DNA from: Paenibacillus sp. UNC451MF
GTDB taxonomy: Bacteria; Bacillota; Bacilli; Paenibacillales; NBRC-103111
Length of the DNA: 64,000 nucleotides
Assembly (NCBI RefSeq): GCF_000686845.1
Contig: NZ_JMLS01000001.1
Coordinates: 124,001-188,000 of the forward strand
Direction of reading: 5' to 3'
Made by a program: the position numbers and the translations under genes. A model generated the notes under the pieces. It saw only the letters and a list, made by a program, of their open reading frames with translations, did no database searches and was not told where the DNA came from. Shown here in pieces: positions 1 to 64,000 of this stretch (positions within the stretch are counted from its first letter, which is position 1; every line of letters begins with the position of its first letter).

Positions 1-192
1 CCTATTTACGGATACATTGCTCTCGTTATTGGTCTGGTTATTTACTGGGGTTGGGAAACAGGATCGCTGACGACTAATCTTTCTGAATATTCATTCGCGG
101 ATTATATCCCGGCTATCGGCGGTTTAATTGGTGCCATATTGAGTGGCTCGACGATTAAATCGCTTCGTGAAAAAGGCTTTAGAATGTTTTAA
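1..192 (+). CDS. C-terminal end of an integral membrane protein (5' partial)
   Basis: An open frame runs in from the left edge and stops with TAA at 190-192, giving 63 residues. Two hydrophobic stretches are visible (around YIALVIGLVIYWGW near the edge, and YIPAIGGLIGAILSGS after a short polar loop), followed by a basic tail ending in KGFRMF. This is the topology of a membrane protein with a cytoplasmic C-terminus. The family cannot be recognised from this fragment. It lies 27 bases upstream of ywbE on the same strand and may be co-transcribed with it. Confidence 0.6.
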   Translation, partial: PIYGYIALVIGLVIYWGWETGSLTTNLSEYSFADYIPAIGGLIGAILSGSTIKSLREKGFRMF

Positions 193-219
193 AAATCACC
201 ATAGAAAGGTGTGCTGCTA

Positions 220-417
220 ATGAACGGCCAGCTACGCAAAGACGTGATACCAGGCATCAAGGTTCAAATCGTTCAAAAGCAGGATCAACGTACGGGGAAG
301 CTCACATCGGGCATAGTAAAAGATATTTTGACCAATTCTCCAAGCCATCCGCATGGAATTAAGGTTCGACTTACGGACGGAACCGTCGGCAGGGTCAAAG
401 AAATCAACGCGGAATAA
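220..417 (+). CDS. ywbE: YwbE family protein
   Basis: This 65-residue protein matches the small YwbE family of Bacillales almost end to end. Landmarks are QDQRTGKLTSGIVKDILTNS and the following HPHGIKVRLTDGTVGRV. The family is conserved but has no firmly established function; the short beta-rich sequence would suit a small nucleic-acid-binding fold, which is inference. The ATG at 220 is chosen over the in-frame GTG at 211 because a GAAAGGTG ribosome site (about 204-211) sits at proper spacing and because family members begin MNGQ. A terminator follows directly. Confidence 0.9.
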   Translation: MNGQLRKDVIPGIKVQIVQKQDQRTGKLTSGIVKDILTNSPSHPHGIKVRLTDGTVGRVKEINAE

Positions 418-425
418 TTTCGTGA

Positions 426-465
426 AAAACATGGTGGCGGAAGCATCCGTTTACCATGTTTTTTT
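426..465 (+). terminator. Intrinsic terminator after ywbE
   Basis: A 10-bp perfect stem (AAAACATGGT at 426-435 with ACCATGTTTT at 453-462) runs into a T tract. It separates ywbE from dnaB. Confidence 0.8.
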
Positions 466-545
466 CTTTTCTACTCATCGCGCAGCTGTCGATTTATGTG
501 GTAAAATGGAGGTTAATACGTTAGACCAAAGATGGGATTGAGTAA

Positions 546-2054
546 ATGCGGATTACGAATTTGCTGCACTTTTCGGAGTATCATCGTTATTATGTTATAC
601 GTGATTTTTCATTAAGCAGCTTGGATTTGAAGATGTTATCGACCATCTATCAGCCTATGGTCGGCGCGTTCGCGATAAGTCTGTATCATACGCTGTTTCA
701 GCAGCTGCCTGCCGACAAGGTAGGGTGCTCCTTGATGGAGCAGCAGCGCAAGCTGTTCTTGGCGTTAGAGCTGGAGGGCGGAGAGCGGGGACGCAAGTTT
801 TTCATCGAACAAACGTCCAAGCTGGAGGCGATAGGGCTGTTGAGAACGAACCGGAGGTTCGTTGAGGCATCGGATGATTATGTGTACGAATACACGCTGT
901 ATGCTCCACTTTCGCCAAATGAGTTTTTCAAAAACCAGCATCTGACGCTGCTTTTACGCGATAAGGTTGGTAAATATATGGTATTTTCGTTGAAGGATGA
1001 GCTTGTGCTTCCGGATCTGGACGAGCTGAGACAAGCTAACTCGGAAAATTTGTCGGTACCGTTCTATGAGCTGTTCCGCTTGAATACCCAAGTTGTAGAT
1101 TACGAGCTGGAGCAGGCCTTGTTCGAATCGGCTGCCTCTAAGCCTGCGGAGAGACCGGAGGTCGTCATTAAAGGATTCCAGTATTCGGATATTATTATGC
1201 ATTTTCCGAGAGGGTCTGTGAATCGGGCGTATGTGGAGAGGCTCAAGTACGAGCCTGAGCAAATGGCCAAAATTAATTTTGTAGCCAAGAAATACGGTTT
1301 GTATTTAACGGACATGTGCCGGTTGCTGGATGAGGACGGCGTGTTTGACCCGGATGGAGAAGTTGCCCTAGAAGTGCTTCAGCATAAAGCGAACGCCGTG
1401 TTTCGTCAGGATAAGAAGCGCACCGAGGAACGCACACGCTATATGGCTCGTGTTGAGCAGGGACGGGCAGCAGCGTCAGCGGAATCGGCAGTACCGTCTG
1501 AAGAAGCAGGGGACAAGGCGGTCGAGATGGAATTTTATCTGGAGGTACCGGATATATTCCAAGGAGAATGCAACCAGCATCAATATAATTACATTTTGCG
1601 AAATGAGCCTTACACATTTCTTTTGGAAAAGATTTTCTCCAAAGGAACAGTTCCGGACGGCTTGCTGGATACTTTATCCAAGGTGGATCTGAACTACCGG
1701 TTAAGTGAAGAGGTAATCAACGTTCTCATTCATTATTTATATGTAAACAAACGTTCCTGGTCCAAGGCATCCATTGAGTTCAGTGTTACGGATATGCTGG
1801 CGAAGCAGGTTGGCACATACGAACAGGCTGTACAGTATATTCGAGAGCAGAACAAGTATAAGGAAACCAAATCATCGCGTGGAGGAACAAGACCGGCTGC
1901 TGCGTCAGGCAACCAGCGTGGTGGCGTACGTGGAGGCAAGCAGAAGCCGCAGCTTCCAGTTGTGGGAGACAATCCGGTAACGGCGAACCAGCGTACGGCA
2001 GAGGAACGAGAAGCAATGCGCCGCAGAGCACAAATGCTCGACGGCAAGCTATAA
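546..2054 (+). CDS. dnaB: Replication initiation and membrane attachment protein DnaB
   Basis: This 502-residue protein is the Gram-positive DnaB (not the helicase). With DnaD and DnaI it loads the replicative helicase DnaC at oriC and at restarted forks. The N-terminal part (LLHFSEYHRYYVIRDFSLSS, then LDLKMLSTIYQPMVG) is the typical winged-helix region. The segment around residues 340-460, with LSEEVINVLIHYLYVNK, is the DnaD-like domain, followed by a low-complexity basic tail rich in G, R and Q. dnaI follows 24 bases downstream, as is usual for this pair. The ATG at 546 has only a weak ribosome site, so the exact start is less sure than the identity. Confidence 0.93.
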   Translation: MRITNLLHFSEYHRYYVIRDFSLSSLDLKMLSTIYQPMVGAFAISLYHTLFQQLPADKVGCSLMEQQRKLFLALELEGGERGRKFFIEQTSKLEAIGLLRTNRRFVEASDDYVYEYTLYAPLSPNEFFKNQHLTLLLRDKVGKYMVFSLKDELVLPDLDELRQANSENLSVPFYELFRLNTQVVDYELEQALFESAASKPAERPEVVIKGFQYSDIIMHFPRGSVNRAYVERLKYEPEQMAKINFVAKKYGLYLTDMCRLLDEDGVFDPDGEVALEVLQHKANAVFRQDKKRTEERTRYMARVEQGRAAASAESAVPSEEAGDKAVEMEFYLEVPDIFQGECNQHQYNYILRNEPYTFLLEKIFSKGTVPDGLLDTLSKVDLNYRLSEEVINVLIHYLYVNKRSWSKASIEFSVTDMLAKQVGTYEQAVQYIREQNKYKETKSSRGGTRPAAASGNQRGGVRGGKQKPQLPVVGDNPVTANQRTAEEREAMRRRAQMLDGKL

Positions 2055-2078
2055 GACGGGGAAGGGGTGCAGCATGGC

Positions 2079-3029
2079 ATGGAATCACTCGGCGAAATGT
2101 TGAGGTCGTTGCCTAATCCTAAATACCGCCAGCAGGCGGAAGAGAAGATCAAGCAGATCATGGCTGATCCATTGGTGCAAAAGTTTCGCGCCAAATATCC
2201 GATGCTCGATGACTACACGATAAAGATCAATATGAACCGACTGTATCAATATGTGACCGAGCATAACACATGCTCCCGCTGCCCGGGGCTGGACAAATGT
2301 CCGAATGATTTCACAGGACACTATACGATGCTGTCCGTAGAGGAATCTGACAAAGGACCTCGGCTGTACGACTATAAAGTATCCTGCAAAAAGTTTGTGT
2401 CCCAGCAATCGCAGGACGCGATTCGAAGCCGTATTCGCAGCTTCTATGTAGACGAGCAGGCGCTTTCTCAAGGATATTCGTCAACTGAAATTTTTGATAA
2501 AGATCCGAACCGGGAGGAAGCGGTCGACCTGTTGATCAGCTATATTTTGCAGACGAAGCAGGAAGGGCTGCAGAAGAAGGGCTTATATTTGGCTGGCAGC
2601 TTCGGAACCGGCAAAACGTTTCTTATGTGCTACATGCTTCATGAGCTGGCGAAGAGCGGGTATACAGGAGCAATCGTCTACATGCCTGATTTTGCCGAGG
2701 ATTTAAAGGCGATGTTCCAGGACCCAATGAAGCTAAAGGAAACGATTGATGTTCTAAAGGAAACGGATCTGTTGGTGTTTGACGATATTGGGGCTGAGAA
2801 TTTGAACCCGTGGTTACGCGATCACGTCATGGGGGCCATATTGAATTACCGGATGAACAGGAAGCCTACTTTTTTCACATCGAACCATGATCTAAAAGCA
2901 CTGGAGCAGCATTTTAGCTTCACCAGCAAGGATGGGGACGAGGAATTCAAAGGGCGGAGAATTATGGATCGTATCCGGCCTTTTGTCGATGTCGTCCTGG
3001 TTAATGGATATAACAAGCGCGGCAGTTAA
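2079..3029 (+). CDS. dnaI: Primosomal protein DnaI (helicase loader ATPase)
   Basis: DnaI is the AAA+ ATPase that delivers the replicative helicase to DNA with DnaB and DnaD. The 316-residue protein has an N-terminal helicase-binding domain with a cysteine cluster (CSRCPGLDKC, plus a later Cys) that fits the zinc-binding site of the family. An AAA+ domain follows with Walker A GSFGTGKT (about residues 173-180) and Walker B LLVFDDIG (about 230-237). A GTG at 2067 opens the frame earlier, but the GGAAGGGG ribosome site overlaps it and is correctly placed for the ATG at 2079, which also gives the usual ME-start. A terminator follows the stop codon. Confidence 0.94.
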   Translation: MESLGEMLRSLPNPKYRQQAEEKIKQIMADPLVQKFRAKYPMLDDYTIKINMNRLYQYVTEHNTCSRCPGLDKCPNDFTGHYTMLSVEESDKGPRLYDYKVSCKKFVSQQSQDAIRSRIRSFYVDEQALSQGYSSTEIFDKDPNREEAVDLLISYILQTKQEGLQKKGLYLAGSFGTGKTFLMCYMLHELAKSGYTGAIVYMPDFAEDLKAMFQDPMKLKETIDVLKETDLLVFDDIGAENLNPWLRDHVMGAILNYRMNRKPTFFTSNHDLKALEQHFSFTSKDGDEEFKGRRIMDRIRPFVDVVLVNGYNKRGS

Positions 3030-3041
3030 ATAGAAGTGAAG

Positions 3042-3080
3042 AACCGGTCTTGTCGGCATCAGCTGCAGATCGGTTTTTTT
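3042..3080 (+). terminator. Intrinsic terminator after dnaI
   Basis: Stem AACCGGTCT / AGATCGGTT (one G-U pair) is followed by seven T. It closes the dnaB-dnaI unit. Confidence 0.85.
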
Positions 3081-3230
3081 GTTGTGTAAAAAAGGATGTT
3101 TTTGGAAGTTTGTTGAATATGTAGCAGAGAGGAAGTATCAAGCTAAAGATATTTATTGTCCTGTCAAAATGGTCCATTAATGGGTAATTAATAACTAGGA
3201 TTCTAATGGTCAAAATAGGGGAGGGAGCGT

Positions 3231-3638
3231 ATGACGGATAAAGGCGATCAAGTCATTCAAAAGTACATAGAAGCTTGGAACCGGCATGATGAGGATGAGT
3301 TAATCAGACTTTTTATTGAGGGCGGGAGCTATCAGGACAGCGCTACAGGTGTCCCCTTGATAGGTAAGGCGATAGGCATGTATGCCAAAAGCTTGTGGAT
3401 GGCCTTTCCTGACCTGCGCTTTGAACCTGGCAGATTGGGCGTTCAGCCGGAGGGAATAGCGTTTACCGAGTGGGTGATGAGTGGGACAAACCAAGGTCCA
3501 TTTAATGGATTTCCGTCTACGGGAAATCGATTCTCCATTGAAGGTGTAGATATATTTACGATTCAAGAAGATAAAATTGCTTCATTGAGAGGTTATTTCA
3601 ATGTATATCACCTCATGCAGCAGTTAGAAATGCTCTAA
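3231..3638 (+). CDS. SnoaL-like / NTF2-fold protein
   Basis: The 135-residue protein has the typical start of the SnoaL-like polyketide-cyclase/ester-cyclase group of the NTF2 fold: IQKYIEAWNRHDEDELIRLF, then a region with DLRFEPGRLGVQPEGIAFTE and a GPFNGFPSTGNRF loop. Members are small alpha+beta barrels that bind or rearrange hydrophobic or aromatic substrates; many are of unknown role. A GGGGAGG ribosome site precedes the ATG. It sits alone between two terminators, so the context gives no substrate. The fold is fairly sure, the function is not. Confidence 0.75.
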   Translation: MTDKGDQVIQKYIEAWNRHDEDELIRLFIEGGSYQDSATGVPLIGKAIGMYAKSLWMAFPDLRFEPGRLGVQPEGIAFTEWVMSGTNQGPFNGFPSTGNRFSIEGVDIFTIQEDKIASLRGYFNVYHLMQQLEML

Positions 3639-3655
3639 GAGTAACTATAATTTGA

Positions 3656-3697
3656 AATAAAAAAGCCTGCCCCGCTGCTTCAGCAGCAGGACAGACC
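3656..3697 (-). terminator. Terminator for the 48-residue membrane peptide gene
   Basis: An imperfect stem (GCCTGCCCCGCTGC / GCAGCAGGACAGAC) is bordered on its left by A-rich sequence, which reads as a T run on the minus strand. It separates two convergent genes and may act in both directions. Confidence 0.6.
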
Positions 3698-3709
3698 TTT
3701 GATAACCTC

Positions 3710-3856
3710 TTAGCGTGTCATAACCTGAATAACAGTTGCGACTACAGCAATCAGCAGAAGAACACCGAAAAATGCGCCGAATGCGAGTGCAACGTCCAGA
3801 AAGTCGTTGGTGGGTTCTTCCATAACGTGAAGTTCTGGGTGTTTTGGATCGCTCAT
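3710..3856 (-). CDS. Small single-pass membrane protein (YqzM-like)
   Basis: A 48-residue protein begins MSDPKHPELHV, has an acidic NDFLDVALAFG segment and then one long hydrophobic helix (GAFFGVLLLIAVVATVIQV) near its C-terminus. A very strong AGGAGG ribosome site lies a few bases upstream of this ATG, so the longer in-frame extension to 3964 is not used. Size, ND motif and a single C-terminal helix resemble the YqzM peptide family of Bacillales; that match is from memory and tentative. No function is known. Confidence 0.65.
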   Translation of the reverse strand: MSDPKHPELHVMEEPTNDFLDVALAFGAFFGVLLLIAVVATVIQVMTR

Positions 3857-4039
3857 TATTGATTTCCTCCTTAAGAGTTTCCGTAGGAAAGTCTTGTGCA
3901 TAGTCCTAATTACGAATAGTATACCCAAAATCGAAGATAATTGTAAAGCATGTGAAAGTGACAATTATGCGACGTTTTTTCAAATTTGATATGGATTTAC
4001 TATCGACAGATGGAAACAGATGGAGGGTGTGATGAGCGG

Positions 4040-4067
4040 TTGAAAATGGGGGGCATTGTGGTATACT
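4040..4067 (+). promoter_or_regulatory. Sigma-A type promoter of trxA
   Basis: TTGAAA (4040-4045), a 16-bp spacer, then TATACT (4062-4067). It lies 46 bases upstream of the trxA start. Confidence 0.7.
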
Positions 4068-4112
4068 TTACATGTTGACAACATTTTATCCGGTGGAAGG
4101 AGAAGACATACA

Positions 4113-4430
4113 ATGGCTATCGTTAATGTAACGGACCAATCTTTCAAGAATGAAGTTGAAGGATCCGGTACGGTTCTTGTTGATTTCTGGGCCCCTTGGT
4201 GTGGACCTTGTAAAATGATCGCGCCTGTATTGGAAGAGCTTGATCAAGAAATGGGGGACAGCGTGAAAATCGCTAAAGTGAACGTGGATGACAATCCGGA
4301 GTCCGCTTCCCGTTTCGGAGTCATGAGCATTCCTACATTGATCGTGTTCAAAGATGGACAACCGGTAGATAAAGTAGTAGGTTTCCAATCGAAGGACGCT
4401 TTGAAAAACGTTGTAACTCGCAATCAATAA
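4113..4430 (+). CDS. trxA: Thioredoxin TrxA
   Basis: TrxA is the cytoplasmic disulfide reductase serving ribonucleotide reductase and other targets, recharged by thioredoxin reductase. The 105-residue protein has the canonical active site WAPWCGPCK with Cys30 and Cys33, the buried Asp24 (VDFW) and the cis-proline loop SIPT. Length is normal for bacterial TrxA. The ATG at 4113 is chosen because GGAAGGAGAAG lies just upstream and the protein then starts MAIVNVTD; an earlier in-frame start at 4056 would overlap the promoter. A perfect terminator follows. Confidence 0.96.
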
Positions 4431-4458
4431 TCAGTTTCTAACGAAAACTGTTAATGAG

Positions 4459-4498
4459 AAAAAGCTCTTTTTCTGCTATGCTGAAAAAGAGCTTTTTT
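4459..4498 (+). terminator. Intrinsic terminator after trxA
   Basis: A perfect 15-bp stem (AAAAAGCTCTTTTTC at 4459-4473, complement at 4483-4497) is followed by T residues. It separates trxA from uvrC and rules out a uvrC start upstream of it. Confidence 0.9.
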
Positions 4499-4570
4499 GT
4501 TGCTAATTTAAGAATGGATACGCCCGTCATGTTCATGGGAGTTGGCTGTTGGAAAGGGGTTATGAATGCG

Positions 4571-6547
4571 ATGACGATGCAAGAAGAGGAGCAGGAGCGC
4601 AAACGGCGAACGGAAGCGATCCGCAACAAGCTGGCGCTTTTACCGGAGAAGCCCGGCTGTTACTTGATGAAGAATAAAGAAGATAAGGTGATCTATGTCG
4701 GTAAGGCCAAGGTGCTTCGTAACCGGGTCCGTTCTTATTTCACGGGGAGCCACAGCGCCAAAACGCAAGCCCTGGTGAACGAAATAGCTGACTTTGAATA
4801 TATCGTAACGGGAAGTAATGTCGAGGCACTTATTCTTGAATGTAATTTGATCAAAAAATATTATCCGCGTTATAACGTACTGCTAAAGGACGATAAGTCA
4901 TTTCCGTATATCAAAATTACAAACGAGAAGCATCCGCGGCTCGAGGTCACTCGCAAGGTGTTCAAGGATAAGGGCAAATATTTCGGACCTTACCCGAACG
5001 CATTTGCCGCTCAGCAGACCAAGAAGCTGCTCGACCGTCTGTATCCGCTTCGCAAATGCAAGACGCTGCCGGACCGTGTATGCTTGTATTATCATCTTGG
5101 CCAGTGCGTAGCACCGTGCGAGTATGAAGTGGCCCAAGAAGAGTATGATCGTATGGTACAGGAGATCTCGCGCTTTTTGAATGGCGGTCACGATGAGATT
5201 AAGCAGGATTTGACCCGCAAAATGCATGAGGCGGCAGAAGAGCTTAACTTCGAGCGGGCCAAAGAGCTGCGCGATCATATTGTCCATATTGATGCCGTAA
5301 TGGAGAAGCAGAAGATTACGACCAACGATGTTGTGGACCGTGACGTGTTCGGCTATGCCGTAGATAAGGGCTGGATGTGCGTGCAAATTTTGTACATGCG
5401 TCAGGGGAAACTAATCGAGCGACGAGCGTCAATGTTCCCTTACTATGGGGAAGAGTACGAGGATTTTGTTTCGTTCGTTACCCAGTATTACAGCGACAAC
5501 CCTGCGCTGCCACGGGAGGTCTTCCTCCCAGGAGAGCCGGAACAAGAGGGTGAGCAGGAGGAAACGACTGCAGACGTTTCTTCTGAAGTCTTGGTAGATG
5601 AGGACATCAGCGTGCATGCCGAAAGCTTGAAAACAGACGTTAAGGAAGCTCTGGAGAGCTGGCTTAAGGTGAAGGTTCATATCCCACAGCGCGGCTTGAA
5701 GAAAAATATGGTTCATATGGCCTGTGACAATGCCCGTGTAGGTCTGGAGGAGAAGTTCCGGCTTATTGAGAGAGATGAGCAGCGTACGGTCAAAGCAGTA
5801 GAAAATCTAGGGGAATGGATTGGCACGGGGGTCATTCACCGGATTGAGGCATTCGATAACTCGAATATACAGGGTTCCGATCCAGTATCAGCCATGGTTG
5901 TGTTCACAGACGGCAAACCGGATCGCAAGGAATACCGCAAATATAAAATCCGTACGGTTCAAGGTCCAGACGACTATGAAACGATGCGAGAGGTTGTACG
6001 ACGGAGATATGAAAGGGTACTTAAGGATAACCTGCCTATGCCCGATCTTGTCGTTATTGACGGAGGTAAAGGTCAAATATCAGCTGCTGTTGATGTGCTT
6101 GAGAACGAGCTTGGACTCTATATTCCTGTCTGCGGACTGGTCAAGGACGCCAAGCATAGAACCGCAGAGCTGATGATGGGAGATCCGCCAGAGATCGTAC
6201 CTCTGCCTAGAGACAGCCAAGAGTTTTATTTGCTGCAAAGAATCCAGGACGAGGTGCATCGATTTGCGATCACTTTCCATCGCGAAACACGTGCGAAGTC
6301 AATGATCGTCTCCACGCTCGATTCAATTCCAGGGATCGGAGAGAAGCGCCGCAAGGCGCTGCTGAAGCATTTTGGCTCGCTAAAAAAAATAAAAGAAGCC
6401 GGTGTAGACGAATTCCGGCCTCTTGGAATCGGGGAAAAGCTAGCTACTCAAATATTGCGTTCGCTAAACGGTGAAGCAGAGGGAGAGTCCTCTCAGGCCG
6501 ATCAACTGAACGAGATAGATGAACAATCGATTAATTCAACCGAATAA
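4571..6547 (+). CDS. uvrC: Excinuclease ABC subunit C
   Basis: UvrC makes both incisions in nucleotide excision repair after UvrA/UvrB damage recognition. In order: an N-terminal GIY-YIG nuclease (PGCYLM ... [18 protein letters not shown]), a UVR domain that contacts UvrB (around [20 protein letters not shown]), the RNase H-like C-terminal nuclease ([24 protein letters not shown]) and a tandem helix-hairpin-helix ([17 protein letters not shown], then LGIGEKLA). An acidic, poorly conserved insert (about nucleotides 5535-5640) makes it longer (658 residues) than the usual ~600. The AAAGGGG site at 4553-4559 favours the ATG at 4571 (or 4562); anything earlier crosses the trxA terminator. Confidence 0.95.
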
Positions 6548-6600
6548 TTCAGGCTACGGGCAGCTAATTAGCTTGCAATAGCATGAAAACCAGGGGGAGT

Positions 6601-8250
6601 CTAATGATCCGGATTCAGGATCGGCGGATTCCCCTTTATTTTCGCATGGAGCCAAGCGACAGCTAAGCCTATTAGGCCAGGGAAGAGAATATAGAATATA
6701 CCTGCTGTAATTAGCGGAGTGCTGTTCATATCAAACAGCGACAGGCCCATGAGTATGCTATCCATCGATGCGTGGGCGAAGAGTACGGTCATCAAGCCGT
6801 ATTTCAAAAAGGCATAACCGAAGATGATTCCGATAATCGTTACTTCGACAAAACGCGTATAGACTGGATAGATAGGATACTGGGTGTGGCTGAGCGCCCA
6901 TATCATGCTTGGCAGCAGCACAGCTAGGAATCGGTTCCTCACCAGCTTCAGGAAGAAGGCGATGCCGAATAAACGGTAAATGGCTTCTTCGGAAATGGCC
7001 GCGGCCCATGCCATCAAAGGAAATAGAGCTGGCCAAGTCATGTTCAGTACAGAGTCAGCAGGATCATTGACAGCCCATACGTCAAAGTATTCTCCTGCAA
7101 TGAAAAACAAGGTTTGCTGAACAGCCAATATAAAAATACAGAGCAGATAGCCTCGAATCATCGATGTTCGCACATGAGAGGCGAAGGAGGCATCCTTCCA
7201 GACAGGCCATGTAATCCAGCCCTGGCGCTGCCACATATGCCGGCCTGCTTGAAAAGAGAAGTAAACGCTGACCGCCATAATCGCAATCACGATATTAAGA
7301 AACCAAACGTTAAACATCGCTTCCCATTGGGAGGGACCGCTTGAGTGCATAGTTCGGAAAGCAGGAATCATATTAAAATTGTTGCCGATGTAAATACCGA
7401 GAAATAGCACAGTCAAAAAGAGCCCGCGACGAAAGGTCAATTCTTTCCTGTATCGGATGACAATGAATAAAGCTGAAGCGGCCATGATTAGGGAAGCTAC
7501 AAGGCTTATTCGTGTCATTTTGGAGGCGTTATCGTTTTGCTGTTCCTTCCAGTCGGTGAACGAAGAGGGGATCGCAAAATACGAACGGAACGATACGGCC
7601 TTTCCGCTATCTACGGTCACACTTAGGCGCAGCTTGGCGTCTCCGATTTGTTTATTATTGCTTTCATAGATAAAACCGGTGCCACGTGTAGCGGTTTTTT
7701 GCTCTTCTGCTGGAGGTGCTTGATTGATCATGGTGAGTTCGGACAGCACATAACTCTGATCCTTCAATGTTTTTTCCGCTATAGACTTCGAATCCACGGC
7801 TCCTGTTGAGACAGTCTCCTTCTTGGCAGAAGGGGCAGTGTACGCATTCCAGCCCATGATACTCAGGTTTGCAAAGTTAACGTCCACATAGTAGGTGATA
7901 AGCTTGGAGCTATCATTAATCTCCACTTCGTAATAATCGATCGGATAGGCGGTGAACTGTTTAACATAATCATCGAGCAGCTTCTCCTTCTGCAGATAGC
8001 CGCTTCTATCGGAATGCGACTGAAACAGAGTGCCGGTACGGTAATCAGAGGACAGCCCGAAACGCTCCTGAACAAAACGAACGGCTGCATCCGCTGCCTG
8101 CTGCTTTGTAATAGAGGGAAGCGTTGATTCCGCCTCCTGCCCTGAAGGCTCGTCCTGCAGCCATGAAGCTGCGATAGCTATGGATACATACAGGATAATG
8201 CCAATTACTGCTAACTTTACAAGAGAAAAATCCACTTGACGTTTTACCAT
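6601..8250 (-). CDS. CPBP family intramembrane metalloprotease
   Basis: The 549-residue membrane protein has one N-terminal transmembrane helix, a large extracytoplasmic region of about 200 residues, and then six or more hydrophobic helices. The C-terminal part carries the CPBP (CAAX protease and bacteriocin-processing) signature: EEAIYRLFG (the EExxxR motif), a conserved His in WALSHTQYP and a second His in FAHASMD. Family members cleave prenylated or membrane substrates, or act in bacteriocin maturation or immunity; the substrate here is unknown. The long extracytoplasmic N-terminal domain is larger than in the minimal family. AAGGAG precedes the ATG. It is convergent with uvrC. Confidence 0.85.
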   Translation of the reverse strand: MVKRQVDFSLVKLAVIGIILYVSIAIAASWLQDEPSGQEAESTLPSITKQQAADAAVRFVQERFGLSSDYRTGTLFQSHSDRSGYLQKEKLLDDYVKQFTAYPIDYYEVEINDSSKLITYYVDVNFANLSIMGWNAYTAPSAKKETVSTGAVDSKSIAEKTLKDQSYVLSELTMINQAPPAEEQKTATRGTGFIYESNNKQIGDAKLRLSVTVDSGKAVSFRSYFAIPSSFTDWKEQQNDNASKMTRISLVASLIMAASALFIVIRYRKELTFRRGLFLTVLFLGIYIGNNFNMIPAFRTMHSSGPSQWEAMFNVWFLNIVIAIMAVSVYFSFQAGRHMWQRQGWITWPVWKDASFASHVRTSMIRGYLLCIFILAVQQTLFFIAGEYFDVWAVNDPADSVLNMTWPALFPLMAWAAAISEEAIYRLFGIAFFLKLVRNRFLAVLLPSMIWALSHTQYPIYPVYTRFVEVTIIGIIFGYAFLKYGLMTVLFAHASMDSILMGLSLFDMNSTPLITAGIFYILFPGLIGLAVAWLHAKIKGNPPILNPDH

Positions 8251-8431
8251 GAAATGTCTCCTTACTTTGGATTAGAAGCTTACACATAAAATATAAATTT
8301 GTGAGGATATGTCATTGTATTCATTAAACTTAGCATACATGCCCAGCCAAAATCCAATGAAATTAAGAGCAAGGAGGGGAAAATCGTCGAAAAGCAGAGC
8401 GACAGCTCCACCTGCTTCATGACAAGTATTC

Positions 8432-8448
8432 TAATAATCCGATTATTA
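8432..8448. promoter_or_regulatory. Palindrome upstream of the ktr promoter
   Basis: TAATAATC-C-GATTATTA is a perfect inverted repeat with 8-bp arms, ending 23 bases before the -35 box of the ktrB promoter. It may be an operator or a chance AT-rich palindrome. Otherwise the 8251-8471 stretch shows no gene. Confidence 0.35.
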
Positions 8449-8471
8449 CTTGTTTTCGAGCAAAAGCGACT

Positions 8472-8500
8472 TTGTGATTACAAGCAAAGAACATTATAAT
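8472..8500 (+). promoter_or_regulatory. Sigma-A type promoter of the ktrB-ktrA operon
   Basis: TTGTGA (8472-8477), a 17-bp spacer, and a consensus TATAAT (8495-8500). Transcription would start near 8507, just before the riboswitch. Confidence 0.75.
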
Positions 8501-8514
8501 TCATATCAATTGAA

Positions 8515-8650
8515 TAAAAAGCCGAATTTCTTTTTGAAAACGGGGGAACCATTTGTAGTAAGGGGTGAATTCGATTCCATTTATCGCGAGATGGAATTGA
8601 TAGGGTACCTGTGCGTCCGAATCCGTCAGCTAACCTCGTAGGCTTTGTTA
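8515..8650 (+). ncRNA. ydaO-type c-di-AMP riboswitch
   Basis: The leader carries the hallmark conserved blocks of the ydaO/yuaA class in the right order. These are a P1 strand AAAGCC (8518-8523) followed by GAA, GGGGGAACC (8542-8550), AGGGGTGAATTCG (8561-8573), GTCAGCTAACCTCG (8625-8638) and the closing P1 strand GGCTTT (8641-8646). This class binds cyclic di-AMP, and in Bacillus subtilis it controls the potassium genes kimA and ktrAB, usually shutting expression off when c-di-AMP is high. It lies between a strong promoter and an intrinsic terminator ahead of ktrB, the expected arrangement for transcription attenuation. Confidence 0.92.
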
Positions 8651-8665
8651 CAGGAACCTATACAA

Positions 8666-8692
8666 GGCATTGGGTTTCCAGTGTCTTTTTTT
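8666..8692 (+). terminator. Riboswitch-controlled intrinsic terminator
   Basis: The 8-bp stem GGCATTGG / CCAGTGTC (two G-U pairs), a four-base loop and seven T lie between the aptamer and ktrB. It is the expression platform expected for a ligand-dependent OFF switch. Confidence 0.8.
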
Positions 8693-8720
8693 GTTGTCTG
8701 AAAATCGAAAACTGAGGTGA

Positions 8721-10076
8721 ATGATGAAGCCCGTAACGAAGAGATTTCAACTTACGCCGCCACAAATATTAGTTATCGGCTTTGCAGCAATTATTCTGGT
8801 CGGAGCAACGCTGCTGTCCTTGCCTATCGCTTCGGCGACAGGCCGTCCTTTGGATTTCTTGGATGCATTGTTTACGGCAACTTCCGCAACCTGTGTTACG
8901 GGGCTGGTTGTTGTGGACACAGGAACCTTTTTCACGAAATTCGGACAAATCGTTATTATCCTGCTGATTCAAATCGGCGGTCTTGGCTTTATGACGATGG
9001 CAACGTTATTTGCCTTCGCCTTGAAAAAAAGAATTTCGTTAAAAGAGCGGTTAATTTTGCAGGAGGCAATGAATCAGGGAAGCATGGAAGGGATCGTTCG
9101 TCTGATTCGTAAGGTTATTCGCTACTCCTTAACGATCGAGCTGGTTGCTGCGGTTATTTTCTCCATTCGATGGTCGCTCGACCTGGGACCTGCGAAAGGA
9201 ATTTATTTTGGCATCTGGCATGCCATATCGTTCTTCAACAATGCAGGCTTTGACTTGTTCGGGTCTGTGTACGGTCCATTCACGAGCCTCACCTCGTATG
9301 TCAATGATCCTGTAGTGAATGTCGTTACTATGGGCCTTATTATTTTAGGCGGCCTGGGCTTTGTGGTTATGGCTGATGTGATGGATTATAAGAAGCATCG
9401 ACGGCTGTCGCTTCATTCCAAAGTGGTGTTGAGCGCAACAGGGCTACTCGTAGTAGTCGGTGCCTTGGTTATCTTCATATTTGAATTTAGTAATGCCAAA
9501 ACGTTAGGCTCCTTAACTTGGGGCGGGAAAATTTGGGGGGCATTCTTCCAGTCCGTCACCCCTAGGACGGCAGGGGCCAATACAGTGGATTTGGGAAGCT
9601 TGCGGCAGGCGACACAGTTCTTCATGATTATCTTGATGTTCATCGGCGCATCACCGGGCTCGACGGGGGGCGGTATCAAGACGACTACCTTCACCACGCT
9701 GATTGGTGCGATGATAGCCATGGTACGAGGAAAAGAAGACATCGTTCTGTTCCATTACCGTCTGGGTAAAGACCGCATTCTGAAAGCTATAACATTAACG
9801 ATGATCGCCTTGTTTATGGTTATTTTCGTAGCGATGATCTTATCCACAACGGAGAACCATCCGTTCCTGATGATCTTATTCGAGGTCACCTCCGCCTTCG
9901 GCACTGTGGGCTTGACCATGGGAATGACCACGGATTTAACCGATATCGGTAAAATATTGATTGCTTTAATGATGTTTGCAGGCCGTTTAGGTCCATTGAC
10001 GCTAGCATATGCTCTCGGGCCAAAAACGGAAAAAGAACTATATAGATACCCGGAAGGGAAAATTACCATCGGATAG
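8721..10076 (+). CDS. ktrB: Potassium uptake channel subunit KtrB (TrkH family)
   Basis: KtrB forms the potassium-conducting pore, working with the cytoplasmic gating ring KtrA. The 451-residue protein is very hydrophobic and shows the repeated selectivity-filter style segments of the TrkH/KtrB superfamily, such as ATSATCVTGLVVVDT (first pore loop) and FFNNAGFDLFGS (second), plus GASPGSTGGGIKTTT in the third repeat. A GAGGTGA ribosome site lies immediately upstream; ATG 8724 is an equally good start. It heads an operon with ktrA (14-base gap) and an antiporter, under a c-di-AMP riboswitch. Confidence 0.93.
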   Translation: MMKPVTKRFQLTPPQILVIGFAAIILVGATLLSLPIASATGRPLDFLDALFTATSATCVTGLVVVDTGTFFTKFGQIVIILLIQIGGLGFMTMATLFAFALKKRISLKERLILQEAMNQGSMEGIVRLIRKVIRYSLTIELVAAVIFSIRWSLDLGPAKGIYFGIWHAISFFNNAGFDLFGSVYGPFTSLTSYVNDPVVNVVTMGLIILGGLGFVVMADVMDYKKHRRLSLHSKVVLSATGLLVVVGALVIFIFEFSNAKTLGSLTWGGKIWGAFFQSVTPRTAGANTVDLGSLRQATQFFMIILMFIGASPGSTGGGIKTTTFTTLIGAMIAMVRGKEDIVLFHYRLGKDRILKAITLTMIALFMVIFVAMILSTTENHPFLMILFEVTSAFGTVGLTMGMTTDLTDIGKILIALMMFAGRLGPLTLAYALGPKTEKELYRYPEGKITIG

Positions 10077-10090
10077 GGGAAAACTAAGAA

Positions 10091-10753
10091 ATGAAACGTA
10101 GTCAGTATGTAGTAATTGGACTTGGGAGATTCGGATCGAGTTTGGCTAAGGAGCTCGTAGAGCTCGGATATGAGGTGCTCGGCATCGATAAGGACGAAGA
10201 GGCTGTAGAGGAAATGAGCGATGTGCTGACGCACGTCGTGGTAGCAGATTCTACGGATGAAGATGTGCTGCGTTCGCTCGGTATCCGGAATTTCGACTGT
10301 GCGGTTGTTTCCATAGGAGACGATATTCAATCGAGTATTTTGACAGCTATATTGCTTAAAGACATTGGTGTAAAAATGGTCGTAACGAAGGCGCTCTCCG
10401 AGCTTCACGGGAAAGTGCTTAACAAAATCGGAGTAGACAGGGTTATTTTCCCGGAGCGGGATATGGGGATCCGGGTAGCGCACCAGTTGGTCTCCCCGAA
10501 CCTGCTTGATTACATCGAGCTGTCCAAGGATTACACGATCGCGGAGCTGTCAGTGCCTAAACGGTTGTCTGGCCGTACGCTCAAGGAGCTTGATCCACGG
10601 GCGAAATACGGGTGCAGCGTTGTGGCGATCAATAAGAAGCATGGGGTTATTATTGCCCCGACGGCTGTGGATACGTTAGATGAACAAGATATTATGGTTA
10701 TAATAGGAACAAACGAGCAAATTGATTTGTTCGAGAGCGAAGTAATCCGATAG
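10091..10753 (+). CDS. ktrA: Potassium uptake regulatory subunit KtrA (RCK protein)
   Basis: KtrA is the cytoplasmic RCK ring that gates KtrB; in this family it binds ATP/ADP through the N-lobe, and its C-lobe (RCK_C) can bind c-di-AMP. The 220-residue protein starts with a Rossmann motif GLGRFGSSLAKEL (about residues 10-22) followed by an acidic strand end, and has a C-terminal RCK_C domain (from about YTIAELSVPKRLSG). It directly follows ktrB, so the operon is likely controlled by c-di-AMP both at the RNA and at the protein level; the protein part is inferred from family knowledge. Confidence 0.93.
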   Translation: MKRSQYVVIGLGRFGSSLAKELVELGYEVLGIDKDEEAVEEMSDVLTHVVVADSTDEDVLRSLGIRNFDCAVVSIGDDIQSSILTAILLKDIGVKMVVTKALSELHGKVLNKIGVDRVIFPERDMGIRVAHQLVSPNLLDYIELSKDYTIAELSVPKRLSGRTLKELDPRAKYGCSVVAINKKHGVIIAPTAVDTLDEQDIMVIIGTNEQIDLFESEVIR

Positions 10754-10804
10754 CCGACCTAATGGAGAAGCTGCTCATCTGGGGCAAATGGAGTGAAAGG
10801 TAGA

Positions 10805-12079
10805 ATGGCAAACGACGTCACGGAAATAGTCCATCATATATTGCTATTGTTAATATTAATTCTTACAGTAGGAATGATTTTCGGAAGAATTGCAGGGAAA
10901 TTAAAGCTGCCCGACGTCGCTTTGTTTCTCATTGCAGGCATCATCGTAGGACAAGGATTGCATTGGGTGTCCGAGACTAGCAGCTCGTTGACGAATCAGT
11001 TCATTCTAACTATCGGCTCCGTACTGATTTTGTTTGATGGAGGACGGAATATACGGCTGTCAGGACTCAAGAAGGTGTGGTTAACCGTCACTCTCTTGAG
11101 TGTGCCCGGCGTATTAATTACTTGCGGAGTCGTCGCCATCGCGGCTCATTGGTTTCTAGGCATTCCATTGCTGTATGCCATCCTACTCGGTGCCATAATA
11201 TCTTCTACCGATCCAGCTACCTTGATACCCGTCTTCAAGCAGGTGACGATCCGCCCAAAGGTTAGAGAGACCGTAGAAAGCGAGTCGGCGTTTAATGATG
11301 CAACGGGTTCGATCCTAACGTTTACTGTGCTGGCTATCGTTACAGGGAGCCAGTCATTCTCCATTGCGGCTAGTGTGAAGGAGTTTTTAGTTACGGCAGT
11401 AGGCGGTATCGTCGTTGGAGCGGTGATTGGAATAGTGTTGGCCTTCATAACCGCTCATTTGAAGCTCGGATGGTTCCGTGACTATGCTACAATAGCTCTT
11501 GTCGTAACGGCTCTGGGTTCCTATTGGGTAGGAGACTCACTGCATGTCAGCGGTTTTATGGCAACCTTTGCGGCTGGCCTTGTGTGGGGCAACTCGGATG
11601 TGTTCAAGCTGGATATGAACGATAAGCTGCATGAAATGGGACATTTCAGTGAAAACATGACGGTGATCATGCGAATGCTGATCTTCATTCTGCTGGGGAG
11701 CCAGGTTAATTTTCAAGTGATCTGGGCGCATTTGTGGCCAAGTTTGGCTATCATCGCTGTATTTATGCTAATTGCCAGACCCTTGGCCGTGCTGGTCTGC
11801 ACACTTCCTGACCGCAGAGCCAAGTGGAGCTGGAGAGAGATCGTGTTCATGTTCTGGGTTCGTGAGACGGGGGTTATCCCGGCTGCACTGTCAGGCATGG
11901 TGGCCGGGCTAGGAGTACAGCACGCCGATGTAATCTCTTCCGTTACATTCTTGGCCGTACTCTTAACTATTTTGCTGCAGGCAGGAACAACCGCCTTTGT
12001 CGCCAAGAAGCTCGGTATCGACGAAAAGAAGGAAACCGCCGCCGAACGGTTGAATCCCGACCCTAAACCGGCTGTCTGA
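10805..12079 (+). CDS. Monovalent cation/proton antiporter (CPA1, NhaP-like)
   Basis: The 424-residue protein has about 12-13 hydrophobic helices and the CPA1 signatures: SSTDPATLIPVFKQ in the middle and SESAFNDATGS shortly after, where the paired Asp residues form the ion-binding site. Members exchange Na+ or K+ for protons. It has no C-terminal RCK/TrkA-C domain. The ATG at 10805 follows GAAAGG, while the GTG at 10793 has no spaced ribosome site. It lies 51 bases after ktrA in the same direction, so it may share the riboswitch-controlled transcript and serve as an export counterpart to Ktr. Its last 17 bases overlap the convergent lysR-type gene. Confidence 0.88.
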   Translation: MANDVTEIVHHILLLLILILTVGMIFGRIAGKLKLPDVALFLIAGIIVGQGLHWVSETSSSLTNQFILTIGSVLILFDGGRNIRLSGLKKVWLTVTLLSVPGVLITCGVVAIAAHWFLGIPLLYAILLGAIISSTDPATLIPVFKQVTIRPKVRETVESESAFNDATGSILTFTVLAIVTGSQSFSIAASVKEFLVTAVGGIVVGAVIGIVLAFITAHLKLGWFRDYATIALVVTALGSYWVGDSLHVSGFMATFAAGLVWGNSDVFKLDMNDKLHEMGHFSENMTVIMRMLIFILLGSQVNFQVIWAHLWPSLAIIAVFMLIARPLAVLVCTLPDRRAKWSWREIVFMFWVRETGVIPAALSGMVAGLGVQHADVISSVTFLAVLLTILLQAGTTAFVAKKLGIDEKKETAAERLNPDPKPAV

Positions 12080-12962
12080 AAAATTCCTTGGCCTTCTCTA
12101 TAAAACGTTCTGCTGAAGGATGATGGACGACCTCTTCTGTGAATAGCAGGGAGGTCGTTCTTGTCATTTGCTCTAATGAAGGAATGAAACGGACGACCAG
12201 CTCGTTATCTTTGACCAGGTTGCTTCGCAGGTATGATTCCGGCAGCAAAGTCGCTGTCTTGCAGGTGGATACAAGACGGATGATCGCCTCGAATGAGTCA
12301 ATCTCCATCTTAACGTCCGGTTGGATTGCATAACGATGAAACATTTCATCCATTAATATGCGATACCAGGTTCCGCGAGAAAATAAGATCATAGGCAGCT
12401 CGTGCAGATCGCTGATTTCAATGGAAGCTTTATCTACAAAAGGATGTCCAAGCGGCAGGACGAGGCATAGATGATCATCAAACAAAGGCACGCATTTTAG
12501 CCCGGGATGCTCGATCTTGGAAGCGACCAGACCGATATCCACTTTCCGTTCTTTTACCATAGGGACGATTTCGTGCGTTTTGCCTGTGACTGCCTTAATG
12601 TCGGTATTCGGATAATTCTTGGTATAGATCGTAATTAGATCCGGTAGTGTGGACTGGAGCGTTGTCAGGCTGGCACCAATAATGATGCTGGCTGGCTTAA
12701 TGGTTGTTTTGAATTCCTCGATGGAGCGCATCAGCTTTCTTTCGAGATGCCGCTGCTCGATAGCGTGTTCGTAAACGATTTGGCCTGCCCGAGTAATTTC
12801 CAGGCGTTTGCCTTTGCGGATGAAAAGATCTACCTCGAGCTCTTCTTCCAGCCTCATGATTTTACGAGAAAGGGCGGGCTGGGATATATTGAGCACTTGA
12901 GATGCTTTGTTCAAACTCTCCAGCTCGACAACCTTGGCGAAAATATCGATATTTTCCAGCAA
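12063..12962 (-). CDS. LysR family transcriptional regulator
   Basis: The 299-residue protein has the N-terminal LysR winged helix (FAKVVELESLNKASQVLN, ISQPALSRKIMRLEEELE, then LFIRKGKRLEIT) and a periplasmic-binding-like effector domain from about residue 90. It is transcribed away from sdhCAB, with about 295 bases between the two starts containing a LysR box and the sdhC promoter. This arrangement suggests that it regulates succinate dehydrogenase and itself, in the manner of the TCA-cycle regulator CcpC of Bacillus. That role is inference. Its 3' end overlaps the antiporter gene tail-to-tail. Confidence 0.9.
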   Translation of the reverse strand: MLENIDIFAKVVELESLNKASQVLNISQPALSRKIMRLEEELEVDLFIRKGKRLEITRAGQIVYEHAIEQRHLERKLMRSIEEFKTTIKPASIIIGASLTTLQSTLPDLITIYTKNYPNTDIKAVTGKTHEIVPMVKERKVDIGLVASKIEHPGLKCVPLFDDHLCLVLPLGHPFVDKASIEISDLHELPMILFSRGTWYRILMDEMFHRYAIQPDVKMEIDSFEAIIRLVSTCKTATLLPESYLRSNLVKDNELVVRFIPSLEQMTRTTSLLFTEEVVHHPSAERFIEKAKEFFRQPV

Positions 12963-13055
12963 AAAAATCCCTTCTTTCGAAAAAATGGTTCATATTGTGA
13001 TTAAGTTTATAGCATATGTCAAAAATGAATAAGAGTATATAAATAATCAGCACTT

Positions 13056-13074
13056 CCATTATAAGCGATAATGG
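13056..13074. promoter_or_regulatory. LysR-type box between lysR and sdhC
   Basis: CCATTAT-AAGCG-ATAATGG is an inverted repeat with 7-bp arms and fits the T-N11-A pattern of LysR binding sites (T at 13059, A at 13071). It lies about 95 bases upstream of the sdhC -35 box and about 95 bases from the regulator start. Confidence 0.6.
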
Positions 13075-13168
13075 AGTACTATGGTGTATGTCACTGATCG
13101 TTCACATTTTTTCAACAGGACTGCATAAAAATTTGTCGATTCATGGAAAATAGGCGTAGCGAATCATG

Positions 13169-13197
13169 TTGACGCTTGTTTCTTGCGGGAGTACAAT
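13169..13197 (+). promoter_or_regulatory. Sigma-A type promoter of sdhCAB
   Basis: TTGACG (13169-13174), a 17-bp spacer, and TACAAT (13192-13197), about 60 bases upstream of sdhC. Confidence 0.7.
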
Positions 13198-13257
13198 GGA
13201 AAATGGTTTGTCAAGATGTGAACAATCTACATACTTTTGAGGGGGGAAAGGATTTCA

Positions 13258-13908
13258 ATGTTTCGTAATTCGTATTTTTCACGCAAGCTGCATTCATTGC
13301 TTGGTGTAATCCCGGTCGGCTTCTTTCTGATCGAGCACCTTCTGACGAACTACTCGGCAACTAAAGGCCCTGAGAAGTTCATGGAACATGTGAATTGGCT
13401 GCATGATCTGCCTTTAATGCTGCTTTTAGAAATTGTAGGGATCTGGCTTCCGCTGTTGTATCATGCCGTATACGGTTTGTATGTCGCTTACACAGCGCGG
13501 AATAACGTATCCAACTATGGTTATTTCCGTAACCAAATGTTTTTCTTGCAAAGGGTTACTGGTGTAATCACTTTCTTGTTCGTCGCTTTTCACTTTTTCC
13601 AAACACGTCTTCAAATCACTTTGGGCTTGCCGCAAGATGAAATCGGAATCCAAATGCATAACATCGCTTCCAATTCTGTATTCTTCGTGATCTACTGTAT
13701 TGGGATTGTGTCCGCGGTATTCCATTTCAGCAATGGTATGTGGTCGTTCCTAGTTAGCTGGGGTATTACGATCGGTCCACGGGCGCAACGGGTATCCACC
13801 GTTATCTGGATGGTTGTTTTCGTTGTTATGTCGATCATGTTTATCATGTCTCTGAGCGCGTTTGTTAATCCGGAATTCCAAAGCGTGCCGCAGATGACTA
13901 AAGGTTAA
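13258..13908 (+). CDS. sdhC: Succinate dehydrogenase cytochrome b558 subunit
   Basis: SdhC is the di-heme membrane anchor that passes electrons from SdhA/SdhB to menaquinone. The 216-residue protein has five hydrophobic helices and several His residues at helix ends (KLHSLLGVIPVGFFLIEHL, ALYHAVYG-like YHAVYGLYV, FVAFHFFQTR, AVFHFSNG) suitable for heme ligation, as in the Bacillus subtilis type. The ATG at 13258 is chosen because GGGGGGAAAGG lies just upstream. It is first in an operon with sdhA and sdhB. Confidence 0.95.
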   Translation: MFRNSYFSRKLHSLLGVIPVGFFLIEHLLTNYSATKGPEKFMEHVNWLHDLPLMLLLEIVGIWLPLLYHAVYGLYVAYTARNNVSNYGYFRNQMFFLQRVTGVITFLFVAFHFFQTRLQITLGLPQDEIGIQMHNIASNSVFFVIYCIGIVSAVFHFSNGMWSFLVSWGITIGPRAQRVSTVIWMVVFVVMSIMFIMSLSAFVNPEFQSVPQMTKG

Positions 13909-13924
13909 GGAGGAGTGAACAACA

Positions 13925-15682
13925 ATGGCTAATCAAAAAGTTATCGTAGTCGGTGGAGGTTTGGCCGGGTTAATGGCTACCATTAAAGCCGCAGAAGCCG
14001 GGGTTCACGTAAGCCTGTTCTCTTTGGTTCCTGTGAAACGTTCCCACTCTGTTTGCGCACAAGGCGGTATTAACGGAGCGGTGAATACGAAAGGTGAAGG
14101 TGACTCCACTTGGGAGCACTTTGACGATACAGTTTACGGCGGAGACTTTCTTGCGAACCAACCGCCAGTAAAAGCAATGTGTGACGCAGCACCGGGTATT
14201 ATCCACTTGATGGACCGGATGGGCGTTATGTTTAACCGTACGCCGGAAGGCTTGCTTGATTTCCGTCGTTTTGGGGGAACACAATATCACCGTACGGCAT
14301 TTGCAGGCGCAACAACAGGTCAACAATTGCTGTACGCATTGGATGAGCAAGTACGCCGTTGGGAAACCGCCGGTCTTGTTACGAAGTACGAGCATTATGA
14401 GTTCCTTGGTGCGGTAATTGATGACGACGGCGTTTGCCGTGGCGTGTCTGCTCAAGATCTTCGCAGCATGGAAGTTTTGACATTCGGTGCCGATGCGGTT
14501 ATTCTTGCATCCGGTGGTCCTGGTATCATCTTCGGTAAAACAACGAACTCCGTTATTAACACAGGAACGGCAGCAAGTGCGGTTTACCAGCAAGGCGTTA
14601 ACTATGCAAATGGTGAGTTCATTCAAATCCACCCTACAGCGATTCCTGGCGATGACAAGCTGCGCTTGATGTCTGAATCTGCTCGTGGTGAAGGCGGTCG
14701 TATTTGGACTTATAAAGACGGTAAGCCTTGGTACTTCCTTGAGGAAAAATATCCTGCATACGGAAACCTTGTGCCTCGGGATATCGCGACTCGTGAAATT
14801 TTCGCAGTCTGCGTTGACCAGAAGCTTGGTATTAATGGCGAAAACATGGTTTACCTTGACCTTTCCCATAAAGATCCGCATGAATTGGATGTTAAATTAG
14901 GCGGTATTATCGAGATCTATGAGAAATTTATGGGCGACGATCCGCGTAAAATTCCAATGAAAATTTTCCCAGCCGTTCACTATTCGATGGGCGGAATGTG
15001 GGTTGACTTTAACCAAATGACCAATATCCCTGGTTTGTTCGCCTGTGGTGAGTGCGAGTATCAATACCACGGTGCTAACCGTCTGGGAGCGAACTCGCTG
15101 TTGTCTGCGATCTACGGCGGTATGATTACAGGTCCTAAAGCTATTGAATATATTAAAGGCTTGAACAAGCATGTAGATGATATTTCCTCTTCCATCTTCG
15201 ACCGTGAGAAGAAAAAGCAAACCGACAAATACGAAGGCTTGCTGAAAATGGAAGGCAAAGAAAATGCTTACGTGCTTCATAAAGAGCTTGGCGAGTGGAT
15301 GACTAACAACATGACGGTTGTTCGTTACAACAAGAAGCTGGAAGAAACCATTGCCAAAATCAACGAATTGAAACAGCGTTACCGCAATATCAGCATGACG
15401 GATACGGCTCGTTGGAACAACCAAGGCGTAGCGTTCACACGTCAGCTGTGGAACATGCTGGAGCTGTCCCATGCGATGACTTTGGGTGCTTTGCTGCGTA
15501 ACGAGAGCCGTGGCGCGCACTATAAGCCAGATTTCCCTGAGCGTAACGACGAAGACTTCTTGAAAACGACAAAAGCCAAATGGACACCAGATGGCCCGAC
15601 TATCGAATGGGAAGATGTAGACGTATCGCTCATCAAGCCGCGTAAACGCGACTACTCGACTGACAAGAAGGGAGGACATTAA
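13925..15682 (+). CDS. sdhA: Succinate dehydrogenase flavoprotein subunit
   Basis: SdhA oxidises succinate to fumarate with covalently bound FAD. The 585-residue protein has the N-terminal FAD-binding motif VVGGGLAGLMA, the flavin-linking histidine region KRSHSVCAQGGINGAVN, and the substrate-site segments HPTAIPGD, SESARGEGG and HYSMGGMWVD. Length is typical of the Bacillus-type enzyme. An AAGGAGGAG ribosome site overlaps the end of sdhC, so the two genes are tightly coupled, and sdhB starts 2 bases after the stop. Confidence 0.97.
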   Translation: MANQKVIVVGGGLAGLMATIKAAEAGVHVSLFSLVPVKRSHSVCAQGGINGAVNTKGEGDSTWEHFDDTVYGGDFLANQPPVKAMCDAAPGIIHLMDRMGVMFNRTPEGLLDFRRFGGTQYHRTAFAGATTGQQLLYALDEQVRRWETAGLVTKYEHYEFLGAVIDDDGVCRGVSAQDLRSMEVLTFGADAVILASGGPGIIFGKTTNSVINTGTAASAVYQQGVNYANGEFIQIHPTAIPGDDKLRLMSESARGEGGRIWTYKDGKPWYFLEEKYPAYGNLVPRDIATREIFAVCVDQKLGINGENMVYLDLSHKDPHELDVKLGGIIEIYEKFMGDDPRKIPMKIFPAVHYSMGGMWVDFNQMTNIPGLFACGECEYQYHGANRLGANSLLSAIYGGMITGPKAIEYIKGLNKHVDDISSSIFDREKKKQTDKYEGLLKMEGKENAYVLHKELGEWMTNNMTVVRYNKKLEETIAKINELKQRYRNISMTDTARWNNQGVAFTRQLWNMLELSHAMTLGALLRNESRGAHYKPDFPERNDEDFLKTTKAKWTPDGPTIEWEDVDVSLIKPRKRDYSTDKKGGH

Positions 15683-15684
15683 TC

Positions 15685-16449
15685 ATGGCAGAAACGAATA
15701 CGACCAACAAAAAGGTTAAATTCATCGTCACCCGTCAAGATTCGCCAGAGAGCAAGCCTTATACCGAGGAGTTTGAAGTCCCGTATCGCCCTAACATGAA
15801 CGTCATCAGTGCTTTGATGGAAGTGCAGCGGAATCCGGTTAATGCTAACGGCGGCAAAACGACGCCGGTATGTTGGGAATCGAACTGCTTGGAGGAAGTA
15901 TGCGGCGCATGTTCGATGGTCATTAACGGCAAGCCGCGCCAAGCTTGCTCTGCACTTATAGACAAGCTGGAACAGCCGGTTCGTATCGCGCCAATGAGCA
16001 CATTCCCTGTTGTTCGTGACTTGGTTATTAACCGTGAGCGTATGTTCTCCGCTTTGAAACGTGTTAAAGCTTGGATTCCTATCGATGGTACTTACGATTT
16101 GGGTCCTGGACCACGTATGGCGGAATCCAAACGTCAATGGGCTTACGAGCTGTCCAAATGTATGACCTGTGGCGTTTGTCTGGAATCTTGTCCAAACGTA
16201 AACGATAAAACAACGTTTATCGGACCAGCAGCCGTTTCTCAAGTGCGTTTGTTCAATGCTCATCCAACAGGTGAGATGAATGCAGCTGAGCGTCTGCAAA
16301 CCCTGATGGAAGATGGCGGTATCGAGGGCTGCGGTAACTCGCAGAACTGTGTGCGCTCTTGTCCTAAAGGCATTCCATTGACAACTTCAATTGCTGCAAT
16401 GAACTTGGATACTACAAAGCAATTGTTCAAAAACTGGCTTGGTATGTAG
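15685..16449 (+). CDS. sdhB: Succinate dehydrogenase iron-sulfur subunit
   Basis: SdhB carries electrons from FAD to the cytochrome subunit through three clusters. The 254-residue protein shows the 2Fe-2S cysteines (CWESNCLEEVCGACS and a later Cys), the 4Fe-4S motif CMTCGVCLESCP and the remaining ligands in CGNSQNCVRSCPKG for the 3Fe-4S and 4Fe-4S centres. It begins almost on top of the sdhA stop, behind GGGAGGAC. A terminator closes the operon. Confidence 0.97.
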   Translation: MAETNTTNKKVKFIVTRQDSPESKPYTEEFEVPYRPNMNVISALMEVQRNPVNANGGKTTPVCWESNCLEEVCGACSMVINGKPRQACSALIDKLEQPVRIAPMSTFPVVRDLVINRERMFSALKRVKAWIPIDGTYDLGPGPRMAESKRQWAYELSKCMTCGVCLESCPNVNDKTTFIGPAAVSQVRLFNAHPTGEMNAAERLQTLMEDGGIEGCGNSQNCVRSCPKGIPLTTSIAAMNLDTTKQLFKNWLGM

Positions 16450-16470
16450 TCTTATTGTTTATTCATAGGG

Positions 16471-16511
16471 AGCCCTCTGATGAGCTTATCGCTCATTGGG
16501 GGGCTTTTTTC
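16471..16511 (+). terminator. Intrinsic terminator after sdhCAB
   Basis: Stem AGCCCTCTGATGAGC / GCTCATTGGGGGGCT with a short loop, followed by six T. Confidence 0.88.
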
Positions 16512-16541
16512 GTATGGGAAGGCGGCAATAGAAAAAAGGGA

Positions 16542-16570
16542 TTGACGGGAAGATATTTATTGAATACAAT
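16542..16570 (+). promoter_or_regulatory. Sigma-A type promoter of the lacI-ugl unit
   Basis: TTGACG (16542-16547), a 17-bp spacer, TACAAT (16565-16570). The palindromic operator begins at the next base. Confidence 0.75.
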
Positions 16571-16604
16571 TTATTTAAACGTTTTAATTGAAACGTTTAA
16601 ATAA
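16571..16604. promoter_or_regulatory. LacI-family operator (perfect palindrome)
   Basis: TTATTTAAACGTTT (16571-16584), six bases, then its exact complement AAACGTTTAAATAA (16591-16604). Each arm contains AAACGTTT, the short CpG-centred palindrome favoured by LacI-family repressors, so there are two such cores 14 bp apart. The site starts right after the -10 box, a position that would block transcription, consistent with self-repression. Confidence 0.85.
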
Positions 16605-16623
16605 CAATTAAAGGAAGTAAGCT

Positions 16624-17676
16624 ATGAGCAAACACCGTTCCGTTACGATCGTAGACATAGCAGAAGCCGCCGGGGTTTCCATAGCCACGGTATCCAATGT
16701 ATTGAACCGCCGAAAGGTGCCGATGTCAGAGGAAACGATCCGTAAGGTGGAGAAAACCGCCGAGGAGCTGGGGTACCGCCGGAATGTAATGGCTGCCAGC
16801 TTGAGCCGCAAAAAGTCCTATGAGCTTGGTTTAATAGTACCGGGCTTCATCGGTTATTACGGGCTATTTGCAGAGGAGATGGAGCGTACAGCGCATAAGT
16901 TCGGCTACCATATGTCTGTCTTTTCCGCGGGGGGGTACGATCCTGACATGGAGAAACGGCATCTGGAGGTGCTTCTGCAGCGTAGGGTAGACGGATTGTT
17001 CTGTCATGGTCTTGCGATGTCTACGGAAACGACTAGACAAATTGTTAGCGATGGTACGCCTCTTGTCTTGTTCAATGGCTGGAATTGGCCGGAAGATATT
17101 GCTGTAGGCGCTGTCAATCTGGATTTTGCCGAAGGCTGCAGGATGGCGGTCAAACATTTATTAGAGCAGGGCTGCCGCTCGCTGTTTTATTTGGAAAGAG
17201 CAAGAGCTCATGAGACGAATAACCAGCGCTTATTAGGGTTTAGAGAAGGAGTTGCCCAAGCAGAAGGTAACATTCCCTCCTATGTCCTTGAAGCGGACAA
17301 GCAGCCTATGCAGGAACTTGTGCGGATGACAAAGGAAATGAGTGGGAGCGAGGGGCCAGTAGGCATTGTTGCTTTCGACGATTTGGTAGCGCTTCGTTTC
17401 ATGTCGGCAGCTATTGAGCAAGGAATTCGGGTACCGGTGGAGTATAAGATTCACGGAATCAATAACGACATCATCGCTTCCTCTTGTTATCCGCAGCTGA
17501 CAACTCTCGATATTCCATACAGTCAGCAAGCTCAATTGGCGATCCGTCTCATGCTTCGCCAGCTTGGAGAAGAAGAGAAGCTTGAGCGGGAGCCGCAGCT
17601 GCCAGATCACGACGGTCACGAAATCAAAATTCCATTAACTCCTATTGTACGAAAGTCTACCGTAACAAAGCTTTAG
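16624..17676 (+). CDS. LacI family transcriptional regulator
   Basis: The 350-residue protein begins with a LacI helix-turn-helix and hinge (VDIAEAAGVSIATVSNVLN, then ETIRKVEKTAEELGY at residues about 40-54) followed by a periplasmic-binding-type sugar domain (LGLIVPGFIGYYGLFAEEME, later GIVAFDDLVALRFM). It most likely represses itself and the GH88 gene 57 bases downstream through the palindrome at 16571-16604. The inducer is unknown; an unsaturated uronic-acid sugar is a reasonable guess from the neighbour. Confidence 0.92.
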   Translation: MSKHRSVTIVDIAEAAGVSIATVSNVLNRRKVPMSEETIRKVEKTAEELGYRRNVMAASLSRKKSYELGLIVPGFIGYYGLFAEEMERTAHKFGYHMSVFSAGGYDPDMEKRHLEVLLQRRVDGLFCHGLAMSTETTRQIVSDGTPLVLFNGWNWPEDIAVGAVNLDFAEGCRMAVKHLLEQGCRSLFYLERARAHETNNQRLLGFREGVAQAEGNIPSYVLEADKQPMQELVRMTKEMSGSEGPVGIVAFDDLVALRFMSAAIEQGIRVPVEYKIHGINNDIIASSCYPQLTTLDIPYSQQAQLAIRLMLRQLGEEEKLEREPQLPDHDGHEIKIPLTPIVRKSTVTKL

Positions 17677-17733
17677 GTTCATCATCGAAACTGTTGATAA
17701 CAACGAAGAAAATGATTATGAGGAGAGATCAGA

Positions 17734-18864
17734 ATGAGTATGTGGCAGCAAGCTATTGAAGATGCAGTTCAAAAAACCAGAGCGAATATTGAGAAGTATA
17801 ACGGTCAATTCCCGCATGTCAGCAAAGACGGGCATTACTTACTTAATGATAATACCGATTGGACTGACGGCTTCTGGTCGGGGATCTTGTGGCTGTGCTA
17901 TGAATATTCAGGTGATCCTGCATTTAAGGAAGCGGCTGAGAAAACAGTAGCGAGCTTCCGCGAACGGATGGATGCTAAAAGTCATATCGATCATCATGAT
18001 ATCGGTTTCCTATACTCTTTGTCTTCTAAAGCACAATGGATCATTGAACGCGATGAAGCGGCCAAACAGCTTACAATCGAAGCTGCGGATTGGCTGATGA
18101 CTCGCTGGAGAGAGGAAGGTCAGTTCATTCAAGCTTGGGGACCTAAAGATGATCCTCAAAACGGCGGAAGAATCATTATCGACTGCATGATGAATTTGCC
18201 GCTTCTGTACTGGGCTTATGAGCAAACGGGCGATGAGAAATATAGAGACGTTGCGATTAAGCATGCTGACAAATCTCGCAGGTTTTTGGTGCGTGGAGAC
18301 GATTCTTCTTACCATACGTTCTACTTCAATCCGGAGAATGGCGAGGCGATTCGTGGCGGCACGCATCAAGGCTATCAGGACGGTTCCACTTGGACGCGCG
18401 GTCAAGCCTGGGGCGTGTATGGATTTGCACTTTCTTACTACTATACGAAAAATCCGTTATACCTTGAAACCTCGAAAAGAATGGCTCGCTATTTCTTGGA
18501 AAGACTTCCTGAGGATGATGTTGTGTACTGGGATTTCAACGTTCCGATTCATGAAGGAACCGAACGGGACAGCTCTGCTTCAGCCATTACGGCTGCAGGG
18601 ATAATTGAATTATTATCGCATTTGGATGCGGATGATGAGGATCGTAAGTTCTTGGAAGAAGGACTGGAGCGTTCCTTGAAGGGACTTATCAAAGGTTATG
18701 CAACTATCGGGCAGCCGGACGCCGAAGGCTTCCTGGAGCACGGTTCATACCATGTCCGCGGCAACAATGCGCCGGATGATTATATGATCTGGGGCGACTA
18801 CTACTATCTGGAAGCGTTGGTACGCTTGGAAAAAGGAATTAAAGGCTACTGGTACGAAAGATAG
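17734..18864 (+). CDS. ugl: Unsaturated glucuronyl hydrolase, GH88
   Basis: GH88 enzymes act in the cytoplasm and remove the 4,5-unsaturated uronic acid left at the non-reducing end of oligosaccharides by polysaccharide lyases, hydrating the vinyl ether group. The 376-residue protein follows the Bacillus sp. GL1 UGL enzyme closely along its whole length: NDNTDWTDGFWSGILWLCYE, DHHDIGFLYSLS, GGRIIIDCMMNLPLL, VRGDDSSYHTFYFNPE, TWTRGQAWG, WGDYYYLEALVRLE. The two catalytic aspartates of UGL (Asp88, Asp149) correspond to Asp89 and Asp150 here. UGL of GL1 acts on fragments of glycosaminoglycans, gellan and xanthan. The gene follows a lacI-type regulator. Confidence 0.93.
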   Translation: MSMWQQAIEDAVQKTRANIEKYNGQFPHVSKDGHYLLNDNTDWTDGFWSGILWLCYEYSGDPAFKEAAEKTVASFRERMDAKSHIDHHDIGFLYSLSSKAQWIIERDEAAKQLTIEAADWLMTRWREEGQFIQAWGPKDDPQNGGRIIIDCMMNLPLLYWAYEQTGDEKYRDVAIKHADKSRRFLVRGDDSSYHTFYFNPENGEAIRGGTHQGYQDGSTWTRGQAWGVYGFALSYYYTKNPLYLETSKRMARYFLERLPEDDVVYWDFNVPIHEGTERDSSASAITAAGIIELLSHLDADDEDRKFLEEGLERSLKGLIKGYATIGQPDAEGFLEHGSYHVRGNNAPDDYMIWGDYYYLEALVRLEKGIKGYWYER

Positions 18865-18901
18865 TGCTGCAAGGTTGATAAAATAACAGCATAAGCAGGA
18901 A

Positions 18902-18963
18902 TAAAAACAGCACCCTCGCTCTGAGCGTGAAGCGTAAGCTTCATTCAAAGAATGAGGGTGCTG
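18902..18963 (-). terminator. Terminator between ugl and czcD
   Basis: A long hairpin: outer stem CAGCACCCTC (18908-18917) with GAGGGTGCTG (18954-18963), inner stem TGAAGC / GCTTCA. On the minus strand it is followed by TTTTTAT, so it mainly serves czcD; it may also stop ugl transcription. Confidence 0.7.
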
Positions 18964-18988
18964 CTGCTTAAATGAAAGTCGCGTGATT

Positions 18989-19951
18989 TTATGTGTGCAC
19001 AAGCTTACTCTTTTCTTCCTCTTGATGCCGTAAAAATTCTTTGCCATATTCTCCATGAGGATGAATATTGGCATTTTCCATCTGAATCGTGGAATGCTCG
19101 ATGCCGTATTTTTCTTTTAAAGTTTCGTTTATGGCCAATATAATGCAGAACGGTTGTATTTTATTATCGATAAACACGTGAGCGGTCAAGGAATAATGAT
19201 CAGAGGAAATGGCCCAGAAGTGCATTTCATGCACGTCTTCAACGCCCTCCACATTGGCGATATCATTTCGGATTTCATCCAGATTGAATCGATCCGGTAC
19301 GGATTCCATTAGAATCAAATAGGATTCTTTGATAATTTTCCAGCCGCCGGTAAAGATGATACCGCCAATGACAACGCTGATCAGCGGGTCAAACCATTGG
19401 AAGCCAGTAAAATATATGAGCGTTGCAGAGATGATAACACCCACAGAGCTGAGCAAATCCCCGATAAAGTGCCACAGGGCACTCTGGACGTTCAAATTCT
19501 CTTCTTCCTTCATGCTGCGGCTTAATACGACAGTCAGCACCACATTGACCACAAGACCAATGGAAGAGATAATGAGCATAAGCTTAAAATCAATCGCTTC
19601 GGGATGCAAGAATCGGCGAACTCCTTCGACGAAAATACCTATGGCAATAATTGCGAGAGCTAGTCCGTTCAGGAAGGAAGCTATAATTTCAAAACGTAAA
19701 TAGCCGAATGTAAACCGGGCATTAGGAGGGCGAGTGGCCAAATAAATGGCTACCATGCTGAGTCCTAGCGCTAACACATCGGATATCATATGGGCCGAGT
19801 CGGATAATAGAGCGAGCGAGTTGGAGAGAATACCTCCGATAATTTCCACGATCGTAAAAAACAAAGTTAGGATGAGTGTTACCCATAGCGTTTTCTTCGA
19901 TTTGGATTGTTCTTTTACATGATGTAGATGATGGTAATCGTACTCTTTCAT
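18989..19951 (-). CDS. czcD: Cation diffusion facilitator (CzcD-like zinc exporter)
   Basis: CDF proteins export Zn2+ (and Co2+ or Cd2+) in exchange for protons, as homodimers. The 320-residue protein has six hydrophobic helices. The helix-2 and helix-5 metal sites are HMISD (in LLSDSAHMISDVLALG) and HFIGD (in ALWHFIGDLLSS), the HxxxD pair of zinc-specific CDFs. The C-terminal cytoplasmic domain contains VEDVHEMHFWAISSDHYSLT, and the His-containing N-terminus (YDYHHLHHV) is typical. It interrupts the carbohydrate genes and has its own promoter at 19992-20020 and an upstream repeat array. Confidence 0.92.
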   Translation of the reverse strand: MKEYDYHHLHHVKEQSKSKKTLWVTLILTLFFTIVEIIGGILSNSLALLSDSAHMISDVLALGLSMVAIYLATRPPNARFTFGYLRFEIIASFLNGLALAIIAIGIFVEGVRRFLHPEAIDFKLMLIISSIGLVVNVVLTVVLSRSMKEEENLNVQSALWHFIGDLLSSVGVIISATLIYFTGFQWFDPLISVVIGGIIFTGGWKIIKESYLILMESVPDRFNLDEIRNDIANVEGVEDVHEMHFWAISSDHYSLTAHVFIDNKIQPFCIILAINETLKEKYGIEHSTIQMENANIHPHGEYGKEFLRHQEEEKSKLVHT

Positions 19952-19991
19952 CTATGTTCACCTGCCTAAGTTTAAAATTTATTATGTTCGG

Positions 19992-20020
19992 ATTATACGT
20001 CAAGTCCGGAATTTTGGCAA
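19992..20020 (-). promoter_or_regulatory. Sigma-A type promoter of czcD
   Basis: On the minus strand TTGCCA (20020-20015), a 17-bp spacer, then consensus TATAAT (19997-19992), about 40 bases upstream of the start codon. Confidence 0.7.
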
Positions 20021-20026
20021 ATACTT

Positions 20027-20113
20027 TAATTGAGAGCGTTTATCGTTGATTTGAGAGCTATTATCATCGTTTTGAGAAGTTTTTTCATTGTTTTGATAGC
20101 TTTTCTCAATTAA
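20027..20113. repeat. Four-copy 21-bp tandem repeat with inverted ends, upstream of czcD
   Basis: The octamer TTGAGAGC or a close variant begins at 20030, 20051, 20072 (TTGAGAAG) and 20093 (TTGATAGC), exactly 21 bp apart each time. Each octamer is followed by a T-rich stretch, with TATCGTT, ATCATCGTT or TTCATTGTT in the first three. The array is enclosed by the inverted pair TTAATTGAGA (20027-20036) and TCTCAATTAA (20104-20113), so the whole could fold as a large stem-loop. It lies just upstream of the czcD -35 box. Exact two-turn spacing suggests a multi-site protein-binding array; it could also be a dispersed intergenic element. Confidence 0.75.
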
Positions 20114-20237
20114 GTGTTAAATATAGATAGTAAGCGTTTTCTTATTTGTTACACAACTGAAATAATTCTGTTATCGTTTTAACATGTTTCTTGTGTATTA
20201 TAATAACCAAGACCCCCTTTTTAATATAAACACTTCA

Positions 20238-20271
20238 AGACCTGGCCCCGTTGGCTGGGTCTCTTTTTTTT
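20238..20271 (+). terminator. Intrinsic terminator without an upstream gene
   Basis: The 10-bp stem AGACCTGGCC / GGCTGGGTCT (two G-U pairs), a five-base loop, then T-rich sequence with eight consecutive T. There is no coding gene on the plus strand before it, so it ends either a small RNA or a leader transcript. Confidence 0.75.
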
Positions 20272-20349
20272 GTTCAGCACGAAATAACCTTTCGACGGTA
20301 GGGATAACGGATGTTCGTTATCAACTGCCTTCCAGGCTTTTCTAAATTG

Positions 20350-20376
20350 GCCCGCCATCATGGCGGGCTCTTTATA
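20350..20376 (+). terminator. Second hairpin, terminator-like
   Basis: The perfect 8-bp GC-rich stem GCCCGCCA / TGGCGGGC with a three-base loop is followed by TCTTTATATT, a weak T run. Confidence 0.55.
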
Positions 20377-20608
20377 TTCTCTAGAGCTTGGAATCTACCC
20401 CGTTGATGGATTCCTTATTTGTCTGCAGAGTACAGCCTGGGCTTCTTCAACATGCTATCAGGTCGGTAAATGAGCACTATCTCATGAAATGATTATCGAT
20501 TAGCAGGGGTGGCGATCTAGCCTAGGATTATCATCAGGTTGGTTGAAGATTATAGACTGAACATCGAGATGCGAACTATGATAGGCATGGAAAGGTGAAG
20601 GAAAGGGG

Positions 20609-21562
20609 GTGGTACAAATCGAATCCAATGTTAAAGCAGCGGCAGTTAAACCAGTCGGTATTGAGTTAAGAAGAATGATCGGAAAAAATATTTGGCTATA
20701 CATAATGCTGCTGCCCGGACTGATCTACTTTTTACTGTTTAAGTATCTACCCATGTGGGATTTATTGATCGCTTTTCAGGACTATCAACCAGCACTTGGT
20801 TTTTGGGGCAGCCGATGGGTTGGGATGGAGCATTTCTCCCGATTTTTCTCGGATCCGATCTTCTGGGATTTATTTCGCAACACAGCCATTCTAGCTGTTT
20901 ACAACATCGTGCTGTTCTTCCCACTGCCAATCATTGTAGCTCTGATGTTAAATGAGCTTCGCATTCAATGGTTTAAGCGCACAGTGCAAACGTTCATTTA
21001 TATCCCGCACTTTTTTTCGATTGTTGTGGTTGTCGGGATATCGTATGTGATGTTTACGACGGAAGGCGGCATTGTCAACGAAGCGGTTGCCGGGATTGGG
21101 GCAGAGAAGATCAATTTCCTTACGGCACCGGAATGGTTTAGACCGATGGTAACGCTGCAGGTGATCTGGAAAGAGACGGGGTACGGTACGATCATCTTTT
21201 TGGCAGCGCTTGCAGGAGTAGATCCTTCCTTGTACGAAGCGTCCAAAATTGACGGTGCCAGCCGTTGGCACCAGCTTTGGTATATCACGATGCCAGCTAT
21301 TAAAAGCACGATTGTCATTCTTTTAATTCTGAGGCTTGGGCATTTTCTGGACACCGGCTTTGAACAAATGCTGCTTATGATCAATGCCTTAAATCGTGAG
21401 GTAGGTGAGGTGTTCGATACTTATGTTTACACCAACGGGATAACACAGGGGCAATTCAGTTATTCAACTACGGTAGGGCTGTTTAAATCGGTAGTCGGGC
21501 TGATCTTGGTCGTTGCGGCGAACTATATCGCTCGCAAAGCGGGGGAGGAAGGCGTGTATTAA
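20609..21562 (+). CDS. Lpl-type sugar ABC transporter permease 1 (LplB-like)
   Basis: One of two membrane subunits of a carbohydrate importer of the CUT1 LplABC/YtcP-YteP type. The 317-residue protein has six hydrophobic helices and the EAA loop that contacts the ATPase (EASKIDGASRWHQLWYITMP, about residues 211-230). The LplB-like start (LRRMIGKNIWLYIMLLPGLI) and the loop with DYQPALGFWGSRWVG are characteristic. The GTG at 20609 is used, with AAGGA and GGGG upstream. It heads the run permease, permease, lipoprotein, PL22; no ATPase is encoded nearby. Confidence 0.88.
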   Translation: MVQIESNVKAAAVKPVGIELRRMIGKNIWLYIMLLPGLIYFLLFKYLPMWDLLIAFQDYQPALGFWGSRWVGMEHFSRFFSDPIFWDLFRNTAILAVYNIVLFFPLPIIVALMLNELRIQWFKRTVQTFIYIPHFFSIVVVVGISYVMFTTEGGIVNEAVAGIGAEKINFLTAPEWFRPMVTLQVIWKETGYGTIIFLAALAGVDPSLYEASKIDGASRWHQLWYITMPAIKSTIVILLILRLGHFLDTGFEQMLLMINALNREVGEVFDTYVYTNGITQGQFSYSTTVGLFKSVVGLILVVAANYIARKAGEEGVY

Positions 21563-21605
21563 CAGTATTGAGTCCGTAATCGCTGCAGGAAAGGGGTGAC
21601 CGGAG

Positions 21606-22481
21606 TTGCACAAACGCTCCATATCAGGCACGATATTTGATATCGGCAACTATGCTTTACTGACATTGCTTGCTTTGTTAACGTTATTTCCGTTTCTTCA
21701 TATTTTGGCAGGATCGCTTGCTTCAGCAACCGAAGTACTGCAGAGCAAATTCATTCTGTTCCCAAAGCAGTTCTCGCTTGAAGCGTACCGCTTTATTTTC
21801 TCCGAGAATACATTGCTTCGTAGCTTGCTGACTACGGTGTTTATTACGATTGTCGGCACATTTATCAATATGCTGATGACTTTAATGATGGCGTATCCAT
21901 TGTCGCGTAACGTTAAGGGCAAACGGGTGATCATGCTGTTGGTCGTATTCACCCTTCTATTCAGTGGCGGCATCATTCCAAGCTTCCTGGTCGTCAAATC
22001 GTTGGGGCTGTTGAACTCGTATTGGTCCTTGTGGCTTCCTGGAGCTATTAACTCCTTTTATATGATTATTCTGATCAACTTTTTCAAGCAGCTCCCGGTG
22101 GAGTATGAAGAATCTGCAAAAATAGATGGCTGCAACGATCCTACCCTTTTGTGGAAAATCGTCATGCCGCTATCACTGCCGGCGATTGCAACGTTCTCCT
22201 TGTTTTATGCGGTATCGCACTGGAATACGTTTTTTAGTGCGCTGCTCTATATTAACGATTCCCACAAATGGCCTATTCAAATTTTACTGCGTCAAATTGT
22301 CATCATGTCCTCGGGAGGGATCGGCGATGCAAGCTTTGCATCGGAGGCCGCTTATGTCATCCCGCCCCAAACCGTCAAAATGGCCGTTATTATTGTAGCT
22401 ACACTTCCCATCATCCTGGTCTATCCATTTTTGCAAAAGCACTTTGCTCAAGGTGTCCTGTTAGGGTCTATAAAAGGATAA
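21606..22481 (+). CDS. Lpl-type sugar ABC transporter permease 2 (LplC-like)
   Basis: Second membrane subunit of the importer, 291 residues, six helices, with EAA loop EESAKIDGCNDPTLLWKIVM and the C-terminal KHFAQGVLLGSIKG ending typical of LplC/YtcP proteins. It starts with TTG at 21606, supported by AAAGGGGTGA eight bases upstream. It follows permease 1 by 43 bases and precedes the lipoprotein by 29 bases. Confidence 0.88.
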   Translation: MHKRSISGTIFDIGNYALLTLLALLTLFPFLHILAGSLASATEVLQSKFILFPKQFSLEAYRFIFSENTLLRSLLTTVFITIVGTFINMLMTLMMAYPLSRNVKGKRVIMLLVVFTLLFSGGIIPSFLVVKSLGLLNSYWSLWLPGAINSFYMIILINFFKQLPVEYEESAKIDGCNDPTLLWKIVMPLSLPAIATFSLFYAVSHWNTFFSALLYINDSHKWPIQILLRQIVIMSSGGIGDASFASEAAYVIPPQTVKMAVIIVATLPIILVYPFLQKHFAQGVLLGSIKG

Positions 22482-22510
22482 TATATGAGGAATAGAAAGG
22501 AAGAGCCGCA

Positions 22511-24061
22511 ATGAAAAAAGCTCATGCCGTCGTTTGTTCATTCGTTACGCTTTCGATGTTGATTGCAGGCTGCAGTGGAAGTCAGGGGAAGCCGGAAGGA
22601 GGAGCAGCGAGCTCATCCCCCGCACCATCGGCACCCGCAGCGACCGACGCGAAGCAGCCTCCTTTAAAGCTAAGCATCATGGCTACTTATTACACACCTC
22701 AACCGCCTACCGCTCAAAATGATATTTGGAAAAAACTTCAGGAAATTACCAATACACAGATTGAAATGACCTGGGTGCCGCGCTCGGCCTATGACGATAA
22801 GGTCAGCGTTTCCATCGCATCAAACGACCTGCCTAAAGTGCTGCTGGCGCTAAACTCCTCAGCACCCCCATTGGTCAATGCCATCAAATCGGGGATGTTC
22901 TGGGAAATCGGGCCTTATCTGAAGGATTACAAAAACTTGAGCGCCCTGAGCAAGCTGCAATTTGAGAGCACCAAGATCCAAGGAAAAACCTACAGCCTGT
23001 ACCGATCTAGGCCGCTTGCGCGATTTGGTGTCACGTACCGGCAGGATTGGCTGGAAAATTTGAATCTGAAAGAACCGAAAACGCCTGAGGATATTTACAA
23101 CGTAATGAAAGCGTTTACGCAAAATGACCCGGACAAAAATGGCAAAGACGATACTTACGGTGTACTTGCCTTCAAGGACGGGCAGGGTTATTTGATCCCG
23201 CATATCGCTTCATGGTTTGGCGCTCCGAATGATTGGAAGGAAGAGAACGGTCAATTCACGCCGGCTTTTATGACCAATGAATATTTGGATGCGTTGAAGT
23301 TCATTAAGCGGTTGTACGATGAGAAGCTGATGAATCAGGACTTTGTCGTGACGGAAGAGCAGCAAATGAATGCTTTGTATAATCAGGGCAAAGCAGGCAT
23401 TAATCTGGGATTGTTTGACGATGTCGGTAAAAGTCAGCTGGAGCTGAGAAAGATTAATCCGCAAGCGAAGGTAGGCATACTCGATACGATAAACGGCGCG
23501 AAAGGTCAAAGACTTTGGGCTCAGCCGGGCTATACGGGTGTGTTCCTGTTCCCTAAATCTTCCGTAAAAACAGAAGCGGAGCTGAAAGCTATCTTGGCTT
23601 ACTTCGACAGACTGCAGGAGCCGGATGCTGTGAATTTGCTGACATGGGGTCTCGAAGGCAAGCAATACAAGTTGGTGAATGGAAAAGTGGAAAAGATGAT
23701 TGGTGATGATGCTTTTAATACCGATACGCTTGGCCTGGGCGAGCTGCGAATTGATGATGGCTCGAAGGAGCTGGGGATCACAGGTGAAGATCCACTGACT
23801 ACCAAAGGAAAGAAGGCTATTGCTGACAACGTGAAAATTGCTGTAGTCAATCCGGCGCTTCCTTTATACTTTGAATCCGCGACCTGGAGCCAGAAGAGCA
23901 ATGACCTAAAGAAAATCGTTTCGGATGGTGCGGTCAAATTTATTATGGGCAAAATTGATGAAGCAGGTTGGAAGAAAGTGCAGGACGATTGGAAGAAAGC
24001 GGGCGGAGATAAAGTGCTGACGGAATTCGCTGAAATTTTTGCCAAATCCAAAAATAAATAA
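22511..24061 (+). CDS. Extracellular sugar-binding lipoprotein (LplA-like)
   Basis: Substrate-binding subunit of the importer. The 516-residue protein has a lipoprotein signal peptide with lipobox LIAGC around residue 20, a Ser/Ala/Pro-rich linker, and then a type-I sugar-binding fold (PRSAYDDKVSVSIASNDLPK; later GVTYRQDWLENLNLKEPKTP, a hallmark of LplA-type proteins that bind uronic-acid oligosaccharides or other complex sugars). An intervening YDEKLMNQDFVV segment is also typical. The neighbouring PL22 lyases make unsaturated oligogalacturonides a likely ligand; this is inference. Confidence 0.88.
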   Translation: MKKAHAVVCSFVTLSMLIAGCSGSQGKPEGGAASSSPAPSAPAATDAKQPPLKLSIMATYYTPQPPTAQNDIWKKLQEITNTQIEMTWVPRSAYDDKVSVSIASNDLPKVLLALNSSAPPLVNAIKSGMFWEIGPYLKDYKNLSALSKLQFESTKIQGKTYSLYRSRPLARFGVTYRQDWLENLNLKEPKTPEDIYNVMKAFTQNDPDKNGKDDTYGVLAFKDGQGYLIPHIASWFGAPNDWKEENGQFTPAFMTNEYLDALKFIKRLYDEKLMNQDFVVTEEQQMNALYNQGKAGINLGLFDDVGKSQLELRKINPQAKVGILDTINGAKGQRLWAQPGYTGVFLFPKSSVKTEAELKAILAYFDRLQEPDAVNLLTWGLEGKQYKLVNGKVEKMIGDDAFNTDTLGLGELRIDDGSKELGITGEDPLTTKGKKAIADNVKIAVVNPALPLYFESATWSQKSNDLKKIVSDGAVKFIMGKIDEAGWKKVQDDWKKAGGDKVLTEFAEIFAKSKNK

Positions 24062-24205
24062 GCGGGCGGGCTGCTGCTGGAACAAAATGGTGCTTTTCCG
24101 TACACAGAGCAGCATGGACGAGGGAGAGCGGCGTGAAATAGGCCGCTGCTCCTCTTTAGATCACGACGAGGCTTAGACATAAAATGAATGGCGGGAGTGT
24201 TAATT

Positions 24206-25285
24206 TTGAATAGAGGACGTAGTTATTCATTTGAAAGACGATTTTTTCGAGATGCAGGAACAGGCGCAGAGACCGTACAGCTCACCTCATTCCCCTGCGT
24301 CAATATTAAACTGTATTTTCATGTCAATGCCTTTACTCCGGATTCTCAAACGCTTGTTTTTCAGACGTGTGCTCTTTCGAGCCGAGACTCGAAAGTAGAT
24401 ATTTTTAAGGTTCAAATCGATGGAACAGGTCTAACTCAGCTAACGGATGATGCTGAAGCCGGCAGTCCTGTCGTATCGCCTGACGGTCGGTGGTTGTATT
24501 ACGTTTGCCACGGTGAGCTTCGCCAAGTATCCATGAGCGATTATAGTGTGGATACAGTAGGTTATATCGACGGTATTCAGCCTTCAACCGGACTGAGCTC
24601 CAACACGGCTGGCACTACAATTAACGCGAGCATGAGCAGCGACGGGCGTGTGTACTTTACGGATGCAACGCTTAAGAACGGGAGAAGAGCTATCCTCAGA
24701 TATACGACGGATGGAAAAGCAGCGGCGATTATTTATGAATCCGATTCTATTACCCATACCCAGTGCGAGCCAGCTGAAGCCAAAATTGTAGCATTTCAGC
24801 ATGGACCTGATGATAAGAATAGAAATATATGGCTTATCAACGAAGATGGTACGAATCCAAGGCCTTTGGACTTACCTTTTGGCAATGGGCATTGGATGTG
24901 GCTGGGTAATACCGGCAAAATTATGAGTAATCTTGAAAAACAGTGTCACGGAATTGCCGTAATGGGGGAAGGGGATGAGGCACCGGAGCTCATTGCAACA
25001 GGGGAGCATTTCTGGCACGCTGCCAGCAGTCGTGATGGCCAATGGATGGTATCCGACACAAGCTGGCCCGACAACGGGATTCAGCTGATTCATGTAGGCA
25101 CCAAGAAATATGCGACATTATGCTACCCGGAAAGCTCTAACTCCCATCCGCAGTGGTCTCACCCGCATCCTTCGTTCAGTCCTGACGGCAGCTATGTCGT
25201 CTACAATTCGGATAGAAGCGGAACGCCTCATATTTACTTGGTCAAAATTCCCGCTCACCTGAAGGAAGAGCTGCAGACGGTGTAA
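24206..25285 (+). CDS. Oligogalacturonide lyase, PL22 (copy 1)
   Basis: PL22 enzymes are cytoplasmic seven-bladed beta-propellers that cleave short, often unsaturated oligogalacturonides into 5-keto-4-deoxyuronate. The 359-residue protein has propeller repeats and the family landmarks FHVNAFTPDSQTLVF, THTQCEP, FGNGHWMWLG and HPQWSHPHPSFSPDG; the last holds the Gln and His residues that bind Mn2+ in characterised PL22 enzymes. A TTG at 24206 is chosen because GGGAG lies eight bases upstream and the protein then aligns with copy 2 (M-x-RG-x-x-Y start); the ATG at 24188 would precede that ribosome site. Confidence 0.87.
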   Translation: MNRGRSYSFERRFFRDAGTGAETVQLTSFPCVNIKLYFHVNAFTPDSQTLVFQTCALSSRDSKVDIFKVQIDGTGLTQLTDDAEAGSPVVSPDGRWLYYVCHGELRQVSMSDYSVDTVGYIDGIQPSTGLSSNTAGTTINASMSSDGRVYFTDATLKNGRRAILRYTTDGKAAAIIYESDSITHTQCEPAEAKIVAFQHGPDDKNRNIWLINEDGTNPRPLDLPFGNGHWMWLGNTGKIMSNLEKQCHGIAVMGEGDEAPELIATGEHFWHAASSRDGQWMVSDTSWPDNGIQLIHVGTKKYATLCYPESSNSHPQWSHPHPSFSPDGSYVVYNSDRSGTPHIYLVKIPAHLKEELQTV

Positions 25286-25330
25286 AGGTCCTAAGCTTGA
25301 AAAATAATTAGGCGGCAGGTGACCGGTAGT

Positions 25331-26359
25331 ATGGAGAGAATGAATATCGGCATTGTAGGATTAAGGTTTGGTTCGACTGTCATTGAGGAGCTGCTTGCGG
25401 GGAAGGGAGGAGACTACTTCCGGTTACATGCAGTCTGTGATACGGATGCTTCCAAGGCTGACCACTGTGCTCTGAAGTATGGCGTGAAGCCCTATCATTC
25501 CATCGACGAGCTGCTTGAAGATCAGGATGTTCATGTGATCGGATTGTTCACGCCTCCGGCAGGCAGAGCGGAGCTCATAGATCGAATCATTTGCTCCGGC
25601 AAGGATGTTATGACTACAAAGCCGTTTGAGTTGGACCCTCAGAAGGCCTGGGACATTTTGAATAAAGCCAGGGACATGAAGCGGGTGGTTCATCTGAACT
25701 CACCGGGTCCAGTAGGCCATGATATGCTCCAATACATTAAAGCATGGGTAGAGAAGTACGATCTGGGCATTCCTGTGGGCTGCCGTTCGGATATCTGGGT
25801 TAATTACCGCGAGCAGCCAGATGGCGGGTGGTACGATGATCCAGAGCGATGCCCGGTTGCTCCCATATTCAGGCTTGGCATCTACATTATTAACGATATG
25901 ATCAGACTGCTCGGTCCCGCACATAAAGTATCTGCTATGAGCTCACGTCTGCTAACCGGGAGGCCTACGGTCGATAATTCGCAGGTAAGCATTCTGTTTA
26001 AGAATGGCGCACTAGCCAACATATTCGGAAGCTTTTGCGTAGATGATTCTCAACGATATAAAGGGCCGCTGATTTTGAACTATGAACACGGCACTTTTTA
26101 TTGCGATGTCATGCCTGTGAAGGACGGTGAAGCGGTCAAACTGCTTCTGGTCACAAGAGATCGGTCAAACGGTGAAAGAAGGACGGAGGAAATTCAGGTT
26201 ACTGGTGATTCAGGCCGTTATCAGTGGGATGTATTTTATGAATCAGTCCAGAAGAGGCAGGTCAATGAAGAGGAGTATATCCGGGATATAGTGGAGGGGC
26301 TTAAGGTTATCGAGGCGATGAGAAGATCGGACCAATCCGGTAAGGTTGAGGTCGTATAG
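25331..26359 (+). CDS. Gfo/Idh/MocA family oxidoreductase
   Basis: The 342-residue protein has an N-terminal Rossmann fold (MNIGIVGLRFGSTVI) and the family cofactor-site strand KDVMTTKPFELD, a variant of the usual CEKP motif. The C-terminal alpha/beta substrate domain follows. Such enzymes oxidise or reduce sugars or inositols with NAD(P). It lies between the two PL22 genes, so a uronate derivative is a possible substrate, not demonstrated. The ATG at 25331 is supported by AGGTGA eight bases upstream, rather than the GTG at 25319. It ends 9 bases before the next oxidoreductase. Confidence 0.85.
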   Translation: MERMNIGIVGLRFGSTVIEELLAGKGGDYFRLHAVCDTDASKADHCALKYGVKPYHSIDELLEDQDVHVIGLFTPPAGRAELIDRIICSGKDVMTTKPFELDPQKAWDILNKARDMKRVVHLNSPGPVGHDMLQYIKAWVEKYDLGIPVGCRSDIWVNYREQPDGGWYDDPERCPVAPIFRLGIYIINDMIRLLGPAHKVSAMSSRLLTGRPTVDNSQVSILFKNGALANIFGSFCVDDSQRYKGPLILNYEHGTFYCDVMPVKDGEAVKLLLVTRDRSNGERRTEEIQVTGDSGRYQWDVFYESVQKRQVNEEEYIRDIVEGLKVIEAMRRSDQSGKVEVV

Positions 26360-26368
26360 GGAGGAAGT

Positions 26369-27361
26369 ATGACAATCAGATTCGGTCTCTACGGAAACAA
26401 TGGGGGACATCAGATTCATCGAGAGCTGAACCTTCATCCGGACGCCAAAGTCGCTGCGGTTGCTGCCATGGACAGAGAGTGGTTAATGAAGGAGCAGCAG
26501 CAAGATACGGAAATACGATATTACGATACGCTGGAGGACATGATTGCCGACGATAGGGTCGAGGTCATATCGCTATGCTCACCGCGAAGAGAAGCTCAAG
26601 CTGATGAGGCCATTCTTTGTATGTCCAAGGGAAAGCATGTTTACGCCGAAAAGCCTTGCGCTATGAGCGAGGCGGATCTGGACCGGATACTGGGGAAGAT
26701 GCATGAAACCGGATGCCAGTTTCGGGAAATGGCGGGAACGGGCCTTCAACAACCGTATCTTGCTATGCGCCGATTGATCCAATCGGGAGGGATCGGTGAT
26801 GTAATACAAGTATTTGCTCAAAAATCGTACCCCTATCACGAAGGACGTCCGCAGGATGAAGCGATAGACGGCGGATTAATCGGGCAAAACGGAATTCATG
26901 CCGTCAGGTTCGTGGAGCATGTCGCCTGCACAGCCATCCAAAACATATTTGCTATTGAAACGAAGACAGGCAATCCTTGTAGCGATGGAGACCTTCATAT
27001 GGCTGCCAGTATGATGATGGAGCTAGAGAACGGCGGTGTGGCAGTCATTGTTGCGAATTACCTGAATCCGTTGGGCTTTGGCAGCTGGGGCAATGAGCAC
27101 TTGCGGATTTTTGGCAGCAAGGGCTTTATGGAAAGTGTGGACGGCGGCTCTCGCACGAGACTAGTCATAGGAAATGACGATTTAGGTCCTATAGATACAT
27201 CCGAGCCGGAGGTAAGCCACTTGGACTCATTTATTTCAAGCTTGCTGGGTAGAGCCGTAATGCCCATATCTTTGGAGGATGAACTGCATTGTACAAGAAT
27301 GGTAATCAGAGCGAAGCAAGCTGCAAGAGAATATAGACTAACGAGGCAGAGGAGAGTGTAG
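26369..27361 (+). CDS. Gfo/Idh/MocA family oxidoreductase
   Basis: A 330-residue member of the same superfamily. It begins MTIRFGLYGNNGGHQI, with a cofactor-site motif GKHVYAEKPCAMSEADLD and a substrate-domain segment AIDGGLIGQNGIHAVRFVEH containing the conserved Gly-His pattern of family active sites. It is not a close duplicate of the gene upstream. GGAGG precedes the ATG, and the next gene starts 2 bases after the stop, so translation is probably coupled. Confidence 0.85.
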   Translation: MTIRFGLYGNNGGHQIHRELNLHPDAKVAAVAAMDREWLMKEQQQDTEIRYYDTLEDMIADDRVEVISLCSPRREAQADEAILCMSKGKHVYAEKPCAMSEADLDRILGKMHETGCQFREMAGTGLQQPYLAMRRLIQSGGIGDVIQVFAQKSYPYHEGRPQDEAIDGGLIGQNGIHAVRFVEHVACTAIQNIFAIETKTGNPCSDGDLHMAASMMMELENGGVAVIVANYLNPLGFGSWGNEHLRIFGSKGFMESVDGGSRTRLVIGNDDLGPIDTSEPEVSHLDSFISSLLGRAVMPISLEDELHCTRMVIRAKQAAREYRLTRQRRV

Positions 27362-27363
27362 AG

Positions 27364-28410
27364 ATGGCAAGAGGACAGGAATATCCATCTGAAAGGCAAT
27401 TTTTTGTAGATGACAAAACAGGAGTCAACATTACGAAATTAACGGCTTTCCCAACCGTCAACTCCAAATTTTATTTTCATATCAATGCGTTCACACCGGA
27501 TTCCAAGACGCTGGTTTTCAAATCGTACCGGTATGCTCAGCGTGATTCAGAGGTGGATGTATTCAAAGTAAACACAGACGGGCGGGGAATGGTACAGCTG
27601 ACAGACAGTCCGAACGTGAGGGGAGCTATCGTATCGTACGACGGTGAATGGCTGTACTACGTCACCGACGGACAATTCCGCAGGGTATCCATGAAAACAT
27701 ACGAAGAGGATACGATCAGCTATTTAGATGCCCTGACCTCGGATGCCGAGTGCGCGAGTATGACCTACGATGATCAATTTTATTATGTAGAAGCCACTTT
27801 GAAAAACGGGAATCGAGGCATCGCGAGATTTTCGACGGATGGCAAGGAAGCTGAAGTAATTTTTGAGCATCCCGATATCACTCATACCCAATGCGAGCCG
27901 ACAGAGGGAAAGGTCATTGCGTTCCAGTACGGACCGGATAAGCATAATCGCAACATTTGGCTTATAGACCGTGACGGCAGCAACCTGCGTCCCCTGGAGC
28001 TGCCTTACGGCAACGGACATTGGATGTGGCTCGGCGGAAGCAAGCGGATCATGAGTAACTTAGAGAAGGAGTATCAAGGCATTGCTGTGATGGCTGAGCT
28101 GGAGGAAGCTCCAGAGATGTTCGTGAACGGGGAGCATTATTGGCACGGGTCATGCAGCATGGATGGGCAATGGATGGTATCCGATACGAACTGGCCCGAC
28201 CATGGTATTCACATTTTGAACACTTCCACGAAGAAACACAGAGTCTTATGCTATCCTAACAGCTCGTCATGTCATCCTCAGTGGACGCATCCTCATCCTT
28301 CCTTCAGTCCGGATGGCAAAATGGTCGTATACAATTCGGACGTATCCGGTATTCCTAACGTGTATTTGGCGCACATACCGGATGAGTTGCTTGCGGAGCT
28401 TGCCCAGTAA
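27364..28410 (+). CDS. Oligogalacturonide lyase, PL22 (copy 2)
   Basis: The 348-residue protein is homologous to the product at 24206 along its full length and shows the same landmarks (FHINAFTPDSKTLVFKSYRY, THTQCEPTEGKVIAFQYGPD, YGNGHWMWLGGSKRIMSNLE, HPQWTHPHPSFSPDG with the metal-binding Gln/His set). The paired copies flank two oxidoreductases and probably handle different chain lengths or substituted oligogalacturonides, which is inference. It starts at ATG 27364 directly after the previous stop. Confidence 0.88.
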   Translation: MARGQEYPSERQFFVDDKTGVNITKLTAFPTVNSKFYFHINAFTPDSKTLVFKSYRYAQRDSEVDVFKVNTDGRGMVQLTDSPNVRGAIVSYDGEWLYYVTDGQFRRVSMKTYEEDTISYLDALTSDAECASMTYDDQFYYVEATLKNGNRGIARFSTDGKEAEVIFEHPDITHTQCEPTEGKVIAFQYGPDKHNRNIWLIDRDGSNLRPLELPYGNGHWMWLGGSKRIMSNLEKEYQGIAVMAELEEAPEMFVNGEHYWHGSCSMDGQWMVSDTNWPDHGIHILNTSTKKHRVLCYPNSSSCHPQWTHPHPSFSPDGKMVVYNSDVSGIPNVYLAHIPDELLAELAQ

Positions 28411-28486
28411 TTCTAATCTGAGCTTGAGATAATGAATGGGAAGGTCCTTTCCAATCTGCGATTGATGGGTGAGTTGGAGGTGAACG

Positions 28487-30811
28487 ATGAAAAACCGCCG
28501 TTTTAATTACTTCAAACGATTGTTTTTGTTCTGCATCCTGATCGGTTTTATTCCTGTTATCACATTGGGTACTTTCTCTTACACGAAGTCTTCTCAGCTT
28601 TTGTTAGACAAGGCGCATCGAAGCGATATGGGAATGGTCGAGCAAACACAGCTTCGTTTTGAACAAAAGCTCAAAATGGTGGACAACGCGCAAGCACAAA
28701 TAACCAACTCACCTTTAGTCATCGATGCAATGGAGCAAGAGCTTTGGCGTGAAGACTATTTAGTTTACGACAAATTAATGCAGTCACTGTACCGGCTCCA
28801 GCTGTATGAGTTCGGTTTATCGGATGTTTATCTAGTCAATTTTAAAAAGAATTGGATACTAAGCAGTTCCGGCAAACAATCCTTGCAGGAAAGCGAGCTG
28901 CAGCCCATTTTCTCCGAGTATGCCAGCAGCGGGAAGCTGTTTTTTTGGACGGTATTTCAGTCGCCTTTTGTGGAAAAGCAAAGCCCGAGATTATGGAATA
29001 TGGCCATTGTCAAAACGATTCCTATCAACTCTTTTACTCCATTAGGACTTTTTGTTGCTGTATTGCCAAGTCAGGAGCTGAATAAAATGATCCCCAAAGG
29101 CAGTGAACCGGGCGAAATGTATGTGCTGGATGAGCAGTACCGGATTATCGCGGCACGGAATGCGGAGCTGGTAGGACGAGACATGTCCGGGGAAGCGTTC
29201 TTGGATACGATCAAGGGAAGCAATCAGGAGTTAGGCCAATTCCAATCCGATGATAACCATTATGGGATCACTTATCGTAAATCGAATTATAACGGATGGA
29301 TCTACGTCAATAGAACGAATATTGATGAGATTACGAAAGAATCGAGAGGCATAGGCTGGGTTACCATAACGATAAGCTTGGCTGTGCTGCTTCTTATCTT
29401 TATTTTATCTTTTGAAGGAACTCGCCGGCTTTACGGTCCGGTTCGCAAGCTGTACGACCTTGTTCTGAAATCTCCCGACATGCCCCGTTATTCTGCAAAA
29501 AGTGATGAGTTTTATTGGATTGAAAAAAACATGCACGTGTTAATGGGGAAGGAAAGTCATATGCGGCAGCAGCTGCGGGATTTTTTTGTGCATAAGCTGC
29601 TGCAAGGGGCCGTAAGCTACAAGGAAATTGCGGACCGGATTGTAGCTAAAGAGCTGGTGAGCTGGAACCAGCTGCGGATCATTTGCGTACGCATCGATAC
29701 GCTGGAAGGCACGAACTATACGGATCGGGACCGCGACCTGCTTCTTTTTGCCATTAACAATATGGCAGGGGAGTTGATTCCAAAGCAGCTTAGGCTCAAT
29801 CCAGTCGTGATCAACGACGTTCAGATCACTGTAATTGGGAGCTATGCCAATGCTGGTCATCCTGGCAATTTTAAAACCGAAGCGTACGAATGGGCATCAG
29901 CGATACAGCAATCTGTCGATAAGTACTTGCATTTAAGCATCAGCATGGGAATAAGCCCCTTGTTCCTAACATTGAGCGATGCGCTCAAAGCGTTCAAGGA
30001 AGCGAAGGAAGCACTGTCCTACGGTATACGACTTGGGCAGCAATCCATCCTGTTTCTTGATGACATGCATCCTGAAGTCATGGAACAGCCTGTTACGTAT
30101 CCGCAGCAAATCGTGAGTGAGCTCATCGACCACATCAAGCTGTTGGATGAGCCCAAATGCTATCAGCTATTGGATGAGTTTATGGCCATTGTGACACGAA
30201 AAGCGATCAGTCAACAGGAGTTTCAACTGGTCCTGCTGCGGCTGCTGGTCGACTTGACGAAGTTCATTCAGGAGCTGGGCGGTACCATGAACAACTTGAT
30301 TCCACAGCATAAATCGATGGTGAACGAAATCTTGGATTTGAAATCAAGCAAAGAAATTACGGGTTGGCTGCAATCGACCTTGATACGCCCGCTTATAGCT
30401 TATATCGAATACCGCAGGGAGTCTTTATACATGAAAATATCGGATCATATGCTTGCGATCATTCATCAGGAGTATGATTCTCTGCTGACTCTGGAGATTT
30501 GTGCTGCCAAGCTGAATTATCATCCGGAGTATATCAGCCGCGTATTCCGCAAGGAAACTGGGTTTATGTTCAGCGAATATTTATCCCGGCATCGGCTGCA
30601 TATGGGGAAGAAGCTGCTGGTGGAAACGGATATGACCGTAACCGAGATTTCGGAAAAACTGATGTACAATAAACCACAAAATTTTATTCGTTATTTCCGT
30701 AAGCTGGAGGGAATGACACCGGGACAATTTCGTGAATTACGGCATACGGATAAAACAAAGCTTATGGGAACAGAGACTAAACCTGCTGGAGAAAATCAGT
30801 ACCTTAGTTAG
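28487..30811 (+). CDS. Membrane-bound AraC family regulator
   Basis: A 774-residue one-component regulator of the type common in Paenibacillus sugar loci. Helix 1 lies at about residues 11-30 (LFLFCILIGFIPVITLG), followed by an extracytoplasmic sensor domain of about 250 residues. Helix 2 is at about 290-310 (TITISLAVLLLIFILSF). A cytoplasmic linker leads to a C-terminal AraC-type double helix-turn-helix (LEICAAKLNYHPEYISRVF, then VTEISEKLMYNKPQNFIRYF with GMTPGQFRE). It would sense an extracellular or lipoprotein-bound sugar and activate nearby genes. GGAGGTGA precedes the ATG. Confidence 0.87.
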   Translation: MKNRRFNYFKRLFLFCILIGFIPVITLGTFSYTKSSQLLLDKAHRSDMGMVEQTQLRFEQKLKMVDNAQAQITNSPLVIDAMEQELWREDYLVYDKLMQSLYRLQLYEFGLSDVYLVNFKKNWILSSSGKQSLQESELQPIFSEYASSGKLFFWTVFQSPFVEKQSPRLWNMAIVKTIPINSFTPLGLFVAVLPSQELNKMIPKGSEPGEMYVLDEQYRIIAARNAELVGRDMSGEAFLDTIKGSNQELGQFQSDDNHYGITYRKSNYNGWIYVNRTNIDEITKESRGIGWVTITISLAVLLLIFILSFEGTRRLYGPVRKLYDLVLKSPDMPRYSAKSDEFYWIEKNMHVLMGKESHMRQQLRDFFVHKLLQGAVSYKEIADRIVAKELVSWNQLRIICVRIDTLEGTNYTDRDRDLLLFAINNMAGELIPKQLRLNPVVINDVQITVIGSYANAGHPGNFKTEAYEWASAIQQSVDKYLHLSISMGISPLFLTLSDALKAFKEAKEALSYGIRLGQQSILFLDDMHPEVMEQPVTYPQQIVSELIDHIKLLDEPKCYQLLDEFMAIVTRKAISQQEFQLVLLRLLVDLTKFIQELGGTMNNLIPQHKSMVNEILDLKSSKEITGWLQSTLIRPLIAYIEYRRESLYMKISDHMLAIIHQEYDSLLTLEICAAKLNYHPEYISRVFRKETGFMFSEYLSRHRLHMGKKLLVETDMTVTEISEKLMYNKPQNFIRYFRKLEGMTPGQFRELRHTDKTKLMGTETKPAGENQYLS

Positions 30812-30893
30812 GAAGAGGACTATCATGCACTATTTACTTAATGAATAAGTTATAAAAGCGACCAAAACAAGATGTACTAATGGAGGTGTTCTG

Positions 30894-33800
30894 ATGCTGT
30901 TAGCATATGAGAAACTGGCAAGAAGACTGCGCGAATTCGATAAATTTCGGTATAACCACGAGAGAGCCATTCCGAAATACAGCTTCTGGATTGATGAGCA
31001 AGCGGAAGTCGCTGCCCTTCCACCGGAAGATGCCGAATGGCGCGAAATATCGATAGGAGAACGATGGGGAGGCTGGGACGTCACGGCTTGGCTCAAAACG
31101 GAAGTTGTTCTTCCTGCGGAGTGGGAGGGTAGAGCTGTGCTCGGCTTGTTTGATTTTGGCAAAACGGGCGATGGGCATAACTGGGGGTTTGAGTCGCTGC
31201 TCTATCTTAATGGCTCACCATTTCAAGGCGTCGGCACGAATCATAAGGAAGTTTTTTTCCCAAAGGAACTAATTGGTCAGAAGGTCGAGCTGTTGTTTAA
31301 AGTATGGAGCGGACTAAGCGGCGGACGGGGGCGAGTCGAGCAATGGCATCAGCTGCAAAAATCGTCTTTAGCCGTATTAGAAACTGAGGCTGACGATCTG
31401 TATTTTACAGGTACTGCTGCACTACAAACGGTGAAACTGCTCCACGAAAGCAGATGGGAACGACAAGCTATTCTCAAGGCTCTGGACCGCGCTTTCTTAT
31501 TAATCCAATACCGATACCCGGGAAGCGCTGCTTTCTATGAGAGTGTGAGCGAAGCGAACCACAGGCTGAAGGATGAATTGGAGCAAATTCCGAAGCTGCA
31601 CGAAGTAACCGTCCGCTGCATTGGCCATACCCATATCGACGTCGCTTGGCTGTGGCGCCTGAAGCATACACGAGAGAAGGCGGCCCGTTCGTTCTCCACC
31701 GTACTGCGTTTAATGGAGCAGTTTCCCGAGTATACGTTTTTGCAAACGCAGCCCCAACTGTACGATGATCTCGAACGGGATTATCCGGAACTTTTCGCCC
31801 GCATCAAAGAGCGCGTGAAGGAAGGTCGCTGGGAAGCAGCTGGAGCGATGTGGCTGGAATCGGACTGCAATATACCGTCAGGGGAATCCCTTGTGCGTCA
31901 GCTGATGTACGGCATGCGTTACTTTGAGCAGACGTTCGGCGTACAGTGCGAATACTTATGGCTGCCGGACGTGTTCGGCTACAGCTGGGCACTGCCGCAA
32001 ATATTGAAAAAAAGCGGATTGCGTTATTTCATGACAACGAAAATCAGCTGGAACGTCTACAATCGATTCCCGCACGATACGTTTTATTGGCGTGGCATCG
32101 ATGGGAGCGAGATCTTAACGCACTATATTACAACACCGGACCCTGGTATGAAAGAAGATGCTTTCCCTAAGTCTTATACCTACAATGGTCAAGTACTGCC
32201 GGAGACTGTGAACGGCATTTGGAACAATTATCGTGATAAAGAGGTTAATGACGAGCTGCTGCTCTCCTTCGGATGGGGAGATGGCGGTGGCGGACCGACG
32301 AGGACGATGCTGGAAATGCGCAGAAGGCTCGAGCAAATGCCGGGACTTCCGAAGGTGACGACGGGACGAGCGGATAGCTTTTTCCGTCAGTTGGAGCAAA
32401 GAGTGAAGGAGACGGACCGTTACGTTCATCGCTGGGACGGCGAATTGTATTTGGAGCTGCACCGAGGAACCTATACCTCCCAAGCGTATGTGAAAAAGAT
32501 GAATCGGCACATGGAAAACAAGCTGCGCGATGCGGAAATCGTCTCCACTTTTATAGGAACGGCTGCAGGGTTTGGAGCTTATCCCAAAAAACAGCTAGAC
32601 GAGAGCTGGAAAATCGTGCTGCGTAATCAGTTTCATGATATACTACCAGGCTCCTCTATTCCTGAGGTGTATGAGGATTGTCATGTAGAGTACGCAGAAG
32701 CGGAGCGGCTGGCGGATCAATCGCTCCAAGGGAGCTTGGAGAGCCTGGCTGCGGGCATTCAAAGTCGCAATGACCCGGGCTGGTTCATCGTCAACACACT
32801 GCCATGGGAGCGGGATGAGCTGATTGAGCTGCCTTGGGAGGAAAGCTATGCAGGCAAACAGTTCCTGGATAGCGCGGGCAATAAGCTGTTGGCAGTACGT
32901 GTAGAGGGAGGGGCACAGGGAGATACGCTGCGGATAAGGGTCAAGTCGATTCCCTCCATGGGATACACCACCTTTCATGTGGCGGAAAGATCAAGTGAGG
33001 AGAACCATGAGAATCAAAGCTCTACGAACGTACCGTCGGAGAAGCCAATGACCATAGATCTTGGCAGTCGGAGTGCGGCGACACCATTTTATGAAATCGA
33101 GTGGAATGCCGCTGGACAGCTGAGCAGGCTGTACGACAAACGAAGCCAGCGTGAATTGATCGCTGATGGAGAGGTTGCCAATCACTTCGACGTGCACGAG
33201 GATAAGCCTACGGCTCATGATAACTGGGAGATCGATATTTTTTACTATGAAAAGCAGTATGCGATCACAGATTTGCAATCGATGGAGGTTATTGAACATA
33301 ACTCGCTGCAATCGGTCATTCGTTGTGTATGGCATTATGGAGAAACGGTGATAAAGCAAGATATGACGTTATATGCGGATAATCCAAGAATCGATTTCTC
33401 CACATGGGTCGATTGGCAGGAGAGAGAGCAGCTGCTGAAGGTTGCTTTCCCGGTCCGCGTTCGCGCAGCGGCGGCCACGCATGAAATCCAGTTTGGCAAT
33501 GTGCAGCGTCCTACCCATTGGAACACGAGCTGGGACTTCGCCCGATTTGAAACGTGCGCGCACCGTTGGATCGACTTGTCCGAGCGGGGATGCGGCATCA
33601 GCTTATTGAATGATTGCAAGTACGGTCATGATGTGCGGGATCACGTGATGCGGCTAACGCTGATCAAATCGTCCAATATGCCAGATCCAACTTGCGACCT
33701 CGGCGAGCATACGTTTACTTATTCACTGCTGCCACATGAAGGAGATTGGTTCGGCGCAGGGACGGTACAGCAAGCACATCGTTTGAACATCCCCGTTACC

Positions 33801-34127
33801 GTAATGGCATTGCCTAATCAGGGGAAAAGCGGAAAGGAGGCACTTCCAGCTGAGCTCAGCTTTATTAGCTGCAGCGGTGATCATGTTGTTATCGATACTA
33901 TTAAACGAGCGGAGGACTCGGACGACTGGATCGTTCGCTGTTACGAGTATGCGGGAAAACGGGGCGAGGTCGGCTTTACAACGCATTTTACGCTCGGGCA
34001 GGTAGAGGAAGTCAATCTGCTTGAACGAGAAGGACAAAGAGTGGAACATCAAGACCAACATTTCCGAGCTTTTTTCACACCATACGAATTGAAAACATTT
34101 CGAATCCGGGTAGCCAAGAAGGAATAG
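30894..34127 (+). CDS. Alpha-mannosidase, GH38
   Basis: GH38 enzymes release alpha-linked mannose with retention, using zinc. The 1077-residue protein has an N-terminal beta domain, then the catalytic domain with GHTHIDVAWLWR (zinc ligands His245 and Asp249 region) and WLPDVFGYSWALPQ, whose Asp359 is the expected nucleophile; DFAR- and QFHDILPGS-type motifs follow, and large C-terminal beta-sandwich domains complete the chain. There is no signal peptide, so it acts in the cytoplasm on imported oligosaccharides. GGAGGTG precedes the ATG. It follows the AraC gene by 82 bases, and a terminator ends the unit. Confidence 0.92.
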   Translation: MLLAYEKLARRLREFDKFRYNHERAIPKYSFWIDEQAEVAALPPEDAEWREISIGERWGGWDVTAWLKTEVVLPAEWEGRAVLGLFDFGKTGDGHNWGFESLLYLNGSPFQGVGTNHKEVFFPKELIGQKVELLFKVWSGLSGGRGRVEQWHQLQKSSLAVLETEADDLYFTGTAALQTVKLLHESRWERQAILKALDRAFLLIQYRYPGSAAFYESVSEANHRLKDELEQIPKLHEVTVRCIGHTHIDVAWLWRLKHTREKAARSFSTVLRLMEQFPEYTFLQTQPQLYDDLERDYPELFARIKERVKEGRWEAAGAMWLESDCNIPSGESLVRQLMYGMRYFEQTFGVQCEYLWLPDVFGYSWALPQILKKSGLRYFMTTKISWNVYNRFPHDTFYWRGIDGSEILTHYITTPDPGMKEDAFPKSYTYNGQVLPETVNGIWNNYRDKEVNDELLLSFGWGDGGGGPTRTMLEMRRRLEQMPGLPKVTTGRADSFFRQLEQRVKETDRYVHRWDGELYLELHRGTYTSQAYVKKMNRHMENKLRDAEIVSTFIGTAAGFGAYPKKQLDESWKIVLRNQFHDILPGSSIPEVYEDCHVEYAEAERLADQSLQGSLESLAAGIQSRNDPGWFIVNTLPWERDELIELPWEESYAGKQFLDSAGNKLLAVRVEGGAQGDTLRIRVKSIPSMGYTTFHVAERSSEENHENQSSTNVPSEKPMTIDLGSRSAATPFYEIEWNAAGQLSRLYDKRSQRELIADGEVANHFDVHEDKPTAHDNWEIDIFYYEKQYAITDLQSMEVIEHNSLQSVIRCVWHYGETVIKQDMTLYADNPRIDFSTWVDWQEREQLLKVAFPVRVRAAAATHEIQFGNVQRPTHWNTSWDFARFETCAHRWIDLSERGCGISLLNDCKYGHDVRDHVMRLTLIKSSNMPDPTCDLGEHTFTYSLLPHEGDWFGAGTVQQAHRLNIPVTVMALPNQGKSGKEALPAELSFISCSGDHVVIDTIKRAEDSDDWIVRCYEYAGKRGEVGFTTHFTLGQVEEVNLLEREGQRVEHQDQHFRAFFTPYELKTFRIRVAKKE

Positions 34128-34466
34128 GATGTTGAAGTGCTTGTCCAAAGGAACTTAAGCCTTTATAGGCTGTGGGTTCCTTTTTTCTATTTTAATTTTG
34201 ATTAATAAACGGTACGAAGGATAATCATTTGTTCAGCATGTACGGAAGACGGCTGCATTTTTGGTAAATATTTCATAGATGTAACCTAATGATTATTCGA
34301 AATATAGTAGCATTTAACTGAAATCGGTCAAGTTGTGCAGCTACAAGATACTTGAAGAGCGTATGAGGGGGTGTTGGCGGCTTGTTGCTATGGTGTTAGA
34401 AACAGTGTTAGAAGGTCCAAAAAATGAGCAATACGCAAATCATTTATTACTTAATGGGGGTACAGG
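34128..34466. other. Gene-free leader of the pectate lyase operon
   Basis: It holds the terminator of the mannosidase gene at 34147-34190. From 34191 to 34466 there is an AT-rich stretch and no coding frame. A GAGGGGGTGTTGG segment at about 34361-34378 and GGGGGT just before the pectate lyase ATG are visible; no convincing sigma-A promoter or known riboswitch was recognised. Confidence 0.5.
34147..34190 (+). terminator. Intrinsic terminator after the GH38 gene
   Basis: Outer stem AAAGGAAC / GTTCCTTT with inner stem AGCCT / AGGCT, followed by T residues. Confidence 0.75.
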
Positions 34467-37400
34467 ATGAAAGTAAAGCGACTACTTAGCATCATGTTGA
34501 CTGCTGCGATGGCTTTGAATTTATTGCAGCTTGGCTCCGTTTCATTAATTAAAACAACATTCGCTGCAGACGGGGATTTTATTACAACGAATATCGCAAA
34601 TGACGATTACGAAGCGCTCTCAGGGCGAGCAGGATTGGAAGCGGAAGGCTATACTATCAGCCCTAGTCCGGGGACGGCTACCAATGATGTCGGCATTATC
34701 GGGGCAGGAGATATAGCCAACGCTGCGATTAACAATGACAAGACCGGGAAGCTGCTGCATATGCTGGATTCGGGTACAGGAACGACCAAATTCATTCGGG
34801 TGCTGCCTTCCAAGGCTACGGGAATAGTGACGGTGGAGTTCGATTGGCGCTCAGATAAGAACGGGGCGGATGCAACCAACTACCGCGTTATGAGGGTTGA
34901 GAATAGTAGCGGACAAGCTTTGGTGGAGCTTCGTCTAAGCGATTCCGGAGTTAATATATCCCAATACGTAAGCGGTTCCAATAAAAAGGTTGTCCCTAAT
35001 TATGAAAAGGATAGATGGTATCATTTCAAAATTGAAATCGATACAAATGCGCAAAAAGCGGAATCATTCGTGCGCACGAGCCCAACAGGCACTTACACCT
35101 CGGCAGGGCAATGGGGCTTCACGGAAGCAGCAGCGCCTGCAGAAGTAGCGCAGCTTCAGGCTTATACGGCAGGTACGCAAACCTCCAGCATGTACTATGA
35201 TAATTTGCAGGTATACACCAAGATTTCTCGGCCTTCCGCGCCGGCTGGAGTGGCTGCAGCTGCGGGTAACGGACAAGTAGACTTGTCGTGGAACGCAATC
35301 AGCGGCATGAGCTATACGGTCAAACGTTCTCTGACGAGTGGAGGCTCTTATACGGAAATCGCCACTGGGTTGAATGGTGCGGCTTACCAAGACAAGGGAG
35401 TCACTAATGGTGTGACCTATTATTATGTCGTCACCGCCTCAATGAACGGGCTTGTTAGTGCGGATTCGAACGAAGCTGCGGCTACTCCGCAAGCTCCACA
35501 AGCGCCTGCTCAGCCTAGCGGGGTAACGGCAGCTCCTGAGAACGGACAGGTAAGCTTGTCCTGGAATGCTGTTACCGGAGCTGAGAGCTATATAGTCAAA
35601 TATGGTACGGTAAGCGGTGGACCTTATACGGATATTGCAGGTGTTACAGCTAACGCCTATACGATAAAAGGCTTGACCAACAATAAGGCCTATTTCTTTG
35701 TCGTTGCTGCCGTGAATGAAGTAGGCCAGAGCGGCAATTCGGTTGAAGTGACGGCTGTACCGGTCCAGTCTCCTCCGCCTTCAGCTCCTGCTGGGCTAAA
35801 GGCTACAGCTGGACAAGGTCAAGTGACATTGTTCTGGAATGCCGTTAACGGGGCCGCGAGCTACAACGTGAAACGGAGTACGGATGGATCAAGTTTCACC
35901 ACCATTGCTTCGGGAGTTACAACGAACAGCTACGTAAATACAGGCCTTACCAACAACACGCAATACTATTACGCTGTAACGGCTGTGAACAGCAATGGAG
36001 AGAGCGTTCCATCCGCTTCAGTTACTGCAACGCCAGTCGAGTCGCCTCCGGTTGAGCAGTATAATCTCACAGGCTTTTCGAGCGGCAATACGGGTGGCGG
36101 CAGCATTCCGGAGACGGACGCCAAATATATTAAAGTGTACAACGCCTTGGATTTCGCTAAAGCGATCAATCGCAAGAACGGCTATAAGGTCGTCGAGATT
36201 ATGAACGATTTGAACTTGGGCTGGAATGAGATCCCGGCTGAAGCCAAGACGGCGGCAGGTTCCTTGTTCGTGGCTAATATTGCACCGAAAACCCATCCGG
36301 TTCTACTGGAGACAGGCGTTAGTAAGATCTACATTGATACCGTCAACAATATGACGATCTTTTCGGCTAACGGGGCCAAAATCAAGCATGCCGGCTTCAC
36401 GGTCAAGCACAGCTCCAATCTTATTTTCCGCAATTTGGAGTTTGATGAACTGTGGGAGTGGGACGAGCTGTCCAAGGGCGATTATGATAAAAATGATTGG
36501 GACTTCATGACAGTAGAGGACGATTCCAAGGTATGGATCGACCATTGTACCTTTAATAAATCGTATGATGGTGGAATTGATGTCAAGCAGGGTTCATCCG
36601 GCGTGACGATTTCATGGTCACTGTTCAAGGGCGATGACAGAAGCGCGAATAGCTGGGTCACACAGCAAATTAACTTCCTGGAACAAAATCCGTCAAGCTA
36701 CACGATGTATAAATTTCTGCGGGATCAAGGCCTGAGCACCGATGATATTATCGCTGTATCAGCAGGCCAAAAGAAACAACACTTAGTAGGGGCGACAGAA
36801 TTTGATTCCAAGAACCCGAACCTCCAGGTTACGTTGCATCATAACTATTACAAGGATATGCAGGATCGGATGCCTCGTCTAAGAGGAGGAAATGTACACG
36901 CTTACAACATAGTGATGGATAGCGCTGGGAACTGGGAAGCCAAAAAGCGGATTTCAGACGCGCAAGCGGCTGCTATTTCCTCCAAAGGCTATCATTTCGG
37001 TATAACGAGCAACGGTGCTATTTCTACTGAGGGCGGTGCAGTCCTCGTCGAGAATTCTCACATCATCGACGTGTTCTATCCGATGAGGAATAACCAGGTC
37101 GATCCAGTGAAGTCACAATACACCGGCAAAATTTTAGCTAAAAATACGATCTACTCCATGGATGGCAAGGTGTTTCAAGGGGACAGCAATACCCCGGACA
37201 GCCCGATGACTCCGGTTCCAGCCCCTCCGTTGGAATTTTCGTGGAGCGGAATGACGGATCTGCCATACAGCTACACAGCGGACGATCCTTCCACTCTGAT
37301 CTCTCGTCTGACAGGCAATGAGGGAGCAGGTGCAGGTCAACTGCTGTGGTCTAAAGAGAACTGGATGCTTACCTCCGGCTATTCATCAGGTGGCGGAAGC

Positions 37401-40268
37401 GTACAGATTCCTGCAGCGGTTGGAGGTGTTAAAGCAACGACGACGAAGAACGGACAAATTACGCTGCAATGGAATTCGGTTAGTGGCGCGTCCAGCTATA
37501 GTGTTAAGCGCAGCACGGTAGATGGAAGTGGATATCAGACCATAGCTGCCACAGCGGGGCTTAATTATACAGATACCACTGTAACATTGGGAACGACTTA
37601 CTATTACGTAATTTCAGCTTCTAATGCAGCTGGAGAAGGTGTGAACTCACCTCAAGTAAGCGCAGTTCCCGTAATCGTAGTTGATCTACCTTCTGCACCT
37701 GGTTCTATCAGCGCAAGTGCAGGCGATTCCAAGGTTCAACTTGCCTGGGTGGCGGTATCGGGTGCAGATTCCTACAATGTTAAGCGAAGCACGAGCGTAA
37801 GCGGCCCTTTCACCGGGATTGCTACGAATGTTACAGCTACGACACACACAGATAACAACGTTACGAACGGAACTACTTATTACTATGTCGTAACAGCCAG
37901 CAATACAGCCGGTGAGAGCGTGAGCTCCACTGTAGTAAGCGCCACCCCGGCGCAAGTAACGGTGCCGAATCCGGTTGAAGGAGATATCATCGTATCCCCG
38001 GATGGCCAGGATAGCAATGCGGGCACGGTAGAAAGTCCCATGTCACTGACTGCCGCTTTGACGAAAATCGGTGCAGGCAAAACCGTCTACTTACGCGGAG
38101 GCATTTACAGCTATTCCGCTCCGGTTACTATCGAGCGTAATAACAGCGGTACTGCGGATGCCAGGAAAAAGCTTGTTGCCTACGGCTCGGAGAAGCCGGT
38201 TATGGATTTCTCGGCAGAAGCATTCGATTCGACCATGCGGGGCTTGCAAATATTCGGAAGCTATTGGTTTGTGTATGGCATCGAAGTGAAGGGTGCCGGA
38301 GATAACGGGATCTTTATCGGCGGCAATTATAACCGTATCGAGAATGTGGAGACCCATCACAATAAAGATACCGGTTTGCAAATTAGCCGTTACAGCTCCA
38401 CTGTCGGCAGAGAAGAGTGGCCGAGCTACAACGAGATCATCAATGTGTATTCCCATGATAACTTTGATCCCGATAACGGAGAGGATGCGGACGGCTTTGC
38501 CGCTAAGCTGACGATCGGTCCGGGCAACGTATTCGATGGCTGCATAGCCGCTTACAATACCGACGACGGTTGGGATCTTTACACGAAGACGGACACGGGA
38601 GCGACGTATCCCGTCATTATCCGGAACAGCATCTCTCATCATAACGGTCAAACCTCAGAAGGCAGTACGACGACAGACAGCGATGGGAATGGATTCAAGC
38701 TTGGCGGTGAGAAAATCAAAGTCGATCACATCGTGGAAAATAGCATCGCTTACCAGAACAAAAAGCACGGATTCACGTTTAACAGCAATCCGGGCACCAT
38801 CCATTTAACCAATAATACATCCTGGGCTAATGGCGAATCGAACTTTGCTTTTGATTCAGGAACGCATGTGTTTACGAATAACTTGTCTTATCAAGGCACA
38901 GCCAGCGACAAAACGTCTGGAACGGATGTGGACAGCTCTAACGTATGGTGGAAGAACAAGAAAAGCACCAATGCCAAAGGATTGCTTGCGAGTAATGAGG
39001 ATTTCGTTAGTCTGACCCCAACGGTCACACGCAATGCGGATGGCTCTCCAAACGTGGGCAGCTTTCTTAAACTAGCGGCCAACAGCGATATGAAAGGCGC
39101 TGGAACGCCTAGCGGTACGGATATTGGTGCTAAAGGCAATACGCCTGCACCTCCTCAAGTGCCAGCTGCTCCAACCGGTTTGACGGCTGCTGCAGGAGAC
39201 AAGCAGATTGCTTTGACTTGGAACCCGGTAAGCGGTGCGGCGAGCTACTCATTGAAGCGAAGCTTGTCTAGCGAAGGAAGCTACACGACAATTGCAAGTC
39301 AATTGACTGGAACGTCTTATATGGATCAGGACTTGATAAATGGCGTCGCCTATTATTACGTCATTACGGCTAATAATGCCGCAGGTGAAAGCAGCGCTTC
39401 GAATCAAGCGAGTGCCACGCCGAGCTCTTCGCCATCGACTGTTCCTACAGTGAAGCTGAACGGAATCCAGCAGGTTGAGTACGGGAAGCCGTTGACCCTT
39501 CAATATGAGCTGAGTGGTGTGAACGTTTCTAATGCGATTTATGCGCAGGACTTAACGTTCCAATATGATGACAGCGTTCTTGAGTTTGTGTCGGCGAAGC
39601 CTTCCAAGGAGAACTTGTCCATCGTAAGAGTGAAGCAGGATGTACCGGGTGAAGTGCGAATCATCGCAGTTAGTATGGGGCAGGCCGGAGCCGTTAACTC
39701 AGACGGTCCCGTATTGCAGCTGATTTGGCAGGCCAAAGCGTTAGGTCAGCCTGCTTCAACAGCTGTATCCACCAAGCTAGTCCAGCTTGCAAACAGCAGC
39801 GGCCAGATTGTACAGCCAAACAGCGCTTCTATCCAGATTCATGTAGGTGGAGTGAATTCGAATGAATTGCAGAAAGCGATCAACAACGCTAAAGCCTTGC
39901 ATGATTCGGCAGTAGAAGGCATGCATGCGGGATATTACCCGGCAGGCTCTAAAGCTATCTTGCAGTCTGCGATCGACTCAGCTAATGCGATTCTGAGCAA
40001 TTCGGCTGCGACGCAGCAGATGCTGGATAGCGCAGCTGCTGAACTGAACAAGGCGATAGAGGCATTCGAAGCGAAGAAATATGCTCCAGTTGACGGAGAT
40101 CTCAATGATGACTTGATCGTTAATATTGGCGATTTGGCGATTATTGCGGGGAAATATGGAATGAAATCCGACAGCCAGGAATGGAATCAATATGAGCACT
40201 TGGATTTCAATCATGACGGAACTATTGATATTACGGATCTCGTTCATGTAGCGAACTTGATTGAATAG
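34467..40268 (+). CDS. Secreted PL1-PL9 pectate lyase with FN3, cohesin-like, FIVAR and dockerin domains
   Basis: A 1933-residue exported enzyme for pectin or polygalacturonate. A signal peptide (1-34, ending TTFAA) leads. Next come an N-terminal beta-sandwich (to about 250), three FN3 domains (254-525) and a PL1 pectate lyase (about 530-970) with WIDHCTF, GVTISWSLFKG, LHHNYYKDMQDRMPRLRGG (the RMPRLR holds the catalytic Arg region). Two FN3 domains (975-1163) lead to a PL9-like right-handed beta-helix (about 1172-1560, starting IIVSPDGQDSNAGT). The tail is a sixth FN3 (1563-1653), a cohesin-like domain (about 1660-1795), a FIVAR-like helical module (1795-1868) and a type-I dockerin (1872-1933) with calcium loops DLNDDLIVNIGD and DFNHDGTIDITD. 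The next two genes encode a surface cohesin and another dockerin protein. Domain limits are approximate. Confidence 0.9.
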   Translation: MKVKRLLSIMLTAAMALNLLQLGSVSLIKTTFAADGDFITTNIANDDYEALSGRAGLEAEGYTISPSPGTATNDVGIIGAGDIANAAINNDKTGKLLHMLDSGTGTTKFIRVLPSKATGIVTVEFDWRSDKNGADATNYRVMRVENSSGQALVELRLSDSGVNISQYVSGSNKKVVPNYEKDRWYHFKIEIDTNAQKAESFVRTSPTGTYTSAGQWGFTEAAAPAEVAQLQAYTAGTQTSSMYYDNLQVYTKISRPSAPAGVAAAAGNGQVDLSWNAISGMSYTVKRSLTSGGSYTEIATGLNGAAYQDKGVTNGVTYYYVVTASMNGLVSADSNEAAATPQAPQAPAQPSGVTAAPENGQVSLSWNAVTGAESYIVKYGTVSGGPYTDIAGVTANAYTIKGLTNNKAYFFVVAAVNEVGQSGNSVEVTAVPVQSPPPSAPAGLKATAGQGQVTLFWNAVNGAASYNVKRSTDGSSFTTIASGVTTNSYVNTGLTNNTQYYYAVTAVNSNGESVPSASVTATPVESPPVEQYNLTGFSSGNTGGGSIPETDAKYIKVYNALDFAKAINRKNGYKVVEIMNDLNLGWNEIPAEAKTAAGSLFVANIAPKTHPVLLETGVSKIYIDTVNNMTIFSANGAKIKHAGFTVKHSSNLIFRNLEFDELWEWDELSKGDYDKNDWDFMTVEDDSKVWIDHCTFNKSYDGGIDVKQGSSGVTISWSLFKGDDRSANSWVTQQINFLEQNPSSYTMYKFLRDQGLSTDDIIAVSAGQKKQHLVGATEFDSKNPNLQVTLHHNYYKDMQDRMPRLRGGNVHAYNIVMDSAGNWEAKKRISDAQAAAISSKGYHFGITSNGAISTEGGAVLVENSHIIDVFYPMRNNQVDPVKSQYTGKILAKNTIYSMDGKVFQGDSNTPDSPMTPVPAPPLEFSWSGMTDLPYSYTADDPSTLISRLTGNEGAGAGQLLWSKENWMLTSGYSSGGGSVQIPAAVGGVKATTTKNGQITLQWNSVSGASSYSVKRSTVDGSGYQTIAATAGLNYTDTTVTLGTTYYYVISASNAAGEGVNSPQVSAVPVIVVDLPSAPGSISASAGDSKVQLAWVAVSGADSYNVKRSTSVSGPFTGIATNVTATTHTDNNVTNGTTYYYVVTASNTAGESVSSTVVSATPAQVTVPNPVEGDIIVSPDGQDSNAGTVESPMSLTAALTKIGAGKTVYLRGGIYSYSAPVTIERNNSGTADARKKLVAYGSEKPVMDFSAEAFDSTMRGLQIFGSYWFVYGIEVKGAGDNGIFIGGNYNRIENVETHHNKDTGLQISRYSSTVGREEWPSYNEIINVYSHDNFDPDNGEDADGFAAKLTIGPGNVFDGCIAAYNTDDGWDLYTKTDTGATYPVIIRNSISHHNGQTSEGSTTTDSDGNGFKLGGEKIKVDHIVENSIAYQNKKHGFTFNSNPGTIHLTNNTSWANGESNFAFDSGTHVFTNNLSYQGTASDKTSGTDVDSSNVWWKNKKSTNAKGLLASNEDFVSLTPTVTRNADGSPNVGSFLKLAANSDMKGAGTPSGTDIGAKGNTPAPPQVPAAPTGLTAAAGDKQIALTWNPVSGAASYSLKRSLSSEGSYTTIASQLTGTSYMDQDLINGVAYYYVITANNAAGESSASNQASATPSSSPSTVPTVKLNGIQQVEYGKPLTLQYELSGVNVSNAIYAQDLTFQYDDSVLEFVSAKPSKENLSIVRVKQDVPGEVRIIAVSMGQAGAVNSDGPVLQLIWQAKALGQPASTAVSTKLVQLANSSGQIVQPNSASIQIHVGGVNSNELQKAINNAKALHDSAVEGMHAGYYPAGSKAILQSAIDSANAILSNSAATQQMLDSAAAELNKAIEAFEAKKYAPVDGDLNDDLIVNIGDLAIIAGKYGMKSDSQEWNQYEHLDFNHDGTIDITDLVHVANLIE

Positions 40269-40374
40269 CAGCAGGACTTGAAGCGGGAGAGGCGTGAGGT
40301 CAGAGCCTTTCAAAGAGGAAGGTATCAAGCAAACGCTTTTCTCCCGATTTTCTAAGATAGAAAGGATGGACTCG

Positions 40375-42195
40375 GTGAACAGACTTCTACGTTGTTGGAT
40401 CTTCTTGCTCATGCTGGTGTTGGTGTGGCCGGTCCTGCCGGAAGAGATCCGTGCGGGTACGGCTTCAGATTTTTCATTGGAAGCAGGCTCGAGTACGAGT
40501 GAACTAAATGGGGATATAACCCTAACTTTAAAAGGCAGAAGTATGGTCGATTTGTATGGTTACGAAGCCGTAATTGAATTTGACGAATCTAAGCTGCAGT
40601 TTAAAGAGATTGAGAACACAATGCCTGGCAGCGGATTTTCAATGGGGCCGATTATTAAGAGCAGTAGCTTAACCTTTGCTTATACAAAGGTAGGCAAAGG
40701 GGTTGGGGGAGAAAGCGGCATTGTAAATCTTAGCCGTATAACGTTCAAGGCAGCAGCTCCCGGCACTGCTTCGATAAAGCTGGTGAGTGTGAAAGCGGTC
40801 TCTTCACAAGAGATTGAGAACAAATGGACCGGTGCCAACTCGGTAGCCGTTGTCATTGGCAGTGACGGGAGCAATCCATCGAATCCAGGCACTGGCGGCA
40901 GCGGTAGACGCGGTGGAGGGAGTGCGGCAGTCAGTCAGCCTCAAGTGCAGAGCAGCAGCGACGGAGTCCGCGTTCTTGCTAACAATACAACACAGCGGAT
41001 AAATGCAGACGGGAGGTCAGTAGCTGTCGTTACTCTAACGGCGGATACTATTGCCAATGCGATAGAGGCGCTCAAGGCTAATCCTGCGGCTATGAACAAA
41101 ATAATTATTGAAGCTAGCAGCCAACAAGATGTAGTTCAGGTAGACCTTCCTGCTCTTGCACTAATTGATCTCATACGTCTATTTAGTAATGCCTCTCTAT
41201 CCATCCATTACAATGAAGCTGTATATGATTTGCCATTACTGGTATTGGACCTGAAGAAATGGGCGGATTCTCTCCAGGCGGAGTTGAAGGATGTAAAGAT
41301 CAGTATCGTTATTGAAAAAGTAGGCGGGGCAACAGCACAACAATTGACGGCTAGCGCTCGTGAAAACGGCTTTAGGCTGTTAACTGAAGGGTTCGATTTT
41401 ACCATTATGGCTGAGAGTGGCGGAAGAACGATAACCGCCAATGAGTTCGGCAGTACGTATGTTTCACGAAGTATTGAAGTTGCATCCGTATTAGATAGCG
41501 GAAAATCAACAGGCGTACTGTTTGATCCAGCTACAGGTGTTATGAAGTTTGTTCCTACGACGTTCAAAACCTCTGGAGAAAAAACCACAGCGACAATGAG
41601 AAGGCCTGGTAACAGCATATACGCTCTAGTTGAGCACTCCAAAACATTTGCCGATATGAGCGGGCATTGGGCTAGACAGGATATTGAATTGCTGGCCTCC
41701 AAACTCATAGTTTCCGGTCGGACGGATAGCGATTTCGTGCCGGAAGAAACCATTACGCGAGCTGAATTCGCTGCGCTGCTCGTTCGGGGGCTTGGTTTGA
41801 CCGAGACGGAGTTCACTTCATTCCACGATGTGTCCACCAAGGATTGGTTTGCGGGAGCGGTAGGAGCAGCAATCAAAGCGGGACTTGCGGATGGGATATC
41901 GGACGACAAATTTGCCCCTTATGAGAACATCACTCGAGAACAAATGGCAACCATGATGAGTCGTGCCATGAAAGCAGCAGGTAAGCTCCCAACGGCTGAT
42001 CTCAAGTCACTTGAAGCATTCGAAGACCGCATTTCGATAAGTACATGGGCGCGGGAATCTGCGGCTCAATCCATTGCAGCAGGCATTATGAAAGGCAAGT
42101 CGTCCTCTGCCTTCGATCCAGGTGCATCAGCGACACGTGCAGAGGCTGTGGTCGTACTAAAACGAATGCTCCAATATGAACAATTTATAAATTAA
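40375..42195 (+). CDS. Cohesin protein with SLH cell-wall anchor
   Basis: A 606-residue exported protein that looks like an anchoring scaffold. After a signal peptide (NRLLRCWIFLLMLVLVWPVL) there is a cohesin domain (about 29-162; SGELNGDITLTLKG-like start, YEAVIEFDESKLQFKEIE, FAYTKVGKGVG). A Gly-rich linker (about 165-190) and a central region of about 220 residues that was not recognised follow. Three SLH repeats (about 424-606; FADMSGHWARQDIELLASK, FAPYENITREQMATMMSRAM, FDPGASATRAEAVVVLKRML) bind secondary cell-wall polymer. The GTG at 40375 is chosen since AGAAAGG is 10 bases upstream; longer in-frame starts lack a ribosome site. The genes on both sides encode dockerins. Confidence 0.88.
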   Translation: MNRLLRCWIFLLMLVLVWPVLPEEIRAGTASDFSLEAGSSTSELNGDITLTLKGRSMVDLYGYEAVIEFDESKLQFKEIENTMPGSGFSMGPIIKSSSLTFAYTKVGKGVGGESGIVNLSRITFKAAAPGTASIKLVSVKAVSSQEIENKWTGANSVAVVIGSDGSNPSNPGTGGSGRRGGGSAAVSQPQVQSSSDGVRVLANNTTQRINADGRSVAVVTLTADTIANAIEALKANPAAMNKIIIEASSQQDVVQVDLPALALIDLIRLFSNASLSIHYNEAVYDLPLLVLDLKKWADSLQAELKDVKISIVIEKVGGATAQQLTASARENGFRLLTEGFDFTIMAESGGRTITANEFGSTYVSRSIEVASVLDSGKSTGVLFDPATGVMKFVPTTFKTSGEKTTATMRRPGNSIYALVEHSKTFADMSGHWARQDIELLASKLIVSGRTDSDFVPEETITRAEFAALLVRGLGLTETEFTSFHDVSTKDWFAGAVGAAIKAGLADGISDDKFAPYENITREQMATMMSRAMKAAGKLPTADLKSLEAFEDRISISTWARESAAQSIAAGIMKGKSSSAFDPGASATRAEAVVVLKRMLQYEQFIN

Positions 42196-42273
42196 AGGAA
42201 AATGTTTGCCGCTCATTTTTAGCTGAAGTGAGCGGTGAACGGCACATTTTGCCGGCAGGGGGAATGGAATTTT

Positions 42274-43986
42274 ATGAAGGGCATTTTCAACAAGAATTTG
42301 CTGCGCCTTATGGTTGCCTTTTTGGTCATGTTGCAGCTGGGAGTTCTGGCGGCAATGCCAACGGCTTTGGCAAATACGCTGCCCGCCAGTTGGACGGCCA
42401 CTACGATGAACGGGGCAATGAGCTCCAGTTCGACTGCTTTTGTCAGTCAAGAGAGTGTGAACTACAGTCAAGGAGTCTTTGATATTGCGGCTCGCCGGGG
42501 GAAAATGCAAAGTACAGCGCAAGGCGGAGACACGGTCTATTTCGTTTATGTGCCCGTAGAAGGCGACTTTACGATGACGGCGAGAGTAGTATCGGTTGGC
42601 ATCGAGCCGGGCTCCTCAACGATGAATACGGAAAATCGTGCGATGCTGATGGTCAAGGACGGGGTTTCAAATGACTCGGACTCATTCTCCGTCATCTATA
42701 GGCCGATAGCGGTGTCACCGACCGTTACAGGCACAGTTACATCATACAAGCGCTTTGGTTCCTCATCAGGAACTGGATCCAGCGCAAGCGGTACTTTTAA
42801 TGCTCCGATCTATTTGAAGCTGGAAAAGGCGGGAAACATCTACAGAGGCTCCTATTCAGCAGATGGTATGAGTTATACTCAGTACTACACTCAGACGGAT
42901 ACTGCGAACACGTTGTCTTCCTCGTCTCTTAATGTAGGCTTGGCTGTCACGGCAGCAACGGTTCAGTTCGATAATGTTACTATCACTAAGTCTTCATCCG
43001 ATTTCCTTAATGCACCTGCAAATTTGTTGGCCCATGCGGGAGACGGATCGGTTGGACTTTCTTGGGATACGGTTACAGGAGCAACTTATTATAAAGTGAA
43101 GCGCTCAACCCAATCGGGAGGGTCATTTGCAACGGTTGCTGGCAATGTATATTCCTCTTCCTACACGGATTCGAATGTCATCAATGGTATAACGTATTAT
43201 TATGTTATCACAGCAGCTAACGATAAGCTCGAGAGCGCTCCATCCCTACAGGCAAGTGCCAAACCGGAAGCGGCTAGTCTACCTGTAAGTTCAATTTCAG
43301 TTAGTTCCGCGAGCGGAAATGAGATTACAGTTCAGAGCGGCACCTTGCAAATGCAGGCAGCTGTATTGCCGAATAATGCTACAAACCGTACAGTATCCTG
43401 GAGCGTGTATGAATCAGATGGGGTAACACTTACTGATAAAGCAGCGATCGGCAGTACTGGCTTGCTGCAAGCGGTGAAGGATGGTACTGTGAAGGTCGTT
43501 GCCAGAGCTTTGGATGGCTCTAATGTCCAAGGAAGCGCTGTGGTGACTATTTCGGGTCAGACCCCATCGATTAACAGGTCTGTTTTGCAGAGTGCTATTA
43601 CAGATGCTCAGACTGCATATAACGATTCCCTGGAAGGTACTGATGCAGGTCAGTATCCTAAGGGGGCCAAGGCGTTGCTATTATCAGCGATCAGTGCGGC
43701 ACAAGCTGTTTTGGAGGATGTACAAGCGACCCAAGAACAGATCGATCGGTTGTCTAATGATCTAATCCAAGCGCTGCAAACGTTCCACGATTCTGTCTTG
43801 TCTCCAAAAAATGGCGATGTAGATGGAAACGGAGTTATAGATATTGGAGATCTCGGTATTGTTTCAGGTGTGTACGGCTCGACAACAGGTAGCGCTGACT
43901 GGAATTCCGCAAAGCGTGCGGATATGAACCAAGATAACACTATTGATTGGCTGGATATAGATTATGTAGCCCAACGGATTCCATAA
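42274..43986 (+). CDS. Secreted non-catalytic FN3/FIVAR/dockerin protein
   Basis: The 570-residue protein has a signal peptide (KGIFNKNLLRLMVAFLVMLQ, cleavage near ALA) and a beta-sandwich module of about 210 residues (VYVPVEGDFTMTARVVSV, LMVKDGVSNDSDSFSV) resembling concanavalin-like or DUF1349-type modules. It then has one FN3 (about 250-335), an Ig-like BIG2-type domain (about 340-425), a FIVAR-like helical module and a dockerin with loops DVDGNGVIDIGD and DMNQDNTIDWLD. No catalytic domain was recognised, so it may be a sugar-binding or structural partner docking on the cohesin of the gene before it. The ATG at 42274 follows AGGGGGA. Confidence 0.85.
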   Translation: MKGIFNKNLLRLMVAFLVMLQLGVLAAMPTALANTLPASWTATTMNGAMSSSSTAFVSQESVNYSQGVFDIAARRGKMQSTAQGGDTVYFVYVPVEGDFTMTARVVSVGIEPGSSTMNTENRAMLMVKDGVSNDSDSFSVIYRPIAVSPTVTGTVTSYKRFGSSSGTGSSASGTFNAPIYLKLEKAGNIYRGSYSADGMSYTQYYTQTDTANTLSSSSLNVGLAVTAATVQFDNVTITKSSSDFLNAPANLLAHAGDGSVGLSWDTVTGATYYKVKRSTQSGGSFATVAGNVYSSSYTDSNVINGITYYYVITAANDKLESAPSLQASAKPEAASLPVSSISVSSASGNEITVQSGTLQMQAAVLPNNATNRTVSWSVYESDGVTLTDKAAIGSTGLLQAVKDGTVKVVARALDGSNVQGSAVVTISGQTPSINRSVLQSAITDAQTAYNDSLEGTDAGQYPKGAKALLLSAISAAQAVLEDVQATQEQIDRLSNDLIQALQTFHDSVLSPKNGDVDGNGVIDIGDLGIVSGVYGSTTGSADWNSAKRADMNQDNTIDWLDIDYVAQRIP

Positions 43987-43993
43987 TGGTTAG

Positions 43994-44025
43994 AAGGGAG
44001 AAGAAGCTTAATTCTTCTCCCTTTA
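43994..44025 (+). terminator. Terminator of the cohesin-dockerin operon
   Basis: A perfect 12-bp stem AAGGGAGAAGAA / TTCTTCTCCCTT with a short loop, then T-rich sequence. It overlaps the last bases of the convergent gene. Confidence 0.8.
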
Positions 44026-44637
44026 TTCCACCTTGGCTCCGTAAGACCGCAGAAAAGCAATAGCTTGTCCCGTATCCATTCGGGCCCCCTTCACATCAAA
44101 CGATTTGAAATTCACCCCATCGAGTATGGCTCCTCTTAAATCCGCGCCTTGAAGACGCACTTTGCCAAGCTGTGCCCGCGTCAGGTCAGCCTCCCGAAGA
44201 TCGCATTTCTCCAGATTGCATTCGTATAAATCCGCTTCTACAAAACGAATTCCACGCAGCGACTGCTTGCTCAGATTACTATGACGAAGGCTCGTATAGG
44301 ACCAATCGCCACGCAACAAAGTAATACCGTCAAGGTTACATTCGGAAAAATCAGATCCCACCATTTTGCACTCCTCAAATTTGGCGACAAACAGATTAGC
44401 TCCCGTAAACCGGCAGTTAGTAAAAGCCGAACCATTGTGAACCGAAGCGTTAAGCTGAGCGCCGGTAAAATCGCAATCTGTAAATTGGCAGCCTACTGAC
44501 CACATTTCCTCTAGAAGGGTGCTTTTAAATCTGCATCGGGTAAAAGTACAGTTGCGGAGCTCACCCTCTCGCAAATCTTTATGGCTGAAGTCAATTTCCG
44601 TATATTGCTGATCTATGTATTGATACACTTCACACAC
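44023..44637 (-). CDS. Pentapeptide repeat protein
   Basis: The 204-residue protein consists largely of A(D/N)LxX-type repeats, for example CNLDGITLLRGDWSYTSLRH and KCDLREADLTRAQLGKVRLQ, which fold into a right-handed quadrilateral beta-helix. Some members (Qnr, MfpA, McbG) mimic DNA and protect gyrase from quinolones or microcins, while most are of unknown role; sequence alone does not show which applies here. It stands alone on the minus strand, convergent with the pectin operon. Confidence 0.88.
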   Translation of the reverse strand: MCEVYQYIDQQYTEIDFSHKDLREGELRNCTFTRCRFKSTLLEEMWSVGCQFTDCDFTGAQLNASVHNGSAFTNCRFTGANLFVAKFEECKMVGSDFSECNLDGITLLRGDWSYTSLRHSNLSKQSLRGIRFVEADLYECNLEKCDLREADLTRAQLGKVRLQGADLRGAILDGVNFKSFDVKGARMDTGQAIAFLRSYGAKVE

Positions 44638-44811
44638 CTCTTTTGATTTTTACTACTATTATGAACCTCCCCTACATCATCGGCAAGAGTGAGCTTCCGA
44701 GACGCCCGATTCCTTATAGTAGGGCTTTCGAAGGAGGACTATGCGACTCTTTGTGCATATTTTGTACTATAAGAGCTGCGCCAAGCAGCCTATGAAGGGA
44801 GCAGATATGAT

Positions 44812-45543
44812 ATGGCCAAAGGATTCGATTGCGCGACACCGCTGACGGATAGTACGGCCGCGGCATTTAAACAAGATGGCTATGTGTTTGTGGCTCGCTA
44901 TCTCGTTCCACCCAGTTGGAAGGCGTTGACCACGAAGGAAGTTAAATCGATTTGCGATGCAGGATTGCAAATCGTTTCTGTATTTGAAACGACTGCGGAC
45001 CGGGCGTTAGGAGGGAGAAGCGCGGGCTTGAAGGATGGCGCAACGGCGTTGGCTTTAGCAGCACAGATGGGTCAGCTGGAGGGAAGCACCATTTATTTTG
45101 CCGTGGATTTTGACGCCACTCCAGCTCAGATGTCTACAGTCATCGCATATATTAAGGGGGCAAGCGACGCTACTCCAGGGTACAACACAGGAGTATACGG
45201 ATCGTATGCAGTCGTAGAAGCAGTATATAGTGCAGGAGCTTGCTCCCGCTTTTGGCAAACCTATGCTTGGAGTGGAGGCAAGAAGTCCACGGTCGCTAAC
45301 ATTTATCAATATTTGAACGATATCGTTGTGAACGGGATTGGCATCGATCTGAATGATTCTTATGGACAAGAAGGCTGGTGGAGTACGGTTCCTGCTAATT
45401 ATATGCTGAGTGCTGGCGATGCTAATAAGCTCATCGGATTTATGAAGGCGGGCTACGCGGCGACAAATGACGCTGATGGGAAAGAGGATTTTCATCGATT
45501 AGCAAACGAGCTGCGCAAGGCGTCTGGGCAGCAGGAGGAGTAG
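44812..45543 (+). CDS. DUF1906 glycoside hydrolase-like protein
   Basis: The 243-residue protein matches the DUF1906 (Rv2525c-like) family, a TIM barrel related to peptidoglycan-active GH25-type enzymes: KGFDCATPLTDSTAAAFKQD at the N-terminus, GYVFVARYL, GSTIYFAVDFDATPAQM, TGVYGSYAVVEAVYSAG, FWQTYAWSGGK. The AVDFD strand carries acidic residues in the place expected for the active site. No signal peptide is visible. A peptidoglycan-related role is inferred from the family. GAAGGGA precedes the ATG. Confidence 0.82.
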   Translation: MAKGFDCATPLTDSTAAAFKQDGYVFVARYLVPPSWKALTTKEVKSICDAGLQIVSVFETTADRALGGRSAGLKDGATALALAAQMGQLEGSTIYFAVDFDATPAQMSTVIAYIKGASDATPGYNTGVYGSYAVVEAVYSAGACSRFWQTYAWSGGKKSTVANIYQYLNDIVVNGIGIDLNDSYGQEGWWSTVPANYMLSAGDANKLIGFMKAGYAATNDADGKEDFHRLANELRKASGQQEE

Positions 45544-45553
45544 TGCCATACAA

Positions 45554-45587
45554 TAAAAAAATCCCTGTGGCAACAGGACCACCGGGA
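45554..45587 (-). terminator. Terminator of the small membrane protein gene
   Basis: Stem TCCCTGTGG (45562-45570) with CCACCGGGA (45579-45587); seven A before it on the plus strand read as a T tract on the minus strand. Confidence 0.7.
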
Positions 45588-45600
45588 GCTCACGTCAACA

Positions 45601-45801
45601 TTATAAGGGCGGCTTGCGGAAACGGGCACTGCCCGCGGTACGCAATTGCTTTTTGCCAACAAAAATCATAACAGTAATAGAAAATGCTATAAGAAGACAG
45701 CCTTCAAAAAATGAGATATGACCGTCGTTTGCCCACAATAAGGTTAAAAATAGCAGTATCCACATGTTGACGTAAATGTATTCGTATAACAACCTCGGCA
45801 T
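45601..45801 (-). CDS. Small two-helix membrane protein
   Basis: A 66-residue protein with two hydrophobic helices (YVNMWILLFLTLLWA and GCLLIAFSITVMIFVG) and a basic C-terminus (KKQLRTAGSARFRKPPL). No family was recognised. The ATG at 45801 is preceded by GAGGGTGG at correct spacing (the GTG at 45810 lies inside that site). A good promoter and a terminator frame it, which supports it as a real single gene. Confidence 0.65.
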   Translation of the reverse strand: MPRLLYEYIYVNMWILLFLTLLWANDGHISFFEGCLLIAFSITVMIFVGKKQLRTAGSARFRKPPL

Positions 45802-46118
45802 AAAATCCACCCTCTTTTCCTTGACTTATTTCACTATGCGCTGATGAGTGGGATAAAGCTTTCTTTCATTATAATTTTAAAGGAAAGCGTTGTGAAATGA
45901 AAGACACAGTAACTATTTGTCAATTTTTTGCACGATTGTTAAGGTAGGCAGGTTCTTTTTGTATATTATGAAGCGGTTGCAATTATGGGAACACGGAGTC
46001 GAAAAAAATTGCCCATCATCCGGCAGAACACTGGCGCGGGTTTACAGAAGGGGATGAGGGTGATACGATGAACGGTGTAAAGAAATGAATCATAAGGTCG
46101 TCAACTACGGAGGCTATT
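45802..46118. other. Divergent intergenic region
   Basis: It holds the minus-strand promoter at 45868-45896 and the GGAGG ribosome site of the MFS gene just before 46119. A TATATTAT sequence at 45962-45969 could be a -10 element for the MFS gene, but its -35 (TTGTTA, 20 bp away) is poorly spaced. Nothing else was seen. Confidence 0.4.
45868..45896 (-). promoter_or_regulatory. Sigma-A type promoter of the small membrane protein gene
   Basis: On the minus strand TTCACA (45896-45891), a 17-bp spacer, TATAAT (45873-45868). Confidence 0.65.
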
Positions 46119-47309
46119 ATGGCTATTTGGAAACGAAATTTATGGCTCCTGTGGGTCGGATGCTTTATAACGTCAGCTAGTTTTTCAATGGTTGTTCCTT
46201 TTCTGCCGCTGTTTCTGCTGCATATCGGCGTCAGCCAGCATATTGAATTGTGGTCGGGGCTGTTGTTCAGCTCCGCGTTTTTTGCAGGAGCTATCTCTGC
46301 ACCCTATTGGGGTGCTCTTGGGGATAAATATGGGCGGAAGCCTATGATTATTCGTGCGGGCTTTGTCCTTTTTGTCATTTACATACTGACATCTCTGGTA
46401 ACGAATCCTTATCAGCTGCTGGTACTACGGCTGTTACAAGGTCTATTGAGCGGATTTATTCCCGGTTCCATAGCGCTGGTCGGTACGAATACACCGGAGA
46501 AGCATGTAGGGTATGCACTATCTTTAATGTCGACATCTACAGCTACCGGTAGTATTATGGGTCCGCTGCTTGGAGGGATAATATCCAAAATTTTTGACAG
46601 CAGGGTGGCTTTCGCAAGTGCAGGCGTATTCGTTTTATTAAGCACATTGCTGGTCTTGTTCTGGGTAACGGAGGAAAAATTCGTCCCAAGCAAGGATCGT
46701 TCATCCATTTTGGCATCGATGAAGATGGCGGCTAGTAACAGGCCCTTCGTGACGGTATTGCTGTTGACGCTACTCACGCAGTTCTCTGTAATGACGATAG
46801 AACCAGTGTTACCTTTGTATATCGTGCAAATCGGCGGCTCGGCCAAGGACGCATCGCTGCTCGCCGGCATTGTGTTCTCACTTGTAGGAATTGCGAGCAT
46901 TTTGTTTGCGCCGAGGTGGGGTAAGTTAGCGGACAAAATCGGCTTTCATAAAATATTGGTTATTGGCCTGCTTGTCGGTGGACTTGGGAATTTGGCGCAA
47001 ATCCTGTTCCATGGTATTTGGGGCTTCTCCATAGTACGGTTTGTTTATGGAGCCTTCTTCTGTGCGGTATTCCCTGCTTTGAATGGGCTTGTCGTCCGGT
47101 CTACTCCAACCGATTTTCGCGGACGAGCCTTTGGTCTTAACCAGACGGCCAATCAGCTCGGGGGCATGCTGGGACCGCTGGTTGGTGGTGCAATAAGCGG
47201 AGTGTTCTCGATTCACAGCGTCTTCTGGGTTACCGGTATTTTGCTGCTGTTTGCCGGAGCACTGGCTAATGTATCGCTAAAAAGCAAGCCTTCTACTCAG
47301 CAAGGTTAA
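46119..47309 (+). CDS. MFS transporter (drug exporter type)
   Basis: The 396-residue protein has about 12 hydrophobic helices and the MFS motif A between helices 2 and 3 (GALGDKYGRKPMII), with the drug/proton antiporter motif C-like PGSIALVGTNTPEKHVGYAL region and a second motif-A-like RWGKLADKIGFHK in the C-terminal half. These features point to the 12-helix drug:H+ antiporter group (MdtG- or YqjV-like). The substrate cannot be told. GGAGG precedes the ATG, and a perfect terminator follows. Confidence 0.85.
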   Translation: MAIWKRNLWLLWVGCFITSASFSMVVPFLPLFLLHIGVSQHIELWSGLLFSSAFFAGAISAPYWGALGDKYGRKPMIIRAGFVLFVIYILTSLVTNPYQLLVLRLLQGLLSGFIPGSIALVGTNTPEKHVGYALSLMSTSTATGSIMGPLLGGIISKIFDSRVAFASAGVFVLLSTLLVLFWVTEEKFVPSKDRSSILASMKMAASNRPFVTVLLLTLLTQFSVMTIEPVLPLYIVQIGGSAKDASLLAGIVFSLVGIASILFAPRWGKLADKIGFHKILVIGLLVGGLGNLAQILFHGIWGFSIVRFVYGAFFCAVFPALNGLVVRSTPTDFRGRAFGLNQTANQLGGMLGPLVGGAISGVFSIHSVFWVTGILLLFAGALANVSLKSKPSTQQG

Positions 47310-47321
47310 AAGCGTAAGCTG

Positions 47322-47362
47322 AATAAGAAAAAATCCCTGGTTTTCAGGGATTTTTTCTTATT
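47322..47362 (+). terminator. Intrinsic terminator after the MFS gene
   Basis: A perfect 18-bp stem (AATAAGAAAAAATCCCTG at 47322-47339, complement at 47345-47362) whose right arm contains six T. Confidence 0.88.
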
Positions 47363-47498
47363 ATTACTCCATATGTGGTTGTTCCTCGTAATACTTTTGC
47401 CATGTTCAATAAAGGGAAGCTGTGGGAAAATGAATGCAAACATAACAAGGTGAAGCTGGTATGCAACAGTTCGTAATTTTACAAGGAGTTGAGCAAGA

Positions 47499-48725
47499 AT
47501 GGCTTATCAAACGATAGACGGGGTAAGAGTATGGGGGAATCCGGATCCAGGAGCTTTGGCACAGGCCAAAACCTGCGCTGAGCATGGGGATGTTGTACAG
47601 GCGCTCATGATGGCGGATCATCATAAGGGCTATAGTCAGCCTATCGGAGGTGTTGTTGCTTACGATGGACAAATCTCCCCTTCAGGCGTCGGGTATGATA
47701 TCGGCTGCGGCAATAAAGCAGTGAGAACGAACCTAATGGCGGCCGATGTTAAGCCTCGCTTGAGACAAGTGATGGATGAGATCGCACGAAAAATATCTTT
47801 TGGCGTTGGACGTGTCAACAATGAAAGAGTCGATCACGAGCTGTTCGACGATCCGGATTGGTCCGTCTATATGGCAGTGGGGCGCCAGGAGCATGACAAG
47901 CTGAAGGCGTTAGCCCGTGACCAGCTAGGAACAGTAGGCAGCGGAAATCATTACGTAGATTTGTTTGAGGATATCCAAACAGGCCGCCTATGGATAGGCA
48001 ATCATTTCGGCAGTCGAGGCTTCGGACATAAAACGGCCAGTGGGTTTATGAATTTGTCGGGAGGCCGGGAATTCTTGGGTAAAGCGCCTGGAGAGAACAT
48101 GGATCAGCCGCCGATATTGCTCGACATGGACAGTGAACTTGGTGAGATGTATTACCGTGCTATGAAGCTTGCGGGTCAGTATGCTTACGCTGGCAGGGAC
48201 TATGTGATCCGTCAGGTACTGTCTGTCGTTGGAGCCGAAGCAGAATTTGAGGTTCATAACCATCATAATTTTGCGTGGAAAGAACAGCACGAGGGAAAGG
48301 ATACGATCGTCGTGCGAAAAGGCGCGACGCCGTCAGCTCCTCGACAGCTTGGTTTTATTGGCGGAAGCATGGGCGACATCTCCGTCATAGTACGGGGGAA
48401 AGATACGCAGGAGAACCGCGAGTCGTTCTACAGTACTGTTCACGGCGCGGGAAGAATTATGAGCCGAACGCAAGCTGCTGGCAAAATGAACTGGAAAACA
48501 CGAAGCCGATCGGGTGGTCAAATATCTCCTGTACAGATGCAGGAGGCGGTAAAAAGCTTCGGTGTCGAGCTGCGCGGAGCAGGAACGGATGAAAGTCCGT
48601 TCGTATATCGTAAGCTGCAGGATGTGCTGGATGCGCACGCAGAAACGATTGAAGTTCTGCATGTGCTGAAGCCGATTGGCGTCTGCATGGCGGGAGCGGA
48701 TGAGTTCGATCCGTATAAGGATTAA
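47499..48725 (+). CDS. rtcB: RtcB family RNA ligase
   Basis: RtcB joins 2',3'-cyclic phosphate (or 3'-phosphate) and 5'-OH RNA ends using GTP and Mn2+, in tRNA or RNA repair. The 408-residue protein shows the core motifs: MMADHHKGYSQPIGGVVAY, GVGYDIGCGNKA with the metal-binding Cys70, GSGNHYVDLFED, GNHFGSRGFGHKT, and EVHNHHNFAWKE; the C-terminal region with MSRTQAAGKM includes the segment near the guanylated His of the family. Length matches the shorter bacterial RtcB group. ACAAGGAG precedes the ATG. Confidence 0.93.
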   Translation: MAYQTIDGVRVWGNPDPGALAQAKTCAEHGDVVQALMMADHHKGYSQPIGGVVAYDGQISPSGVGYDIGCGNKAVRTNLMAADVKPRLRQVMDEIARKISFGVGRVNNERVDHELFDDPDWSVYMAVGRQEHDKLKALARDQLGTVGSGNHYVDLFEDIQTGRLWIGNHFGSRGFGHKTASGFMNLSGGREFLGKAPGENMDQPPILLDMDSELGEMYYRAMKLAGQYAYAGRDYVIRQVLSVVGAEAEFEVHNHHNFAWKEQHEGKDTIVVRKGATPSAPRQLGFIGGSMGDISVIVRGKDTQENRESFYSTVHGAGRIMSRTQAAGKMNWKTRSRSGGQISPVQMQEAVKSFGVELRGAGTDESPFVYRKLQDVLDAHAETIEVLHVLKPIGVCMAGADEFDPYKD

Positions 48726-48763
48726 CAGGAGTTGCTCTCAAAATCTTCTTCTTGACCCAGCAT

Positions 48764-48821
48764 AAAAGCCCTGACAGCTGTTTGCTCTTAAATAAGAGGA
48801 AACAAACGGTCAGGGCTTTTT
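48764..48821 (+). terminator. Terminator after rtcB
   Basis: Outer stem AAAAGCCCTGAC / GTCAGGGCTTTT with an inner imperfect stem (GTTTGCTCTT / AAGAGGAAAC), then T residues. It may also serve pdxK from the other side. Confidence 0.85.
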
Positions 48822-48864
48822 CATGTAATTGAAAGGGCTAGGAAAGCAGCCTTTCTCATACAGT

Positions 48865-49674
48865 TTATTGATACTTTCTGTAAGCGGAATGCATCGTTGG
48901 ACCAACAAAGGAATTGATCGGGAAGCCGTGCTGAATCGCGCTCATAATGAAAGCTTTGGCTGTGGAGACGGCTTGCTTCACGTCGCTGCCTTTGGCCAAT
49001 TCGGCGGTAATAGCTGCGGAATAAGTGCAGCCTGCTCCGTGCGTATAGGTTGTAGCAATTTTTTCCGATTCGTAGAGCTCAAAGGTTTGACCATCATAGA
49101 GCAAATCGATAGCTGTCGGATGATCGAGCTTTGCTCCGCCTTTGATCAGTACGTATTTGGCGCCGGAAGCGTGAATCGTTTGGGCGGCGTCCTTCATGTC
49201 ATCCAACGTTTTGATTGGAGCGCGGTCAGCGAGCTGAGCGGCTTCGAATAGGTTCGGTGTAACTACATCAGCCACCGGTACAAGCAGTTCCCTCAGGGCA
49301 ACGGTTGTTTCCGGGTGAAGAGCTTCATCGTTACCTTTGCATACCATAACCGGATCGATAACAATGCGGCTTAAGCCCTGCTTCTTGATCGTATGGGTTA
49401 CCAGCTCGATAATTTCGACAGAACCGAGCATACCGGTCTTCAGTGCATCGACACCGATGCCGCCGAGTACGGTTTGAAGTTGTGCTTCGATCGTAGGCAG
49501 TGCCACAGGATGAACGCCGTGATGCCAGTTGTTGGCCGGGTCCATTGTAACAATAGTCGTCAGTACGGTCATCCCATAGACGTCTCTTTCTTGGAAGGTC
49601 TTCAAATCGGCTTGAATTCCAGCGCCCCCGCTTGTATCCGAACCGGCAATCGTTAAAGCTTTGTGCATACTCAT
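48865..49674 (-). CDS. pdxK: Pyridoxal/pyridoxine kinase (ThiD-like)
   Basis: The 269-residue ribokinase-fold protein closely follows Bacillus subtilis PdxK, a ThiD paralogue that phosphorylates pyridoxine, pyridoxal and pyridoxamine. Landmarks are MHKALTIAGSDTSGGAGIQA, DLKTFQERDVYGMTVLT, VIDPVMVCKGNDEALHPE, TPNLFEAAQLADR, and the catalytic THGAGCTYSAAITAELAKG with the anion-hole GAGC. It stands alone rather than in a thiamine operon, which favours PdxK over ThiD; ThiD-type activity on hydroxymethylpyrimidine is the alternative. GGAGAG precedes the ATG. Confidence 0.88.
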   Translation of the reverse strand: MSMHKALTIAGSDTSGGAGIQADLKTFQERDVYGMTVLTTIVTMDPANNWHHGVHPVALPTIEAQLQTVLGGIGVDALKTGMLGSVEIIELVTHTIKKQGLSRIVIDPVMVCKGNDEALHPETTVALRELLVPVADVVTPNLFEAAQLADRAPIKTLDDMKDAAQTIHASGAKYVLIKGGAKLDHPTAIDLLYDGQTFELYESEKIATTYTHGAGCTYSAAITAELAKGSDVKQAVSTAKAFIMSAIQHGFPINSFVGPTMHSAYRKYQ

Positions 49675-49994
49675 AGTGCTTCTCTCCTTATAGCTGTCTG
49701 CATAAAAAATAGTCGGTGAGCCTTCGCCCTGAGGGCGTAAGCTTAACCATACCTTGGTATTCTTTATCCTATCACTTTACACGGAATTTTCAATGGAAAA
49801 ACGCGAATATTCATTTTATAGGAATCATCGTCAATGTTTCCGATACCCTGAATCCTGAGGTTAAAACGGAAAAACCGACGATAGGCGGGGGCTTTTTCCT
49901 TCGTTATGATAGCTGAGAAAGAGTCCATGCTGGTCAGCTTGGGGTGAAGATACAGAGTCGTTAAAAAGAACTGAAACAGGAGAGGGGATTTACA
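49675..49994. other. Intergenic region between pdxK and the second sugar locus
   Basis: It holds the pdxK promoter at 49766-49793. Between that promoter and pdxK lies a hairpin, CTTCGCCCT (49718-49735 region) with AGGGCGTAAG, which would form in the pdxK leader RNA. No riboswitch of a known class was recognised. On the plus strand there is only the AGGAGAGG ribosome site at about 49979, before the oxidoreductase start. Confidence 0.45.
49766..49793 (-). promoter_or_regulatory. Sigma-A type promoter of pdxK
   Basis: On the minus strand TTGAAA (49793-49788), a 16-bp spacer, TAGGAT (49771-49766). Confidence 0.55.
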
Positions 49995-51023
49995 ATGTCA
50001 GGAAAAATCAAGTTTGCGATCATTGGGGCAGGGGTTATTGCGCCATTGCATGCAAGAGCGATTCAACTTCATCCGGATGCGGAGCTAGTTGCTATTGTGG
50101 ATAGCGTAGTGGAAAAAGCGCAAAAGCTGGCTAAAGAGTACAGCGTACCTTTTGTATATGACCATATCGAACAACTGCTGCAGCAGTGTGAGGTAGATGC
50201 TGTCTGCATTTGCCTGCCGAGCGGACTTCACAGTGAAGTAACGATTACTGCGGCCGAGGCAGGCAAGCATATCCTTTGCGAAAAGCCGTTGGATATTACG
50301 CTGGAAAGCATGGATGCCATGATTACGGCATGCCGCGACAATAACGTCAAGCTTGCTACCGTGTTTCAAAAAAGAACGACCGAGCTGGCGATTCAAACGC
50401 GGCAAGCGGTGCAGGAAGGCAAGCTGGGCAAGCTTGTGCTGGGGGATGCCTATTTGAAGTACTACCGGAGTCCTGAATATTACAAAAGCGCCGATTGGCG
50501 GGGAACTTGGGAGGTGGACGGAGGCGGAGCCTTGATGAATCAAGGTGTTCATGGTGTAGACATCATCCGTTGGATTATGGGAGATGTAGAAAGTGTATTC
50601 GCATACGCAGCTCCGCTCGTTCGTGATATCGAGGTCGAGGATACGGCGGTTGCGGTTGTACGCTATAAAAATGGTGCGTTCGGCGTTATTCAGGGAACGA
50701 CGTCAGTCAACCCTGGACAGGAGCCAAAGTTCGAAATCCATGGCGAGCACGGCTCTATCATTTATTCGGATAGCGGCATAAAGCTGTGGAAGACAGTGGA
50801 CGGCACTGAGCCTCCTGTATTGAGCTCCGACCGCAAGGCGGAGGGCAGCGATAATCCGCAGGCGATCTCCGAAGACGGCCATTTTATTCTGGTTGACGAC
50901 TTGATCCATGCCATTCGTGAAGACCGGGAGCCATTGATCTCCGGGATAGAGGCGCGCAAGTCGGTGGAGTTGATCTTGGCGATCTACGAATCGGCAAGGA
51001 CAGGTAGGGAAGTTAAGCTGTAA
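49995..51023 (+). CDS. Gfo/Idh/MocA family oxidoreductase
   Basis: A 342-residue NAD(P)-dependent sugar or inositol dehydrogenase. It has an N-terminal Rossmann motif (FAIIGAGVIAPLHARAI), the family cofactor motif GKHILCEKPLDIT, and the substrate-site segment WEVDGGGALMNQGVHGVDII with the conserved Asp/His pattern (here DIIRW). It begins a three-gene run with another oxidoreductase and a sugar isomerase/epimerase, a combination often seen for oxidation, epimerisation and reduction of unusual sugars. The exact substrate is unknown. AGGAGAGG precedes the ATG. Confidence 0.88.
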   Translation: MSGKIKFAIIGAGVIAPLHARAIQLHPDAELVAIVDSVVEKAQKLAKEYSVPFVYDHIEQLLQQCEVDAVCICLPSGLHSEVTITAAEAGKHILCEKPLDITLESMDAMITACRDNNVKLATVFQKRTTELAIQTRQAVQEGKLGKLVLGDAYLKYYRSPEYYKSADWRGTWEVDGGGALMNQGVHGVDIIRWIMGDVESVFAYAAPLVRDIEVEDTAVAVVRYKNGAFGVIQGTTSVNPGQEPKFEIHGEHGSIIYSDSGIKLWKTVDGTEPPVLSSDRKAEGSDNPQAISEDGHFILVDDLIHAIREDREPLISGIEARKSVELILAIYESARTGREVKL

Positions 51024-51054
51024 ATCATAGGAAATGGGAAACGGAGATGCTCTT

Positions 51055-51969
51055 ATGGATAATACAAAAAAGATAAACATCGGGATGATTGGGTTAGATA
51101 CGAGTCATGCACCCGCATTTGCAGAGCTGCTCAACGATCCGAGGCATCCGTATCATATTGCCGGTTCGCCGGTAACGGTCGCTTATCCGGGCGGCTCTCC
51201 GGATTTCGAGCTGAGCTATTCGCGGGTCGGCGGGTTTACGGCCAAGCTCCGGGACGACCTGGGCGTTCAGATTGTCGAAACGATCAAGGAGGTCGCTGAA
51301 CGAAGCGATGCCATCATGCTTCTCTCGGTGGATGGGCGCGTCCACCTGGAGCAGTTCAAGAAATTGGCGGCTTACGGCAAGCCGGTATTCATCGACAAGC
51401 CGTTCGCTGTCAGTAGCGCGGATGCCGTAGCGATGGCGAAGATTGCCAGCGAGCACAGTATACCGCTGATGAGCTGCTCGTCCGTCCGCTATGCGCAAGG
51501 GCTTAGTGAAGCGACTGCCGACGATGCGAAGGGGGGCATTATCGGGGCCGACTGCTACGGCCCGATGGAGCTGCAGCCGACCCAGCCCGGGCTGTTCTGG
51601 TACGGCATTCATACGGCGGATATGCTGTACGCTGTGATGGGAAGAGGTTGCAAAGAAGTGAAGGCCTTCACGAATGACGATCACGATGAGATCGTTGGGG
51701 TATGGGAAGATGGGAGAATAGGCACGATTCGCGGCAACCGAAGAGGCAACCGGACGTTCGGCGCGCTCGTCCACAGGGAGAAGGCAAGTCAGTTCGTCGA
51801 TGTATATGCTCATCCGAAGCCATATTACGCCAGTATGCTGGAAGCGATCCTGGCTATGTTCCGTTCGGGAGCGGCTCCTATCGATATGAAGGAGACGCTG
51901 GAAGTCATCCGATTCATCGAGGCGGCTAACGAAAGCAGGCGAACAGGCACTGTCGTACAACTGGGCTAA
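51055..51969 (+). CDS. Gfo/Idh/MocA family oxidoreductase (divergent)
   Basis: A 304-residue member with a shorter, less typical sequence: N-terminal INIGMIGLDTSHAPAFAELL, then the cofactor motif AYGKPVFIDKPFAVSS (DKP in place of EKP), and a substrate domain with PGLFWYGIHTADMLYAVMG supplying a His. The ATG at 51055 is chosen because GGAG lies eight bases upstream; the frame is open to 51034 without a ribosome site. It follows the first oxidoreductase by 31 bases. Confidence 0.82.
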   Translation: MDNTKKINIGMIGLDTSHAPAFAELLNDPRHPYHIAGSPVTVAYPGGSPDFELSYSRVGGFTAKLRDDLGVQIVETIKEVAERSDAIMLLSVDGRVHLEQFKKLAAYGKPVFIDKPFAVSSADAVAMAKIASEHSIPLMSCSSVRYAQGLSEATADDAKGGIIGADCYGPMELQPTQPGLFWYGIHTADMLYAVMGRGCKEVKAFTNDDHDEIVGVWEDGRIGTIRGNRRGNRTFGALVHREKASQFVDVYAHPKPYYASMLEAILAMFRSGAAPIDMKETLEVIRFIEAANESRRTGTVVQLG

Positions 51970-52003
51970 TCGAGCGGCATACAATGCATAAGGAGCTGAG
52001 TAA

Positions 52004-52891
52004 ATGATGAAGATTCCGTTTCGATTAGGCATAATAACCGACGAAGTATCACAGCGAATGGAAGATTCCATCGCGCTAGCAAGGGAATTCGGGCTTACGG
52101 CACTGGAGCTGCGATCTGTGGACGGCCTGCAGCTCCATCTGCTTGGGTCTGAACGGCTGGAGGAGCTGCACCGCCAGATTCAGGCCGCAGGCTTGCACGT
52201 ATGCGCGTTGTCGACACCGGTGTTTAAATGCCATCTGGATAATCCTGAGGAAGTAGCACAGAGCAAGGCGATATTGATTCGGGATTTAGAAATAGCGCAG
52301 CTCTTTGGAGCGCGAATGATACGAGGCTTCAGCTTCTGGGCGAAGGAGGAGGGGACGTTCGATGAGGTCTTCCCGGATATCGTCCAGGAGCTACAAAGCA
52401 TCGTGCCGCTGCTGGAGGAAGCGCAAGTCACCTTCATGCTGGAGTTTGATCCAGCTGTCAACGCCACTAACGGAGCCAAGGTAGCTCGCCTGGTGGAGGC
52501 GGTAGATTCTTCATACGTCAAGGCTCTCTATGATCCAGGCAACGATATATGGGACCCCGCCGGAGAGATTCCTTATCCTGACGGGTACAGGTATCTTAAG
52601 GAGCATCTGTGTCATATTCATCTCAAGGACGCCGTCCGACAAGGTGATAAGATCGAGGCGGTGCCTATAGGCACAGGTCAGGTCGATTATAAGGGGCTGC
52701 TTGCCAAGCTTCTGGAGGATGAGTACCAAGGATATCTGATGGTGGAGACTCACTATCGTCTGCAATCTACGTTGACTGAGGAACAGTTGAAACGGCCTTC
52801 CGGTTACTCCTTCTCCGAGGGAGGAGAGGAAGCTTCCAGACATTGCCTCGAGCATTTGTTCAGCCTGCTGAAGGAAATCACCTCAACATAA
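52004..52891 (+). CDS. Sugar phosphate isomerase/epimerase (xylose isomerase-like TIM barrel)
   Basis: The 295-residue protein has the AP-endonuclease-2/xylose-isomerase-like barrel. Four predicted metal ligands stand at strand ends: Glu in TFMLEFDP, Asp in VKALYDPGND, His in HLCHIHLKD, and Glu in GYLMVETHY. Members isomerise or epimerise keto-sugars or inosose intermediates, or act as dehydratases. It completes the oxidoreductase-oxidoreductase-isomerase run (35-base gap) and shares a bidirectional terminator with the convergent AraC gene. Confidence 0.85.
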   Translation: MMKIPFRLGIITDEVSQRMEDSIALAREFGLTALELRSVDGLQLHLLGSERLEELHRQIQAAGLHVCALSTPVFKCHLDNPEEVAQSKAILIRDLEIAQLFGARMIRGFSFWAKEEGTFDEVFPDIVQELQSIVPLLEEAQVTFMLEFDPAVNATNGAKVARLVEAVDSSYVKALYDPGNDIWDPAGEIPYPDGYRYLKEHLCHIHLKDAVRQGDKIEAVPIGTGQVDYKGLLAKLLEDEYQGYLMVETHYRLQSTLTEEQLKRPSGYSFSEGGEEASRHCLEHLFSLLKEITST

Positions 52892-52953
52892 AAAGCCTCC
52901 GCATGAAAGGAAGCAGTGTTAGATGCTGCAGCCTTACTTGCGGAGACTTTTTT
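52890..52953. terminator. Bidirectional terminator
   Basis: Outer stem AAAAAGCCTCCGCA (52890-52903) with TGCGGAGACTTTTT (52939-52952). T runs on both sides fit termination of both convergent genes. Confidence 0.8.
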
Positions 52954-55234
52954 ATTCAACCGACAACCTCGAAGCATATTTCTTGCGATATTCCCCAGGA
53001 GTAATCCCCGAATACCGTTTGAACATTCGGATGAATGAATTGGCGTTCTGATAGCCTACATGAGCCGCCACGTCCTGAATTTTCAGCTCCAGATTGTCCA
53101 ACAGCAGCTTCGCTCGCTGAATGCGGAGATCATTCAAATAGTCGCTGAAGTTCATGCCTGTTTTTTCCTTGAAATACGTGGATAAATAACCAGGCGTAAT
53201 GTTCAGCTTATCAGCCATCAGATCTAGGTTAATGTCCTCGTGCAGATGGGCGTCCAGATAGTCGATGACGAAGCGGGTGATAGGGTCCTGGTCCTCCGTA
53301 TGATCGCGGACCCGTTGAATGGCCGGCTGCAGCAGCGTAACGAACCATTGTTGAAACTGCTCCGAGCTGTAAAATTCGCTTAACGCATGGAAGGAAGGTT
53401 TAACCATGCTGCTGCGCTGTCCGTGAAGGTTCAGCTTCTGGAGTGACTTCTCCATCTGCAGAGCGATTTCCTTGGCGAACTGCCAGTAAGCCTCCGCAGA
53501 GGATCCCCGCTTACTCAACTGCTCCAGATGCTTGGCAATCCATACATAGACGGCTTCTTGATTTCCGCTCATGAGTCTAGTATGAAACTCCTCTTCCATC
53601 AGTACAGTGAAAGGATAAGGCTCAGGAATAGGCTGTATCCCGTGGATTACCTGTGTTTCATTAATCAGCTTCCTTTGCTTGATCGCCTGTGTCATTTCTT
53701 CATAGGCGGTCGTAAATGCCGAAGAGGCCGGGTACAAGGGGCTGACAGCTATTGTGACCAAATAAAGATCGTGTTCGATATCGAACATGTTTTTCAAATA
53801 ATCAATAGGCTGGTTTACGCTCTCCGGCTCTGTATCTGTAGTGAAGACAAGTGACAGCACAAGATTGTGCTCCATTTGGAAAGTCACTGACTCTGCAAAC
53901 GATCTAAGCAGTACACTGTCGATATATTCGCGAATGTAATAGGTTCCTTTTTCTTGATCAATATCAAGCTCCGTGTACGGCTCCTTGAAATGGATTTCGA
54001 AAAGCAGAATCATGAACGGCATGCTCGTATCGGCCATTTCTCTTAATTCATCCAGGTTCATATGAATGTTTTTGAGCTTGTTGGTTAACGCGTATTTGCG
54101 AAGCAGTGAAGTCTTCTGAGCCAAATCCTGCGTCATGCTTTTGTTCGTTTGCATCATCTGATTCACCTTGTGGCTGATCAGGTCGAATTCGCGAATAGGT
54201 CCGTGTTTTGACTGCTTCTCTCCGGTATCCCACGCTTGCATCGAATCGATAATTTTGCGTAATGGGGTATGAAGACTCCGGCTGAACAGGGCAGATGCAG
54301 CAATGCTTATAAGAGCCACGACAACCAGCAACGAGATGAGGATAGTATTTAAACGGATCAGCTGCAAAGAAATCGATTCGGTCGGAACCATGCTGACATA
54401 AGTAAATCCGGTTTCTTGCCCTTTACGGAAAAAATAATAATAGTGCCCTTTCATCATGGGCTGTCCTGAGGTATCAAAGGCGGATAATGGCTCGATCGGC
54501 ACATTGGGCGTTGACGTATAGATCGGCTGGCCGTCTGAGTTCAATATGTAGAAATGCTGATCGGAAGCGATATTGTGAATTTGAAACAGCTTCTGGGCGT
54601 CGAGCATGACAATCAAATACATATCGTTGTACGGCAAGGGCTTCATCAGCATAGGAAGGAGCAGTCCTTTGTTCGTCTCGATACCGGCCGATTTCTCCGT
54701 AAATCGGGAGGCAGGAAACACACGGAATCCGATGCGTTCATCGAACTGACGGTTCCAGAACGACAGCGGGTAGTCCGGACTCCGGTAAAATTTGCCGAAC
54801 ATGTCTTCCGCACTGCTGGTGCCGTCTTTTTCAACGACATAAGCGTCATTCTTGAAATATAGGATAACGTTCTCGAACTGCAGAAACGGGTTCGCATATA
54901 ACGTTTTCAGCTCGGCTTTGATATCTTCAATGCTCGCGTAGCCGTTATTCTCCTTGACCTTCCTTAATATATTAAGGCTTGTTATCCACCGATCGTTCTG
55001 GTTCAGCCCCAACACCATATTTTTCGATAAGCGAAAATGGTTCTCGTACCCTTCCACAGTATGGTTAATACTCAGTTCGTTGTACTTCACGATCTCGTCG
55101 TGAATTTTATTTTTTAAATAGATGGAGGTTACGAAGTTGAAGCTTACGAGAAGAAGGATTACGACAAGGAAGCCGGTTAGCATTTTGCTAAAAAGGGATT
55201 TCGGTTTGATCGATCTGGGGACAAATTCGGCCAT
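52952..55234 (-). CDS. Membrane-bound AraC family regulator
   Basis: The 760-residue protein has the same layout as the one at 28487: helix 1 at about residues 17-40 (MLTGFLVVILLLVSFNFV), a long extracytoplasmic sensor region (about 41-285), helix 2 (ILISLLVVVALISIAASALF), and a C-terminal double AraC helix-turn-helix (LDLMADKLNITPGYLSTYF, then IQDVAAHVGYQNANSFIRMF, SGITPGEYRKK). It is divergent from the ABC importer at 55490, whose expression it probably controls. Confidence 0.87.
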   Translation of the reverse strand: MAEFVPRSIKPKSLFSKMLTGFLVVILLLVSFNFVTSIYLKNKIHDEIVKYNELSINHTVEGYENHFRLSKNMVLGLNQNDRWITSLNILRKVKENNGYASIEDIKAELKTLYANPFLQFENVILYFKNDAYVVEKDGTSSAEDMFGKFYRSPDYPLSFWNRQFDERIGFRVFPASRFTEKSAGIETNKGLLLPMLMKPLPYNDMYLIVMLDAQKLFQIHNIASDQHFYILNSDGQPIYTSTPNVPIEPLSAFDTSGQPMMKGHYYYFFRKGQETGFTYVSMVPTESISLQLIRLNTILISLLVVVALISIAASALFSRSLHTPLRKIIDSMQAWDTGEKQSKHGPIREFDLISHKVNQMMQTNKSMTQDLAQKTSLLRKYALTNKLKNIHMNLDELREMADTSMPFMILLFEIHFKEPYTELDIDQEKGTYYIREYIDSVLLRSFAESVTFQMEHNLVLSLVFTTDTEPESVNQPIDYLKNMFDIEHDLYLVTIAVSPLYPASSAFTTAYEEMTQAIKQRKLINETQVIHGIQPIPEPYPFTVLMEEEFHTRLMSGNQEAVYVWIAKHLEQLSKRGSSAEAYWQFAKEIALQMEKSLQKLNLHGQRSSMVKPSFHALSEFYSSEQFQQWFVTLLQPAIQRVRDHTEDQDPITRFVIDYLDAHLHEDINLDLMADKLNITPGYLSTYFKEKTGMNFSDYLNDLRIQRAKLLLDNLELKIQDVAAHVGYQNANSFIRMFKRYSGITPGEYRKKYASRLSVE

Positions 55235-55489
55235 TCTGCTTCCAACCCTTCGTCGCTGTAGTCACCTCAATGAAAACGGACGTATCCAGGTGCGAGTACC
55301 TCTATCATACGTTGTTTTTTCCTTCTGGAACAATATGCACTTTTTCCACTTCATGCACATGGCTGCGGCTGATCAAGAAAAAGCGGATCGGATCAATAAC
55401 ATGCAGATTTATTTCCGGCCCATAGGTCGATTATGATTGCCCTACAAGCAGCTTGAACTGCCAACCGCTAGAAGCAAGGGGGTGTATGG

Positions 55490-56401
55490 ATGACAACGGT
55501 ATCCTTTTCCAAAACATGGCGCAAAAGCAAATATCTCTGGCTGCTCTTCCTGCCATGTCTGCTGTATTTTATTCTTTTTCGTTACGCCCCGATGTTCGGG
55601 CTCGTCATTACGTTCAAAAACTACAATACGTTCAAGGGCATCATGGCAAGCGAATGGGTCGGGCTCAAGTATTACCGGATGTTTCTGGAGAACCCGGATT
55701 TTTTCCTGCTAATGCGCAACACGTTCCTGCTGGGAGCTTATAAACTGCTGTTCAGCTTCCCGGCTCCGATCGCGCTGGCGCTTTTGCTTAACGAAGTGAG
55801 AACCGTTCTATTCAAAAAATTCGTGCAGACGGTCAGTTATTTGCCGCATTTCATTTCAAATGTGATCGTGGCGAGCATGGTTATTATGTTTTTATCACCT
55901 ACCGGCGGGCTGGTCAACCAGATGATCAAAGCTCTCGGCTTTCAACCGGTCAACTTCATGATGGAGCCCGGTATGTTTCGCACGGTATACGTCATTTCGG
56001 AAATATGGCAGCATATCGGCTGGGAGACGATCATTTATTTGGCGGCTTTGACGGCGGTCGACCCTCAGCTCTATGAGGCGGCGGGCATAGATGGAGCGAA
56101 CCGCTGGAGAAAGCTATGGCATGTAACCCTCCCAGGCATCGCACCAGCGATTATCATCGTGTTCATTCTGAATGTCGGTAAGGTTCTGGAAATCGGTTTT
56201 GAGAAAGTGTTCCTCATGTACAATCCGGCGACCTACGGCACTGCAGATATTATCAGTACCTACGTCTACAGAGTGGGGCTTGAACAGGGGAATTTCAGCT
56301 ATGCCGCAGCCATTGATTTGTTCATGGGCATCATCAGTCTGATCTTCATTTGGTCGGCCAACACCATTAGCCGCAGGGTGGGAGAAACAAGTCTGTGGTA
56401 A
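55490..56401 (+). CDS. Lpl-type sugar ABC transporter permease 1 (LplB-like)
   Basis: Membrane subunit of the second importer, 303 residues, six helices, EAA loop EAAGIDGANRWRKLWHVTLP, and the LplB-type NYNTFKGIMASEWVGLKYY segment. AAGGGGG at 55476-55482 supports the ATG at 55490. The neighbouring permease and lipoprotein form the same three-gene layout as at 20.6-24.1 kb, and again no ATPase gene is present. Confidence 0.88.
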   Translation: MTTVSFSKTWRKSKYLWLLFLPCLLYFILFRYAPMFGLVITFKNYNTFKGIMASEWVGLKYYRMFLENPDFFLLMRNTFLLGAYKLLFSFPAPIALALLLNEVRTVLFKKFVQTVSYLPHFISNVIVASMVIMFLSPTGGLVNQMIKALGFQPVNFMMEPGMFRTVYVISEIWQHIGWETIIYLAALTAVDPQLYEAAGIDGANRWRKLWHVTLPGIAPAIIIVFILNVGKVLEIGFEKVFLMYNPATYGTADIISTYVYRVGLEQGNFSYAAAIDLFMGIISLIFIWSANTISRRVGETSLW

Positions 56402-56416
56402 AGGGGGGAGTGAGTA

Positions 56417-57283
56417 TTGAGAGAGAAAATCGGATTGTTTACTATCGTGAATACCATCATTTTACTTGGTGTTATCGCCATTACGCTTTATCCGTTTGTC
56501 TACATGCTGTCGGTATCTTTGAGCCAGGACATCTATGTCATGAAGGGGGAAGTGACTCTTTGGCCGAAAGGGATTAATCTGAAGATGTATAAGCTGGTGT
56601 TTGATGATCCGAAAATCTGGCTGGCTTACAAAAATACGATCGTCTACGTCGTCCTGGGGACGCTGATCTCCGTCGTCGTCACTTCCATGGGGGCGTACGC
56701 TTTATCGCGCAAAGATATGGGCTATCATAAGTTTCTTACACTTTTCATTGTGTTTACGATGTTTTTTAGCGGGGGAATGATCCCGACGTTTCTCGTCGTC
56801 CGTTCGCTAGGTCTTATGGATACGGTATGGGGCATGGTGCTGCCTGGTGCGGTGAACACCTGGAATCTGATTTTGATGCGGACATTTTTCAGTGGTATTC
56901 CGAAGGAGCTGGAGGATTCCGGCCGTGTGGACGGCTTGACCGATATCGGCATCTTCTTCCGCATTGTCATCCCACTGTCGCAGGCGGTGTTCGCCACGAT
57001 CGCTTTGTTCTATGCCGTTGCGATGTGGAATAACTTCATGCTTCCGCTGCTGTACCTGCGCAATCCGGATTTGTTCCCGCTGCAGGTGCTGCTTCGCAAT
57101 CTGGTGCTGGCCGGAAGCGTCAGCTCGGGTGCAGTTACAGGCATTGGCGGCGACAATATGGTGGTCGAGGATTCGCTTAAATTTGCCACGATAATGGTCT
57201 CAACATTGCCGATTTTGCTCGTATATCCGTTCGTTCAAAAATATTTCGTCAAGGGCGCGATGATCGGCGCCGTTAAAGGCTAG
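56417..57283 (+). CDS. Lpl-type sugar ABC transporter permease 2 (LplC-like)
   Basis: The 288-residue second membrane subunit has six helices and EAA loop EDSGRVDGLTDIGIFFRIV, and ends with the typical QKYFVKGAMIGAVKG. It starts with TTG at 56417, six bases after a strong AAGGGGGGAG site, 15 bases after the stop of the first permease. Confidence 0.88.
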   Translation: MREKIGLFTIVNTIILLGVIAITLYPFVYMLSVSLSQDIYVMKGEVTLWPKGINLKMYKLVFDDPKIWLAYKNTIVYVVLGTLISVVVTSMGAYALSRKDMGYHKFLTLFIVFTMFFSGGMIPTFLVVRSLGLMDTVWGMVLPGAVNTWNLILMRTFFSGIPKELEDSGRVDGLTDIGIFFRIVIPLSQAVFATIALFYAVAMWNNFMLPLLYLRNPDLFPLQVLLRNLVLAGSVSSGAVTGIGGDNMVVEDSLKFATIMVSTLPILLVYPFVQKYFVKGAMIGAVKG

Positions 57284-57335
57284 TTATTCACCGAACTTCC
57301 AGAGGGACAATGAGAATAAGAAGGAGAGGGTCTTC

Positions 57336-58886
57336 ATGAACAAAATGGCATTGGTATCGCTCGCTTCCGTCATGGCGTTATCGGTTATGGCCGGCTGCAG
57401 CGGGAATGAGGGGAAGGAAGCGGGAGAGGCTTCAAAGGACGGACCGACTGGGACACCAACTAAGAAGACGTTCACGGCGCTGCTTGACAATAATGCTACA
57501 TTTCCATACAGCAAGGATTGGCCCATATGGAAGTGGCTCGAAGAGAAGACGGGGGTTACGCTGCAGGTGCAGACTCCGTCTGGCAAGCTGAACGATACGC
57601 TCAATTTGACCATTGCATCGAACAATTTGCCCGATCTGATGAGTATGCCGAGCCGCAGGGATTCCGACCGATTCGGGCAGCAGGGTGCACTCGTGAATAT
57701 TTTCGACTATCTCGATCAGATGCCTAATCTGAAAAAGTGGATTGATAAGTACCCGGATGAAGCGAAAGCGATGATCTCGGCAGATGGCAAAATGTACATG
57801 TTCCCGAACCAGGGCTTTGGGGAAACGAATCGCATGATCTGGCTGTATCGCGAAGACATATTCAAGAAGAATGGCCTGACTCCGCCCAAAACTTATGAAG
57901 AGCTGTACCAAACTATGAAGAAGTTAAAGCAGGCTTACCCTGACAGCTATCCACTGTCTCTTCGCTTTGGACAGATTCCCGATGAGATGTACACCAATCT
58001 TTCCACCAATTATGGAACTGGCGAAGACGCCTATTACGATTTCGACAAAAAGGAATGGCGATACGGCCCGATTGAGGATAATTACAAGGCGATGGTTGAG
58101 ATGTGGCACAAGTTTTATGCCGAAGGCCTTATTCCTCCAGATTTCCTGTCCATTCAGACGAAGCAGTGGCAGGACACGATGTCTACCGATAAAGCGTTCA
58201 TTACGATCGACTATATCAGCCGTGTCGATTTCTTCAACAATGCTATGAAAAAAGAAAGACCTGACTACAATATGCAGTTTATGGCTCCTCCTGCCGGTTT
58301 GAATGGCGGTAAGCAGCTTAATCCCTATTTTCATTATTTGGACGGTGGGTTAACGGTGGCTTCCACATCCAAAAATATTAAAGCTGTAATGGCTTTCATG
58401 GATTTCTTCTATACTGAAGATGGCAGGACGCTGACAAGCTGGGGCAAGGAAGGTGAAACCTACGTAACGGAAAATGGTCAAAAGAAATTCAAGCCCGAAT
58501 TCACCGATGTAACAGAAATGCGCAAAAAGACCGGCCTCCAATCCAGTAGAGGAACGTACACTTGGATCGATTACAATGCTCATCTGTCCTTATTCTCTAC
58601 AGATTTGCAAAACGCGTACAAGGAAGCGGCTAAATACGATCCTCAGGCGATGCAGCCGAGACCATCGTTCACCGAGAAGGAGAACGAGGTACTATCTGTG
58701 ACTGGTCAGGCGCTTAAGAAGCACCGGGAGGAAAGCTTTGCCAAGTTCGTGCTCGGAACAAGGAGTATGAGCGAGTGGGGCAAATACGTGGAAGAAATGA
58801 ATAATTTGGGCGTGCAAAAGCTGGTCGACACATACAAGGCAGCTTACAAACGAGTGGAGAGCACTCAGCTGAAGGCTAATCCGTAG
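57336..58886 (+). CDS. Extracellular sugar-binding lipoprotein (LplA-like)
   Basis: The 516-residue substrate-binding subunit has a lipoprotein signal with lipobox VMAGC near residue 21, then a sugar-binding fold (LNDTLNLTIASNNLPDLMS, IWLYREDIFKKNGLTPPKTY). It is the same length as the lipoprotein at 22511 but clearly divergent in sequence, so the two importers probably bind different ligands. It is followed by a secreted TIM-barrel protein that could supply its ligand. Confidence 0.87.
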   Translation: MNKMALVSLASVMALSVMAGCSGNEGKEAGEASKDGPTGTPTKKTFTALLDNNATFPYSKDWPIWKWLEEKTGVTLQVQTPSGKLNDTLNLTIASNNLPDLMSMPSRRDSDRFGQQGALVNIFDYLDQMPNLKKWIDKYPDEAKAMISADGKMYMFPNQGFGETNRMIWLYREDIFKKNGLTPPKTYEELYQTMKKLKQAYPDSYPLSLRFGQIPDEMYTNLSTNYGTGEDAYYDFDKKEWRYGPIEDNYKAMVEMWHKFYAEGLIPPDFLSIQTKQWQDTMSTDKAFITIDYISRVDFFNNAMKKERPDYNMQFMAPPAGLNGGKQLNPYFHYLDGGLTVASTSKNIKAVMAFMDFFYTEDGRTLTSWGKEGETYVTENGQKKFKPEFTDVTEMRKKTGLQSSRGTYTWIDYNAHLSLFSTDLQNAYKEAAKYDPQAMQPRPSFTEKENEVLSVTGQALKKHREESFAKFVLGTRSMSEWGKYVEEMNNLGVQKLVDTYKAAYKRVESTQLKANP

Positions 58887-58958
58887 ACAAGAAGAACAGA
58901 GAACGGTTCTCCTGAACGATTGGGAGAACCGTCAAACATATCAAGGGAGGCTAATGAG

Positions 58959-61226
58959 ATGTTAAGCAGAATAAGCGCCTGTAGTCGCTTCGTCATCGCA
59001 GCATGTCTGTCATTCCTGATTATAGTTTCTTCTATGGTAGCCCCGGCCGCCTCCGCATTGGCGGCTTCTTCAATCACTATCGATACCCCGGCGTCAGGCG
59101 GAAGCCTCACATGGCCGAAAATGGTGCTGACTGGCACCTACACGGGCTTATACGACATTAAGCTCAGCATTAATGGCGAGTCCCAGGTCAGCGTAACAGT
59201 GGATGACCCGGATGCTGATGATGCGGGGACATGGCGCTATGAATTGGACACGCGAGATTATAGCGGCATCGTAAGGCTCCGCGCCAGCGGGTCCGATGTT
59301 CAAACACGCTACGGCGTCTGGAGCCAAACGCTGGAGCTGCAGGCTGACCCTTCCAGAGGGGCAGCTCCGCAGGTTGCTATAGTGAGCCCGGTGGAAGGGA
59401 ACGCCGTAAGCGGAACAGTACCTGTCACCGTAGCGGTGTATGGCGACATGCCGGTGCTAAGCGTTCAGGTGCGTGTGAACGGCGGGCCGTGGCAGCATGC
59501 GATCCGTCATGGAAAGCAGTATGTGTTTTCATGGAACACGAAGGGGCTCGGGGACGTAACGAGCAGCATTGAGGCGAAGGCGACGGATGTGAGAGGTCGC
59601 ACTGGCTTCAGCAGTACTATCTACGCGACGGTGGGGCGAGGCACTCATGAGCAGATAACAGTCAAGCCGCAGGATCGGGCAATGTGGATCTGGGAGCCGG
59701 AAGCTTATCGGCTGCTGCTGAATCCAGGCTCCAGGACGGTGTTGGATGCTTTCGCCAAGGACACGGCGACCTTCGGCTCGGAGCCGGTTACTACAATGTA
59801 CTTGGCGGTTGGGCCGATGGCGGATATGGATATATTGGCGGATGAACCCGGTAAGTTGAGAAGCTTCATCGCTTGGGCACACAGCCAGGGTTATCAGGTG
59901 TACGCCTGTATCTCCGGCGGCACAACACCACCTTATATGGGCGCTTATACGATCTATCATGACAAAGCCGTTCGGGAAATGGAGAGAGTGCTGAACTACA
60001 ATATCGCCTCCTCCCGCAATGAGCGATTCGATGGAGTGAACGTCGATATTGAGCCGTATATTTCTCCTGATTTCAAGGATGAATATCCCTCTTTGCAGCT
60101 TCAATATTTGGATATGCTTAAGAAAATGATAGATCGCCGCAATGCAACCGGATTGAACCTGCCCTTTGGACCTGCAATCCCCAAATGGTTCGATTCGTCA
60201 GCTCAGGCACAGGATATCATTTGGAATGGAAGCTCAAAATGGCTGTCTCAGCACGTGCAGGATATGGCCGACTACATTTCGATTATGGATTACCGCGACA
60301 CAGCGGATGGATCTGCGGGAATTATCGCCGGAGCGCAGGGCGAGATCGATTATGCGGACGCGATTGGCAAGCCTCATTCGGTCGTCATCGCGGTCGAATC
60401 ACTGGATATTGCGAATAGCGGCGACCCAGAGACGATCACATTCCGTGAGGAAGGGCGCACCGTCATGGAGGCGGAGCTGGATAAAGTGTACGCCGCATAC
60501 GGCGGCAGAGCTTCATTCGGAGGGATTGCGATGCATCATTATGATTCTCTCCGCTCCCTGCCGTCCTATTGGGGGCCGGGCAGCGTCACTTGGCAGCCGC
60601 CGGCTGATACGAAGGAGCCTTCCGCCATTCGCGGCCTCCTGAAGGTTCAGGCGGTCGATTACCAGCGCGCTGAGCTTTCCTACGGCATGGCGAGCGATGA
60701 CACAGACATCGACCGGTATGTGATCTACCGGGGGGCGACGCCTTGGTTTACGCCAGGTCCCGACTTGGTGGCGGGTGAGTCCAGGTCGCTCACCTTTCGT
60801 GACACTGGATTGCTGCCGGACACGGTCTATTATTACAAAGTAGCTGCGCGCGATGTGCAGGGAAAGATCGGTCCGGCAACAGGTCCGATGCTCATCAAGA
60901 CGAAGACTACGGCTTTGAAGCCGATGATACTTACAGGGATGAGCATGACTATGAAGGGTACGGCTGCATCGGTTACGATGCAGGTTGTAGATAAGAATAC
61001 AAGGCTGCCGCTGGCGGATGCCTTGGTCGAGGGACGTTTTCAGTTCGCAGGAGGCAAGTATACTGGAGGAAGAACCGATGCGAACGGAATGATTACGCTC
61101 ATTTCGGAGGCAATCCCAATAGGCAGACTGGTCGGCTTCGAGCCGAGGCGGGTTACCTCTTCAGGATATTATTGGGCTCAGGCCTATGATGAGCCTCATA
61201 CCGTAAGTTTGAATCCGCTTCGGTAA
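58959..61226 (+). CDS. Secreted TIM-barrel protein with GH18-like motif and Ig/FN3 domains
   Basis: A 755-residue exported protein. Its signal peptide (VIAACLSFLIIVSSMVAPAA, ending ALA) is followed by two Ig-like beta domains (about 33-235). A barrel-like region (about 240-545) contains FDGVNVDIEPYISPDF, where Asp358, Asp363 and Glu365 match the GH18-type DxxxDxE part of the catalytic motif but the second Asp is Asn361. An FN3 domain (about 550-640) and a C-terminal beta domain complete the chain. It might be an unclassified glycosidase acting outside the cell to feed the importer encoded before it. The ATG at 58959 is set by AAGGGAGG eight bases upstream. Confidence 0.75.
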   Translation: MLSRISACSRFVIAACLSFLIIVSSMVAPAASALAASSITIDTPASGGSLTWPKMVLTGTYTGLYDIKLSINGESQVSVTVDDPDADDAGTWRYELDTRDYSGIVRLRASGSDVQTRYGVWSQTLELQADPSRGAAPQVAIVSPVEGNAVSGTVPVTVAVYGDMPVLSVQVRVNGGPWQHAIRHGKQYVFSWNTKGLGDVTSSIEAKATDVRGRTGFSSTIYATVGRGTHEQITVKPQDRAMWIWEPEAYRLLLNPGSRTVLDAFAKDTATFGSEPVTTMYLAVGPMADMDILADEPGKLRSFIAWAHSQGYQVYACISGGTTPPYMGAYTIYHDKAVREMERVLNYNIASSRNERFDGVNVDIEPYISPDFKDEYPSLQLQYLDMLKKMIDRRNATGLNLPFGPAIPKWFDSSAQAQDIIWNGSSKWLSQHVQDMADYISIMDYRDTADGSAGIIAGAQGEIDYADAIGKPHSVVIAVESLDIANSGDPETITFREEGRTVMEAELDKVYAAYGGRASFGGIAMHHYDSLRSLPSYWGPGSVTWQPPADTKEPSAIRGLLKVQAVDYQRAELSYGMASDDTDIDRYVIYRGATPWFTPGPDLVAGESRSLTFRDTGLLPDTVYYYKVAARDVQGKIGPATGPMLIKTKTTALKPMILTGMSMTMKGTAASVTMQVVDKNTRLPLADALVEGRFQFAGGKYTGGRTDANGMITLISEAIPIGRLVGFEPRRVTSSGYYWAQAYDEPHTVSLNPLR

Positions 61227-61267
61227 AAAGAGAGGAGCGTTTGGACAACATAAAGCTCTAGCAAGGA

Positions 61268-61322
61268 AACAGCGGCATCTCAGGACTAAGTAAGATGAAG
61301 TCCTGGATTGCCGCTGTTTTTT
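61268..61322 (+). terminator. Intrinsic terminator after the TIM-barrel gene
   Basis: Outer stem AACAGCGGCA / TGCCGCTGTT, inner stem AGGACT / AGTCCT, then six T. Confidence 0.85.
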
Positions 61323-61346
61323 AACCGAATCATTAACTTGAATTTA

Positions 61347-61832
61347 TTAGTGTATCAGTTGAACAAATGTCTCTGAATTAGAACGGATATAACCGCTAAT
61401 CCGTTCTATACTAACCGGAAGCATGCTTTGAAATCTTGAGAAAAGAGGGGGGACACGCTTTAGAAGTTCCGTATTGTCAATGAGGCGGCTCTCCTTATTT
61501 TGAGCATTTAGAACCATGCCTGTTTCTTCAAGGAGCTCGATCAATGAGTCTTCACCGAAGAATCGCAGACCGCCAATGACTCCAGTCCAATAACTAGGTT
61601 CTTTAATCAAGTAGGAGATCCAGTAATAATACTCATCTGCAGAATTCTGTGCAGGATACAATAATCTGAACATAACCATGGCCTGTTGTCCGCTATTGAG
61701 CTGCGAAACAAGCTGAGTCTTCTCAGACAGATCACTTCGGCGAAGCTGTACAATTGTTGGTTCCGTGCACCTCAAAAAAAGCTCCGTATGACTTAATGAT
61801 TCAAACTCCTGTCGTTCCATTTCCACTAACAT
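61347..61832 (-). CDS. Hypothetical protein
   Basis: A 161-residue soluble, mostly alpha-helical protein (MERQEFESLSHTELFLRCTE, SADEYYYWISYLIKEPSYWT). No family was recognised. AGGAGGG precedes the ATG at correct spacing. It lies 67 bases downstream of the tetR-type gene on the same strand and may be co-transcribed with it, which would make it a possible partner or target of that regulator. Confidence 0.65.
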   Translation of the reverse strand: MLVEMERQEFESLSHTELFLRCTEPTIVQLRRSDLSEKTQLVSQLNSGQQAMVMFRLLYPAQNSADEYYYWISYLIKEPSYWTGVIGGLRFFGEDSLIELLEETGMVLNAQNKESRLIDNTELLKRVPPLFSRFQSMLPVSIERISGYIRSNSETFVQLIH

Positions 61833-61899
61833 AGCATCACCCTCCTAATGCTATATTATTTTTAATTGATTCGTAAGTCAATTATAAAAGTAAAAAAAT

Positions 61900-62553
61900 T
61901 TACTGAGGTTTAAATAAAGCTACAGACGACTCGACCACTTGATCTAGAACCTTTGTCAGCTGTTCCTTCAATTCGGTTTCAGATACGCCTTGAACGGTTA
62001 GCTCCTGCCGCATTTGATCCAAGTAGTGCATCCCTTGAGACACTGAGCCCCAGAATTGCATAGCCATGAGACCAGCGTCGCCTTGCTGAATGGTGCTTTG
62101 GGTAATTCCTTTTTCAATGGCTTGGGTCATCGGTTGCATAAAGCCTTTTACCCACGTAAAGGGAGAAAATTCTTCTTGAGTATACAAGTGATGCAAATCT
62201 AAACTAATCCGCGTGTAGAAGCGGGGGATTGCCGGATTATCCAAGACGCGTTCACATACGATTCGAGTATAACTTTTAAACAGCTCCAAGTCAGGCTGGT
62301 CTCGATCAAAGGAAGATTTCGTAAATCGTTCAGACTCTTCCATCATATACTCGTATAGCTCACGGAACAGTGTCTTTTTGTTTTTGAAATAATAAAAAAT
62401 GAGCCCGTGGGCAAGTCCCGCCTGAGCCGCTATATCTCCCATTTCAGATGCTGCGTAGCCTTTATCGGCATAAACGCTAACAGCTGCTTGCAAAATTTCT
62501 TGTTTGCGCTGCTTTCGAATTTCTTCATTTTGTTCTTTGGTACGAGGAGACAT
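61900..62553 (-). CDS. TetR family transcriptional regulator
   Basis: The 217-residue protein starts with a basic segment and a TetR helix-turn-helix (ILQAAVSVYADKGYAASEMG, then GLAHGLIFYYFKNKKTLFRE, residues about 18-65) and continues as an all-helical ligand domain. It is divergent from the EAL-domain gene and upstream of the unknown gene at 61347, so these are its likely targets. The ligand is unknown. AAGAGGTGAA precedes the ATG. Confidence 0.9.
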   Translation of the reverse strand: MSPRTKEQNEEIRKQRKQEILQAAVSVYADKGYAASEMGDIAAQAGLAHGLIFYYFKNKKTLFRELYEYMMEESERFTKSSFDRDQPDLELFKSYTRIVCERVLDNPAIPRFYTRISLDLHHLYTQEEFSPFTWVKGFMQPMTQAIEKGITQSTIQQGDAGLMAMQFWGSVSQGMHYLDQMRQELTVQGVSETELKEQLTKVLDQVVESSVALFKPQ

Positions 62554-62963
62554 GTCTTATTCACCTCTTTATTTTGACTTTTTTGGCACAGCGCGAGCCG
62601 TGTATTTCCAAGCCTATCATATAAATCAGCATAAGAATACAATTATGGGCCAAGGAAAGTCAATAAGGCAGTTGAGTGAGACGAATGTTAAGATTCCTTT
62701 GACAAGAATGCGGATTTGAGGAGCAGACTATCGACCTGTTTCTTGTATTCTTCAATAGGCATTAGGAACTAGTGCTTCATAAATGAAAATTTTGTCTTTT
62801 TTAGGGCGATTTAACCTAACAATTGTAAAAATATTGTCGATTTATGTATACAATAGCTAGCTTTGCTCGAAGAATTCATTTAGAATTGAATAATGTGTTT
62901 GTAAAATTATACAATTATACAGCTCTATGAAGGACCTTTAATAGGAAGAAAGGAATATTGACA
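62554..62963. other. Divergent regulatory region between tetR and the EAL gene
   Basis: No credible gene is present. Toward the EAL gene, TTGTAA (62823-62828) with TATACA (62847-62852, 18-bp spacer) is a possible promoter. For tetR, TTGTAT and TATGAT around 62615-62645 on the minus strand are a weak candidate. No clear TetR palindrome was found by eye. Confidence 0.4.
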
Positions 62964-63695
62964 ATGCAAGACTTAAAATTCGGTTACACGTTCTCGCATG
63001 TATATCAACCTATTGTCTATATGAAAAATAGAGAGGTACTAGGATTCGAAGCACTTATTCGAAGCAATAGAGGAAATCCAGAGCAGTTGTTCGAAAGGGC
63101 GCGTCAAGATAATAAATTGTTCGATTTGGATACACAGTCGGTTCTCGGGGCAGTAGGACAGTGCAATGGAATCTTGTCTACAGTTAGGAAGAGTCAACTC
63201 TTCGTTAACATATATCCTTCCACGCTTCTACATCCAGACTTTACTTCCTTTTTGGATTTGCTGCTTCAACAGCGTACGAACCACGAATTGGACATTGTGT
63301 TTGAAATCAATGAAGCGATTGAAGAGTTTGATACTTGGAAGGAACTGCTTGACCAAGACATATTGAAGCTGCTCCAAAAAAAAGCAATCCTCATCGCTTT
63401 CGATGACGTTGGAGAAGGAGCTATTTCTTTAAAGCAATTGGTAGACTTTGAGCCTGACTATATCAAATTGTCCAAATATTTTACCAGCGGATTAGAGCAT
63501 TCTAGAGGTAAACAGAAAGTCATCAAAATGCTGGCCGATTTTTGCGGCGAACCGTCCAAACTCATTGTTGAAGGTATCGAGAATGAGCGGCAATTCGAAA
63601 TTCTGGAGCAGCTGGGTGTTGTTTATGGTCAGGGCTACCTGTTTGCCAAGCCTCAGCCTTTAGAAAATCTAATGTTCGCCAAATCCATTTTGTAA
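62964..63695 (+). CDS. EAL-domain protein (c-di-GMP phosphodiesterase type)
   Basis: The 243-residue stand-alone EAL domain would hydrolyse cyclic di-GMP. The motif series is largely intact: GFEALIRS (metal-binding Glu), NIYPSTL, VFEINEAIEEF, AFDDVGEG (in place of the usual DDFGTG), YIKLSKYF with the catalytic Lys, VEGIEN and YGQGYLF. No GGDEF or sensor domain is attached. The ATG at 62964 is chosen from GAAAGGA 10 bases upstream over the TTG at 62958. An unrecognised gene follows 12 bases downstream. Confidence 0.88.
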   Translation: MQDLKFGYTFSHVYQPIVYMKNREVLGFEALIRSNRGNPEQLFERARQDNKLFDLDTQSVLGAVGQCNGILSTVRKSQLFVNIYPSTLLHPDFTSFLDLLLQQRTNHELDIVFEINEAIEEFDTWKELLDQDILKLLQKKAILIAFDDVGEGAISLKQLVDFEPDYIKLSKYFTSGLEHSRGKQKVIKMLADFCGEPSKLIVEGIENERQFEILEQLGVVYGQGYLFAKPQPLENLMFAKSIL

Positions 63696-63707
63696 AGGGA
63701 GTTTACC

Positions 63708-64000
63708 ATGAGCAATAAATTGAACTACTCTCGCAAAGCAAGCTTATCTATGAAATTAACTGAATTTGAAGTGCCTCCGATGCAAGATTTGCTAATTATA
63801 GGCAGAGGGGCTCCTATAGGTCCGGAAGCGGTAAGGAGAATGGCAGAAGCCTTGTCACCAGAGCAATTTTCAGTACTTAAAGTAGATCACCCTAAGGTGG
63901 AAGCGGTTTTATTAAGAAAATCACTGCTTGAAATGCTGGATAGACAAATGCTTTTGGAAATCATATTAGGTGAGGCCGACCGTCTTATCAACGAATCAAT
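63708..64000 (+). CDS. Unrecognised protein (3' partial)
   Basis: An open frame starts at ATG 63708, behind AAAGGGAG, and runs off the window after 97 codons. Visible sequence: MSNKLNYSRKASLSMKLTEF, then PPMQDLLIIGRGAPIGPEAV and a helical acidic-basic continuation (MAEALSPEQFSVLKVDHPKV). No membrane segment or known family was recognised. Its tight spacing to the EAL gene suggests co-transcription and perhaps a shared role in c-di-GMP signalling. Confidence 0.65.
   Translation, partial: MSNKLNYSRKASLSMKLTEFEVPPMQDLLIIGRGAPIGPEAVRRMAEALSPEQFSVLKVDHPKVEAVLLRKSLLEMLDRQMLLEIILGEADRLINES

Follow-up and report, generated by a model that had tools for sequence, protein, structure and literature searches.

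Three consecutive genes of Paenibacillus sp. UNC451MF may well encode a closed, wall-held pectinase complex built without a scaffoldin, which would run from the wall through gene 2 and gene 1 to gene 3. We give this reading a probability of about 0.55. The genes lie on the forward strand of the window, the 64,000-nucleotide stretch of DNA analysed here, and their ORFs span 34467-40268, 40294-42195 and 42235-43986 in the ORF list. The gene 2 ORF is open from GTG 40294 and the gene 3 ORF from 42235; judged by eye from signal peptide and ribosome site, the better starts are GTG 40375 and ATG 42274. These genes, their modules and two nearby features are listed by position.

24188..25285, + strand: oligogalacturonate lyase (PL22), upstream pectin context; PF14583, E 3e-19
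34467..40268, + strand: gene 1, PL1 and PL9 double pectate lyase with fn3 repeats and a cohesin-FIVAR-dockerin tail; 1933 aa
36057..37376, + strand: PL1 catalytic module, residues 531-970; PDB 5gt5, E 7e-185; PF00544
37983..39146, + strand: PL9 catalytic module, residues 1173-1560; NF041903, 195.6 bits, far below the equivalog cut-off of 1490; PDB 1ru4, E 1.7e-46
39447..39833, + strand: gene 1 cohesin, enzyme class; 41.6 bits, E 7e-10 (Pfam genome scan)
39861..40067, + strand: gene 1 FIVAR spacer; PF07554, 31.0 bits
40095..40262, + strand: gene 1 dockerin, two calcium-loop repeats; PF00404, 29.2 bits (genome scan), and a family profile without window rows
40375..42195, + strand: gene 2, probably secreted anchor with one cohesin and three SLH repeats
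40468..40851, + strand: gene 2 cohesin, anchor class; anchor-class profile (A3); PF00963
41644..42147, + strand: three SLH repeats of gene 2 (41644-41772, 41818-41949 and 42019-42147); PF00395
42274..43986, + strand: gene 3, probably secreted dockerin protein (N-terminal domain, fn3, Big_2, FIVAR, dockerin)
42361..43011, + strand: gene 3 N-terminal domain; weak DUF1349 match, E 0.03
43813..43980, + strand: gene 3 dockerin; PF00404, 33.9 bits (genome scan; cut-off 22.9)
43996..44027, + strand: terminator-like hairpin with T-rich tail, 3' of gene 3; seen by eye, absent from the terminator scan list

Gene 1 is the lyase of the unit, and its product is probably secreted, the signal peptide having been judged by eye. 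A sequence-only reading of this DNA had placed a PL1/PL9 lyase with a dockerin first among three consecutive genes, and the ORFs, the two structure matches, PF00544 and PF00404 bear this out. The pectin theme of that reading also held, with the PL22 lyase and an ABC permease gene lying upstream of the unit. Its module assignments stood, but the set was incomplete, since gene 1 has a cohesin of its own that had been missed. This domain belongs to PF00963 by both profile and fold and is the highest-scoring Pfam cohesin of the genome in the genome scan; it does not appear in the whole-protein Pfam search at E 0.1. Because gene 1 carries a cohesin, it may act as a receptor as well as cargo, and the earlier picture of one anchor with two clients is neither the only reading nor, in our view, the best one. 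The dockerin of gene 1 scored 21.3 bits in the whole-protein search, against a cut-off of 22.9. Its first calcium loop is off consensus at the Gly position, and the helix of repeat 1 (IGDL...YG) is conserved in the dockerins of both gene 1 and gene 3. Both have the two calcium-loop repeats and the profile score of type I dockerins (PF00404).

Gene 2 is likely to be the surface anchor, and its product, too, is probably secreted. The three SLH repeats are strongly matched in Pfam (E 9e-30). The cohesin is weak there, with 20.2 bits in the whole-protein search and 23.9 bits in the genome scan, or 24.2 with frame neighbours, around a cut-off of 24.1. The A3 profile of relatives gave 133 bits with the window's own row included, and still 116 bits once the window and its nearest ortholog were removed. 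This profile aligned with the enzyme-cohesin profile at an HHalign probability of 98.6, and it matched nine solved chains (E 3.5e-6 to 0.008), all named as cohesin, scaffoldin or NagJ. By these profile comparisons the domain is firmly placed in the cohesin family (PF00963), with Pfam alone borderline, and the reading as an unrelated sandwich was rejected on the A3 scores, the solved-chain matches and the HHalign value. The cohesin and three SLH repeats first read from the letters were thereby upheld, and the profile searches proposed with them recovered cohesin, dockerin and SLH alike.

Gene 3, probably secreted as well, had been described as a dockerin protein lacking a catalytic domain. Domain profile searches agreed with this, finding neither a cohesin nor a recognised catalytic domain in it. 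Its N-terminal domain is possibly a carbohydrate-binding sandwich. A PDB sequence search with this domain gave nothing under E 0.7, and BLAST of the N-terminal region of gene 1 against that of gene 3 found no match; the domain is conserved in three genomes of the same genus (G009, G004 and G012). FIVAR reached 22.1 bits in the whole-protein Pfam search, against a cut-off of 29.2. The FIVAR-dockerin pair matched Clostridium perfringens NagH (2jnk) at E 2e-16, and the nearest solved modules overall were those of C. perfringens NagJ, NanJ and NagH, in line with the C. perfringens toxin pairing noted earlier. Scans of regulatory signals returned 6 terminator-like sites, against 9.0 in shuffles, and 15 promoter-like sites, against 12.5 (sd 3.2), thus no excess of the former and no clear excess of the latter.

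The inventory of the whole genome is small. It holds two complete dockerins, those of gene 1 and gene 3, and three cohesins in separate ORFs. Gene 1 and gene 2 account for two of these, and the third, which is divergent, belongs to a NEAT/SLH protein on contig 6. Genome-wide cohesin searches found no ORF bearing two cohesins, that is, no scaffoldin. A candidate third dockerin on contig 17 was rejected, as it consists of mere pieces of another cohesin-dockerin gene there.

From these parts we propose the following assembly. Gene 2 would be held in the wall through its SLH repeats and present a single cohesin, into which the C-terminal dockerin of gene 1 would plug. The cohesin of gene 1 would then face outward, making this enzyme both cargo and adaptor, and several gene 1 copies could optionally follow one another head to tail within the chain. 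Gene 3 has a dockerin and no cohesin, so it could only end the chain, where it would bring its N-terminal domain, perhaps carbohydrate-binding, to the lyase. The oligogalacturonides set free would pass to the products of the upstream transport and PL22 genes.

Survey of relatives showed that the unit is not a lone oddity. The cohesin-dockerin tail profile matched 69 of 104 genomes of the family, though some weak matches may stem from a cohesin by itself, G010 being an example with no Pfam dockerin. The anchor-cohesin profile matched 49 genomes, every one of them among the 69 (tail and anchor in 49, tail only in 20, anchor only in 0, neither in 35). Judged from these profile matches, the system is spread family-wide and not confined to the window, and a Paenibacillus species with proteins of this type was described in 2024, in the section of that account devoted to them (PMC11557425). 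Cohesin and dockerin were both present in 316 of 442 complete unique ORFs, a pairing that is overstated because loci were mostly picked through dockerin or tail queries. Among 30 loci chosen solely for a Pfam dockerin, 13 of the 14 ORFs with this dockerin class also had a cohesin, a figure favoured by a class profile built from paired ORFs. The same collection held an anchor cohesin together with SLH in 95 of its 442 ORFs, SLH being present in 95 of 97 anchor-class ORFs. Six SLH exceptions led us to reject a strict rule by which an enzyme-class cohesin is always accompanied by a dockerin. In G001, G010 and G004, cohesins of this class are carried directly by SLH proteins, so SLH and dockerin look like interchangeable attachment parts.

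The position of the anchor gene fits another arrangement, close to the one first read from the letters, in which both dockerins would bind the gene 2 cohesin alone, singly, and the cohesin of gene 1 would serve another partner or none. Gene 2 adjoins gene 1, and the anchor class to which its cohesin belongs is well conserved. Of 67 anchors sampled, 40 have a cohesin-dockerin ORF at most 700 bp upstream of them. Nevertheless, we consider this unlikely. An enzyme-class cohesin was found in 316 of 338 dockerin ORFs of this biased sample, a frequency that speaks for a functional receptor of dockerins. So do G047, G052 and G056, each of which has two Pfam dockerins and two Pfam cohesins, both of the enzyme class, one of them on an SLH-anchored PL8 lyase adjoining a CBM-Big_2-dockerin protein. 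There, the partner of a dockerin within its own genome, if any, must be an enzyme-class cohesin. Moreover, the UNC451MF genome contains no further complete dockerin. A point against the chain is that the consensus of the enzyme and anchor classes differs in the stretches that we take, from type I complexes, to face the dockerin, and one dockerin may therefore not bind both.

The neighbouring cohesin and dockerin of gene 1 could instead bind each other, either by the dockerin folding back within one molecule or through the pairing of two, and thereby serve regulation rather than assembly. The two modules stand side by side in the chain, and 159 of 251 unique pairs showed no FIVAR in the stretch separating them. 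The linkers lacking FIVAR, however, are about 8-16 residues in most of the examples printed (two are longer), probably short for the reach to the binding face that the geometry needs. AlphaFold2 gave the module folds of the gene 1 tail with a pLDDT of 96 and a pTM of 0.70, with no confident overall arrangement, which speaks against a clasp without being decisive. A clasp alone would also leave unexplained why anchor cohesins occur only alongside tails, and we regard it as distinctly improbable. For the chain, too, the lack of a confident arrangement is a weakness, and so is the covariation of cohesin with dockerin positions, which yielded intra-domain signals and no clear interface, both by the mean-field method (251 pairs) and by pseudo-likelihood (347 pairs, Neff 234). 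Inter-domain couplings with z above 3 numbered 31, against 9 and 6 in two shuffled pairings, an excess that may reflect shared ancestry, and the top coupled pairs formed no plausible face; we do not count these couplings in favour of binding.

Loss of function was also considered, in which case gene 1 would carry a vestigial or structural cohesin and dockerin that have ceased to bind anything. The gene pieces on contig 17 hint at a possible reduction of the system in this lineage, and the departure from consensus in the first calcium loop would agree. Yet all three ORFs are open and are 81, 66 and 66% identical to those of G009, and the key dockerin helix residues are retained, so that this explanation seems very improbable. 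In favour of the chain, the survey of gene order that had been suggested found the unit kept: a lyase with PL1 and the cohesin-FIVAR-dockerin tail, an anchor cohesin with SLH, and a dockerin-only protein follow one another in G009, G004 and G012.

The chain from wall to gene 3 invites a wider and more tentative proposal, to which we give somewhat less than an even chance. Many members of the family may build anchored chains free of scaffoldin, in which each enzyme carries a plug and a socket, an anchor of a distinct class starts the chain and a dockerin protein lacking a cohesin ends it. The window would then hold a smallest complete set of starter, link and terminator. If the dockerins do bind enzyme-borne cohesins, self-assembling chains would be a common means of holding polysaccharide enzymes at the wall in a large bacterial group. 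The three-protein set is small enough to be fully rebuilt and tested in vitro.

The classical cellulosomes of Acetivibrio, Ruminiclostridium and Ruminococcus resemble this unit in having dockerin enzymes, cohesins and an SLH anchoring cohesin protein. Gene 1 is likewise a dockerin-bearing enzyme and gene 2 an SLH cohesin anchor. They differ from it in that no multi-cohesin protein was found in the UNC451MF genome and the enzyme itself carries a cohesin. In Archaeoglobus fulgidus, a cohesin and a dockerin occur on one polypeptide, and neither a pectin enzyme nor a unit with an SLH anchor is known to us from that species. The non-cellulosomal cohesin of that archaeon (2xdh, among the structure matches) likewise stands outside a cellulosome. 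Two other multienzyme complexes were rejected as precedents on the portions of the sources available: S1 of P. curdlanolyticus B-6 has neither module (PMC6823336), nor does the cellulase complex of Ca. Reconcilbacillus (PMC6794216).

Closer precedents come from two species. Paenibacillus guangzhouensis (Minor et al. 2024, PMC11557425) is presented, in the section on its cohesins, as a single unusual genome with 35 cohesin proteins, of which 28 have one dockerin-cohesin pair, many with an N-terminal glycosidase, and five are SLH anchoring cohesin proteins; that section names no pectate lyase. Genes 1 and 2 share its plan of a cohesin and dockerin on a carbohydrate enzyme with a separate SLH cohesin anchor. 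Compared with what that section describes, the present case differs in confining the whole dockerin inventory to three neighbours, and in its double pectate lyase and cohesin-less dockerin protein. In C. perfringens, the passages concerned (PMC12997984) describe single cohesins on catalytic proteins, FIVAR-dockerins and one GH31 protein with both modules; most listed proteins have only one module type and are read as making pairwise contacts. The NagJ/NagH pair of that species (solved as 2ozn) is the solved system closest to the window modules in sequence and fold. The same passages mention no SLH anchor cohesin, whereas the present unit has a wall anchor and an enzyme that bears both modules. 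The arrangement is widespread in the family and yet hardly described in the open-licence literature searched, where absence weighs little. Cohesin-dockerin systems are already known from P. guangzhouensis and C. perfringens.

The three consecutive open reading frames (ORFs) proposed from sequence alone were borne out in existence and position. They follow several genes that were also scanned:

20609-21562, ABC-permease gene, upstream of the unit
24188-25285, oligogalacturonate lyase (PL22), upstream of the unit
30894-34127, GH38 alpha-mannosidase, immediately before gene 1
34467-40268, + strand, gene 1, 1933 aa
40294-42195, + strand, gene 2
42235-43986, + strand, gene 3

Gene 1 encodes a signal-like N-terminus (signal peptides and exact gene starts were called by eye), a region without assignment, fn3 repeats, a PL1 module (PDB 5gt5, E 7e-185), more fn3, a PL9 module (PDB 1ru4, E 1.7e-46; 195.6 bits against NF041903, far below the equivalog's cut-off) and a C-terminal cohesin-FIVAR-dockerin tail. 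The sequence-only reading recognized this dockerin and overlooked the accompanying cohesin, which outscores every other Pfam cohesin of the genome (41.6 bits, E 7e-10). Gene 2 encodes one cohesin and three SLH repeats. Its cohesin was borderline against Pfam, and the proposed identity became clear against a profile of relatives, with 133 bits when the window's own row was among the 61 and 116 bits without the rows of the window and of its ortholog in genome G009. Gene 3 encodes an N-terminal domain without assignment, fn3, Big_2, FIVAR and a dockerin. The upstream scan covered the GH38 ORF and five others, one without a match, and also revealed a Gfo/Idh/MocA oxidoreductase and an AraC-type regulator. 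We interpret the region as a locus for pectin use.

In the 7.49-Mb genome, a Pfam scan found two complete dockerins, those of genes 1 and 3. The cohesins were those of genes 1 and 2 and a divergent one on contig 6. No ORF of this genome had two cohesins at the thresholds used, and thus a scaffoldin was not found. Further tail-profile matches were confined to fragments of a degenerate copy on contig 17 (142638-142836; about 4639-4837 of locus L008), where short cohesin and dockerin pieces adjoin, likely a relic of another cohesin-dockerin gene. The contig 6 cohesin is N-terminal in an SLH-anchored protein with eight NEAT and two FIVAR domains (locus L007, 5354-10234), whose gene adjoins ABC-transporter and sortase-like genes, named by eye. 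Relatives of this protein occur in G011 (75% identity) and in G004, G012, G006 and G003 (35-40%); G003 has no Pfam dockerin.

The best argument for the gene 1 cohesin as a putative receptor came from three compared genomes, G047, G052 and G056, which offer only enzyme-class cohesins, the gene 1 kind. Pfam gives each of them two dockerins and two cohesins, and none matched the profile of the anchor class, the gene 2 kind. One cohesin sits on a cohesin-dockerin protein, with DUF4855 in the two scanned (G047 and G056). The second belongs to a PL8 lyase bearing three SLH repeats, and in all three genomes this lyase adjoins a CBM-Big_2-dockerin protein built much like gene 3. Judged by sequence, these dockerins could only find enzyme-class partners within their own genomes. 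This lyase, next to its dockerin-bearing neighbour, lies at:

L225, 9074-14528
L227, 4906-10372
L229, 5619-11072

The order of the three-gene unit, a cohesin-FIVAR-dockerin enzyme, an anchor and a dockerin-only protein, was kept in G009, G004 and G012, each with PL1 in the first gene. Identities to genes 1, 2 and 3 were 81, 66 and 66% in G009, and the anchor was 47% identical in both G004 and G012. G011 has a dockerin-only PL1 protein ahead of the anchor, and its assembly shows the anchor frame split.

We then counted architectures among 442 complete, unique ORFs above 40 bits, excluding ORFs cut off at locus ends and loci L001-L068, L139-L158 and L219-L224; the loci were mostly chosen by dockerin or tail matches, which biases the census toward pairs. 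Cohesin and dockerin occurred together on 316, and dockerin only on 22, several being short pieces. Anchor-class cohesins came with SLH on 95 and without it on two; enzyme-class cohesins came with SLH on three and alone on four. In 30 loci chosen by Pfam dockerin only, 13 of 14 ORFs with this dockerin class above 60 bits carried a cohesin, the class profile having been built from paired ORFs. FIVAR separated the modules in 92 of 251 unique pairs, and 40 of 67 anchors lay at most 700 bp downstream of a cohesin-dockerin ORF. Since enzyme-part families varied (GH101, GH95, GH43, GH2, GH3, GH20 and GH84 among the matches listed, which comprise the first 25 out of 80 and the first 25 out of 86, with 85 of 186 non-redundant parts scanned), the wider system does not look chiefly pectin-directed. 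F5/8 and Big_2 modules were frequent among the same matches.

Other arrangements were also seen. In L310, L311 and L314, SLH repeats follow an enzyme-class cohesin in the dockerin's usual place, with FIVAR in two, and dockerin and SLH look interchangeable there. Duplicated dockerins or two cohesin-dockerin pairs occur on ORFs of L167 (710-4465), L210, L176 and L241. The taxonomic order also contains a second cohesin-dockerin type, whose dockerin helix differs and in which a dockerin ORF is followed by a two-cohesin ORF (L014, 1-2988, the one locus given to Pfam; similar in L009, L011-L013, L017, L019, L020, L031, L033-L035, where L034 has the two-cohesin ORF split, and L038).

Across 147 genomes, including this one, Pfam dockerins occurred in 84 and cohesins in 101 (E 1e-3). 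Within the family, the tail profile matched 69 of 104 genomes, where some weak matches may be cohesin alone, and the anchor-cohesin profile 49 (both E 1e-15). All 49 were tail-positive (Fisher p 1e-13, nominal because the genomes are related). A scan of an 84,980-species collection found relatives at 256 places; the best 80 gave 70 loci, labelled Paenibacillus except one Cohnella and one Bacillus sp.

Coevolution analysis showed strong column coupling inside the cohesin and inside the dockerin, and no couplings forming a face between them, a pattern compatible both with binding and with its absence. The sequence-only observation of a pectate-lyase unit with cohesin, dockerin and SLH modules was confirmed and extended, while its simple anchor picture gives way to a scaffold-free chain (wall, gene 2, gene 1, gene 3), the best reading of the three genes, though unproven.

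In the literature searched, we found no account of the spread across the family, of two classes of cohesin, or of a recurring unit of starter, link and terminator with its pectate-lyase form. The protein type is already in print, since two papers describe such proteins. In Clostridium perfringens, enzymes bear cohesins, and both modules occur on one GH31 protein there and on one protein in A. muciniphila (PMC12997984). For P. guangzhouensis, PMC11557425 reports 28 single dockerin-cohesin proteins, many of them joined to a glycosidase, along with five anchoring proteins of the SLH kind, and describes the surface that these might form as distinct from conventional cellulosomes.
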